A DNA stretch of 64,000 nt from Amphibalanus amphitrite (lineage: Eukaryota; Arthropoda; Thecostraca; Balanomorpha; Balanidae): the NCBI RefSeq assembly GCF_019059575.1, contig NW_024881538.1:434001-498000 (forward strand), given 5' to 3'. Below are positions 1 through 64,000 of the stretch, piece by piece; the first letter of the stretch is position 1, and every line of letters starts with the position of its first letter. Below the pieces are notes generated by a model. That model was not told the DNA's origin. It did not search any database and saw only the letters and a list, made by a program, of their open reading frames with translations. Both the position numbers and the translations under genes were made by a program.

Positions 1-77
<77 letters not shown>
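1..77. repeat. (CT)n microsatellite at the window edge
   Basis: Uninterrupted CT dinucleotides from the first base. On the gene strand it is (AG)n and directly continues the donor of exon g, so its left end is unknown. Confidence 0.97.
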
Positions 78-79
<2 letters not shown>

Positions 80-80
<1 letters not shown>

Positions 81-304
81 TGGTGCATGTGTCTGGACAG
101 CTCCTCGGCCTGGCGTTTGAGCGTCTCCGACTGCTGGCCGTGCCTCTTCTCCAAGGCGTCGTACTTTTCCTGCACCGCGTGAAGGTCAATCTCCATCTGA
201 AGCTGAGAGTCGCGGCCGCACGTCTCACACGCACCGGTCCGTGGCCGGAGAAGGTCGTGAACGCGACCCTGGAGCTCCTTGAACGCCTCCTGGAGTAGTC
301 CAGC
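80..304 (-). CDS. BICDL1: BICDL1-like exon g (last exon in window)
   Basis: 225 nt, 75 codons, phase 0 at both ends; acceptor CCCTAG. The donor GTGAG (75-79) runs straight into the (GA)n tract that fills bases 1-77. It begins AGLLQEAFKELQGRV, matching the human LRTALNELKRLI region, has a CETCG pair of cysteines, and continues as coiled coil. The gene continues to the left of the window. Confidence 0.85.
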
Positions 305-3300
305 CTAGGGGAGAGATGGGTAGGGTCGGAGGTTAGGTCGGAAGCTGGGTCATGTCAAGGTCAGCTGACGGGTTTTGGCCTAGAGATTATCCCGATAGTA
401 AGTGATGCATTGTTTAAAATATTTGGATGGAAAGGGCTCTCTGTCCGGTGGTCTCGTGTCGAGCTGTGCTTGGACCAAACAACGACCCGGTAAAGACAGA
501 AGTATCGATTCACTTTGAAAGGCTTCTGTGACGTGGTTTGTGCTCTGGTAGGGTGTGCTGGACACGGGTCATCGTACCAAAATAGAACTCTCTCCTTATC
601 TCTCTCCTTTTCCCCACCGCTCTGTCCTCACCGATGCACGAGAAAGGCTTCAGCACCTCGGTTACAGGGTTCGTCGCAAGTACTGCCACATAGGGACGGG
701 AATCTTAACGTTATGTGATGCGATACAGCATAACTTCAGCCGTCATCAGTAACGCCATCTAGGGACAGGAATCAAAGTACCTTCTGTGTGATGCGGTACA
801 GCATAACTTCAGGCGCTATCACTGTCGCCATCTAGGGACAAATCCAAGCACTATGTGATGCGGTACAGGCTACAGCATAACTTCAGGCTCTATCCCCAAC
901 GCCATCTAACGACAGGAAATCTTAACACTATGTGATGCGGTACAGCATAACTTCAGGCGTCATCACTAACGCCATCTATTGACAGGAATCCAAGCACTGT
1001 GCGATGCGGTACAGTATAACTTCAGGCGCTAGCACTATCGCCATCTATGGGTAGAATTCTAAGCTTGAAGCTTTGCGGCACTGCATAGCACACGGTGCTT
1101 CCGTATCTAATGTAATTAACGCAGGCCTGGAACAGGACTACAATGCGTTTTTTTCTGGTGGCTCTCGGCGCTAATGTTTTGCCACTAATAGGAGCAGAAT
1201 TTATTGCTCGCTTTTTGAGGTAAATAATGCCAAACTAGCTTGTAGCGATACAGATGACATCATGCATAGCCAATGGCAATCATATACCGAGAACAATGAA
1301 GTACGCTTTCAGGGACAACTAAACATACGTGTTTATACATCAGTGTCCGTCAATCAGACTCACTTTGTTTCCCATCAGCTTTGCAAAGTCATAGTGCTTG
1401 TCAATTATATGTCGTACTGCACCATTCTAAATGAAGGTGCATTTACGACTTCATTCCTTCAGACTGTACAGTGACGCCCAGACTGTACAGACTGTATAGT
1501 GAGTGACACGCACCACATCATTTCCTCTTTACATTCCATACAAGTATGCAGCCACTTCACCGCAGTTCTCACCTTAACCTTATGCAGGGGCACATCATCT
1601 GACGAGTTGGTATCCAGAGATGTGAGTGAGTTCCTCTGCGCACCCCTGCTGCGCTCCGTCAGCGTCTTCATCTGCTGGCACACATCCAGCACCTCCTTCT
1701 TGAGCTCGCGTAGCACCTGGGCGTCGGTCTGGGGCACCAGAGGCTCGTCGCATTCGACGTCGTCGTCGAGGTTCAGAAGGTTCTCTGTTTGTAGGTGAGA
1801 GCCTGTCGGGTCAAAGAGAGGAGGATCAGAGGGTATAACGCCTATAGCCTATAACGCCTATATAACCTAAGGGTAGAGGGTATGACGTCTATATATGGCC
1901 TTGGTATAACGAGAGTCTACCGGTTGTGCAGGGTTTATAAAAGATCAGAGATGTTGATGTCAATTAACACTTCTACTGTTTTGCCGGCCTTAACGAGAAA
2001 ATCAAGCTTTACACATTAAAGGGTCGTTGTATTTCGTGATAATAAATTATAGGCCAAAATTAAAACAAAGTTAGTTTTAGAATTCCCTCAGATCAATCAC
2101 ACATTCAGTAAAAACAAAAATCGATTCTTGCGCATTTTTCAACGCGCTGACAGCCAGGCAACACTTCTGATGAGCCAAGCAAATGCATCATGGACGCCTC
2201 ATCCGTAAATATTCAATTTGTTGTTTTGGAAACAACATCTTCCCCCCTCCGGAGGGACAGAATGGCCGTCCAATGCGCGCTTCTCAGGCAGCTACTTCCT
2301 CTCATATCCTGCTCGCTGGCCGTTGAAGACTCAGGAGTCCGCTTCCTCGAGCACACATATCTTGCGCGCTGGGCGGTGCACTATGCCGCCACGCACCCTG
2401 ATCCGAGCCGATCGCACCCGGCCGTCTGGTCCCGGGAAGACTTCAACGACTCGCCCGAGTGGCCAGTAACCGCGCGGCACACCGTCATCCGCCAAGAGAA
2501 TCAGGTCACCAGCCACCAGGTTTCGTGACTCTGTCGTCCACTTTCTGCGACAAACTAGACTGGGGACGTATTCTTTGAGCCAGCGGCTCCAGAACTGATT
2601 GGCCAGTGCTCGACTCTGACGCCAGATTCTTCGGCTACTGATGCCGCCGTCAGTGACCAGTCCTGGTGGTAGCTGGATCGATGGACGTCCAAGAAGCAGA
2701 TGCGATGGCGTGAGCGCCTCCAGACTGTCAGCCTCCGTTGACACGTACGTTAACGGACGACTGTTGACCACAGACTCCACCTCCGTGATGACGGTCTGCA
2801 GCACTTCTTCAGTTACCAGGAGTCGACCTAGAACCGCTCTCAGAGCCCTCTTCACCGAGGCGATCATTGACTCCCAGACTCCGCCCATGTCACTACTGGC
2901 GGGGGGGTTGAAGTGCCACTGAATCTGATCCTGGGAAAGCCGGTCAGATATGACGGTTTGGTTCCATCCTCGAATAAGCTTACGTAGTTCCTTCTCTCCA
3001 GCTCGTAAGTTCGTTCCATTGTCAGAGAACACCTGTGTCGGTCGTCCTCTTCTCGCCACAAACCTGGTGAACGCCATCAGAAAGCTATCCGTAGACAGTG
3101 TCCGAGAAATCTCCAAGTGCACTGCCCGCGTGGACATGCATGTGATCAGCAGGCAGTATCTTTTCTCGGTGCCGCGTTTTCCCGTTTTAATCTGAAGTGG
3201 GCCAAAGTAATCAACTCCGACTGAGTTGAACGGGTAGCAGCTGTCAAAGCGGGCCTTTGGCAGGTCTGCCATGCGTGGCTGACAGGGTGTCGCACGCCGA

Positions 3301-6300
3301 CGGCGACAGAGAGGACAGTCGCGCAGCACCTTCTTCACGAGCGCACGTCCTCTGGGGATCCAGTATTTTATCCGCAGATCATTGAGCACGTGGTCTACTC
3401 CAGAATGCATCAGTCTTTCGTGTGACGACGTGATGATCAGGGCGGTCACACGGCTGTCTCTGGGCAGGATCGCCGGGTGGCGAGTTTCTTCGGGTAAGGG
3501 TGCGTTGGTGAGACGGCCACCAACTCGAAGCACACCGTCTCCATCCAGCTGAGGTGTCAGCGGCTGCAGGTGGCTGTCTGTACGAACGCCACGGCCCTTC
3601 TCTAGCGCTGAGACCTCCTGAGCAAAGGAGGTGCGCTGCATCTGGCGCACGATGGCGGTCTCTGCGCTCTGCAGCTCCTCAGATGACAGCGGACCAGTCA
3701 GCTTCCTAGCTGGATTGCCGTCTACGCCATAGGTCGCTGCAAAGTTGTGTAGAAATCGGCGAATCCATCCCATGGTTCGCTTGAATCGCGCCCAGCTGGA
3801 AAACCGATCAGGGTCCGGTCCTACGATCGCGGATGGCTGACCTTCACAACGAGTGGTCAGCACAGCCTTTGCTTCTGGGTCGTTTTTGTCCACTTCAGAC
3901 CGCTCACGGTTGCTCGGCCAGCATTCCTCCGGTCGCCATAGGAAGTCGGGCCCTCTTACCCAGCGGCTGTCTCTGGTCAGTTCAGAAGCCATCAGTCCAC
4001 GGGAGCAGTCGTCGGCGGGGTTGCATTCGCCCGGTGTGTGTCTCCATTGATTGGGATGCGTCGAATCGCGAATCTCAGCGACTCGATTCGCAATGAAGGT
4101 ATGAAACCTTTTACTATCATTTGAGATGTAACTCAGCACGACTCGGCTGTCGCTCCAGTATATGGTATCGTGCAGTTCCAGCGTCAGCTCCTTTTTCACA
4201 CAGGTGGCCAGCCGCACCGCCAGAACGGCGGCCTGAGTCTCCAGACGCACGATGGTTAGCTTTTGCAGAGGAGCTACACGACATTTGCTCATGACGAGCG
4301 CGCAGTTGATCTGTCCGTCCTCGTGTATTTCGCGGAGGTAAGCGACGGCACCAAATGCCCTCTCCGAGGCATCACAGAAAATATGAAGCTGTCTCAGCGA
4401 GACCGCGGCGTTCTGAGCTCCATACCAGCGTGAGACTCTCACATCAGCGACTCTCGGTAGGTCAGCCAGCCACAATGACCACTGGCGTGACTCCTCATCA
4501 GCAAGAACGGCATCCCAGCCCAGTTGGCTTGACCACAGATCCTGTAGCAGCAGCTTGGCAATGAGCACAAACGGCGAAACCAGTCCGAGCGGATCGAAAA
4601 TGGAAGCCACGACACGCAGTATTTCTCGCTTTGTCGCCTTCTCTACTGCAGGTGTGGGTACAGCCACATGTAGGTCATCAGTCTGCGCGTCCCACGTCAC
4701 GCCCAACACCTTCTCCGAGGGTAGCTGGACGCTCAGGTCGGCTGCACTTGGCACGCGCTCAGTGACTGGGATCGAAGATAGCACATCTTTGCTGTTGCTT
4801 AGCCACTTTCTGAGACGAAAACCACCTCTGGCTAGAAGTTCTGTGACCTCTCTCACCGTTTGTAGAGCGGTGTCACTGTTTTTCTCTGACGTGGCTAAAT
4901 CGTCCATGTAGAAGTTGTTTTTGACCGTGGCTGTCGCTGCACGTCCAGCTGCGGTTGCAGCCCCCTTTTCTTCAGCGGTGCGGTGTAGCACAAAGCTCGC
5001 AGAAGCCGGTGACGACCGTGCACCGAAAATGACTCTATCCATCTGATAGATCTCTGGCGGCTTTCCGGAATCCATGTCACGCCACAAGAATCGAAGTGAT
5101 AACTGATCTTCTCTTTTCACAGCTATCTGAAGAAACATCTTCTCGATGTCAGCAGTCACAGCTACGGCTTCCTGACGGAATCGAAGTAGCACCCCGGGAA
5201 CCGTCTTGAGCAGGTCTGGGCCCGTCAACAGCTGCTCGTTTAATGACACGCCTGCATATTTAGCCGCGGCATCAAAAACGATTCTGAACTTCCCAGGCTT
5301 CGTGGGATTCGTGACGGCATGATGTGGTAAAAACCACTGTTTGCCGTCCTGATTCTCACAGTCGTCTTCGACCTTTCTTGCATATCCGTTTGACATGTAG
5401 TCCTTCATTGTCTGTCGATAGGCGTCAGCCTTGTCCGGTGCTCGTTTCAGCGCTCTTTCTGTGGCTTCTAGCCGCCGCACAGCCATCTGATAGTTGTCAG
5501 GTAGCCTTACGTCCTGGGATCGCCACAGGAGACCCGTTTCATAACGGTCCCCGCGCCATCGAGTTGAATGCTCCATCTGTCGCTCGGCTAGCCGATCTTC
5601 GTACGAGTGTGGCTGGGTCATGGCGTGGGTGGTACCGAATGCATCTGTAGTCCACCATTCTTGCATTAGCTCCGTTAACTCGTCATCAGCAGAGCGGTCT
5701 CTGACCATGTGCATGATCTCTCTCGCTCCCACAGGGACCAAGCTTGTGACCTTTCCTGTCAGACACCAACCGAAATGTGTCTTGATCGCCACTGGCTGCC
5801 CCGGTTTTCCAATCCTGGCTTCCTTTTGCACGACAGCTTCCATGACGTTCGCGCCGAGCAGCAGCTCCACCGTCTGGTGATTTGTGTCTGGCAGTTCTAT
5901 GTCGGACAGATGGCTCCATTTCTCGCGCTGGCTCCAGTCGACTCTCGTGGGGCGGACGTTAAGCTGCGGCACCGTGAACGCCTCCGCCACCGTCACGATC
6001 TCAGTCTCGCCGCCTGGGGACAGTGGAGACAACTGCAGACTCACCTTCAAGGACGGTTTGCTCGGACCTGAACTTTCAACATTGCTGAGTCGCAGCCGTT
6101 CGGCCGAGCCGGTAATGGACAGATCCCGGACTACTTGTTCCGTGCAGAGGGACGTGTCTGCGCCAGGATCTAACAAGGCGTGGGTGTCACGGTACGATCC
6201 TCCATCTCCATGAATTCTCACAGGAACAACTTGCAGGAGTGTTGCATTCGTTCTGGTAGGCAACTGACCAGCCGCGGTGGATAGCACGCGCCTCGGATTG

Positions 6301-9300
6301 TCTGCCTCCGCGCCAGTTGATGGCCTCACACATATCTGAGTCGGTGCCGTGATGTGAAGCAGGTGATGGTGCTTGCCCTTACATCCATTTTGCCCACACA
6401 CTGTCTTTCTAGGACACTTCCTAGCCCAGTGAGCATCACTGAGGCAGCGGAAACACCGCCGGCAGTCCCGTACCAGCCGGAGGCGCTCCTCAGGTGGCGC
6501 TGCTAGCAGAGTCGGACAGGCACTCAGCTCGTGCCACTCCGCCTTGCACACACTACACTGCTCGGTCCCGGTCGCTGTAGCCAACGTAGTGCGCCACGAC
6601 CCAGCCGGTGGCTTCTGACGCTGCTGCACCCGGGATGGTGACGACCTTCTGTTGCCTCTTGACTGCGTTACCGGAGCTGTTCCAGTCTCATCTTGGACCA
6701 GACCTGGCAGGGCGCGGCGACCAGCCAACACAATTCCCTTCAGCCACTGGTCTAGGTCGGCCAGCGTCGGAAAACGCGGCAACAGCTCTACCTCTCTCTG
6801 ACCCCACTGCCAAGCGAGAGAGGCTGGTAGTTTTGAAACAACTTGTCTGAGGTTCGTCGTGGCGGTCAGATCACCCTGGAAGTGAAGTGAAGAGAGGACG
6901 CTCACGGCAGCGTGTAGCGCTCGTGATAGGCTTGTCAGAGCGCTCAAGTCATTTTGTTTCACAGCTGGGTGCTGAAGAACACTCGACAGGGTACTGCCGA
7001 CTACGCTGGAAGGGTCTCCAAATTGTAGTTCCAGCTCGTTCATGGCCTCTTGGTAGAGGCTGCCGTCACATAGTAGCCCTCGCACTGCTTCACGAGCATC
7101 GCCGGTCAAACATGACTGCAAATGAACCATTCGCTCGGTGTCCGTCAGCGACCGGCTCTCGTGCACGAGTGTTCGGAACATAGCGCTCCATCTTGGCCAT
7201 TCTAATGGCGCCCCGCTGAATTTCTCCAGCGTCACCTTCGGTAGCGCCGAGCACTCTCGTGTAATGCCACTGCCGGCGCCGTCGGACGGTAAGTTTTGAA
7301 CCCATCCTCTCGTCCGTCTCTGAGGGTCTTCTTCGCCTGTATTCAGCTCTGGCTGCCCACACTGGTGCCTCACCGCATGTCTGGCCGCCGCTCCAAGTCG
7401 AGATTCGCGCCTGCTCGCTAAACTGTCAGCTCGGTCTTCAATTTCCTCATCTTCTTCAAGTAGTTTTAGCTCGAGTGCGTCCACCTCGGCCTGGTCGGCT
7501 GCTCGCTGAGCTTCTTCTCTGGCCTCTTCCATTTGGGCCTCAGCATTCCTCTGGGCCCGCTTTATCGCCGCGTCTGCAGCCTTTTGGGCCTGCTCAGCCC
7601 GCAGCTTCGAGAGCTGAGCTCGTCTCCAGGCTCCACTTCTCTTGGAGGAGGTTGTTTTCTCTGACGATGCCTCGCTCCTTGTTTTGAGTGATTCGGCTCC
7701 ATCAGGCCCACGCATAGTGCCACTTAAATCAATTGCACTTCATAAAACAATCGTTTACCGCGACCGCTACAATAATTAAGCTTTTACGGATAATCCCGTT
7801 ACAAGTATCCGGCCCGGAGGACCATTAAATGTTGATGTCAATTAACACTTCTACTGTTTTGCCGGCCTTAACGAGAAAATCAAGCTTTACACATTAAAGG
7901 GTCGTTGTATTTCGTGATAATAAATTATAGGCCAAAATTAAAACAAAGTTAGTTTTAGAATTCCCTCAGATCAATCACACATTCAGTAAAAACAAAAATC
8001 GATTCTTGCGCATTTTTCAACGCGCTGACAGCCAGGCAACACTTCTGATGAGCCAAGCAAATGCATCATGGACGCCTCATCCGTAAATATTCAATTTGTT
8101 GTTTTGGAAACAACAAGAGATGTCATGGAAAACTACCGGACGGACGGTGTCAGAATAGTTCAGTTCAGAGCCTATCGTCCGAACGAGGCGGTGAATTCAA
8201 AAGTCTCTGAACCCCGATTGAAGGTGTCCTGTGTCGCAATCAAATCATCCGACAAAGGTGGCTGAAATCATAAGAAATAATACCTAGTTTATACGAGTGT
8301 CAAAGTGTGTTGATTATATCTCCTTATATTAAATGAAGAAGCAACTAATGATTATTTATCCTGTGTAATGCACTTTTATAAATCACATGGAAAGCAGTGC
8401 AATGGTCTGATGGTAAAGAGTAGGATTTAAAAATCTTAGGGCTATATTTGAAACGATTAGGTGTAGGTTCCTTATGCTGCACTTTTGCCGAGCTAGCTGC
8501 AAGAAATGGTATCCGTATCCATCAAAATTAAATATTGGCTGTTGTTTGATGAGAATCGACCACAACGTAATGAAGCGGAGCCTACTGCATTTCAATTTTC
8601 TCCAATACAGCCGGGAAGGGGCCGCCAATAAAGTGCGACATTCGAGCTACAGCAAACAGCGTCTGTTGACCAATGACCGACTGGGACAGACACGTGCCAG
8701 ATGTTGATTGGTCGGCTCAAATGACTCCGGCTGGCGTTATTGGCTCCCAGCGGCCTCGAATCCGGTCAGTCACACATCGATCCACCATTGATCACCGACT
8801 TTGGTCACCAACCACTGAAGTGTAACAACCGACCTGTGACTAGTAAACCTGACCACTGACCACTGATTACTGACTACTGACTACTAACCAGTGAAGACAA
8901 ACTTGTGACAAATGACAACCGACCAGCGCGGCGACCGGGGTCTCTATCGGGCATCTTCCTCTTTACCTCACAGCTTCACTCAATCTGACAGTTTTATCAC
9001 TACGTAACCTCTCCCCGCTACCCCAGCAGAGATACCTACCGGAGCTAATGCCCTCATCGGCCGACATGTCCAGTTCGTTCATCAGGCTGGTGTGAGCCGT
9101 GCTGGGACTCGAGTGACGGCTCAGCACCTCCAGTCGGTCCGTCAGAGACGTGTTGGTCGCCGCTAGCTCGCCCACCTGTGTAGGGAAAAGAAATATCGTG
9201 ATGGCGTTAATTGACCTTTGACGTAATCAATTAACACGGCATCGTCAGCAGTAAACACACCGGCAAGCTGTAAGGCAGCTGATGAGATAATTTAGAAAGA

Positions 9301-10019
9301 AAACTAATTTAGTTAACTTAGAAAAAGAAAAGAAAAACAAAACGTTGTAACTTTTCTTTTCCAGCGACCAGTGGCACATATGAAGCATGCAAGGGCGATG
9401 ATACTTTGATTAAAAAACATAATTGCGGAGGCAGCGATTAATGACGAGGGGAGTAGCTTTGATGCCTACATGAACGGTCTTGAATAGCCTACAGAATGTT
9501 GCATTACTATCTTGTTTTATCGTGCATGTTGAATAGATAAATAAATAACGGACGTGATGTTATTATTTCAGATGCAATGTTGCTAAGGAACGGAAAGCCC
9601 GCCCAGCCGGGGCCATTTAGCCCGCATGACTGGCTGTCAACTGTAGCAAATCTGCCAAATAACGAGCCTCTCTCCTGACCTTTGAACCAGGGAGTACTCT
9701 CAGTCATGTTTCATTAATATCACGAACACAGGCAATCACCAAATCGTGGGAGCTGGCGTGTGATTAGTAACTATACGACCGCACAGTTATAAATACATTA
9801 AAGCGTGAGGTCAGCTGGAAATCGGCGCTAGACAAATTTCAATCCGTTCCACATCAGCTTCTTTGTGCGCTTATTGATACCGCGCCTTCCCACCTCCCCA
9901 TCTCTCATCCTCTCCCTCCCTATCCACTCCCTCTCTACCTCTCTCCTTTTCCTTCTCCCTCTCCCTCCCTCCTCTCCCTTTCTCTCTCCCCGCCTTCTCC
10001 CTCCCTCCCTCCCTCCCTA

Positions 10020-10094
<75 letters not shown>

Positions 10095-10101
10095 ATCTCT
10101 T

Positions 10102-10181
<80 letters not shown>

Positions 10182-13100
10182 CCCTCCCTCCCTCCCCCTC
10201 ATCCGCACCTCTCTTTGCGTCTGCCGCAGCTGGCCGCTCTGCTCCCGGCCGATTCGCTCCAGAAGCAGCACCCGCTCTGAGGCCTCGTCCAGCTGCGATG
10301 TCAGCGTCTCCCGCTCCTCCAGCAGTGACTGTACCCGCCGCTCCAGCTCTAGACGCTTGTCAGTCAGGATGTTTATCTGTCGGAGATAACAGATACGTCA
10401 GTTTCTGTTACATTTCGCTCACTCTCACATGTTTTTTTTCTAGTCTAAATGTTGCACTTAAGCTGATAGGCATTACGACTATGGACCATAAATTACACTT
10501 ATTAACTCGTATAGAAATTCGGCACTGGAGATTTGGTACTTTATCACCAATATCTTCATCAAAATCAGCAAGAGAAAGTATCGAAAGGGAGGAAGAAATC
10601 GGCAAAACGCATAAGCAGACCGATCAAAAACGATCTAGTACTACAAACGATCCTATATTCCCACAACCCTTCACTCCAGAGTCACGAACTATGATTAATT
10701 GTAAACAGACTCCCAGACTTTTACTTCTTTGTACCTACTACTTCCCTGCCAGTAATAATTTTGAGTAATGACCCCTGTTATTAAATCGCATACTTTTCCT
10801 ACCCAAGACACATTTGCTGACCGAGCCGTATTCGCGAGCTGAGCTGTCCCAAGCAGTGCTGTATGGATGTGCGCATTTCCTGCGGCCGTGTGTGCGTGGG
10901 GCCTCCTCAGGGCCTGTTGGTTCAGAGGGCGGAGCTGGTCCTCAAGCGTTTGGTCTCCGAGTGCCCTCCATCTGAGTGTTGGCCGGAGACGGCGGATCGA
11001 TCGCATTAGCGACCGTCGAGGTTCGTGTGTGACTGGTCCAGCGGAGAACCAGGACCCGAGGCCTTTGGATGAAAAAATAGGGGTGTATCTTTGCATTTTT
11101 AGGCGATTTATACTTTATGATAGTGTTTTGGAAGCCGATAAATGCCTAAATGCATATATCATTCCATGAGTAACGTATGTGGGATATCTAATCGGCAGAT
11201 CAATTTTAGAACTATTTTCAGGAAGTCGTATGTTAGAATGAATTCCAGAGTAAAATGTGTACATGCCTACAGGTATCGACAAATTTGCAGAGATAGGTTA
11301 AAAAGGCGTTATAAATCTCAACGTTCCTCGACCACAGACCAGGTGGATTAAACGGACTATCCTGGGTAATGCTGTGCCTCTCAGTCGCCTGGATACAAGC
11401 GAACATTCTGGGTATGTGCCGCTATAATCCACTGCCTTGCGACGTTTGCTAAGTTGACGGTGTTGTGGTAACGGGGCCTGGTAACCACTGCAGTGACGGG
11501 TGACCGGCTGGCAACTATCGGCACACGACGCACAGATCAGAGTTTCTTAACTCCCAACCGCACTCATAAAGACACTGACAGTGTGAATGTGTGAAGGCTG
11601 TTTGACGTAGATATGTGCATTGTACATACACAGGTCCCTAAGGGATGCAGAGTTATGACAATGCTTATTGTGGTGTGACAGAGGAGCGATGTTGTATGTA
11701 GATAGATGATGTTATATGATGTGGATTATGATTTATTTTATTTTATTGTGTCGACGAAGTTTGAAACCCCAGCCAAAATAGTCAACGTTCGTCTGGAAGA
11801 GAGAGCTCACCAGACGAGGCACCGTCGTCCATCACGGCTTTACCACCCCACCCCACCCCGTGTGCCACCCACCTCGTCTCGCATAATCTCCATGTGTGAC
11901 ATGTGATCGTTGATGCTGGATCGCCGCAGGTCCTGCTGACTCCGCATCTGCTGCAACTGCAGGTTCAGCTGCTCCTCGTTCTTGATGGCCTGTTGGAAAA
12001 AGGTCAGGGTCAGGTCAAAGATGAGTTATGGTGACCGTTACATCAGCTCACAGCTAGAACGGTGCGTTAGTGTAAAAATAATAGTCGGGGATTTCAACTG
12101 AAGTGCCAAACTGCATGAGCCAATGCGACAGGGACAGCACCAGCTTTCTGTGTCGCTCATCCTCGGCATTGCGTTTTCGCAACAGGAGCGGACGGGCTCA
12201 GGGCATGGTGCAACAAGCTATAGAAGCTAATCCACCAGTCGAATTGGCCCATTGCTAAAGGCATTTCATTGCATGAGCACACTGGTAAAGCCAGAAACAC
12301 TCAGCAGCCTCACAGAGGGACTCATGGGGGTCATGACACGATAGGGGTCATTTTAGACGTCAGTCGAGAAAGTAACACCATTGGACACTCAGTAGACTTG
12401 TTAGTGGTGACTGGATTTACGAGTATAGCGTGCAGCCTGCAGGGTCTGAAAACTCGAATGGTGGGGAAGGTGAACATATAGCAGTATGTGTGCACCTAGT
12501 CACCTAGACGAGTTTGTGTTACAAGAGGATGAGCAGCGTGTTGCTTAATCGCACAAGATAGCAATATATGTTTACTAATCATTTCAAGCTTGGATGTGTT
12601 TATATATTCTAATTTCCAGCCCTGGAGCACTAAGTTTTCAACGTACACGAACGCGAACGCCAATTCACACATAAACAACTGCAAGCAAGACTTGCATAAA
12701 ACGTTTTGCTGCTGGAACTCGGAAAATGGAGGCATTATAGAAAAGCAGCTGAGTCAGTGTGGCGCTCCATTCGTCTCCGGTATCAGTTTATCTGGTAAAC
12801 ACCAGCATCACGTTTCCGTCCGGCTTAAAACGAGGGGTCCCGGGTCCTTTATCACGCTGAGAGCTAGATGCAGCACGATTTTGTTGCTTATAGAGTGTTG
12901 AAATTCACAGCATGGAATAACGATTTAGATTTTGTCAATAAATTTCATCTATCGATGCCTCTTTGGTCTGCGCTTTATCAATAGAGCTGCCGAAGATGAA
13001 TATGTCATCTTTAGGCGAAGGCACAACAATGATGGAAAAGACGGCCTTGAAGCGCCCGTGACCTAAAATACGCTCAAAACAATGGTCTCTTGAAGTGGGC

Positions 13101-16100
13101 GCGTCGAAACTATTCAAAAATAGTGGAAGGAATGTTGCAGTGGTATTTTGTTCTAGTAAAACTACAATCGTATCAGCATCGAGACGGCCCAATGGACAGG
13201 AAGGGAACTGGGACCGTAGCTAGGACACGAAGATCGAAACGGGGACGTGGTGGCTAATGCTGAAAATGACGCGACGGGTAGCGGACAGTGGATGAAATAC
13301 GCCTACCGTGCTGACTACAGAGTTTTGGAGCTTTGGTGCAGCATTGTTTCCCGGTGACAGTGGTTGCGGTGACAGTGGTGTTTGGTGGCAGGGATGACAG
13401 ATAACAACTTTGGATGACAAACTAGTGAGAGTGACAGATGTGAGAGAACCATCGGTGATAAGGTTAGTAGGCAGTAGAGACATTCATGTCCTCTCCAACC
13501 GTTCTGGAGATACGATGGTACGTACCTTGTCTTACAGGTATTGTAGTGTCATTTATTTCCGTCCAACGACCATTCCCGTTCTTAAGATTGACATTTTGAA
13601 TTTGGTCAAATAAAACAACCTTTGAATTTAAATCGAATAAAACATTATTTGTTGAAAATAGTGCACTATTCTAAACATGTGAATTTCCAAACCAAGCCCA
13701 GCGCCAGTAATATGCCATTGCAGAGTGGGGACTGGCAAATGTCAACAAATGCAGCAGGTTGCTAGTCAGGTGACTTTAGTTCAATGCATTTGAGACAGCC
13801 AGCAGGTATTACGACTGTCTTATCTAGCATCAGTCGCCAACAGCTGTCCATTGCCGGTTCCAAACGGCAGTTTTTATCCTCACCTGAACAGGCACAGGGA
13901 CATGCCGTTTGAGCGACGTTTTAGCCAGCGGTAAGGCTCCATCAACGTTGGACCGCTTTTTGCACCGGTATATGGAATGGTAGCCTTGCTGTCGCTCACT
14001 GACGCAACCGTTTTTTATTCGACAGGTCATATCAGAGCTTGCAAACCGTAATGCATATGCATGATGATAAGTGTGTCATTCGCAACGTACGCACAGCTTT
14101 GTTCAATATAGGCCAATACTTAGCCATTTAATAACCATTTAAATATTCAAGCAATGCCATGTCTTTGGAGAACATAAAAGGAATCCGAGAAATGCTAACG
14201 CATGGCCTACTCGTGTTAAACAGCCATCTCTTCAGAAACCTGCCTTATGACCCGGATGTTAAAGCATTCTAGCGAGCTCTTCATGTTCAAAAGCCCGTGA
14301 ACATTTACCTGACACATGAACATCTGGTATTCTAATACCTCAACTACCATTAGTCTAACTGACTAATTAGTCAGTTGACAGCACCAATTAAGCAATCATC
14401 AAAGCCCTACGAGTCTACATCCATGGCACGCTTTGCTCGCCCATCCATCCCCTTCAGGCACGTCAGTGCTACATTTACCCCCTCCCCTCCCCTCCACCCC
14501 ACGTGACATTCGACATGTTGCCATTCCCACTGCTTCCTGACGGAGCGGGCGGGACCGCGTGTCTCTGTAGTACCGTTAACGCTTTGTTCCCGTTCGCGTC
14601 GCTCGAATGCCGCCACGCCGGATATACGTTGTGCGGACAGCGAGCGAACACTGCTGATTGTTGGCGTTGCCTATCGGGGCTGCCGGCTTCCAACAGCTGT
14701 GTATCGTGACCGCGCTCTCAGGCTCTATCGAAGTCGTGGGTGTGCCGCATGTGGCCGTGACTGCCACGGTTGTAGCCGTGAGCCAGGCGGAGCCGTGGGC
14801 GGGACTGGTGAGTCACACCAGGCCGTGGGGGAGTCATGTGAGCCAGGCTGAGCTTGGAATAAGACTTGTGAGTTACACGGAGCCATGGACATTGGAGATG
14901 GCAAGACCGGTGAGTCGAGCCAACTCAGAGGCGACAGCGACAGGCGACAGGCGACAGCGACAGCGACAGCGGGAGGCGACAGCTGGGGACCGACCGGTCA
15001 CCCTACAGTGGGTACCATCCCACTGCGGGATCCCGGGCAACGAGGCCGCCGACACACTGGCGAACGAGGCTGCGGCTCTGGCGCAGGAGGACGTTCCGCT
15101 CGACGTGGAGACCATCTACCGAGCAGCGGTCCGTACCGCAAGAGACCGCGCCGCCAGGGAGAGGCCGTCCTACCCGGACCCGGAACACAAGGCCGCGACC
15201 GGCTGGTACCGTGAGCTGATGGGCACAGGGTACCCACCGCCAATCTCCAACATGGACAGGACGAGCGCAATCGACGTCCACCAGATCCGAACTGGGCGAT
15301 GGAGCGGCTCCGCCCAGTTCCTCCACGAGATAGGGAGGAACCCGTCCGTGGACTGCCCACAGTGCCGCAGTCTCGGCTGTATCGCGGCCCGCTGCAGGCT
15401 CTGTGGAGAGGAAGCCGACACACCAAGACACATCCTCCTGACATGCCCGGGGATGATGGGGGTCCGCCTCCGGACCCAGGCCATCGGCAACATACTGCCG
15501 ACCCCAGAGGAGGTTCGGCGCAGCGACGCAGTGGCGGCCCTGGTGGCCGCCTTCAGGGCCCTCCAGAGCCACTAGGCTACACCGCGGCTTCGCCGCGGCT
15601 GCGGGGACCGACAACAACAACAACAGCCAACTCAGACAGGAATCGTGAACCATAAACAGACGTGAAAGGGATTCGTCACTCGTGAATCACTTTAACCATA
15701 TAGTCAAGACTCGTGAGCGATTCTGAGTCGTGATAGAGCACGTGAGTGACACCGAAAAAAAGATCTTGTGAGCCATGCCGAGCCATATATAAGACTCGTG
15801 AACTATACCTACCAGGCCATAGCCGAGACTCGTGGCGAGCTTGAGCTGTTGATGGCGCACGTGAGCCCAAACGAATCACGACCAGGATACGCCCGTCACT
15901 GAACAGATCAACGGAGCCAATACCCGACACATGGCTGTCGTGCAACACATAGGTAAAAAGTCCACCAGTTTCCGCCATTGCGCCAGTTTTCCTCAACAAC
16001 CGGCCATCACGAGCGTGAAGTCCTGTTAGCGTGCTGGAAGAAACCGTATACACGCTCGGCTGAGCTGCCACTCCCACCTTAACCCGCGCCCTGATGGGGG

Positions 16101-19100
16101 GGGGGGCCATTTTGGCCCCCCTGTGGTTTTTCTTAAATAGCGAGAAAACGGCGGCGCGCAGCGCCGCCAAATTTTGGGTACCTTACCGGACATCAATTTG
16201 ACACCTTCACACAAAATTTCAAGTCACAGGTCACCTCAGGTCAGGAGTTATTGAGGTCAAACTGAGGTCATGTTCGAGTAAAAATGAGCAAAAAACATGA
16301 CATCTTGAAACGCTCACTAATTCTACAGTTAACAAGCAATTTTAAAGTTCTTTATGTGTTCGTGTAGAGAAAAGACGGCGCTACAAAACCGCTATCTCGG
16401 ATTTTCGAAATTTTTGGATTTTGACCCCCAAAAATAAAAAAAAAATGATTTTTTTAGAAAAACTCAAAAAATTTCCAAATTTTTTTCGAATTTCGAAAAA
16501 AAAAACGGAATATATGTGATAGACCCTGCGCTCTTCGATATAAATACCAAATTTTAGATCGATAACTCTTTTTTTGGCCATGTTATAGCGAAAAAACTGT
16601 TAAAAATTGATGACGTCAAATTTTTGAACTCAATTTTTAGCAATTCTAGACCTCGTAGCGCAAAACGGAGACCACCATTGAACTCCCCGTGACGAGCTGC
16701 ATCGAATCGATACCCATTTTATGCAAAAATATCAACTTTGAAATTTGACCTAATTTGACCTGACCTTGACCTGACCTTGACCTGACCTTGACCAAAACGT
16801 GACCTAAGCTGGCCCTAAAGTCTGTCTGACCCACATAATCGCATTTGTCATGTAAAATGGACCATAAAACATGTATCACACGACACTTTCATATTGTGAC
16901 CCCCCAGTGACCTGACCTCTGTGACCTGACCTGGTATCAGTGACCTCAAATAGCAAAATATGTGTTTGAAGAACATTTTCCCATCGATGATTTTCAATGA
17001 AATGCATTTTACACGATTTTACAACGCATTTTTTGAAATGCCTGTAAACAGTGAAAATTCGACCTTTGACCTGACCTGTGACGTCATCGGTTTGACCGAG
17101 GTCAATGAAATTGGGTCACAAGGTAGTTCCCCGTTGGGGCTATCCAACACCGTTTACCGCTTGTCGCTATGTTGCGTGGTTCTCGAGATCTGAGGGGGGG
17201 GGGCCAAAATGGCCCCCCCCCCCCATCAGACCGCGTTGCTCGGCAGACCCCATCTGGGCGCGGGTTAAAGGGAGATAATGAGCTTTCTTTTTTCTTTAAT
17301 AAAAATTACTCGACATCTATACTATTTCTACTGTAGTTTCTATAAAATATGAAAATTTCCTAGCACATTTTCGTATGTGAAAAAGGCTTTTATTTTTGCA
17401 AAAAAGAAGCAGTACTTGCAGTACTTGTAACACCCACCGAAATGCGTTGTCCTTCTTGTCCTTCTCTATAAAAAAGTCGCAGTATATGGCGCTTTTGTTT
17501 CAAACAGCGACGCTTGGGTTTTTGTTTATGTTATCGCCTTGTCGTTGCTTGGTTGTAAGGATTCTAATTTGAATTAGAGTTAATTCGGTTTAGAATTAAT
17601 TAGATTCGTACATAGTGCCTACTCTTCTTTGTTTCCAGGTATTATTTTGCGCCACAAATGAACGGCATGCGCCAGAAACGCAGCCAAATCTTGCGATTGC
17701 GACTACGAAATTCATTATTTTGGCCTCAGAGCCTGAAGCGAAAAATACAAGCATATTTATTTCAAAAAGACTTCAGGTTTGTCGAACGGTGTTATGATAA
17801 TTTTGATAACAGTACTGCATAAGTTTTTCAGTGATGCCGCAAAAGTGTTGTATCTATCTTCTTTTATTGTGCAGTCGGCGGGACCGATTCAAAATTGAGT
17901 CGTTGCTACTAAAATAGCAGCATATGGCCTCAGATGATGAACAGGAAAAATAGTTGCGTAAATTTAGACATAAACCACCCCCAAACCATGAATATCTTTT
18001 GAAGGCACTATAGACGACCATTAACTAACTAGATGTGATGAAGATCAAATGTAAGGAATACGCTCATTTTACAAAATTACATGCAAGTACCAAAAAGTGA
18101 TGTAAGTACTTATTCAACGGTCATTTTCAGCGCTCCCCGCTAACGTGACTTCAAGTTGAGATATTTGCGGCAAGGTACCGCATTGAGCAAAATGGTTTTA
18201 ATTTACATTACAACTTGTTGTGTTTTGTCAGAAAATGATCCTAACTCAGATTTTGTGGAAAAAGGTCATTATCTCCCTTTAAATGGCCCCGAACAGAGTG
18301 TGGGTGCCATGGGTGTGGAGAGACCGAGTCCATCTGACCGGTAGACACTGTTCACTTACAGCTTCTTATAGTGGATTCATGCCGAAAGGAAACGTATCAC
18401 CGATGCATGATGTTTTATACAAAGAGCTGCGCCGTTTGAGATTTAGGACTTCGGTCTTACGTAACATCACAGATAACAGTAGCACTACTGCTATCTGTGG
18501 TAGCCGCCTGAAAGCGAAATTCGTGGGTTTATAGGATGGAACTAGAACAGCAAAGGTCCAGTGTTATGAATCACCAGCGTCAAAATAAAAGTAATTTAGA
18601 ATGAATAAATACATTAATATTGTATTCATGATTTGAGGTAGAGTAACAAAAGGAAGAATACCTCGTGGTGGAGTGAGTGAGCGAGTGAGAAAGTGAGAAG
18701 TGGAATTGGACTGTGAAATTATCGCCACTCACGTCTCGCAGTTGCCGGGTGAGCCGCTGGTTCTGCTCGGTAATCTCTGAGATGATCTGGGAGCGCTGCT
18801 TGGCGGCGTTCTTCCCCGAGTGGTGTTCCTCCTCCATCTCTTGTCTGTAAGAGGTCAGATCAGGTCAGGTCACGTAAAATTCGATGAAGTCAGCGCTATA
18901 TCACAAAAGTAAGACTTGCTAATAAAAAGACACACGAATCTTCGCCAGTTTACATATCTATCAGTCTACCTGAACTATCATACACAGCAGCGTCACTCCA
19001 TTAACCTCACCGACCCATCTCACCTGTCACTACGATAGCCTAACCTGACCGAGAGCACAGGTCACCCCCGTCCCCAGCCTGACCGACCCATGTCACAGGA

Positions 19101-22100
19101 CTATCAGCCACTGCCGTCGGGCCCCGGCGCACCTCTCTCGGTCTACTGAGCTTCGCCTCAGGCCGGCACCCCTCCAATTCCGCCTGCACACCTGTGAGAG
19201 GTCTCCCAGTCCAACACATCTGTACCGAGGGGTGCGAACCGATCGATTCTAAGCGACATATGTCGACAGGCACAGAGGGGGAAGGGAGAGAGCTATTTGT
19301 GACTCGTGTTGTTCCGTTATAGGCTGTGGGCTTGAAGCATTGACAGTTTATCCTATTTTGACTGCAATGTTGACTGTTATACCCCGCTTTGCTGCCAGTG
19401 CATTGTTATCATGCCGTGTTGTCAGGCTAATATTGGGATATGCGAAGTCGTGTTAAAGTGAATCGAACGGTGCCGTGCTAAAGAGAAGCTTATGATGTGA
19501 TATCAAGCTGCCAATACCGATAATGTGATATCAAGCTGCCGACAATCCACTATAAGGTTATGCGTCTACATAGGTATAATCACGAGGGAAAACGATATTT
19601 TTCCAAACTCACAGCGGTCTTTACGTACTCAGTATTTCCCTGACATCCAATCGGCTCAGCTAAGACACAAAGCGCCACCAAGCGCTGCAAAATGACCCGC
19701 TGGCCCGTCGTGGCGGCAAAACCACCGGTTAGCCGAGTCACCGACGTGGAACACCCGCCCAGTCTGTCTCAGAGGGTCTTTGTCTGGCTTCCGTTCGGGA
19801 TTCTCGAAGGTCACAGAAATCCCCGCTTGTCTGCTGCGAGACACAGGAAACCCTCAAAGGCTGGATGTCTGGCCAACCTTTTCGTAACCTGCATTGGAGC
19901 CCACTCCGTCCGTATGCGAAGAGCGATTCGAGACTCAGTTTCGCAAACGCCCCACGTTCTCCTCGCCCCATCCCGCCCCGCCCCGGAGTTGTATCGTCGG
20001 CACGTGCCCAGAATCCGCGCTCTTTCCTCTCGCCCGTCTCCCGTCCAGCTCGTGATGCGCTGTCTCATCGCCTACACTACAGACCCAAAACAGACAGAAC
20101 ATTTAAAGACCCAAAATTTCGAGCATCCATCTGCAACCTACCTGCTGTCAAAGAGTACGACATTCTCTTCGACGCTCCCTCCCTCTAGCAAAGGGACAGC
20201 GCTCACCCTAACACCGGATGTCTCCCGTCCAGTGGCGGTCGAGAAGTTTTTGTTCCCTTTGTTTTTCTGACATTTACACCCGCCCCAGGATGCAGTTAGG
20301 TCACCACGCCCGCCCTCTGTCCGAGTTGACTGGTGTGACGGCCCGGCAGAGTTTGCGACGGCCCGTAACAGAGCCTGTCATTGCTCGGGAGACGGTAGTC
20401 ACGGTGGCGTGACCCACCTACCCGCGGTCCGAGTCGGGTCAGGGGATCTGGAGCTGCAAGCTCGTCAGCAAAACGGCCTCTGACCGATGACGTGAAGCTT
20501 TCTGCAGACGGAAAGGAGCGAGGATAGCGGAACAAGGCAACCTTGCTAGGAAAATGTGGGTTATAGAGGTGCCGATTATTGTGAGGGCCGCGCACAAAAG
20601 ATGATGCAAATTCGCGGCGACAGTGGCATATTTTCCGTTAAGTATGTCGTATATTCCTTATTTGTTAATGCCGTCAATAAACGTAAGGTCAGTTTCATGC
20701 ACACAATCGAAAAATGACGGACTTGTCATTTGAAGCCTTCACAGTGAGCTACAACGTCGGTGCTAGTTAAAATGCAACGTTGTTGATGCTGCCGCCGTAA
20801 AAATACACCGTTTTAGCGCCAAGACTCCAACTCCAGAACAGATAACAATCCCGCCTTCTCTCAACTCTGGTCACGAGCGGCCGATTGCCACGTCGTGCCT
20901 GGCACGGATCGTGCCTGAGGCCATCTCCCACGCCTGAGATTAGAACCGCAGAGCCACGCCGGCCGTTTGGCCCCACCCTTCACACCGTTATTGGACACTT
21001 TAGGGTCGATTGGAGAGCCATTAACGCTTGGCGCCCTCTAAACGGGTTCATTTTTCAAGTGTCAATTGCCTTGCTGATGTCACGAAGGCGATCTGCGGAA
21101 GCAGAGACAGTCGGTGTCAGTGTTCGTGACATATCGTGTTCCAGCAATGTGGATTGTGTTGGTACTGTCTCATCCATTCTTCAAGCCTACCGAGCGTGTC
21201 CTTCCACCTTTCAACTGTCTCTTATTTCCCTAGCGAGAGAGTTAACAAACTGTGTTGCCGGGTAGCAGCAGCATCTATGGAATTTTGAGCCCGCGGACGT
21301 TGCATCAGCGATGTGCGACCAAAGAAAGGTTCACAAAAGGTCACTTATACATTATGTATAAGGCGTTGTCGAATTATACGTCGGTCGAGTATCAACGGGA
21401 AGGAAAAGTTGACAACAACGACATGACCATTGGATCGACTATTGGCATAACCAGAAGTGACCTCAATTAGCAATCATATGTACAGGAGATCTCCCTGAGC
21501 GAATCTACCCTCCGTCCTCACCCTGAGCCAGACCCTCAAACCCTGCACCCAACTGGGGCCTCGCGCCGCACCTTGCACAACCTGAGTCACGCATGGGGCA
21601 TCTGGCGAGGTCACATGTCCTGCAGCCACCTGTTGCTGAGAGTCGTGACTCACGATTTTGTCCAGCATTCATTTTTTTATTGGGAGGATAGAAAACACTA
21701 GCGTGTATCTCCGGTGGCTTCCATCACTCCAAATACGAGTATGCAAATCTCCCGCTGTGAGCTAGACGAGCCACGCCCGCTTGCTGCCCTTGGCTTGTAA
21801 AGCCTTGACATGACACAGTTTCGAAATCGGCAGCTTTATAGCAAATCTGGCGTGGTGAATCGACTGGATCACGAAGGGAACGTCAGAATAATTTAATCTT
21901 TCGGCTTACGCGTCTAATGAAATGTCAGACAAAACCAATCATAAAACCAATTTACCACGCAGCTGATTGATTCGCCCAGATCCACCTTCACCCAAGCAGC
22001 TTCTCAGTACGACCTTGCTCACTTTGTTCTATGTTACACTCGATAATTCGATCTAAAATTGACAGCGGCCCATCCATATTTGTACTGAACTACAACAGCG

Positions 22101-22247
22101 AAGGCAGAATCAAAGCTCGACCGCGTTTCGCCAAACGACTTACTTGAGCGTGCCGAGGTCGGACTGTAGCTGGAGTATCTGGGTTTCGTATTCGCTCTCC
22201 ATGGTCGTCATCTTTCGGCGGAGGGTGTGCTTCTCCTGCTCCAGCTC
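80..22247 (-). CDS. BICDL1: BICD family-like cargo adaptor (BICDL1/BICDR-1 homologue), seven internal exons, partial at both ends
   Basis: The gene reads leftward: join of complement 22144-22247, 18733-18844, 11873-11989, 10209-10376, 9040-9175, 1573-1784 and 80-304 (1,074 nt, 358 codons). Every junction keeps frame: phase 2 after the first exon, phase 1 after the fifth, otherwise 0. The protein is almost all heptad-like coiled coil. Blocks are collinear with human BICDL1: LEQEKHTLRRK, then ITEQNQRL, then SHME, then a stretch with LTDKRLELERR and RVLLLER, then HTSLMNEL, where human has a SLLSEI motif. BICD-related proteins are known to link dynein-dynactin to Rab6 or Rab8/kinesin-carried vesicles. 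The upstream exon(s) with the CC1 box (AA-x-x-G dynein light intermediate chain site) were not found up to 64 kb, and the C-terminal cargo-binding exons lie left of the window. GC-rich third positions support coding. Family assignment is strong; orthology to BICDL1 versus BICDL2 is not resolved. Confidence 0.88.
640..1060. repeat. ~70-bp minisatellite in the BICDL1 intron
   Basis: About 5.5 imperfect tandem units. The anchor CGCCATCTA recurs at 753, 826, 900, 970 and 1039 (spacings 69-74), and each unit also carries GATGCGGTACAGCATAACTT. The units are diverged by small substitutions and one 9-bp insertion. The rest of the intron 305-1572 shows nothing recognisable. Confidence 0.85.
1573..1784 (-). 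CDS. BICDL1: BICDL1-like exon f
   Basis: 212 nt, acceptor AAACAG, donor GTGAGA (1567-1572). Its first two bases complete a Glu codon with the last base of exon e, which is independent support for both exons. It encodes NLLNLDDD, an acidic run, LRELKKEVLDVCQQM, then a Ser/Thr/Asp-rich linker with SLDTNSSDD. The linker resembles the low-complexity Ser stretch before the final coiled coil of human BICDL1. Confidence 0.87.
1952..2237 (-). repeat. BEL/Pao 3' LTR
   Basis: 286 bp, same sequence as the 5' LTR. It is flanked on the left by the AGAGA target duplication at 1947-1951. Confidence 0.95.
2238..2250 (-). other. BEL/Pao polypurine tract
   Basis: The minus-strand purine run GGAGGGGGGAAGA directly abuts the 3' LTR, as expected for the plus-strand primer of reverse transcription. 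Confidence 0.8.
2331..7715 (-). CDS. BEL/Pao Gag-Pol polyprotein
   Basis: 1,794 aa, one open frame starting about 90 nt after the primer site. Order by residue: Ala/Glu/Arg-rich coiled coil 30-100; DUF1759 Gag-like domain about 160-310; zinc knuckles, the clearest at 421-434 (C-x2-C-x4-H-x4-C); A17/DUF1758-type aspartic protease with D516-P-G; reverse transcriptase about 770-960 with YMDD at 936-939; RNase H with acidic residues D1114 (FCDASE), E1159, D1188 and D1235; integrase zinc region H1432/H1437 with C1467/C1470; DDE core D1502, D1565, E1615; C-terminal DUF5641 about 1700-1790. All key RT, RNase H and integrase residues are present. The protease has DPG instead of D(S/T)G, a variant I believe recurs in some animal BEL elements. 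Confidence 0.96.
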   Translation of the reverse strand: MRGPDGAESLKTRSEASSEKTTSSKRSGAWRRAQLSKLRAEQAQKAADAAIKRAQRNAEAQMEEAREEAQRAADQAEVDALELKLLEEDEEIEDRADSLASRRESRLGAAARHAVRHQCGQPELNTGEEDPQRRTRGWVQNLPSDGAGSGITRECSALPKVTLEKFSGAPLEWPRWSAMFRTLVHESRSLTDTERMVHLQSCLTGDAREAVRGLLCDGSLYQEAMNELELQFGDPSSVVGSTLSSVLQHPAVKQNDLSALTSLSRALHAAVSVLSSLHFQGDLTATTNLRQVVSKLPASLAWQWGQREVELLPRFPTLADLDQWLKGIVLAGRRALPGLVQDETGTAPVTQSRGNRRSSPSRVQQRQKPPAGSWRTTLATATGTEQCSVCKAEWHELSACPTLLAAPPEERLRLVRDCRRCFRCLSDAHWARKCPRKTVCGQNGCKGKHHHLLHITAPTQICVRPSTGAEADNPRRVLSTAAGQLPTRTNATLLQVVPVRIHGDGGSYRDTHALLDPGADTSLCTEQVVRDLSITGSAERLRLSNVESSGPSKPSLKVSLQLSPLSPGGETEIVTVAEAFTVPQLNVRPTRVDWSQREKWSHLSDIELPDTNHQTVELLLGANVMEAVVQKEARIGKPGQPVAIKTHFGWCLTGKVTSLVPVGAREIMHMVRDRSADDELTELMQEWWTTDAFGTTHAMTQPHSYEDRLAERQMEHSTRWRGDRYETGLLWRSQDVRLPDNYQMAVRRLEATERALKRAPDKADAYRQTMKDYMSNGYARKVEDDCENQDGKQWFLPHHAVTNPTKPGKFRIVFDAAAKYAGVSLNEQLLTGPDLLKTVPGVLLRFRQEAVAVTADIEKMFLQIAVKREDQLSLRFLWRDMDSGKPPEIYQMDRVIFGARSSPASASFVLHRTAEEKGAATAAGRAATATVKNNFYMDDLATSEKNSDTALQTVREVTELLARGGFRLRKWLSNSKDVLSSIPVTERVPSAADLSVQLPSEKVLGVTWDAQTDDLHVAVPTPAVEKATKREILRVVASIFDPLGLVSPFVLIAKLLLQDLWSSQLGWDAVLADEESRQWSLWLADLPRVADVRVSRWYGAQNAAVSLRQLHIFCDASERAFGAVAYLREIHEDGQINCALVMSKCRVAPLQKLTIVRLETQAAVLAVRLATCVKKELTLELHDTIYWSDSRVVLSYISNDSKRFHTFIANRVAEIRDSTHPNQWRHTPGECNPADDCSRGLMASELTRDSRWVRGPDFLWRPEECWPSNRERSEVDKNDPEAKAVLTTRCEGQPSAIVGPDPDRFSSWARFKRTMGWIRRFLHNFAATYGVDGNPARKLTGPLSSEELQSAETAIVRQMQRTSFAQEVSALEKGRGVRTDSHLQPLTPQLDGDGVLRVGGRLTNAPLPEETRHPAILPRDSRVTALIITSSHERLMHSGVDHVLNDLRIKYWIPRGRALVKKVLRDCPLCRRRRATPCQPRMADLPKARFDSCYPFNSVGVDYFGPLQIKTGKRGTEKRYCLLITCMSTRAVHLEISRTLSTDSFLMAFTRFVARRGRPTQVFSDNGTNLRAGEKELRKLIRGWNQTVISDRLSQDQIQWHFNPPASSDMGGVWESMIASVKRALRAVLGRLLVTEEVLQTVITEVESVVNSRPLTYVSTEADSLEALTPSHLLLGRPSIQLPPGLVTDGGISSRRIWRQSRALANQFWSRWLKEYVPSLVCRRKWTTESRNLVAGDLILLADDGVPRGYWPLGRVVEVFPGPDGRVRSARIRVRGGIVHRPARKICVLEEADS
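7807..7824 (-). other. BEL/Pao primer-binding site
   Basis: Minus-strand TGGTCCTCCGGGCCGGAT begins 5 nt inside the 5' LTR and carries the complement of a tRNA CCA end. It is close to the expected complement of an arthropod tRNA-Tyr 3' end. The tRNA identity is inferred. Confidence 0.7.
7830..8115 (-). repeat. BEL/Pao 5' LTR
   Basis: 286 bp, TGTTG...CAACA termini (TGTTGATG left, AAACAACA right, read on the plus strand). By eye it is identical to the copy at 1952-2237. Confidence 0.95.
8121..9039. other. Intron sequence without recognised features
   Basis: Right-hand part of the intron that carries the BEL/Pao element. Around 8800-8930 there are loose repeats of ACTGACCACTGATTACTGACTA type. 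Nothing else is supported. Confidence 0.6.
9040..9175 (-). CDS. BICDL1: BICDL1-like exon e
   Basis: 136 nt, acceptor CTACACAG, donor GTAGGT (9034-9039). It encodes 45 residues plus one base (phase 1). HTSLMNELDMS sits where human BICDL1 has TSLLSEIEQS. By position this may be the dynactin pointed-end (Spindly-type) motif of adaptors, which is an inference. The intron downstream contains the BEL/Pao element. Confidence 0.88.
9890..10200. repeat. Pyrimidine-rich block with (CT)n runs
   Basis: CCCT/CTCC-rich flank to about 10,020, then nearly pure (CT)n broken by TTCT and CCCTAT at 10,026-10,175. In the BICDL1 pre-mRNA it is a long GA tract starting just after the donor of exon d. Overlapping open frames of poly-Ser-Leu or poly-Arg-Glu are artefacts. 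Confidence 0.95.
10209..10376 (-). CDS. BICDL1: BICDL1-like exon d
   Basis: 168 nt, 56 codons, phase 0 at both ends. Acceptor CCGACAG, donor GTGCGG (10203-10208). It contains LTDKRLELERRV and ERVLLLER, matching human LSDRKRELEHRL and DRVLILER. The donor is followed within about 30 nt by a roughly 300-nt purine (GA) tract of the pre-mRNA. Confidence 0.92.
10377..11872. other. BICDL1 intron (d-c), no further features
   Basis: Intronic sequence between exons c and d. I see no coding block, RNA gene or clear repeat. Confidence 0.6.
11873..11989 (-). CDS. BICDL1: BICDL1-like exon c
   Basis: 117 nt, 39 codons, phase 0 at both ends. The acceptor is CAACAG and the donor GTGGGT (11867-11872). It encodes a Gln-rich coiled coil ending SINDHMSHMEIMRDE, which aligns with the human segment TNQHIIRLESLQAE. 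Confidence 0.88.
11990..14719. other. BICDL1 intron (c-b), left unique part
   Basis: No gene supported. A short GGTGACAGTGG-type repeat occurs around 13,350-13,395. Confidence 0.55.
14930..15624 (+). mobile_element. 5'-truncated non-LTR retrotransposon (LINE) 3' end
   Basis: 695 bp flanked by a 12-bp target duplication AGCCAACTCAGA (14918-14929 and 15625-15636). It carries only the end of the pol frame, a short 3' UTR with the hairpin CCGCGGCTTCGCCGCGG (15,582-15,598), and a tail of ACA/CAA triplets. The left junction begins with a GGCGACA/GCGACA array (14,930-14,975). It is non-autonomous in this state. Confidence 0.9.
14985..15575 (+). pseudogene. LINE pol remnant: RNase H end plus C-terminal zinc-finger
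   Basis: An open frame, extending artificially upstream to 14,658, encodes the last strand/helix of RNase H: VPSHCGIPGNEAADTLA, where the Asp of NEAAD is the final catalytic residue. After about 120 residues comes a C-x2-C...C-x2-C-x8-H-x4-C cluster (CPQC, CRLCGEEAD, RHILLTC) typical of the pol C-terminus in I/Jockey/R1-type LINEs. Endonuclease and reverse transcriptase are missing. The frame is intact to the TAG at 15573-15575. Confidence 0.88.
16083..17264. mobile_element. TTAA-specific non-autonomous DNA element A
   Basis: 1,182 bp between TTAA duplications at 16079-16082 and 17265-17268. The ends are inverted: CCCGCGCCCTGATGGGG on the left and CCCGCGCCCAGATGGGG on the complement of the right, one mismatch in 17. 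A second inverted block, a G-run followed by CCATTTTGGCCCC, lies at about 16,093-16,120 and 17,192-17,226. There is no transposase frame. TTAA plus CCC-initial ends fits piggyBac-type MITEs; Kolobok-type is the alternative. Confidence 0.85.
16741..16960. promoter_or_regulatory. Array of TGACCT/TGACCTTGA nuclear-receptor half-sites inside element A
   Basis: TGACCTTGA occurs at 16761, 16772 and 16783 (11-bp spacing), with further TGACCT copies to 16,960. The complement TCAAGGTCA is the extended half-site known for ERR and FTZ-F1/NR5A receptors. AGGTCA in the opposite orientation recurs near the left arm (16,205-16,270). Binding is unproven. Confidence 0.5.
17269..18278. mobile_element. TTAA-specific non-autonomous DNA element B
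   Basis: 1,010 bp with perfect 13-bp inverted ends AGGGAGATAATGA (17269-17281) and TCATTATCTCCCT (18266-18278), flanked by TTAA at 17265-17268 and 18279-18282. With the TTAA the match is 17 bp. There is no coding capacity. Its left TTAA is also the right TTAA of element A. Confidence 0.8.
18733..18844 (-). CDS. BICDL1: BICDL1-like exon b
   Basis: 112 nt, acceptor TTACAG, donor GTGAGT (18727-18732). Its first base completes a Lys codon from exon a, followed by 37 codons. It contains SEITEQNQRLTRQL, the most conserved block of the family (human has ELSEQNQRLLDQL). It ends in phase 0. Confidence 0.9.
18845..22143. other. BICDL1 intron (b-a), no further features
   Basis: No coding block or transposon recognised. 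A 192-codon plus-strand open frame (19,692-20,270) has no domain or codon bias that I can recognise. Confidence 0.55.
22144..22247 (-). CDS. BICDL1: BICDL1-like exon a (first exon found)
   Basis: 104 nt: acceptor CTACAG just above 22247 and donor GTAAGT at 22138-22143. It encodes 34 residues beginning ELEQEKHTLRRK and ends in phase 2 (AA). It matches the start of human BICDL1 exon 2, immediately after the CC1-box exon, so one or more 5' exons must lie further upstream. Confidence 0.88.
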
Positions 22248-25200
22248 CTGTAGACGGACACACAGACAAGCAGACGATCAGAGGAAAGACATGGACTCTT
22301 TTCATACACGGCAAAATATACGGAGGAGTATGTATACCAAACGATTACTTAAATAAATAAACAGATAAAGATCAAAAGCATTTGACCTGAAACGCTATCT
22401 GAGATCTCTTGCCATGAAACTTCTTGTATCCATAAACGTTTATGCCTCCGTACATCATAAGGTAATCACAATATCAATGCTAACATCATTAGGAGTACGT
22501 AAGATTTAGGCGTTGAAAAATGAATGCCATAACCACGCCATAACAATGATGGTTACGACGACCATTCATTTTCCATGACAGCGGATACCAAATAACAGTG
22601 ATCTTGGTTTCCCAGGCGTGTTTTCTATTCAAAAGAGACGTCATTCGTAAACACTGTACATCTCATCATGTGTCAATTTATCACCAAAACTGATGGGTCA
22701 CGCCTAGTTGAACGACTCTAGCCACAGAATCCCTGAAGTGAGACGGACAAAACAATTTCCGAAGAAAACGTTTTCTTTTTGCGAGAAAAGTGCTCTTCGT
22801 CGTGCGTGTTTGCTGGCGAGATATTTCCAATACAGTTTTAACTTTTGCGAATAAAGAGCAATAGGTACTTCCCTACATTTACATATTTCTCCAATCCTCC
22901 AGTCCATTACAAAGATATGCAAGAAAATACTACGTATCAAAGAACCTTTATTGATCAAGCTTTTCATCATGCGAATGTTTCCATTATAAAATAACCGCCA
23001 GAGGCTGTCATGATAACCTAGGCTGGTGTAAAGAGCAATAAAGGATTGTCCTGACATATCTCTATGGTCCTGGCAGCTGGTCGTGTGACAGCTGTAAGGG
23101 ACAAGTGAAACAGCTGCCATTTGGTCACTCTACAATCTTTCTCTCCCCCTCACCCTTTCTCTCCGACTCCCCCTCCCGTTCCGCCGTGTCATCACGTCCC
23201 TTCATCCATCCATTAGGGAGAGAGGACTAGTTAGTACCGAAGCTGTCCACATGGCACCAGGTGACGTGATTTTTACCCGACGCTCCCATTAATCCTTCCA
23301 TTACCGGCGGCAACATCAGAACCCAATGACGTCAGCAGGTATCCAATTGCGTCATCGTACTGGGTGTGGAGGCTGAGAGGCAGTAGCGAGCAGTCATGTT
23401 GGGAACGGCGCACGTTGTTATAAAGTGCCGACTCTTTGCGGCACATAGCCATGACGGATCAGATATAAAAGATAGGATGGATGGATGCATGACAGAATTT
23501 CGCTCATTCACCTATAGGATTCAGCTGTTGGCTATGTGAAATTTTGCGGAAATAATGAAATGGTCTGATGTAGTAGGTACCCAGAATAAGGCGAACCTCT
23601 TCCAGCCAGCTCTACATATATCTCAGGTCACGTGACGCCGTTGGGTCAGGGCAGACAGCTTCTGACGTAGTGCAGGGCGAGGCCCATCCGGTCGGGCTGT
23701 TTTCTCAGACACGCAACCTCGCGACATGCGATGGCCTTATTTCTGAGAGCCAGTCACGGCCGAACTTTGAATCCCATTCTGTTTGATGTGAAGTTCGTTA
23801 CGAGTGTGTCACAGTATGTGTCACCTCGCTGTGTCATTGAGTAGTGTCAACCTGTCCTGACCTCGCTGTGACCTCACACCATGACCCGCAGTGTTGGCGA
23901 CATGCTATATCATCAGTACGACCGGTACGACCGGTGCGACCGGCCAGCCGCCGTCAGGTCACGCAATCCACCCCCCCCCCCCTCCGTCCGTGGGCCGCCC
24001 AGACTGCCACGCCCACTAACACAGGGGGGAGGGGCACATCCGTTCCCGCTGCTCCTCTGCAGTGAGAATCCATGGTCTAGGACCTCACTGTGGTAGGTAA
24101 CCGCAGGTTGTTTCTTCATTAGACAAAAACTATTCGTTAAAGTTTTGTTTTTCTATTGAAAAACAACCGGAGCAATAGCTTCTACATATGGTGCTCCCTA
24201 CATTTCTGACCCATCACGCTTGACCCGTTTGACCGGTATCAAGGCCTCCCACCCGCCCTATTCTGCTACTGCAGACTATACGTCGCTCTATATAGGTTAG
24301 CGCATCCGGTGCCGGCTGCGCCACAAGGTATATGGCGTGTGAAAACGCTCTGGAAGATGCTCCAGCCACAGACGCATTACCGCGCACGGTGTTCCGTGCG
24401 GCCTTAGCTTTCGGCGCGGCGGTGGGGCGGCACTGGCTGTGGGTTCTGCGCCGAGAATGATGCTTCTCTGGGTTGAGAGAGGTAGCTAAGAATCAAGGAT
24501 GAAATGAGAGAAATGTCATCAAAGGCCGGTTCTATAAAAGACAGTCGGTGGGAGACCTGCTATTGGCCAACTTTTTTCCTGACGTAGTGACGTACTCTAA
24601 TGATAAATATGGCATCTCTGCGCCAAGCAAGCCTGACATGCGTCATTCCAGAATGTTTCATGCGAACAAGTCTGTCAGAAATAGGCTTGTATTTAGGTGC
24701 GTTGGTGGTAATACCGCCGAGATCCGGACGGCAGCCCCATATCGATAACAAGGTCTTATGACAGTGCGGTAAAAACATCAGTAGTGATGGCAACGAAGAA
24801 CAGCAACATTAGCTGCGAGTGCTGAACGAGAAATTCTAGCGGCAAGGTAGATGTGGTGTTCTCAGGTTAAATCCCTCAGGTCAGGGGGTCAAACAAGTGT
24901 CCGATGACACAAGTTCGACGGTAGCTCGATCAATGTTCTCGGTTAGAGTGTCGAACGCGTCACCTTCAGAACATAAATTCCGGTCCCACCGGGCACAAGC
25001 ACCGGCCAGTCCGCATTCCAGTAAGATCCACTCGACATCGAAACTGCCCGGCCCGAGATCTTGTCTTCCTGATGGCTTCAGATCGTCTCGTCAACCACCT
25101 GGCCGTCTCCGCATATCTCTCACTGAAGACCGCAGCGCTCCCAACGCTCAGTCTATTCGCTTGACTTCACATATGCGGAGAGTAAATGAGCCGTGGCGGG

Positions 25201-25367
25201 GAGACAGTGCAGTATTAGCAAGTGACAAGACGCACGAACGCACACCCGACAAATGTGCCAGAGTGTCCACTGTCATTTGTCCACTCTGAGGCGACATATG
25301 GGACAGCTCCGGGAATGAGCAAACCTAGAGAAGGACGGAGCATTCGTTTGAATTGAGCGGATGGAAT
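22248..25367. other. Region upstream of the first BICDL1 exon found; nothing recognised
   Basis: Probably intron of the same gene, since the CC1-box exon must lie further upstream. There are short poly-C and GACCGGTAC-type repeats near 23,920-23,990. No exon is supported. Confidence 0.5.
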
Positions 25368-25463
25368 GAGAACTCATTTCGAATATAATTAGATAAATAA
25401 AAGAAGTTGACCTTTTCCTCGACATCAAAAATGTAAAAAGCCGAATAATATATTTTAAAAAAC

Positions 25464-25496
25464 GGTGAGCTTTCGGCCACTGGCCTTTATCAAACC
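25464..25496 (-). ncRNA. Hammerhead-ribozyme-like motif, PLE left arm
   Basis: Inverted copy of the motif at 40221-40253, with the same core, stem II and putative cleavage site on the minus strand. Confidence 0.45.
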
Positions 25497-26842
25497 AACG
25501 TGATAACAATGTTAAAAGACGATCCTGTGAATAATCTGTCTGCCATTTTTCAAAAACCGAAGATCGTGATATTTTAGGAAAGGCGCTACTCATAAGGGCA
25601 AACTATTTGATAGACCGATTGTCTACATAGTGTCCGATGTACGTAACATACATAATATACAATTGTACACGTAGCTGTCAAACACACATCGTATGGAAGG
25701 TATGTTGTAGCACGCTACATCTTGAACATTTAACGTAGTATCTTTTCGGCACGGCTCGGTACGGCAGTTCCCCCCCCCCCTCGCAGTCCGGTCACAGGCC
25801 TAGCCCTCCATTCACTCACCCATCGCTGCTACCGGGTGACGCACAGCTGAGCGGAGCGCTGCTGCTGCGCTCCCCTCCCCTCTCATTATTCACCCCCCCC
25901 AGTCACCAGGCCCACCATCCCCCACACATCACTTTTCTCCATCTCCCGCAACGAGCACTGTCCGTGGGAATAGCCGCAGTAGACACATCTGCGAGAAGAC
26001 GATGCCGCCTACATCAGTACGAACCGTCGAGGCACAGCTGAGTCAACAAGCTACGTCAGGACCGCGGCCGGCGGCGGCGGCGAGCGAGCACGTTAAGGTA
26101 CTCTGTCACTTGTCACGTACTCTGTCAGGTACCACAACAGCTGCACCGCGCTGAGTCACATGGTGGGAATGGCACAACCAGGAAGATCCTATGGCAAGCA
26201 AAAACGCAGTAGTTCCAGAGGTCTTCGCAATGGGCAACCGTTAAACTCTCATTACGACGCCCGCCTATGGAGACAGCTACCGCAGGATGAGCGATTCGAA
26301 CCTCCTCAAATAACGCTGCATCAGCAAAAGATGTCAACAGATCATGGAGCAGTGTCAAGGATGGATGCCGGCTGGAGCACACAGCCTCCTTTGTCGGGCA
26401 CAGCAACCCAGGGTGAGTGAACCTGGCAAAACAACCGGGTGACCGACCTCACAATGGCCTCATGAGGTAGTTCCAGAGATCTCCGCAGAGGAAGAAGGCG
26501 CTGACTTACGGCACGCCCGAGACGGTGGGCGGAGCAAGAGTGACGTCACAAGGGGCGTTGCCGGCAGACGAAACGGAAGGAAACAAAAGTTTGAATAAAA
26601 TGAAATTGAAGAATTAAAATTAAAACTCGAAAATCACAAACCTTTCGGGGATTGTTTTATGCCAGCGATTATTAAAATGATAAAGCACTCAACACGAAGA
26701 CGATTCGACGGCCAAAAATTGCAGGCACAGAGGAGCAAGGTGACTAAACAGGACAGAGGGCGCCATCTTACGGCCCCACCCACCAGAAGAAGGCAGAGGA
26801 AGATGACGTCGCAAGGGCGTGGCAGTCACCCCTCCCCCCAAC

Positions 26843-26880
26843 TATAAAAGGGTGCGCCACCCAACCAGAGGCAGAATCAC
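26843..26880 (+). promoter_or_regulatory. Predicted LTR promoter (copy 1)
   Basis: TATAAAAG at 26843-26850 lies about 30 bp before AATCACAGTCG, a possible initiator near 26,877. Upstream are TGACGTCA (about 26,541) and a TGACGTCG (about 26,804). The same sequence is at 33372 in copy 2. Confidence 0.6.
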
Positions 26881-27888
26881 AGTCGAGCAGCCGAGAGTCA
26901 CAGTCTGCAGCCGGAGCCGGAGACGCCATCTGGAGGCCGCCGTCAGTCCGGGGTCACCCGCGAGAAGCCTCTTCAGTTCGAGTGATCAGAACCGAGGACA
27001 GTAGCCGACGCTTGTGACCACACTGAGAAGCGGAAGCGCAGAGAAACTCCAGAATGTGAGTGTTGTTGAAAAGTCTGCTCAATCCCAATCCTTGACCCCC
27101 CCCCCCTCTGCCCGGTTGCCGTGCCGTGACGACTGCCAAACATTTTCGGTTGCCATAAAATGCACTCTCAATTGGAATTGGAAAACTTAAATTACTTTGA
27201 GCTTATTGGTCCAGACACCCTAGTAGCATATTAGGATCTGAATTTCGAAGTCATGTCAGAGTCGCCAGCAAACCGTTATTGTCAGTTGGAGTTCACGATT
27301 AGGCCCAGAGCGAGAGGCTAAAATTTGAATAAGCAGCTCATGGTCACGAACGTTGAGATTGATGACTGGATGTGTGACAGCGTTGAAATGTCTTTGTCTT
27401 CGGTCAAGCTGGTTCGTTCGATTTATTATGGGCGATGGCCAGGTGCGTTTTGAGGTTGGAACGTTTGTGAAATTAAGGGTTTAGATTCGTGCTGTACTCA
27501 CTAAAAGTTGCATTGCGAAATCATTGGTAATATTGCTGTAGGAATTAATTGCGAAGTCGAAATCAATTATAGAACAGGTAAATACGGTTGAAAGGGAATG
27601 TAATGTTTTAAGGTGGCGACTGATTCATGCGATCGATCTATGAATATGGCTATGAGTTATGATTTCCGACAGATACGAATGCTTGAGCTTACGGCGGAAT
27701 TTCTTCTGTTACTTAGGTGCAGAGTTGCGAGCAGTGGTTTGAGGTTGACGGTTTGACACTTAGCGACTTTAGATGGTCACTTTGCGTCATTGAAATTGCG
27801 AAATGTCGAGTAACAGGTAGATGTAGAATTGTTTGTGGTTAGAACTAATATGCGACTAATATAGGTGCCGATCGTTGTGCTTTTGTAG

Positions 27889-27894
27889 AATAAA
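27889..27894 (+). terminator. Possible LTR polyadenylation signal
   Basis: AATAAA about 1 kb after the predicted start, in a T/G-rich context. If used it would define a roughly 1-kb R region. Other AATAAA copies exist, so the choice is tentative. Confidence 0.35.
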
Positions 27895-30339
27895 TACTAG
27901 AAAGGACCACCTTTGTTGGGGAACGATTAAATGGGACAGGAATTTAATTTAAAAAAAACTTACGTTGAATGGAGCTGATGAGATGTCGAACAGGGAGATA
28001 TTGCAGCGATATTTTACCAGATTCACACTCACTGACACATCCGGTGAATCCACCCGGCCAGAAGAGACAACACGCACGAGCATTGCACCGCGAGTGATGA
28101 CGCGCCCATCGCGGCGTGGCCTTGACTGACTGTCGACGCGACGCCAGCCGGCGGCCAGTATCGTCGCTCTCGACGCGGGCGTTGAGCCGCCAGAGGGCGT
28201 AAAAAGCAGCCACAACAGGGGCAGTGGGTTAGCCGTAATTGGGGCGCGGGCGGTAGGTGAAGGTCATTGTATATAGGAGCATGGTTAGTTGTGGAAAGTT
28301 GCAACGGGGTAAGAACGTAAACAGTTAATGCATAATTTTAAATATGACATGCTATTTGATATTTAGGACTGCACTTCGTTTGATGCGCATTGTTTACTGC
28401 TAATAGGATGATTTAAAATAGATTCCCTATGAAAGGCTAGGGACCCTATGACAATATTCTGGCACTCTATAAAGATAATTTGTTTAGGTAACTAGTAGCC
28501 CATCAGAAGCTATCGAACGAGTTTCAAGGAGTCATTTCCGTTTGAGCATTCAGCAATTCACTATGATACGGTGGATCACAACCAGACGACAGATCGGTGC
28601 GTACTAATTGGTTCTAGATTATCTGATGAAATCAAGAGCGGTTCAAGGTCTGCTAGGATTGTTTACGAGAACTGATGATTAGGTTCACGCGTGCAGCAGC
28701 AATTAGGACTTGAGATTACGATTAGATGCGTTTCTGTTATTCGCGTTCTTGAGAGTTAGCGCCAATAATTACTCCACCAATATTGGCACAGGGCATTGTG
28801 AGGCACAGACGGCTTGTTTGCCCGTCTCCTATGGCGTAGCGTTTACCAGCATGACCGTATGAGACACAGATGCACTTCTCTAAACCCACGTCCAGACCGG
28901 AATAATAAGAGGGACACGCCGTCACGTACGCAGGGCATATGCACGTTTTCCGCCAGTGGTACCGGCCACTGTTAATTTTCCCGCTTAGGTAACACTGGGT
29001 GAGAAGGCAGTGAGAGGTTTCTACGGCAGGGGGAAGGGGAAGATTGGCACAGTGTGCAGTGGAGAGTAAGTTATGCCAAAGGCAAGAAGCCGAGGGTCAG
29101 GGGTGAGTCACCCAAAAGTGCGGATAAGGCGCGCCGTAGTGTCCCGAATAAGTCCTCATACTTATTTTGTAAAGGTACCTTAATCGGTACTGGACAGCCT
29201 CAGGGGAGGGAAGAATGTACTCCAGGACACGTAAGGCCTTGAAGAGTAAATCCCATGGTTTAAGGAGAGTTCCTGAGGAGAGTTCCAGGATATGAACGGT
29301 GGTCCCTGGGTCGTGAACGGGAATGTTACACGCGGACCGGAAGAGGGCATAGGTAATCTCTCCCGGTAGAGAGATAAGTCGGATATAAATCGTGTATGTG
29401 TGTACCATAAGTCTATCGGACGTGTAGTGAATCCCATAAATTAGTAGGGTGGATATTTGTGTATAATTATTCTGGACGGCCCTGCGATAAGTATCTTTGT
29501 CGCCGGTTAGCGGAGCATGCATATGGATTTCGGAAAGAGACATTTATCTCGCCGGGGAGACCATGGTTTGTAAGACGCCTAACACTATCGGAGGGAATTT
29601 CGGGGGCTACCAATTAAATTTGGGTGAATACATGAAATGTGAACGTAATGCGAGCAAGGATGTGAGAATGATGACGCATGAATCTTAGAGTAAGGCCGAT
29701 AGGAATTTGGTAGAATTCGGTTATGGCAGTCGAACAAATGATTCTCGAGGGCAACTAAACTAGCAACGCTAATACGAACTAAGCGGGCAATTTTTGTAAT
29801 GGGGAGGCCAGTGATATAGGAATGGGTGACTGGACGAATGATCACATTCAATTAATCAATGTAATTACCACCCATATGTTTGGCAGTGGTCATCGGGACT
29901 TCGAATGCCCTGTCCTTCACCTGCCCAACTGTGCTGCAAACCCAGCTGATCGGATCCCTCTATCCCTAATCCGAGCAGTGAAGAAGCATCTCGTGCATCA
30001 TGGTCTATACAATGAACAGAATCATCAAGCCTCCAATTTAAAAAGCATCTTCCATCAGATGTATTTGTACGCAAGGTGGATACTTACATCTCTATCCGGT
30101 GGATCTCATCTATCTCAGGATCTCATCACTATCTGGATCTCTCACTAGATCTATCTCGGGATCTCTTCAACGACTCTCAAGCTCCCCTGTTCTACCAGCT
30201 CTACTATCGAGTTCCTTCCAGCAGCGAATCTCTTTTCTGCTACACCGCCGAACAGCAGTGGACCGCGCTGTTTGATGAACCTCAAGATGCAGCTTTTTTT
30301 ATTTCTGTACTTTTCCTCCCCTTCATTCCCTTGCTACAA

Positions 30340-30429
30340 ATGGCGCCCAAAACGTGGGGATTTGATAATTCTCAAATTGTGAAGCTGGTAGACTGGCACA
30401 AGCCGCCGAACCCGAAGTTGATGAATTGA
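30340..30429 (+). pseudogene. Short frame starting at the primer site, possible gag remnant
   Basis: 29 codons, MAPKTWGFDNSQIVKLVDWH and on, then a stop. A further charged frame starts at 30,441, and an approximately 55-bp block (AGCAGGTGTTCGAAATACTG...) is duplicated 141-142 bp apart (about 30,468 and 30,609). This looks like decayed coding DNA. No family is recognised. Confidence 0.3.
30341..30360 (+). other. Primer-binding site of the giant-LTR element
   Basis: TGGCGCCCAA begins 2 nt after the LTR end and is followed by AACGTGGGGA. This is the tRNA-Lys complement (TGGCGCCCAACGTGGGG) with two extra A residues. The preceding base makes an ATG that overlaps the site. Confidence 0.8.
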
Positions 30430-31094
30430 AAGTCAACCGTATGGAGAAGAGGAAGAAGTCGAAGAATAGAGCAGGTGTTCGAAATACTGGCAGCAGTGGA
30501 AATGAGCGTGCTGCAGGGGTCGATATGAAGAAAGAGGATGAGCTAAAGAAAGCTGTGTGAAGATGATGAAGCTTATGATGGTGGCTGATGACAGGAAAGT
30601 TGAAGAATTGAGCAGGTGTTCGAAATACTGACAGCAGTGGAAATGAACGTGCTGCAGGGGTCGACGTGAAGGAACTGATGAGAGGAAGCGGTCTTACGAA
30701 TACTGAAAAGGACATAGAAGAAGCTGTTGAAGATAAGATAAGGAAATGAAGCTGTCTCATGAACAAAGGATCAGACTAATACAGAAGACAGGCCGAAAAT
30801 GAAACTTGACAATTGTTTGCATCAGCATATCAATTCTTCTACGTTCTGCTGTACAACAAGTCCAAGTCACGGTCAGCTGCTGTATTGCAAAGGAGAGCTC
30901 GAACTTTCTAGAGTATTGAGGATAAAAGGACAGCAATATCAAAAGCAGAAGAGGAAGAACAGGCGGAATGCTCGTGTTGTACTGAATCAAAATCAAACAC
31001 GGTCGTCTTCACAACACAGCCAAGGCGATTATCATGTTGGTGAACGAGGAGAGGGTGCCAGGATGCTGCAAGACCAACTGCCAAACGATCCATT

Positions 31095-31975
31095 CAGATG
31101 GGCTGCTGCAGAGATCACCCACCTGGGCTGCTGCGACGGCTGTCACCTGGTCCGCCGAAAGGTCGCTACCTGAGCTGCCACGGAGGTCACCTGTGCTGCC
31201 ACGAAGGATGCATTGCCCTCGCGGGCTGCCTCGGAGGTCACTCACCTGAGCGGCCGCGGAAGTCGCCTACCTGAGCTGCCACGGAGGAAGCATTGGTCCC
31301 GCGTGCTGCCTCGGGGGGTCACTCACCTGATCGGCCGTGGAAGTCGCCTACCTGAGCTGCCACGGAGGAAGCATTGGTCCCGCGTGCTGCCTCGGGGGGT
31401 CACTCAACTGAGCTGCCGCGGAAGTCGCCTACCTGAGCTGCCACGGGGGATGCATTGCCATCGCGTGCTGCCTCGGGGGTCACTCACCTGAGCTGCCGCG
31501 GAAGTCGCCTACCTGAGCTACCACGGAGGCTGTCACCGGGTCTGCCACGAGGGTCACCTACCTGGGCTGCCACGGAAGTCGCCTACCTGAGCTACAACGG
31601 AGGCTGTCACGGGTCTGCCACGATGGTCACCCAACCGGGCTGCCACGGGGATGCATTGCCCTCGCGTGCTGCCTCGGGGGTCACCCACCTGAGCTGCCAT
31701 GGAGGTCGCTCACCTGAGCTGCCACGGAGCCTGCCACCCGGGCGGCCACGGAGGTCGCGGCAGGGCCGGCCATGGAGGTCGCCTACCCGGACTGCCACGG
31801 AGGTGTCGTCCACCTGGGCTGCCACGTAGGCTGCCCACGCGGGCCGCCGTGCAAGCTGCCCACCCGGGCTGCCATGGAGGCCGCCACCCGGGCCGCCATG
31901 AGGCTGCCATGGAGGCTGCCACCCGAACTGCTGTGGAGGCCGCCCACCTGGGCTGCCGCAGAGGTCTTCACCCTC
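31095..31975. repeat. Minisatellite in the internal region of the giant-LTR element
   Basis: Roughly 30-bp units around CACCTGAGCTGCCACGGAGG fill about 0.9 kb. Within it is a higher-order repeat of 80-81 bp (AGTCGCCTAC at 31261, 31342, 31423 and 31503). The 81-bp unit equals 27 codons, but the frame shifts later, so coding is doubtful. Confidence 0.85.
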
Positions 31976-32030
31976 CTAAGAAGCCGCTTACCGGACGACA
32001 ACCGACGACATCGGGCTAACCAAAGTGGTT

Positions 32031-32174
32031 GGTGCCCGTGACCCGGATCTGGTGAACGACAAACTGAGGTGGGGACGAGGAACAACAGGTGCGTGTGTGT
32101 ACTGTACTAGGTATACGATGTCATGCTGTGGGCGTTGCGGAAGTTCACATGATTGTGTAAATTTAGATGAGTAA
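32031..32174 (+). pseudogene. Cys-rich 47-codon tail, possible Gag zinc-knuckle remnant
   Basis: A frame ending TAA at 32172-32174 contains C-x2-C, then CCGRCGSSHDC (C-x2-C-x3-H-x-C), resembling but not matching a CCHC knuckle. It could be chance. Confidence 0.2.
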
Positions 32175-32233
32175 GGGGTGTGACTTTTTTGTATGAGTTG
32201 CGAGGACGCAACTAGGGTTGTTTGGACTGAAGA

Positions 32234-35200
32234 TGTAGCACGCTACATCTTGAACATTTAACGTAGTATCTTTTCGGCACGGCTCGGTACGGCAGTTCCC
32301 CCCCCCCCTCGCAGTCCGGTCACAGGCCTAGCCCTCCATTCACTCACCCATCGCTGCTACCGGGTGACGCACAGCTGAGCGGAGCGCTGCTGCTGCGCTC
32401 CCCTCCCCTCTCATTATTCACCCCCCCCCAGTCACCAGGCCCACCATCCCCCACACATCACTTTTCTCCATCTCCCGCAACGAGCACTGTCCGTGGGAAT
32501 AGCCGCAGTAGACACATCTGCGAGAAGACGATGCCGCCTACATCAGTACGAACCGTCGAGGCACAGCTGAGTCAACAAGCTACGTCAGGACCGCGGCCGG
32601 CGGCGGCGGCGAGCGAGCACGTTAAGGTACTCTGTCACTTGTCACGTACTCTGTCAGGTACCACAACAGCTGCACCGCGCTGAGTCACATGGTGGGAATG
32701 GCACAACCAGGAAGATCCTATGGCAAGCAAAAACGCAGTAGTTCCAGAGGTCTTCGCAATGGGCAACCGTTAAACTCTCATTACGACGCCCGCCTATGGA
32801 GACAGCTACCGCAGGATGAGCGATTCGAACCTCCTCAAATAACGCTGCATCAGCAAAAGATGTCAACAGATCATGGAGCAGTGTCAAGGATGGATGCCGG
32901 CTGGAGCACACAGCCTCCTTTGTCGGGCACAGCAACCCAGGGTGAGTGAACCTGGCAAAACAACCGGGTGACCGACCTCACAATGGCCTCATGAGGTAGT
33001 TCCAGAGATCTCCGCAGAGGAAGAAGGCGCTGACTTACGGCACGCCCGAGACGGTGGGCGGAGCAAGAGTGACGTCACAAGGGGCGTTGCCGGCAGACGA
33101 AACGGAAGGAAACAAAAGTTTGAATAAAATGAAATTGAAGAATTAAAATTAAAACTCGAAAATCACAAACCTTTCGGGGATTGTTTTATGCCAGCGATTA
33201 TTAAAATGATAAAGCACTCAACACGAAGACGATTCGACGGCCAAAAATTGCAGGCACAGAGGAGCAAGGTGACTAAACAGGACAGAGGGCGCCATCTTAC
33301 GGCCCCACCCACCAGAAGAAGGCAGAGGAAGATGACGTCGCAAGGGCGTGGCAGTCACCCCTCCCCCCAACTATAAAAGGGTGCGCCACCCAACCAGAGG
33401 CAGAATCACAGTCGAGCAGCCGAGAGTCACAGTCTGCAGCCGGAGCCGGAGACGCCATCTGGAGGCCGCCGTCAGTCCGGGGTCACCCGCGAGAAGCCTC
33501 TTCAGTTCGAGTGATCAGAACCGAGGACAGTAGCCGACGCTTGTGACCACACTGAGAAGCGGAAGCGCAGAGAAACTCCAGAATGTGAGTGTTGTTGAAA
33601 AGTCTGCTCAATCCCAATCCTTGACCCCCCCCCCTCTGCCCGGTTGCCGTGCCGTGACGACTGCCAAACATTTTCGGTTGCCATAAAATGCACTCTCAAT
33701 TGGAATTGGAAAACTTAAATTACTTTGAGCTTATTGGTCCAGACACCCTAGTAGCATATTAGGATCTGAATTTCGAAGTCATGTCAGAGTCGCCAGCAAA
33801 CCGTTATTGTCAGTTGGAGTTCACGATTAGGCCCAGAGCGAGAGGCTAAAATTTGAATAAGCAGCTCATGGTCACGAACGTTGAGATTGATGACTGGATG
33901 TGTGACAGCGTTGAAATGTCTTTGTCTTCGGTCAAGCTGGTTCGTTCGATTTATTATGGGCGATGGCCAGGTGCGTTTTGAGGTTGGAACGTTTGTGAAA
34001 TTAAGGGTTTAGATTCGTGCTGTACTCACTAAAAGTTGCATTGCGAAATCATTGGTAATATTGCTGTAGGAATTAATTGCGAAGTCGAAATCAATTATAG
34101 AACAGGTAAATACGGTTGAAAGGGAATGTAATGTTTTAAGGTGGCGACTGATTCATGCGATCGATCTATGAATATGGCTATGAGTTATGATTTCCGACAG
34201 ATACGAATGCTTGAGCTTACGGCGGAATTTCTTCTGTTACTTAGGTGCAGAGTTGCGAGCAGTGGTTTGAGGTTGACGGTTTGACACTTAGCGACTTTAG
34301 ATGGTCACTTTGCGTCATTGAAATTGCGAAATGTCGAGTAACAGGTAGATGTAGAATTGTTTGTGGTTAGAACTAATATGCGACTAATATAGGTGCCGAT
34401 CGTTGTGCTTTTGTAGAATAAATACTAGAAAGGACCACCTTTGTTGGGGAACGATTAAATGGGACAGGAATTTAATTTAAAAAAAACTTACGTTGAATGG
34501 AGCTGATGAGATGTCGAACAGGGAGATATTGCAGCGATATTTTACCAGATTCACACTCACTGACACATCCGGTGAATCCACCCGGCCAGAAGAGACAACA
34601 CGCACGAGCATTGCACCGCGAGTGATGACGCGCCCATCGCGGCGTGGCCTTGACTGACTGTCGACGCGACGCCAGCCGGCGGCCAGTATCGTCGCTCTCG
34701 ACGCGGGCGTTGAGCCGCCAGAGGGCGTAAAAAGCAGCCACAACAGGGGCAGTGGGTTAGCCGTAATTGGGGCGCGGGCGGTAGGTGAAGGTCATTGTAT
34801 ATAGGAGCATGGTTAGTTGTGGAAAGTTGCAACGGGGTAAGAACGTAAACAGTTAATGCATAATTTTAAATATGACATGCTATTTGATATTTAGGACTGC
34901 ACTTCGTTTGATGCGCATTGTTTACTGCTAATAGGATGATTTAAAATAGATTCCCTATGAAAGGCTAGGGACCCTATGACAATATTCTGGCACTCTATAA
35001 AGATAATTTGTTTAGGTAACTAGTAGCCCATCAGAAGCTATCGAACGAGTTTCAAGGAGTCATTTCCGTTTGAGCATTCAGCAATTCACTATGATACGGT
35101 GGATCACAACCAGACGACAGATCGGTGCGTACTAATTGGTTCTAGATTATCTGATGAAATCAAGAGCGGTTCAAGGTCTGCTAGGATTGTTTACGAGAAC

Positions 35201-36866
35201 TGATGATTAGGTTCACGCGTGCAGCAGCAATTAGGACTTGAGATTACGATTAGATGCGTTTCTGTTATTCGCGTTCTTGAGAGTTAGCGCCAATAATTAC
35301 TCCACCAATATTGGCACAGGGCATTGTGAGGCACAGACGGCTTGTTTGCCCGTCTCCTATGGCGTAGCGTTTACCAGCATGACCGTATGAGACACAGATG
35401 CACTTCTCTAAACCCACGTCCAGACCGGAATAATAAGAGGGACACGCCGTCACGTACGCAGGGCATATGCACGTTTTCCGCCAGTGGTACCGGCCACTGT
35501 TAATTTTCCCGCTTAGGTAACACTGGGTGAGAAGGCAGTGAGAGGTTTCTACGGCAGGGGGAAGGGGAAGATTGGCACAGTGTGCAGTGGAGAGTAAGTT
35601 ATGCCAAAGGCAAGAAGCCGAGGGTCAGGGGTGAGTCACCCAAAAGTGCGGATAAGGCGCGCCGTAGTGTCCCGAATAAGTCCTCATACTTATTTTGTAA
35701 AGGTACCTTAATCGGTACTGGACAGCCTCAGGGGAGGGAAGAATGTACTCCAGGACACGTAAGGCCTTGAAGAGTAAATCCCATGGTTTAAGGAGAGTTC
35801 CTGAGGAGAGTTCCAGGATATGAACGGTGGTCCCTGGGTCGTGAACGGGAATGTTACACGCGGACCGGAAGAGGGCATAGGTAATCTCTCCCGGTAGAGA
35901 GATAAGTCGGATATAAATCGTGTATGTGTGTACCATAAGTCTATCGGACGTGTAGTGAATCCCATAAATTAGTAGGGTGGATATTTGTGTATAATTATTC
36001 TGGACGGCCCTGCGATAAGTATCTTTGTCGCCGGTTAGCGGAGCATGCATATGGATTTCGGAAAGAGACATTTATCTCGCCGGGGAGACCATGGTTTGTA
36101 AGACGCCTAACACTATCGGAGGGAATTTCGGGGGCTACCAATTAAATTTGGGTGAATACATGAAATGTGAACGTAATGCGAGCAAGGATGTGAGAATGAT
36201 GACGCATGAATCTTAGAGTAAGGCCGATAGGAATTTGGTAGAATTCGGTTATGGCAGTCGAACAAATGATTCTCGAGGGCAACTAAACTAGCAACGCTAA
36301 TACGAACTAAGCGGGCAATTTTTGTAATGGGGAGGCCAGTGATATAGGAATGGGTGACTGGACGAATGATCACATTCAATTAATCAATGTAATTACCACC
36401 CATATGTTTGGCAGTGGTCATCGGGACTTCGAATGCCCTGTCCTTCACCTGCCCAACTGTGCTGCAAACCCAGCTGATCGGATCCCTCTATCCCTAATCC
36501 GAGCAGTGAAGAAGCATCTCGTGCATCATGGTCTATACAATGAACAGAATCATCAAGCCTCCAATTTAAAAAGCATCTTCCATCAGATGTATTTGTACGC
36601 AAGGTGGATACTTACATCTCTATCCGGTGGATCTCATCTATCTCAGGATCTCATCACTATCTGGATCTCTCACTAGATCTATCTCGGGATCTCTTCAACG
36701 ACTCTCAAGCTCCCCTGTTCTACCAGCTCTACTATCGAGTTCCTTCCAGCAGCGAATCTCTTTTCTGCTACACCGCCGAACAGCAGTGGACCGCGCTGTT
36801 TGATGAACCTCAAGATGCAGCTTTTTTTATTTCTGTACTTTTCCTCCCCTTCATTCCCTTGCTACA
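32234..36866 (+). repeat. Giant LTR, copy 2
   Basis: 4,633 bp, co-linear with copy 1 at an offset of 6,528-6,529 bp. It is followed directly by the ATGT target duplication and resumption of the Penelope-like left arm. Confidence 0.93.
33372..33409 (+). promoter_or_regulatory. Predicted LTR promoter (copy 2)
   Basis: TATAAAAG at 33372-33379 with the same flanks as copy 1. Transcription from here would read out through the rest of the LTR into the Penelope-like sequence. Confidence 0.55.
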
Positions 36867-36981
36867 ATGTACACTAACGCCGATGTACATCACACACATA
36901 ACAAAATAATATACACATACACATATTAATCGATTGAGTTGAAAAGGCTACACGCTCACAAGATACACATGATACAGGCGC

Positions 36982-38067
36982 TTACATGATTGGCCACGAC
37001 GAAAGATTTGAGTTTATGTGCGGGCGGTTTGCTTTTATAAGTAGGGATTCTGCGATTTTTCTGTCCGGGTGGTCTTTGGAGCGATAAAGGACGCGAACCT
37101 GAAGAGGAAGGGATGATTTGTTTAGCGGCGCGCCGGGGTGGTGCTCACGGAAGTGGTCTCCCATCGGGGTCCCTTCGGATGCGCTCAAGGCGTCTCGTAA
37201 ATGTTCGTTAAATCTTAGTCGAACAGGTCGTTTTGTCTCGCCAATATATGTGCCGTCGTCACCCTTTCCTTCACACAACTTACAATTTAGCCTGTAGACG
37301 ACGTTCTTCTGTGTACAATCACCTGAAAAATCTGATTTACACATGTTGCATCGTGGGCCTCCAGGGCAGATAGGTTTAGATAGTGATGATCTAACCAGTT
37401 TGTTTCGTAGCTTTTGGGGGTTCCTCCATGCTATCCTGACAGCTAAGCCAGATTTCCTAACTTTACTTTGAATTTTGCATAGCAGTTCTTCATCTATGTA
37501 CGGTAAACATAAGAAGCCATCTTCGCCCTTGTCTCGACTAACTTTACCCATCCTGGATCTGGACCCTTGCTGTTTGACCTCCCACAAGAGCCTTCTAAGA
37601 ACTTTCTCTGGGTACCCATTTTGAACCAACAATGTCCAAATCTTGTCTATACTCGCCCTCTCTTTAGCACTGCTCGAAGAGTTCCTGATCGCTCGCCGAA
37701 ACTGACTACGGACTATGTTTTGTTTAGTAGACTTCGGGTGGGCTGATTTATAGTGCAGGATGATCCCTGAGTTCGTAGGTTTTATGTAAAGTTCCGTTTC
37801 AATCTTCGTAACCTGGCCCTGGGTCACTACTGTCACTAAGGTATCTAGGAAGGCCACACCCGACTTTGTACCGGAATGCTCCATGGTAAAGCGGAGTGTC
37901 GGATGAAGCGAGTTTAAATGCGACAGAAAATCTACCAAAGCCTGCTCTCCATAGGTCCACACGCCTGCGAAATGGATCAGAAACCGTCCTTTTTGGTTCG
38001 GTACATTGACGATTACGCAGGCGTGTGGACCTATGGAGAGCAGGCTTTGGTAGATTTTCTGTCGCAT
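36982..38067 (-). pseudogene. Penelope-like RT end + GIY-YIG endonuclease, left arm
   Basis: 361-codon frame. The first 33 codons are an artefact of reading across the palindrome centre. From GVWTYGE it is genuine PLE sequence: the last part of the reverse transcriptase (AFLDTLVTV, about residues 35-85), a linker, a Cys cluster (C240-x2-C243...C251), then the GIY-YIG nuclease with VVYRLNCKLC (256-265), TYIGETKRPVRLRFNEHL (273-290), HFREHHPG, and a late Glu in AESLL (E340) that may be catalytic. The N-terminal RT is missing. It is essentially identical to the right-arm copy (one Leu/Val difference seen). Confidence 0.9.
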
Positions 38068-38116
38068 TTAAACTCGCTTCATCCGACACTCCGCTTTACC
38101 ATGGAGCATTCCGGTA

Positions 38117-39011
38117 GGGGAGAGTGGGGCAAAGCGGCCACCCGGGGCAAAGCGGCCACCCATCGTTTTAGCACTTCATAGCTGGCGTCAGTTTCAATTT
38201 ATGGTTTCCAATTATACTTCTCTTCACGGTCGTTCGAATGAGCCAGACCGGGCTTTCAGGCCCATCACCATTGTTCTGTGAAACACGGAAAAGCATTTCT
38301 TGCCAGGTTACCAACTATGTTTACAATTTTTAAATGTTATGCTATTTCATAACCATTTGGAATTTTTATAAGCGTTCTTGTCCATGCGTTGCATTGTTAT
38401 CGTACATGTATTCTACCAATTTTAATGTTTTTTACCCCACTAATAGCTAAGCTGGAATATTTTTGTCTCGGACGGTATGCGCGGGGCAAAGTGGCCGGGG
38501 CAAAGTGGCCACCCCCCAATTGGCCATAAGTTGTTTCCATCTGGGTAAAAAAATTATTTATATTCAAATGTGTCGTCATGCATTCATCTTGGCCACTTTT
38601 CAGTTGCATGAGTTACCAAATAATGCCATTAAATGTTTTTTCATGAAAATCCTTTCTTTGTTTACCTACAGGTGGGATGCTAACAAAGCAAACATCCATC
38701 CTTGCTTAAACCTTGTCACCATCAAATACCCTAGTCGTACATGAGGCAACTATTTTGTTTCTCATATCGGGACTTGAGAAGACGCCGGTGGCCGCTTTGC
38801 CCCAGGGTATGGGGCAAAGTGGCCAATATGCATAGGTTTAAAGTTTTGTCAATATCTTCCATATGTGAACGCCTTTGGAAATAAAACGCATTTGAAATGA
38901 AAGGCAACTTAATAGGGATCACATTGGTATAGAAAGAATCTTTCCAAGTTTAAAAATCAAGCGTTGGCACCGTGAGAAGCGTTAGGGTGGCCGCTTTGCC
39001 CCACTCTCCCC
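38117..39011. mobile_element. TA-flanked MITE in the Penelope-like right arm
   Basis: 895 bp between TA duplications (38115-38116, 39012-39013). The empty site is visible in the left arm as CCGGTACAAAG. The inverted ends GGGGAGAGTGGGGCAAAG and the following GCGGCCACC match at both sides. The core motif GGGGCAAAG(C/T)GGCC recurs inside near 38,135, 38,484, 38,499, 38,790 and 38,811. There is no transposase frame. The TA target suggests a Tc1/mariner-like driver. Confidence 0.9.
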
Positions 39012-39024
39012 TACAAAGTCGGGT

Positions 39025-39900
39025 GTGGCCTTCCTAGATACCTTAGTGACAGTAGTGACCCAGGGCCAGGTTACGAAGATTGAAACGGAACTTTACATAA
39101 AACCTACGAACTCAGGGATCATCCTGCACTATAAATCAGCCCACCCGAAGTCTACTAAACAAAACATAGTCCGTAGTCAGTTTCGGCGAGCGATCAGGAA
39201 CTCTTCGAGCAGTGCTAAAGAGAGGGCGAGTATAGACAAGATTTGGACAGTGTTGGTTCAAAATGGGTACCCAGAGAAAGTTCTTAGAAGGCTCTTGTGG
39301 GAGGTCAAACAGCAAGGGTCCAGATCCAGGATGGGTAAAGTTAGTCGAGACAAGGGCGAAGATGGCTTCTTATGTTTACCGTACATAGATGAAGAACTGC
39401 TATGCAAAATTCAAAGTAAAGTTAGGAAATCTGGCTTAGCTGTCAGGATAGCATGGAGGAACCCCCAAAAGCTACGAAACAAACTGGTTAGATCATCACT
39501 ATCTAAACCTATCTGCCCTGGAGGCCCACGATGCAACATGTGTAAATCAGATTTTTCAGGTGATTGTACACAGAAGAACGTCGTCTACAGGCTAAATTGT
39601 AAGTTGTGTGAAGGAAAGGGTGACGACGGCACATATATTGGCGAGACAAAACGACCTGTTCGACTAAGATTTAACGAACATTTACGAGACGCCTTGAGCG
39701 CATCCGAAGGGACCCCGATGGGAGACCACTTCCGTGAGCACCACCCCGGCGCGCCGCTAAACAAATCATCCCTTCCTCTTCAGGTTCGCGTCCTTTATCG
39801 CTCCAAAGACCACCCGGACAGAAAAATCGCAGAATCCCTACTTATAAAAGCAAACCGCCCGCACATAAACTCAAATCTTTCGTCGTGGCCAATCATGTAA
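39025..39900 (+). pseudogene. Penelope-like RT end + GIY-YIG endonuclease, right arm
   Basis: 291 codons downstream of the MITE. Before the MITE, 37,971-38,114 encodes the same protein's RYIDD motif, the YxDD polymerase active site, so this arm reaches slightly further 5' than the left one. Endonuclease motifs are as in the left arm and complete. The protein is broken by the 895-bp insertion and lacks the rest of the RT. Confidence 0.9.
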
Positions 39901-40220
39901 GCGCCTGTATCATGTGTATCTTGTGAGCGTGTAGCCTTTTCAACTCAATCGATTAATATGTGTATGTGTATATTATTTTGTTATGTGTGTGATGTACATC
40001 GGTGTTAGTGTACATACCTTCCATACGATGTGTGTTTGACAGCTACGTGTACAATTGTATATTATGTATGTTACGTACATCGGACACTATGTAGACAATC
40101 GGTCTATCAAATAGTTTGCCCTTATGAGTAGCGCCTTTCCTAAAATATCACGATCTTCGGTTTTTGAAAAATGGCAGACAGATTATTCACAGGATCGTCT
40201 TTTAACATTGTTATCACGTT

Positions 40221-40253
40221 GGTTTGATAAAGGCCAGTGGCCGAAAGCTCACC
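40221..40253 (+). ncRNA. Hammerhead-ribozyme-like motif, PLE right arm
   Basis: The layout fits a type I hammerhead: GGT (40221-40223, stem I), TTGATAA core plus one extra A, stem-loop GGCC AGT GGCC (40232-40242), GAA, a two-pair stem III AG/CT without loop, C at 40250 as the cleavage position, and ACC (40251-40253, stem I). The usual core is CTGATGA: positions 3 and 8 are changed C to T and G to A, so the 3-8 pair would still form. Hammerheads with tiny stem III are known in Penelope-like elements. Activity is uncertain because G8 is the general acid. Confidence 0.5.
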
Positions 40254-40390
40254 GTTTTTTAAAATATATTATTCGGCTTTTTACATTTTTGATGTCGAGG
40301 AAAAGGTCAACTTCTTTTATTTATCTAATTATATTCAATATGTTCCTCGCTCGAGCACTTAGTAATATTACCAATCGAGAACTCATTTCG

Positions 40391-42734
40391 TTTTAACCCA
40401 AACAGCATTCATTCTCTCGTTGAACGATGGCGAGGAATGCTGCGCAGCCATTCAATTTAGGTTTAGCTGTTAATATATGAATTAGTTAGGCACTGATTCA
40501 GGAGCTTTTAGCAGATCATGAAGAAACTTTGTCTTTATTAAAAAAAATACCACAATATCCCAACAAAGTTACTATCAATTTCTCCTTGTCGAGCTGTCTC
40601 GCTCTCATCACCAGCTAAACTGATCAGTTTTATCCGTGACTCGGTGGAATAAAGCCCGGGCGGTGCGCCGCGCTGCCCGGGGGCGGCTCGCGTCCGCCGG
40701 CCGCCCTGGTCCGCGGGGGTCAAAGGTCAGGTGACCCGGTCGGACACCCCGACCGCCAGCTAGCCGAGCGTCCAACGATAATCACCGCCATTGTTCTCCG
40801 AAATGGGAGCAGGGCGATCCAGTGCGGGGTGGACCGTGGCGTTCAAGATCTTCCGATAAGGAGCAAAAGACGCGGGGAGTGATGATTGCTGGTTAAAAGT
40901 TATGAGGCAGTGCGTGCCTTGAGCTCTATGGGAGAACATAGACATACCCGTCTCAGTAGATCAGAGCAGATAACGGTAGCCATGATCGCGATTCGCCACC
41001 CCGGAGCTGTGTCTCAGTGCGCAGCCATTGTCTCAGTGCGCCGGAATCGCCGCCGATCCACCGTGGGCGCCGTTACACCGGTGATGTGTGTGGGTGTGGC
41101 GGCTCGACTACACTGTGTTCCTGTCACGGTTCTGTCGAAAATCGACCGTGGTGCGGTACTAACGGAGAGGGAAACACTTCTGCACCCAGTCTGGAAGCGC
41201 CAGACTATATGATCTTGCCCTGCCAAAGGCAGATCGACCCCTTTCTTCAGATCAGCAAAGACTGTCTGACGTCATAAGTATGTATGCCGTCATCAACATC
41301 AATGACGTCACTCCGTTCTGCAGCTGTCTCACCGGCCGACAGCGACTCGCGGCTCGGGAAAAAGGAGAGAGGCAGACGCCGCATCTGACGCGCCGGCGGC
41401 AGACTTTCGAGACGAGTCGGCAGCGGCGCGGCGGCGGCGATGGCGATGAAAGTGACGCCCATCTGGCGGTGTGGCGCTGCTTGGGTCGGCTGACTGATCT
41501 CAGACTGAAGCCAACTCAGTTACCGAGGGTACTCGTTACTGAGAATCCAAGTCCACACCCACTACCGGCACATTAGGTGGAGAATTATAACAGCCGCAAC
41601 GTCTTGAGAGGAGCTGAGAGACTTCTCGGAGAAGATAAGCAAGACTGGTCTGTTTGAGTGAATAGAATAATCGCATGCCTGCTCTGATAAGGTAATTCAA
41701 TTACAATAAATGGCCGATGTCTACCGCATTCTGCTGGATACCTATCAGTGCCCGGAGTCATTCCCAGCAACCAGCAAGGCACAATACTTCCACATCAATT
41801 TAACCAGTCCACCTAGCATTCCCTGAAGCCGAGTCGTCAGCGGATCTCGAACGGTTCGATCACTGCACCCACGCACTCTATCGTCCGCGCTGTGGTCAAC
41901 GTTCGACCACTGCATGCATCAGGCGCACACCAATCAACCGACCATGGATCGCCCCAGGGCACTCCTCTTGGCTCCCAGGGCTGCCACAAACAGTTACCTA
42001 CAGTCTGGTGACTTTGGAGTGGCCAGTTCGAAGCAATTTGAACAGCAGCAGCTCAGACACCGTTGTCCGAACACGGCCATTGTTGGGGCGTGTGTCCGAG
42101 GACCATCAGTCAGAAATTGGAGCAATTGGTGGTCAGCGTCGCACCACCCAGAATGGCGTAATAATACGGCAATCAGTGGAGCTTCAGCAGCAGACAATAC
42201 AACAGACATGGTCAGCCGGTACATATGTTTCTTTCGGAAGTCAGAGGACATCCGTGCCCAGATGACTGCTTTACACCCAAAGAATTGCGCTCTCGCACAC
42301 TATAACACATTCAATAACAGTGCTTTCGAGGATGCCTGAATAAGCCTGCAACAAATTAAACCAAAAGGCATTAATAGGGGGGGATGGGCATATGGATTAG
42401 AGCAGGTATTTCCAATCATCGAGTATGCCCGGCCCTGGCAGCCGGATCTATCATTCACTGGTTGATGGGGTGGGGTTAATTATCCCCGAGCTATGTGACT
42501 GTTGGAGCCACCCCATCCGGTGCGCCCCCTAGCCCACTGAGGGGAAGGGGCTGAGGGTGGGGGAGGGTGGTGACCACGCCCTCTCCTGGCAGATTAGATG
42601 GGCCTCCCAGCTGGCATGTGAACCGTGCATTAATGTCAGCATGACAGAGCTCTCAGTGCTGTAGGCACGAGAATGGCAGAGTGCTCGGTCGATACTGCAA
42701 CAGGGCGCGGCCCACCGGGTCTGGTCTGACCGTG
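40391..42734. other. No gene recognised
   Basis: Mixed GC-rich and unique sequence. The six-frame translations show no domain, and open frames of up to 141 codons lack codon bias. Confidence 0.55.
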
Positions 42735-42795
42735 TCTGGTCTGGTCTGGTCTGGTCTGGTCTGGTCTGGTCTGGTCTGGTCTGGTCTGGTCTGGT
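42735..42795. repeat. (CTGGT)n pentanucleotide microsatellite
   Basis: About 12 perfect TCTGG/CTGGT units. Confidence 0.95.
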
Positions 42796-44229
42796 GGTCA
42801 TCAGTATCTCACTCTATCAGTTTTGTCATCTTCTTCTCTCCGTAACGGTCGAGTCGATACACCAACGTAATTACACAGGAGCGGCCGAAAAACAGCAGTG
42901 TGTGTCTTCTTTTCCACGTCAGCCAGCTACGCCAGCTAGTGTGCCCTAAGTTTGTCATCTCAGTCTGTATAGAGTGCCGCTAGGTGCATCTGCGTCAGAT
43001 ATGTTAAACATTTTCAGTTACGATACGACAGTAACCTTCCTTCTAGTTGGCAATAGGACAATTCTTTGGCAATATAGCAAAAACATGCAGTTAAATGTAA
43101 TAAAGAAGGCATGATGACAGCACGAATCATCAAAGAACCTATCAAGGAACCTATAGTCTTCCGCAATATTCTTAAAAATATCACGGCATCAAAATTACCA
43201 AAGGTCCGAGCTCAGTCATGCAACAAACAAAGACGACGGCTCAATTTCACGCAGCCGTGACATTAAGGTCAGACGCTGTGCAGTGTGCACGTGGCCTAAC
43301 AATAACCCTTCCCCAAAGGGCAAGCCAGCGGCAGCACGACGCTGACCTTTGCATTTGGATCGCATGATGCCGGACAACAAACGAGGGTCTGTTCCGGTAA
43401 TTGTATGCCTCCAGTCCGTTTCGGTTCAGCTGGCTGGTTTATATTACGTTCCGCAGCAAGCCAAGGGTAAACAGTTAAACACGGCAATGCTAAACAATCA
43501 GGGCGGTGGTTCGAATTTGCTCCGGAACGGGGCCACCCAATGCATGAAGTGTGTCATGAAGCCTTGCCAAAGCCTCCGGCTCTGGCTTAGCGTGATCCGA
43601 GCATTACAGCAAATTGAAGCGTGACTAATTAGCACAGCAGCAAATCCTTGACAGAGATTTAGCCTCCGTTATAGCGTGACCCCAAAGTCCTCGAAGGCGC
43701 TAGCCATCACGTTTGTCAATGTCTGGAGTAATTTAGATATCACTTTGCATTCAAAGAGCAGGCTTGAAACAGTAAAAATGATCCGTTTGCCAGCTAGTCC
43801 TGAATCAGTTCACTGCACACAAGTATGGTTTGACCGACCTCGCCCAGATTGCTCCAGTTCAGGCTCAAGCTGTTCTAAATTAGTGACGGCTGAGTGAGCA
43901 CCAACCACCGCGCAGTCCAAAGGCATCTCTCAGCCGTGGCTCTAATGTTATCCCGTCCAGCCGCACCTGCGTCCGATCGCTCCACATCCACTGCCGCACC
44001 CCACTGCACCCACTCTGCACCCCACCCTCTCTCCTCTGCCGCAACGCACCCCTAACCACTGCTGCACCCGTCTGCATCCACCCTCCTCCCCACAGTCACC
44101 CACAATTGCACCCAACCCTCTGATACACCCCAGTGCGCAGAGCTGGTGGCTCCTCTCTACACACCGCAGTCTTTGTGCACACGGACCGCTCCCACCACAG
44201 GCAGCTCTGAGGAGGCTGTCTCCCTCCCT
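42796..44229. other. No gene recognised
   Basis: Short CACCCC-type repeats near 43,980-44,130. No coding or RNA signal. Confidence 0.5.
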
Positions 44230-44307
44230 CTCCTCCTCCTCCTCCTCCTCCTCCTCCTCCTCCTCCTCCTCCTCCTCCTCCTCCTCCTCCTCCTCCTCCT
44301 CCTCCTC

Positions 44308-44338
<31 letters not shown>
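44230..44338. repeat. Compound (CTC)n-(CT)n microsatellite
   Basis: About 27 CTC triplets followed by about 13 CT dinucleotides. Leucine- and arginine/glycine-run frames over it are artefacts. Confidence 0.95.
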
Positions 44339-44341
<3 letters not shown>

Positions 44342-44545
44342 CCTCCCTCCCTCCCAGATCACCCACTGATCCTGCCCGTCGACCCATATCGTGCCGCGGC
44401 CGACCCGAGTCACCCCGACCCATCTGTCCCGTGTGTCGGGGTCCCGAGCCAGCAGTAAACATGTGTAGGGGTACCCCGCCGGGTGCTCAGAGGATACCAG
44501 CTGTCTGTCGAACAGGGCAATGTGCCGGAGTATGAAGAGAGCACA

Positions 44546-44624
44546 TTCTACTCGGAATGTGGAATGTGAGCATTCCACTCGGAATGTGGAATGTGAGCAT
44601 TCCACTCGGAATGTGGAATGTGAG
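44546..44624. repeat. Triple 27-bp repeat carrying TEAD/Scalloped-type sites
   Basis: GTGGAATGT occurs at 44559, 44586 and 44613, spaced exactly 27 bp. Each unit also has CGGAATG, and two have CATTCC in the opposite orientation. GTGGAATGT equals the classic GT-IIC/M-CAT site of TEAD factors. Regulatory function is inferred only. Confidence 0.75.
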
Positions 44625-45792
44625 ACAATGAGCGGCATCGGTGACCGGAAAATGGGAAAGGAAAGGTGCCAGCTGACAATGATTTGCCACGCAGACGCTA
44701 TGCCAAGTTTCCTCATTCAGAGGAAAACAGTGCAACCCAGTGTGGATAAGGTTTGTGCCACAATTATTCAGCAAACAAATCATTGGGTGGCAAGTGATGA
44801 AACAGTCGGGCGAACGGACGGTACAAAGAAAAAGACGAACACGAGATGAGACACACGAATTATGGATCAGCAAAGACAGGCTCATTGGAGATCGCATGTT
44901 GAAATTGATAGGTCAAAGTAAATTATACGGACTGACTGCCACCGTGACACACTTTCTTGCGAAATTTTAACGAGCGTGTGCAATTCTGCAAGCTGCTGGA
45001 TAATAACTAAAATGGTCTCAGATTGCTAAAAATGACTCATCGAGCCCCATCTGAACCGCATGCATTGCGACAGATTGTGAGGCTATTGCTCTCTTTGCGA
45101 CCGTCTGCCAGTCTGCGGCCAAACCTCAGCTGGAAGCCCGCAGTCACAGCGGCGACTGGCCGCCGTCTTATCTCAACCACTCGCGTCGCGCGTGGAAACC
45201 CCGGCCGGTTTTTTCGCAACTTCTGGGAGCGGGCCGGCCGCGGTGACCGCACCCCGGCCGGTCCACTGTTTTTCCTCGGTCGTTTTTGGGCGGTCGGATA
45301 CCACGGCAGCTGGCCCGAGCTGCCATATTCGGTAGGAGGGCGGCCGAGCTGCTGCGGCAGCTGCCGACGGCTGCCGCAGCTCCGCCGTCAGCTGCGAGCT
45401 GAGAGCAGCTGTCTCTCGAACACGACCACAGCGGTCACCGACACCCTAACCGCCCCATCTGCGCTCCCTGCAGCGACGGGAAACTGCAGTCGCTATCAGC
45501 CCAACTTCATCCACCAGCTACATGATGTCACTGTTTCGAACCCGCCCCGCTCTGACCTCCCGCAGCCTTATGACAACTATTCATGTCAATGACGTCATCC
45601 GCCACTGCGCGTCATCCGCCAGGTGCCCGTCCTCACCGCTGCGCCGCCTGCCGCGGACGGCATTAGCACCGCTAATGGTTGTTTGTCTGACTCGGTTCAT
45701 TAGTCCCTGGGGGTCAGTCGGCGTGACCTCGGTGCGCGTGATGACCTCACGGGTGGCAGGTGGGGCGCATAGCGGACTTCCGGTCCGGGGAG

Positions 45793-45794
<2 letters not shown>

Positions 45795-45850
<56 letters not shown>

Positions 45851-45862
45851 GAGAGAGAGAGT
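45795..45862. repeat. (GA)n microsatellite
   Basis: Near-perfect GA run with one GG interruption. Confidence 0.95.
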
Positions 45863-47660
<1,798 letters not shown>

Positions 47661-50600
47661 AGAAAAGAGTGAACTTTTACTGAACACATGCGGTTGAAAA
47701 AGTGTCGATAAATTCAGGATCCCGTGCCACTTTTTCGACAGTTGAATATTTTACGTGCGAGTTGACATGCCTAAAACTCCCATCTTTCTGAAGATCAACA
47801 CATGATCGGGTGACTGCGAAACTGTGTCTTCAGTGATCATGAATTAGCAATTGAGCAGACAGAATGAATCTGCATAACTTGTCGGCCACAATTTTCATAG
47901 TCACTCTTTATGATGGTGATGATAATTACGGTGATGAATCACGGTTCTCATTGCACTGGATAAGTTTCTCTGTTTTCCCACTGCCCCGTGTGAATGCTTG
48001 TCAAGGGCAAGATGATGAGGCTCTTGAACTGACATGATGCATCAGTATTTTCTTTCAGATAACTTACAAATTTTATACAATTGGATGATGTTTCATCACT
48101 CACTCATAACGTACGAGCATGTACTACAAATATTTTCACACAATTATCTGCTATTGCCACGCACCGATACACCTGAAGGCTGAAACTCCATTCAGCACCA
48201 TTACTGCCATCGTCGCAATAATGTTATCCTCACGAGTCACGACCAAATATCTAGAGGGACCGTCGGGACAAAATATGTGCACCGAACGCCCCTGATGTCT
48301 CGGATCGTGTCACACCGTTCCGTGTCGCCCGTGCCGTGCCGTGTCACCCGTGCCGCGCCGGCGGACTGTGACGCTCCCTGCGCCGGTCACGCGTTTGTCA
48401 CGGCTCGTGACGGGCCCGGCAGGCCCGGACAGCGTCCGCGTCCAAGGCCGGGGCGTGGTCGGTCCGACTGGGACGGGTCGATGCTGGGTGCGCCGTCCAC
48501 TGAGCTGACAGGGAGGTGAGGCGGGGTGGACTGTATAGAGGACTTATCAGTGGAGATATGAGATTTGAAATAGCCGCTATTATGCAACTGACAGCTCAGA
48601 AATTTCCTTGCTCATTGGAATCCATTAAAGGTAGAATTGCAGTGCAGTGGCTGATCCTTAGCCTAAGACCAATATATGTAGCTATACAAATTCTTTTTAT
48701 TTAAGTTTTTATGATATCAAAGCGAATTTGAGTGTTAATTATTTACAAAAATGAGCAATGCTTATCTTTTCTTTCAAATATAGCACAGCAGCAACGACGG
48801 TACAGTGTAACTGTTCCCGCTCCACCGCCAGTCCGCGCCACGCGCCGCCACGGGTCACGCGTAACTCTGGCGTTCGTGACGGTCGTGCGTCACGGGCGGG
48901 CGGCAGCGTTACGGGCGGCGGCGGTGGCGTTACCCTGACGGTCGGAGAGGGGAACAAACCTACCTCCCCATATAGCGTGGTTGCGAGAGAGGGAGAGAGA
49001 GAGGGGCGAGAGGCAGTCAGCTGCGGAAAATTGGACGGTGTGCGTGGACCTCTGTGTGTATGTGTGGGTGACACCAGTTACCACCTATTGTGCCATAGTG
49101 GGGAACTGTCATTGATCGTATGCGTAACAGATTCGTTCGTTTGATAATGGATTTGTGCCAGATATGTATGTCGTGTGAAAGGCCGACACATTCGGCAACA
49201 GTAAAAAACAATCAATCGAATATTGCTATTGCGTGGATCACGTCACAAATGACATCATAGTGACTTGTTCAACGTTTCTTCCCAACGTTTACCACCCGAC
49301 ATAAATAGACGCCATTTTGCCGAGTCAATGCGCCATTGCCTATCCACATCTCTTGAGATGAGAGACTGCAGATCGGACCAAGAACATACCACCAACGGGA
49401 GACTGTAACGCTGACCAGAAGAGCAGCACCGGCCGCTCGCGCTGTGAGCCGCAGTCCCCTCCCGCCCCATCCCCCCACCACTTTTCTCCCCTAACCGCAT
49501 CACGTGCGGACCAGATGGCAGCAGCGTCGAGCGACCAGCATCTCGTGCACAACGGTCGGCTGCACGATGTGCTGATATCGGTCCGCTCGCGCTGACGCCA
49601 GTTGACCAAACCAGCGGCCCACGACCGATGTCGGGGTGGCAGGGGACTATACTTGGCGTGGAGACGACACACTCTGGTCACAGCAAAAGGGTGCCGCTGC
49701 GTCGCAAACGGGGTTGAATTGGGTCGGGCGGACCGGTCTGAGCCAAGTGACAAATGGGCCCGAGGAAAGGGTTGGGACGCCCATGACTTTTAGTCTTCCA
49801 TTGGGTCGAATGGCCATTATGGTTTGTCCAGTGGAAGCCATGTGTCTGAGACAGTTTAGAGAACGGTTGTGAGTTTGTGACCCCTTCTCGAGCCGCTGTG
49901 TGGAGCAGGCAGTAACCACGACTCGCGCTAACTTCAGCGGTCACGTCTCGTCACGTCTCGTCACGTCACGGCCCGGTGCCGTCACGGGTGTTACGTAAAG
50001 GCGTCACGACGTACAGCGGGACGTAGGTTCGTTGGGGAAGAACTGGGGAGTGGGGAATGCGAGTCTATGCTCGTCAGCAGGGACGAGAGTCAGTTGACAG
50101 ACTCGCTGGCAAAGTCTGTTATGACACCGCGCTCATATGTTGAAACTGAATTATTATGTTACAGTGTCGAGTGTAACATTGTTACACCAAAGACACAGTA
50201 GAAGTAAGTTATGCTTATGGAGAATCTCGTAATAAACATAGGTTACAATGTGACATTACGAATTCGTAACATGCCTCTGTGAAGTCTAACATTGTCGTAC
50301 AGAGCTCCTCTTTACGGAACGATTCCCAGCGTGAGAGCGTTTTACGATTCTGAACGACTCCGACTCACTCGTCATGCTCATTAGGGGTAATTTGAAGAGT
50401 TTCTGAGCCACACATGCGTATCGGCATTATTGGTCACGACGCAGCGGGACAAAAACACCACCAGGGACTCCGCATAGACCCTGGGGAACCGCACGGGACC
50501 ACAGCGGCCTAGCTGGTCCGTGCGGACCATACTGGTCCCTCCGTCTGGTCTGGAGCTGTTATTAGATCGATCGGCAGGCGAGGCCACCCAGGCATTGATC

Positions 50601-51373
50601 ACCGATCATCGGTCGGCCAGGGTCATTATCATAGATCATACTGGCGTCTGACAGATCATCGCGTGAGTTTGAGTTTGCTATCGCCTCATATTGGCGCATT
50701 GGTCCGCTGGGCCCACCACGCACCGTCCACTGACGTCAAGTTTAGAATTTTCATGAATAAATAATCAAACATCCAGAAAAAAGAGTGACCCATTCGGGTA
50801 GCAAATACGAAACCGCACGAAAGAGAAGAAAAACAAAACAATAAAACGTGCCATTTCGTCGCCAAGATGAGGTAATGTTTACAAAGACAACTATGACGCC
50901 AGTGACGGGCATGACTGTCGATTGGTGGCATAATAGTCATAGCGTGGGGCTCGCAATCTGGCTGAATCTGGTAATGCGTTGTAAAATAAAGGCATTGTAA
51001 AACGTAAAATAATTCACTAGCATTTCTTCTTTTGGCTGTTTTGATAGCCCCTCAACGTTGCACATTGCATGATGGGTATAATGCATTCCATGATCCAGTA
51101 TGGAACCAACTGTTATCAATATTCATCTGCCGAAAAATGGATACCATTTTAAAGTCATTTCATCTATGATTTTCCATCTCAATCACACCTTCAAACCCCA
51201 GCCAGCTGGTAATATCGAAATATCCTATTACACACCAGAGCTATCTACCGGCCCAACCCACTCGAACAAAGACACCACAGAAGGACCTCGCTCCCCGGGC
51301 GCCCTTGACTGTGACGTCACACACGGGAATGGTCGAGAGAACCTTGGCGTGCCGGCTGGGCGGCAGACCGATG
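47661..51373. other. No gene recognised
   Basis: GTCAC/CGTGAC-rich segments (48,300-48,440; 49,940-50,000). No domain or exon is supported. Confidence 0.5.
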
Positions 51374-51443
51374 GCGGGGGCGGGGGCGGGGGCGGGGGCG
51401 GGGGCGGGGGCGGGGGCGGGGGCGGGGGCGGGGGCGGGGGCGG
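51374..51443. repeat. (GGGGGC)n hexanucleotide repeat
   Basis: About 11 uninterrupted GGGGGC units. With at least four G-runs it meets the usual G-quadruplex pattern on the plus strand. Confidence 0.95.
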
Positions 51444-54055
51444 CACGGTGGCCGCGTTAGGCCAGGCCCTTCGAGCCGTCCCAAGCCGTCGACGCGGCGG
51501 CTGACTCAGACTGGGCCCAGAGAACCGGTTTGTCCAGCGGAGTGGACCAGGGTGCGGACCAAGCGGCGGGACCGTCGGCGTGCGGGCGGCTTGGGACTGG
51601 CGAGTTGGAGAGGGCTTGCTGAGGTGCTGGTCGAATTGGGTGACTACGAAACTGGAAGGGCACGATGATGTGCTAGTCAAGCAAAGCGGGTCGATAGGTG
51701 AAGCGTGGTAAAGTTCGGATGGTTTACCGGGATAGATGAAGTTTATTGCCGTATAAATAAAAGTTATATGTAAATGCCGTACGATCCTTGGTCTGTTTGC
51801 TAGGTTTTTCCTCGCTGAAGCACACAAATACAGCAGAGTTTGATTATCGCGATACGGTGCATACTGTGCGTGACTGAAGGTCCCAAACGAGCCACCGTGT
51901 ATTTCTGGCCTGACAGCCACCCACGCTAACATCAGCAGCCTTCTCACTGCTCAGTAAAACCCGAGTAAATAATCGACTGGTGATCAGAACGGCAGCGAAA
52001 GCCGGGTGAAACACCCTGCCGGTGGGTTCTGGTGACCGCTAGAGACGGTTCGGCCTCGCCGGGCGACCGCGCTACCTTCCCACGGAGCTACAGAGTCGCC
52101 AGAGACCCGGCGCGGCGCTGTGCGGCGCCGGCCGCGCTGACCAACTTTCCTGGGCGCTTTTCGGCGCCGGCCGGACGCAGTCGGAGCCGTACCGGTGCGG
52201 TACGGAGCGGTCTGCTCTCTGTGACGCACCTCACGCGCACAGACACGCACACAGACACGCACGCAGACACGCACACGGAGCGGAGATGGAGGGGAGGACC
52301 GGTCGCACGCACCGGGCCGGGCTGGAGCAGCCGGTGGAAAGGGTCGTTCACACCTGCGCACTTGGGAGACAGCGGTCACCTCTGGGCGCTGACGCATCAG
52401 TGCAGCGTGTGTTGCGAACTGCGCAGCGCGCAGTGCGCATTGGCGCCGCTGCAGTGGCTACATGGCGTGTGACACAGACGATGGCCGTGAAACACCATGG
52501 CCATGTGACACATATACCTACGCAAAGCCAAAAACAGTAGAAATTAGGTAATAGGTAAGTGAAAATTAAGTGAAAATAGTGCACAGCTAAACCCTAGTTC
52601 ATGAAGACCAGGTAGTCACTTTTTTCGTAGTAAAATTTAACCTTTTTTCGCTCCCCCCTCTCTCTATCTCTTTCTCCCTCGTTCTTCTTTTTTCCTTATA
52701 CCTTCGTGCCATTTTAAGCGGAAACAAATAAATAAAGCTGTGAAGGATACAGAGAACCACCAAGGCGAGGAAGCAGCTGGGTTACCGGGACAGAGTTGGA
52801 GTGGGTCAAGAGGGACGCGATGCGAGGCCAATGAGAAAATATGATCTCAGAAAGCAGATAATCACGAGATTTTCACATCTCTCGCCATGGATCAGAGTCC
52901 CACGCACGAGAGAGATGGTCCTTCGGCGCCGCCGAAGCTCTTTGTCACCAAAAATGATCGATGACGGCCAATTAGACACCGTATTATTACCACGTGAGAA
53001 AGGCAGGAGTCTTGGACGAAATAACGGTGCGGCTCCTTTACTGGCATCATTGTTCAATCTCACCATAAATGTTTGCGCCAGGTTTCCACAAGGCATGACT
53101 AGCCATCTGTTTCCGTGGTCTCTATCAAAGCAGCACATGCATCACGCCTATGTTGATACCTGATACAGTCAATCAGCCGAAACAGTTATGGAATAATTCG
53201 CCATTAAAAACCACTGCGTAGGTACTGTTACAGTCCATGGCCTGTTGCAAAATATGCGTTTCAGCGTATAGCGCATTCATTCTCTGTCGCTCTGTTCGGT
53301 TGACGCAAAGCCCGCCGGTTGCCAAGCATTCCCAACTCTACATTGTTCTCAGCCGTCTGTGACAATCGTTGGCCAAACTGCGGCTGTTGCGGTCCTACTG
53401 CCTCGGACGGCCAAGCACGCGCTAGCTCCTTTCACCAAAGCCGTGATTCGGTTCAACGGAGAACATTCTTAGCAAGCGTGAGCTTGTTGCGTAAGCGGCG
53501 GCTCTTTCACGCGTACGCGTGATTGAAAAAATCGGCACTCTGACATGATTGTGACATAATCGACCTCGGAGGCATTCGAGAGGGAACGTCTAACAAATAT
53601 TTGTTAACTTGCCGAAATCAAAGAATGACAGAAGAAAGGAAGGAACGAAACTGGAAGCCACAAGCTTCTGAATATAGGAGCACATTCAGTTTTGCTGACA
53701 CACAAGTTGTCTCGTGTTTCGGTGACTGATGACACCAGTAGACAGTGGCATGACATATGTGACAAGTAAGACATCCAGCTAAACGTGTTATCCCGAGTCT
53801 GTTCGATAGTGTGGGAAGGAAAGCACGTTCGGTCGCAGCAAATTACCACGCGACACATGAGCCGAGGCGCCAGTGGTTTGCGCGAGAGCTGCTCATGAGG
53901 CAATCGAGAGAGATCTGACTTCAGTAGGTGGTGGGTCAGTGACAATCTGAGATGAACGATCAAAAATTGTAACGTTGGTGGTGTAATATGAGGTGGGCGA
54001 ACGCCGGGCAGCTCAGGCTAAAGGCAAGCAGAAAGCCAGACAGATAGACTGGCAA
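51444..54055. other. No gene recognised
   Basis: Includes an ACACGC/ACACAG repeat at about 52,236-52,277. Otherwise unremarkable. Confidence 0.5.
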
Positions 54056-54145
54056 ACAAACAGACAGAGACATACAGACAGACAGACAAACAAACAGACA
54101 GACAGACAGACAGATGGACAGACAGACAGACAGGCAGACAAAACA
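54056..54145. repeat. (GACA)n tetranucleotide repeat
   Basis: Imperfect CAGA/GACA units with TGGA, GGCA and AAACA interruptions. Confidence 0.92.
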
Positions 54146-54768
54146 TCCAACCGACCGCCGCACAAGCACATGACAGCCAGACAGACACACACACGCACAC
54201 GCAGACAGCTGCCACCGATTCAGGCCGGCCGGCCGACCCGTCCGGCCGGACCGGTGGTCGCCTGGACGCCACAATCAGAGCGGCGGCGGGGCGGCGCCGC
54301 ACTTTGGCCCAGTTGTGGCAGCCAGCCGAGGTCAGCGCCGACGCCGGTCACGCACCAGGTCACCAGGTCACCTGGCACCGTGCTCGACGACTGGTGACGT
54401 CATCGGTCGAGATAAACGACAGGCAACGATGCACCAGTCTATTTTTAGGAATATCGGAACTATCTTATCACGAGAGTAAAGCGCTGACATAATCTCATAG
54501 CCACATGTATGAGTGAAGACCGGAACACCATATTAACCTACTAATCAACCATCCTCAAAGTCAGGGGATGAAGGACCATGAAAGAAATGGCCAAGGACTT
54601 CGAACCACAGGCCTGTCGACCGAGGACAACCATCGGCCGGTCGATGAAGGCACGTGTGTAACGGACTGGGAGACCATCTTCCGCTTCCGCACCATTCAGC
54701 TCATTGTCTCAGGTGATAGAAGACAGTGGCGCGTGCTTGGACTGGGAGCAGGGACGCAGGACGCGGAA

Positions 54769-58315
<3,547 letters not shown>

Positions 58316-59235
58316 GAGAGGGGGGAGGAAATATGTTCGTTCACATCCGCTTCCCCATCTGCCGCTCTAGGGAGCACGACCTTCATCTGCCTAACCGGAG
58401 CTGTGTTCCACCACCGTGAACAAATCGAGCGCTGCCGCCGTGTTCTGTGCTCGGTTCAGTGAACATTATGGCCGGCTAGTATATCCGATTCTCAGCGCAC
58501 CCTGCACATCAAACTCTTATCACTTTCTACGCGCATGCCCCGGAGCTTTTCAAAACCAACGCAGCTAGTTGAAGTCCGTGAACCTCATTTACAGAACATC
58601 CGTAGAAAGTGACAAGTGTTTCGCCGCCCCCGAGCCTTTCGGCGTGCGAAGCATATACGCCGCAGAACTGAACCGGAAGCTCAATGTCCCGGCCGGTAAA
58701 ACGCTGCCGGCTTTCTCTGTGCCGCAGTGGACACACTGCAGCGATTTAGGGTGAGTGTGACGCGGCTGACCCATCTGACCGCCGAGGCGTACTCGCGCTG
58801 TTCTCATCCACCTGCAGGATTGATCGGTGGCGATATCACTGATAAACTGGATATCAGCAAACAGCAGTGATGTCTTCGTTTCAGGTTGGGAGCAGCTGAG
58901 GAGATAGACCGGTCTTCAGGGCTGCATACCTGAAGTGGATCCAGCCGACGGTGCATGGAGAGCCTACTTCTGTGGGCCTTCTGTGGGAATTATGACCGGT
59001 CGCGGTGATAGCGGATACGTTCTAAGCAGTTACGGATACAAATGACCGTATAGTTTTCATTCCATTCATTGATAACTTATCAATAGAGATCCCATTCCAA
59101 GCCAGGATCCTGAAAAACAAGACCATGTGTCCATGTGTGTCCCTAATTCCGCTCCCTTATTGCTGAATAAACAACGACGTACAGGACCATGGTTAGAAAC
59201 GGATACCACCAGTATAACGCCTTTTGGGGCGACTA

Positions 59236-59887
59236 ACGGAGCGAGCGAGAGGGTGAGCCTTGCACGTGCGAAATTTCGAGGGGGTACCTCCAGCTGACTT
59301 GTGCACGGTACCCTACTAACCGGTCTCTAGCGATGTGCCAAATTTGAGCACAATCGGCCCAGCCGTTCTCGAGATCTGGAAGCGGCCCCCTGCACGTGCG
59401 CACGTGCAAAATGGGTCCTAACTGACTTTTGCACGGCACCCTACTAACCGGTCCCTAACCATGTGCCAAATTTGAGCGCCATCGGTCCAGCCGTTCTCGA
59501 GATCTGGAATCGACCCCTGCACGTGCGCACGAGCAGCAGCACCCCAACTCTGGCACATGGATAGGCATTGCCTAGTGGGTGCCTACCTACATGCCAACTT
59601 TCAGCGCAATCGGCCAAGTAGTTACCGAGATATTGCAACAATTACAAAAGTGACACCTCTTCGTTTTGCACGTGGCACGTGCATAAGGGGTCACCCACAT
59701 CCATCGGGAATAGTCCAATACTTGGTAGAAGGAATGAAGCTACCCTACAAAAATTACCGCATGTAAATCGGTCAAGTGGTTGCTGAGATATAAGCCTCGC
59801 AAAAGCGTCCGCACGGCCGGCCGGCCGCTCATACTCAGAAATGTCCATTAATCTAAGGAAAGACTACGCTCGCTTCGCTCGCTCCGT
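59236..59887. mobile_element. Repeat element with inverted ends and internal tandem copies
   Basis: The ends ACGGAGCGAGCGA (59236-59248) and its complement (59875-59887) are inverted. Inside, a unit of about 130 bp is repeated: GCACGTGCG, then CACGGTACCCTACTAACCGG, then GTGCCAAATTTGAGC, then CCGTTCTCGAGATCTGGAA. There are two good copies (59,263-59,390; 59,391-59,518) and two diverged ones to about 59,800. No clear target duplication or frame. The class is unknown. Confidence 0.6.
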
Positions 59888-60667
59888 AACTAGCTCCAAT
59901 TCCTCGGAGCCTGCAGATTGAACCACATGGAAGCAGGGCTGCGCTACCTATGGACTCTCGCATCGGCTGACCCACAATTGGTGAAAGGGCGGCGAGCGGT
60001 GCACCAGGCATTGTCCACTCCGCTGCCATCAGCAGCCAGGTCAGCAGTCAGCACCACGCGCTGATTGACGCTGACCAGAATCAGCTGACTGCAGCTCAGC
60101 TGTCAGTGACGTAGCCCGAAGTGGACGTATTGTCCGAACCACTACCCCTAACGAAGACTCGAGCCAACAAGCCAGTTGGTGATGTCACTAAATCACTCGT
60201 GGTGTTATTAGGAAGGCAGGACGTCGATGGGGATATCGGCTATCCAATCTGTTCTCTTCCATGATCCCCCGAGTCATAGCAAATCAATAGTCATCAAAGG
60301 TTATTGGTTATTTGCCTGTAACCTACGCATCAATATCGCTGCAGCGTAGCAATGTAGGCAGCGTTACTAGAACAATTTAGGTAAACATCATGGCCAAGTG
60401 CCTCAAGCGTCCTTTTGTTATAGTTATTTTAAATCACGTGACCCTCTGAAGTTCTCTTAAATCCTCCTCAGCGTCTTAACCTCAGTCCTTCATGACGCAC
60501 CAGCTATTCATGACGTCATCATTCGGAGCCCGCTGACCGTGCCCGGCCATATGGTCGCCGACCGGGTCTCGCTGAACTGGGCTCGTGTTTGTGAGCCAGC
60601 TCACGTACCGGAGTGGGCAGGGCGGGTCGGCATACATATATCGGGAGCCGGGTGGGGCACGACTAGA

Positions 60668-60741
60668 CCGGTCTGAGCCCGCTCTGAGTCCGGGCTGAGC
60701 TCGCTCTGAGTCCAGTCTGAGTCCGGGCTGAGTCCGGTCTC
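60668..60741. repeat. Short tandem repeat, CTGAGTCCGG-type
   Basis: About six 11-12-bp units (GCTCTGAGTCC, GGGCTGAGTCC). Confidence 0.75.
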
Positions 60742-61639
60742 TCCGAGGCCTCAGCTGTGGTGTAGGTAGCGGCACGCACTCGGCCTCTATTGAGCCATGA
60801 ATGGGTGCACTCTGTCGGATGAGGCAGGTTCGTGGGATGAGGTAGCCAGTCTCTGGATTGCTCCAGGTTTGAGGCACGTCCGACGCTGACCCAGTTCAAA
60901 GAGAGATAGCTGCACTAGCAGATGTACTCGTATGCAATTACGTGCTGCCTGCCAACAGGCTACCCGCTGCTCTCTGCCCTGCAATGTTTGCACATATATA
61001 GGCACAAATATCTGCTAGGCACTCACGGACTCTTAAGCTGAACGGCACACGAGACCCGTCAGGGATGACCGTGATGACCGTGAGCACGTCAGGGATGACG
61101 TCACTCCGATTCGCGGGCGGAGGGAGGGACGACGTCCGATCCTTGATTCATTCTCTCAATAATCTCAGCCCAATAAGTAGGGGCCGAGGTCGCCTGGGAG
61201 GGTCTCTATCTGCTCCCTCCACCTAATCCTCCTATACTCCGCGAACTGCCTCACAGGATTTCCTCACTCCGAAGGACGGGGAGAGGAAGGCGTAGGGAGA
61301 CGGGACGCGATACGCAGGATGTGCTCTCGACAGGAGCCCATCCCATCCGCCGGCTGACCAGGTGCCTGTGAAATTGGTTTAGGTCGGCCCCGGCGCCCGC
61401 CCAGCGGACGGCAGTAAGGTGATCCAGCCATCGCTGGCCAGCGCGGTCCAGCGCTGCCCAGCGCCCAGCGGTGCGGTGCGCCGGCCGTACCACGTCACAG
61501 CGGCCGGCCGCCTGTTCTGCCTCCGTGCACGGTCACTGTGGCCGCTTTCACCATGCAGCACCGGCCGGCCGACCCACAGAGACCGGTACGGCGCGGCGGC
61601 CTCGACCGGAAGGAGTGAGTCACCGCTCGCACCAGCGCG

Positions 61640-61920
61640 GCGTGACGGCGCTCTGGGGACGATGGCGGCGCAGCAGTGGTGATGGCGACGCACTGGGGAC
61701 AACGGTGGCGCACTGGGGACAATGGTGGTGCACCTAGGACGATTTGTCGCCCTGGGGACGATAGTGGCGCAATGGGCACGGTGGTAGCACTCATGAGGAC
61801 GATGGTGTCGCCCTGTGGATGATGACGGCGGCACTTCTAAGACGATTCTGGCACGCATAAGACGATGGTGAAACATCAGGAACGGTAATGTTGCTTAGAG
61901 GACGGCGCGATGGTGGCAAA
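61640..61920. repeat. ~24-bp degenerate minisatellite
   Basis: About ten units of the type GCACTGGGGACGATGGTGGC. Diverged towards the right. Confidence 0.75.
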
Positions 61921-64000
61921 CTACCTAGACTTTGCTGGTGCATTGGAGCCAATATGGCCGCTCCTATAAACCCAAGTCTGCTCAACTCTCAGAGACCAAT
62001 CGCTGTCAGAATAGAAACAGTGTTCGAGCTCCTATGCATAGCTCTCGAAAGAGGTTAAGGGCATGGACGGTGCTGCTGGGTCACGATGACATCAGACCCT
62101 GAAGACAGCGAGTGAGTGAGTCATCCGAGTGAGATGCTGCTTCTGTTGGACAGGGAGCGGTTCCGCGGTTCCGGTGGCGCAATGCGGAATTGGGACAGGT
62201 GTGGGGGCCAGTTGGGTGCCGGGATGGGTGCCGGCTGGGTGCGGTTTGGGTGCGGGACGCGGATACGGAGTGGTAATGTCATCCATCCTCCGTCGCCCGG
62301 CTATATTATTCGCATTACCTCAATGACGGGGTTTGATCGTCACATCACTCAGAAGAAAACACATCAGTATCGCGATTCAAGGTTTCACCAAGGCTCCTCC
62401 TCACCAAGGAACTCCTCACCGCGCCTGGCCGACCAGCCCTGCAGGAAAATACTGATCTCTGGGATCTCAGGAGGATCCTACGGAATTATACCCATTATGG
62501 GCGGATGTGTGATTTATCTTACGTGAAACACAAACGTTTATGATTTTATCATTACGAATTGCTAAATTTTCCGATCATGTGATAAAAGGCCTAATGTTAA
62601 TGGAACTTAGCCATTAAAATGATGTGCGTGAAATAAAAAGGTAACGTGAAATGAAAAGGTAACAACATAAACGCAAAAAGGCATCGTACATATTACATTT
62701 GCATAGTGTCTTTATCGGAACGTACGTACTACGCAGCCCCTAGTGACATTTACGAATTACGAGGAATTATTCCAACGGTATTTCAAGAAGTAGAAACATA
62801 CCTACAACTAAACAAATGCTGTTGTCTCTGCTATTATTCATTTCTTCCAGCAATCCCTTATCTAGCCATGCCAAGAAATCTTCCATCATATACTGGGAAG
62901 TTACGCAAATAAAATGCAAAATAAATCAAGACTCGTAAGCGTAAGGCCGTTCTTTGTACTTACTGTTTCCTATCCCTGCAAAAGATGCAAGAAAACAGTT
63001 TCATATGCAACCTGAGTCGGCAAATCAGATACAGTCATTCCATCACGATGTCAGTAAACCTCACGTTACTTATTCGAGCCGGGATTGAATGACGTCAATT
63101 CGCTCCCTGCAAGCGGCACGATCCTCCGGACAGCTCTGACAGCTCAGCCCCGGTGACCTCACAGTTGTCAGTTCTGACGTCACAGCTGTCAGTTCTGACG
63201 TCATACATTGACTGCAGTATCCTTCCATGTTTTTCCTTTCGTGCACGGCCAGTGACCGCGCCCGTCACCGATCCTTGCCTTGAAACTATTGACCGTTCAG
63301 TCTTGTCGAGGACACACTGACCAGCGGTGAATGCCCGGGGGACAAGTTGTCGACGCCGACGGTCACTCCGTCGGTACCGACACGGCACCAAGGTCATCAG
63401 CGACCGTGGAAATGTCAGGTACGCAGAGGTCACCCGCAGCGCTGCAGTAGCTATCAATTTTTGAGCGCCACGGCAGTTCATCTTGATAAGAGAGGAGCGT
63501 GGACCCGAGGACAGCTTGACTACGTGGCTTTGCTGAAAGCTCCGTGACGCCTTGGTAATTTTGTCACGACTGCCGTGCATAGCTTCAATGAAGTCCCCCC
63601 TCTCCTCTTCACGGCAAAATAATCATAACAAGAAATGTTTTACAAATGCATAACTACCTACCTAAATGCATCAATATTCATTTTATTATGAAAAACTTGT
63701 TCTGTTATTTTTATTACAACGGCATGTGGCCTCATTCAAAGTAACTTCGATTCTGCAACTTCACTCCACGTAAGTTTAGATTTTCAGTCACCGATCGTCA
63801 ATACTATGACGTCACCTCGGGTCTTTGTGATGACGTCACCGATCCGAATAACGTGCGGGCGCGGTAATGACTTGTTGACCTTGAGCCAGGCTTATGCACA
63901 CAGGTGATTACTGGATGGATGGCATTTACCGTCTGCGGCGGCGGCCTGGCCTAGGAGTATTGACGACCGGTGCAGGACAGTGGAGCTGATGGGTTCGTAA
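61921..64000. other. No gene recognised; CRE-type palindromes
   Basis: TGACGTCA occurs at about 63,090, 63,175, 63,197, 63,806 and 63,831. The second and third lie in a 22-bp direct duplication (TGTCAGTTCTGACGTCA). GGGTGCC-type short repeats lie near 62,213-62,265. Confidence 0.5.

Follow-up and report, generated by a model that had tools for sequence, protein, structure and literature searches.

A 64-kb stretch of DNA from the barnacle Amphibalanus amphitrite, referred to here as the window, harbors an 11,161-bp element with the anatomy of an LTR retrotransposon, together with an inverted partner arm in which the insertion site is uninterrupted. The features of this locus are the following:

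25702..25705 (unstranded): target site duplication (TSD) ATGT, 5' copy, read at the element edge
25706..30338 (plus): 5' LTR, 4,633 bp, TGTAGCA...TGCTACA, from BLAST of the window against itself
26843..26848 (plus): TATA box in CTATAAAAGGGTGCGCC, LTR position 1138, in 11/11 aligned LTRs
27889..27894 (plus): candidate polyadenylation signal AATAAA, LTR position 2184, at the homologous place in 11/11 LTRs
30339..32233 (plus): interior, 1,895 bp, without a protein gene in frame, Pfam and codon-position scans
30341..30360 (plus): primer binding site of tRNA-Lys type; the window copy has 2 additional bases
30378..30413 (plus): 36-nt leader block common to the C216 element (33/36), from sequence comparison
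31161..31922 (plus): GC-rich 81-bp/25-bp tandem repeat block in the interior, differing among copies
32197..32212 (plus): hairpin GTTGCG-AGGA-CGCAAC near the interior 3' end, pairing judged by eye
32224..32233 (plus): GGACTGAAGA, weak polypurine-tract position, 8/10 purines, invariant in 11/11 copies
32234..36866 (plus): 3' LTR, 4,633 bp, from BLAST of the window against itself
36867..36870 (unstranded): TSD ATGT, 3' copy, read at the element edge
39012..40342 (minus): inverted partner arm with the uninterrupted (empty) site, 1,331 bp aligned, 4 mismatches, no gap

In the BLAST comparison, positions 25706-30339 aligned with 32234-36867 with 0 mismatches and 2 gaps; the two LTRs differ by two 1-bp indels, both in C runs, and by no substitutions, and the co-linear repeats with TGTAGCA/TGCTACA ends described in the original prediction proved exact. 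The LTRs occupy 9,266 of the 11,161 bp, the 83% first given, and the ATGT duplication lies where it had been placed, at both edges. When the flanks were joined over one ATGT, they matched the inverted arm without gaps (1,331 bp, 4 mismatches, 99.7%); the empty site is therefore real, in agreement with the earlier claim of an insertion.

The interior was found to be without a detectable protein gene, as membership in the LARD group requires and as had been observed earlier for gag-pol. A Pfam scan of five reading frames gave nothing significant (best E 0.076, below the cut-off), and in the interior frame tested the variable sites were distributed 29/35/35 by codon position, with no third-position excess; this absence rests on frame, Pfam and codon-position tests over up to 41 copies. 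The same five-frame Pfam scan found no pol, Pao-type included, inside these LTRs, which sets the element apart from BEL/Pao. Neither Rfam at the gathering threshold nor ARAGORN found anything in the 64-kb window. A PDB search gave no match and an NCBIfam search nothing of use. The hairpin region belongs to a 39-base stretch reaching the LTR that is invariant in 11/11 copies, and no clean, uninterrupted polypurine tract precedes LTR2 in the 11 copies compared.

The primer binding site of the window copy reads TGGCGCCC-AA-AACGTGGGGA; relative to what we take to be the animal tRNA-Lys complement, two bases are inserted and the last base is changed. The predicted site 2 nt past LTR1 was confirmed; it is not a perfect tRNA-Lys match. 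Genome-wide, the uninterrupted 18-mer occurs directly behind TACA-NN at 40 exact sites, 39 of them with the AA spacer of the giant-LTR family. A primer site adjoining the 5' LTR is also required of LARDs, tRNA-Lys being the presumed primer. The 36-nt leader block behind it is proposed, from sequence comparison, as a putative packaging/dimerisation signal. Within the LTR, a transcript start is predicted ~25-60 bases downstream of the TATA box, and we infer that the AATAAA at LTR position 2184 is used as polyadenylation signal.

The original prediction suggested looking for other copies in the genome, and these are numerous. The LTR start gave 331 matches and the interior/LTR2 junction 133, against 0 and 3 for reversed-pattern controls, and the matches are therefore not due to chance; the ~65 LTR starts left after subtracting twice 133 from 331 may be solo LTRs or truncated copies. 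As LARD membership requires, the copies are dispersed and carry TSDs: these were perfect and 4 bp long in 13/13 insertions with both ends visible (21 tried). An extension of the repeats past TG/CA at other loci, raised as a caveat in the original prediction, was not seen at the 13 scorable loci, nor was a plain tandem devoid of target duplication, since C51, a true tandem of four LTRs and three interiors, has a single GTAG duplication around the whole array. The 5' LTRs of 10 other copies measure 4,639-4,741 bp. With LTRs of 4,633 bp, the window copy has the several-kb LTRs and the total size above 4 kb of LARDs, and at 11.2 kb it lies outside the range of TRIMs (<4 kb).

In 30/30 loci excised (62 exact sites; window included), the 1.5 kb that follow the primer site corresponded to the family interior. 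Interior lengths, taken from coordinates with the sequence mostly unread, were 1,393-2,540 bp in 73/75 copies (among 100 listed of 133 junctions), and both longer interiors (3,232 and 4,528 bp) contain nested insertions; interiors of 1.4-2.5 kb are too short for gag-pol. Neighboring LTR starts lay ~5.9-9.1 kb apart in 38/39 cases and 4.4 kb apart in one (100 listed of 331); some of the listed copies are spaced more closely, the shortest distance within a pair being 5.85 kb. C751, C278 and C397 were rejected as autonomous copies on their interior layout, in which an unrelated stretch splits the interior. Because 8/11 LTR pairs differ by 0-3 substitutions over ~4.7 kb, the copies are young; strongly different LTR ends were found in 3/11 pairs (C302, C365 and C1003), and these need later rearrangement or conversion.

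For the autonomous partner that the original prediction supposed, a concrete candidate was identified in the C216 element, located on contig C216 of the same genome. Its LTR ends lie 14,332 bp apart, its primer site matches the tRNA-Lys type perfectly, its leader block is 33/36 identical to that of the giant-LTR family, and it carries a reverse transcriptase (PF00078, 593,220-593,420; 31.5 bits, cut-off 29.6) upstream of an integrase zinc-binding domain (PF17921, 594,600-594,840; 27.0 bits, cut-off 25.5), as open-frame pieces in one shared frame and in the order expected of Ty3/gypsy. From the look of these two pieces, not from a tree, we take its pol to be Ty3/gypsy and not BEL. In the 593 bases by which C216 is known, the two elements share GCTACA at the LTR tip, a primer site and the 36-nt leader, and the frame through the leader block stops soon after in both. 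Its LTR end and 3' junction differ from those of the family, and the family junction 15-mer was absent at C216 among 100 matches listed of 117 (control 2). When its LTR end and leader were used as query, the 40 scored matches (129 candidates) comprised C216's own two ends, three C216-like loci (C1658, C1668 and C497) and 35 of weaker similarity, situated by coordinates at giant-LTR family sites. On these sequence features, C216 is the best candidate for an autonomous Ty3/gypsy partner. A BEL/Pao element at 1951-8115 in the window was rejected as partner on its primer site and LTR.

The family copies are mosaic, and some switch identity just after the TATA box. Among 40 listed of 55 pairs, the strongest change point fell at LTR 1167-1238 in 9 pairs (98.7-99.9% identity to its left, 91.1-94.2% to its right), at the hypervariable end (LTR 4365-4475), away from the TATA box, in 24, near 1525 in 4 and near 3856 in 3. 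In C302 the interior is identical over 1,895 bp, yet the LTR is 94.45% identical. Distances in the interior showed little rank correlation with those in U3 (0.11, p 0.16) or R-U5 (0.15, p 0.14); between U3 and R-U5 a correlation of distances persists (rho 0.52, p 0.002), and the exchange is therefore only partial. Such mosaics are as expected from reverse transcriptase jumps between co-packaged RNAs, and gene conversion could mimic part of them.

Taken together, we consider the element to be a young non-autonomous LARD-type LTR retrotransposon of A. amphitrite, presumably mobilised by an autonomous Ty3/gypsy element (probability of about 0.87). Having no detectable protein genes, it must depend on proteins supplied by another element. 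In the cycle that we propose, a TATA promoter ~1.14 kb into the LTR would yield a ~7.5-kb non-coding RNA ending at the polyA signal of the second LTR, which would divide the LTR into a U3 of ~1.2 kb, an R of ~1.0 kb and a U5 of ~2.4 kb. The conserved leader that follows the primer site would direct packaging of this RNA into particles of the autonomous Ty3/gypsy element. Reverse transcription would start from a tRNA-Lys primer and jump between different co-packaged RNAs, and the integrase of the partner, for which C216 is the best candidate, would insert the copy.

An origin by segmental or tandem duplication, or through faulty assembly, in place of retrotransposition has a negligible probability: some loci are indeed true tandems, but the C51 array itself lies inside one TSD, all 13 scorable insertions bear their own, and for the window copy the empty site in the partner arm refutes this origin. 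The family might also be a recent deletion derivative, in which an autonomous element with identical giant LTRs was stripped of its genes and now moves with the help of its intact parent. Deletion is the usual origin of non-autonomous LTR elements, and the leader is common to the pol-encoding C216; however, we regard such a history as improbable, given that 0/75 measured interiors exceed 4.6 kb (100 listed of 133 junctions), that the two long ones are nested insertions, that the spacing of LTR starts is similarly narrow among the 100 listed of 331, and that C216 departs from the family in its LTR end and 3' junction. A somewhat unlikely reading, the strongest of these competitors, is that the true partner is another Ty3/gypsy family and that C216 shares only leader ancestry with the giant-LTR elements, as C20 and C396 have the complete primer site together with a different LTR end, and tRNA-Lys is used by many gypsy families. 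The 33/36 identity of the leader block, with a frame that soon stops in both elements, and the composition of the 40 scored matches (129 candidates) to its LTR end and leader argue for C216 instead.

Regarding the mosaics, their origin in gene conversion between genomic copies rather than in reverse transcription appears unlikely, more so than a different partner. Near-identical tandem copies are present, the LTR ends of C1003 are unequal, and the strongest switch falls in the TATA region in just 9/40 listed pairs of 55, all of which would suit conversion; on the other hand, the same mosaic occurs in both LTRs of 8/11 copies, with 0-3 differences, and the switches of the 9 pairs, which are not independent of each other, concentrate within ~70 bases immediately downstream of the TATA box.

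The first LARDs to be described came from plants. The barnacle family is an animal member of this known kind, with the long LTRs and gene-less LTR-retrotransposon anatomy by which its LARD-like shape was originally recognized. The accompanying statement that no animal counterpart was known is too strong: a honey bee table contains repeats labelled LARD (PMC4028053), and for Culex a single LARD-like element has been noted (PMC3286476), although the literature searched yielded no description of an animal family with LTRs of this kind. The LARD of barley and other Triticeae (Kalendar et al. 2004, per PMC3532108), with LTRs of ~4.4 kb and a central domain of ~3.5 kb, shares the giant LTRs, non-coding interior and absence of own proteins, whereas the barnacle family has an animal host, a 4-bp TSD, a weak polypurine tract, a shorter interior (mostly 1.4-2.5 kb) and a GC-rich tandem block. 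Few non-autonomous/autonomous pairs are reported as proposed to date (PMC4558846); rice Dasheng/RIRE2 likewise combines a large non-autonomous element and a putative autonomous partner in one genome, with extensive sequence similarity between them (PMC4558846), whereas the barnacle pair has in common the GCTACA tip, primer site and 36-nt leader in the C216 parts read. Animal TRIMs (PbTRIM of the harvester ant, PMC3532108; Echinococcus, PMC4558846; Helenus/Ajax, PMC10886601) are also non-autonomous LTR elements, Helenus with 4-bp TSDs as here (PMC10886601), but they are below 4 kb and typically 0.5-1 kb (PMC4558846). The Culex non-coding LTR elements, whose master copy is reported as not found, resemble the family in their tandem repeats between LTRs and differ in LTR length, 208-315 bp in four table rows (PMC3286476). 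Independent variation of the LTR 5' half with respect to R-U5 is described for crapaud of Podospora, and for yeast Ty cited there, with a template switch between co-packaged RNAs suggested; unlike the barnacle family, crapaud has its own gag and pol frames (PMC10787394).

We tentatively extend the LARD reading, at somewhat less than even odds, to a two-tier system in an animal, in which a gene-less giant-LTR element would outnumber a rare pol-encoding Ty3/gypsy partner, both having mainly recognition signals in common (LTR tip, primer site and 36-nt packaging leader). The gene-less element would evolve as its U3, R-U5 and interior are swapped as modules where reverse transcription jumps between strands. 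If so, the minus-strand strong-stop product would measure ~3.5 kb, and the 2.4-kb U5 and 1-kb R are therefore probably functional in the RNA. With a young family, 133 interior/LTR junctions and a candidate partner whose common leader points at a packaging signal, the capture of foreign particles by a gene-less RNA thus becomes testable in an animal, and the change of identity just past the TATA box would make the transcript start predictable from the genome sequence alone.

The giant-LTR element of the window has three parts, and a BEL/Pao element lies in the same window:

25706-30338, LTR1, a 4,633-bp direct repeat with the outer end TGTAGCA
30339-32233, interior of 1,895 bp between the two LTRs
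32234-36866, LTR2, a 4,633-bp direct repeat with the outer end TGCTACA
1951-8115, minus strand, BEL/Pao element with 287-bp LTRs (100% identical) and CTCT at either side

As originally noted, the giant LTRs are co-linear, and the element is bracketed by ATGT as a 4-bp target duplication. The two LTRs display 0 substitutions and two single-base indels, both in C runs. The element interrupts an inverted repeat (25375-40342; arms of 1.33 kb), one arm of which contains its flanks; the opposite arm carries no insertion. When the two flanks are merged across a single ATGT, they match this opposite arm without gaps and with 4 mismatches in 1,331 bp, confirming the empty site originally noted. Two frames nearby (36985-38067, minus strand, and 38986-39897, plus strand) had no Pfam match; they resemble a Penelope-type element. 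The BEL/Pao element holds a stop-free frame of 1,802 aa with Peptidase_A17, Integrase_H2C2, DUF1759 and DUF5641 above cut-off and RVT_1 slightly under it (26.4 bits, cut-off 29.6); its protein (2334-7739) shows 45-54% identity to relatives named from Amphibalanus amphitrite, and its best matches, other than these, reach 59-60%.

Target duplications were sought at 21 insertions, namely the window copy and 20 others, and a perfect 4-bp duplication was found at all 13 with both ends visible (ATGT, CCTG, AAAG, ATTC, GAAG, TTAG, CAGT, AGAG, TTTT, AAAT, ATTT, GTCG and GTAG). In 6 of the 21 the ends fell beyond the analysed piece, and in the copies on contigs C302 and C365 the LTR2 end is absent or rearranged. 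The GTAG duplication encloses, as the only one, a tandem array of four LTRs and three interiors (C51:1286700-1310334) whose LTRs show 0 substitutions over the compared parts (~2.5 kb), which we read as the product either of unequal exchange or of a multimer following one insertion. Junctions are likewise repeated on C50 and C675, at a spacing of about 6.5 kb.

Across the assembly (807,550,619 bases in 2,644 contigs), further copies were recovered: a search with the opening 30 bases of the LTR gave 331 matches with up to 3 mismatches (0 for the reversed control), and the interior/LTR2 junction 133 under the same threshold (3 in the control). The LTR end plus primer site had 62 exact matches and at least 38 with one mismatch, among which C128:1,027,966 and C216 differ in kind; with up to 2 mismatches, the count (181, against 153 in the control) is not usable. 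The family interior starts right after the primer site in 30 of 30 loci excised from the 62 exact sites, window copy included. Among the matches listed, 100 primer sites were paired with 100 junctions, leaving 25 of each without partner, and the 75 resulting interiors had a median of 1,883 bp, 73 of them measuring 1,393-2,540 bp and the two longest being interrupted by unrelated stretches. One family interior harbors a ~2.6-kb nested insertion with 38-bp terminal inverted repeats (C751:120670-123283).

Most of the 11 copies compared are young by LTR divergence: in eight, window copy first, LTR1 and LTR2 differ by 0, 1, 0, 1, 2, 3, 2 and 1 substitutions per about 4.7 kb. The copies on C302, C365 and C1003 show 37, 65 and 35, all except one in the final 500 bp, where the C302 and C365 alignments enter sequence past the broken LTR2 end.

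Comparison of 11 copies revealed a TATA box (LTR 1138) and an AATAAA (LTR 2184) in all 11 LTRs, ~100 almost invariant bases following the primer site, and 39 invariant bases, including a 6-bp hairpin, at the end of the interior, with a GC-rich middle whose length and repeat number differ between copies. Neither Pfam profiles nor codon-position variation among copies detected gene-like conservation of interior frames, in agreement with the lack of readable gag-pol originally noted. No clean polypurine tract was found upstream of LTR2 in the junction region of the 11 copies; the most plausible candidate for this role is GGACTGAAGA, which does not vary between them. A primer site does follow LTR1, and the family primer is presumably tRNA-Lys, but the window copy carries a 2-base insertion instead of the perfect 18-mer; this variant is shared by 4 of the 10 other copies, the perfect 18-mer being present in 4 of 11 and a last-base variant in 2. 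The inserted version (window 30341-30360) should bulge against tRNA-Lys, yet it occurs in young copies.

A scan for TACA-NN-primer site with at most 1 mismatch returned 48 sites, 45 of them with the family spacer AA. At C216:590,995 the spacer is AT, the junction reading ...CCCGTGCTACA-AT-TGGCGCCCAACGTGGGGC, and 19 bases past the primer site a block agrees with the family leader, the conserved stretch proposed as packaging signal, at 33 of 36 positions (score 57, maximum 25 in 2,000 shuffles). An identical 69-base second copy of this LTR end lies 14,332 bp downstream (C216:605,262-605,330), and between both ends two pieces open in one frame score above the curated Pfam cut-offs, one for reverse transcriptase and one for integrase zinc-binding. 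Given the shared primer site and leader and these in-frame matches, a pol-encoding Ty3/gypsy-like element exists in the genome; it is a candidate for the autonomous partner that had been anticipated. The remaining two sites, C20:629186 and C396:182650, are full tRNA-Lys-type primer sites behind another LTR end (CACA-AC), and probably belong to other LTR families with the same primer.

The copies are also mosaic. In a change-point comparison of 55 non-independent pairs from the 11 copies, 40 of them with listed positions, nine of these 40 showed their strongest identity change at LTR 1167-1238 (in C261/C343, identity is 99.92% to the left and 92.33% to the right), four at ~1525, three at ~3856 and 24 at 4365-4475, the last coinciding with the hypervariable final 270 bp of the LTR (~4365-4633), where identity falls to about 69-72% beside a conserved terminus. 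Relative to the window element, C302 is 100% identical in the interior and 94.45% in the LTR, and C1003 96.51% and 99.81%, respectively. Interior distances did not track those of either LTR portion, U3 (rho 0.11, permutation p 0.16) or R-U5 (rho 0.15, p 0.14), and U3 and R-U5 distances were correlated (rho 0.52, p 0.002). Template switching between two RNAs is the natural reading of the LTR mosaics: minus-strand strong-stop DNA copied from one RNA would sometimes switch to a different second RNA at the R/U3 border, and such a strand jump would make the transcript start predictable from genome data. PMC10787394 offers much the same account for crapaud and, through work it cites, for Ty elements.

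LARDs are an established kind, described with LTRs near 4.4 kb around a 3.5-kb centre (PMC3532108) and as a size class above 4 kb (PMC4558846). The original statement that no animal counterpart of this shape is known goes too far: LARD-labelled repeats stand in a honey bee table (7,256,932 bp, 3.10), derivative elements being excluded from detailed inspection there (PMC4028053), and one LARD-like element is mentioned in Culex (PMC3286476), while no animal family described at a comparable level was found in the literature searched, which covered few subscription journals and neither bioRxiv nor repeat databases. We therefore place the barnacle family as a new animal LARD of an already known kind, whose interest lies in its candidate partner and in the modular exchange among its copies.
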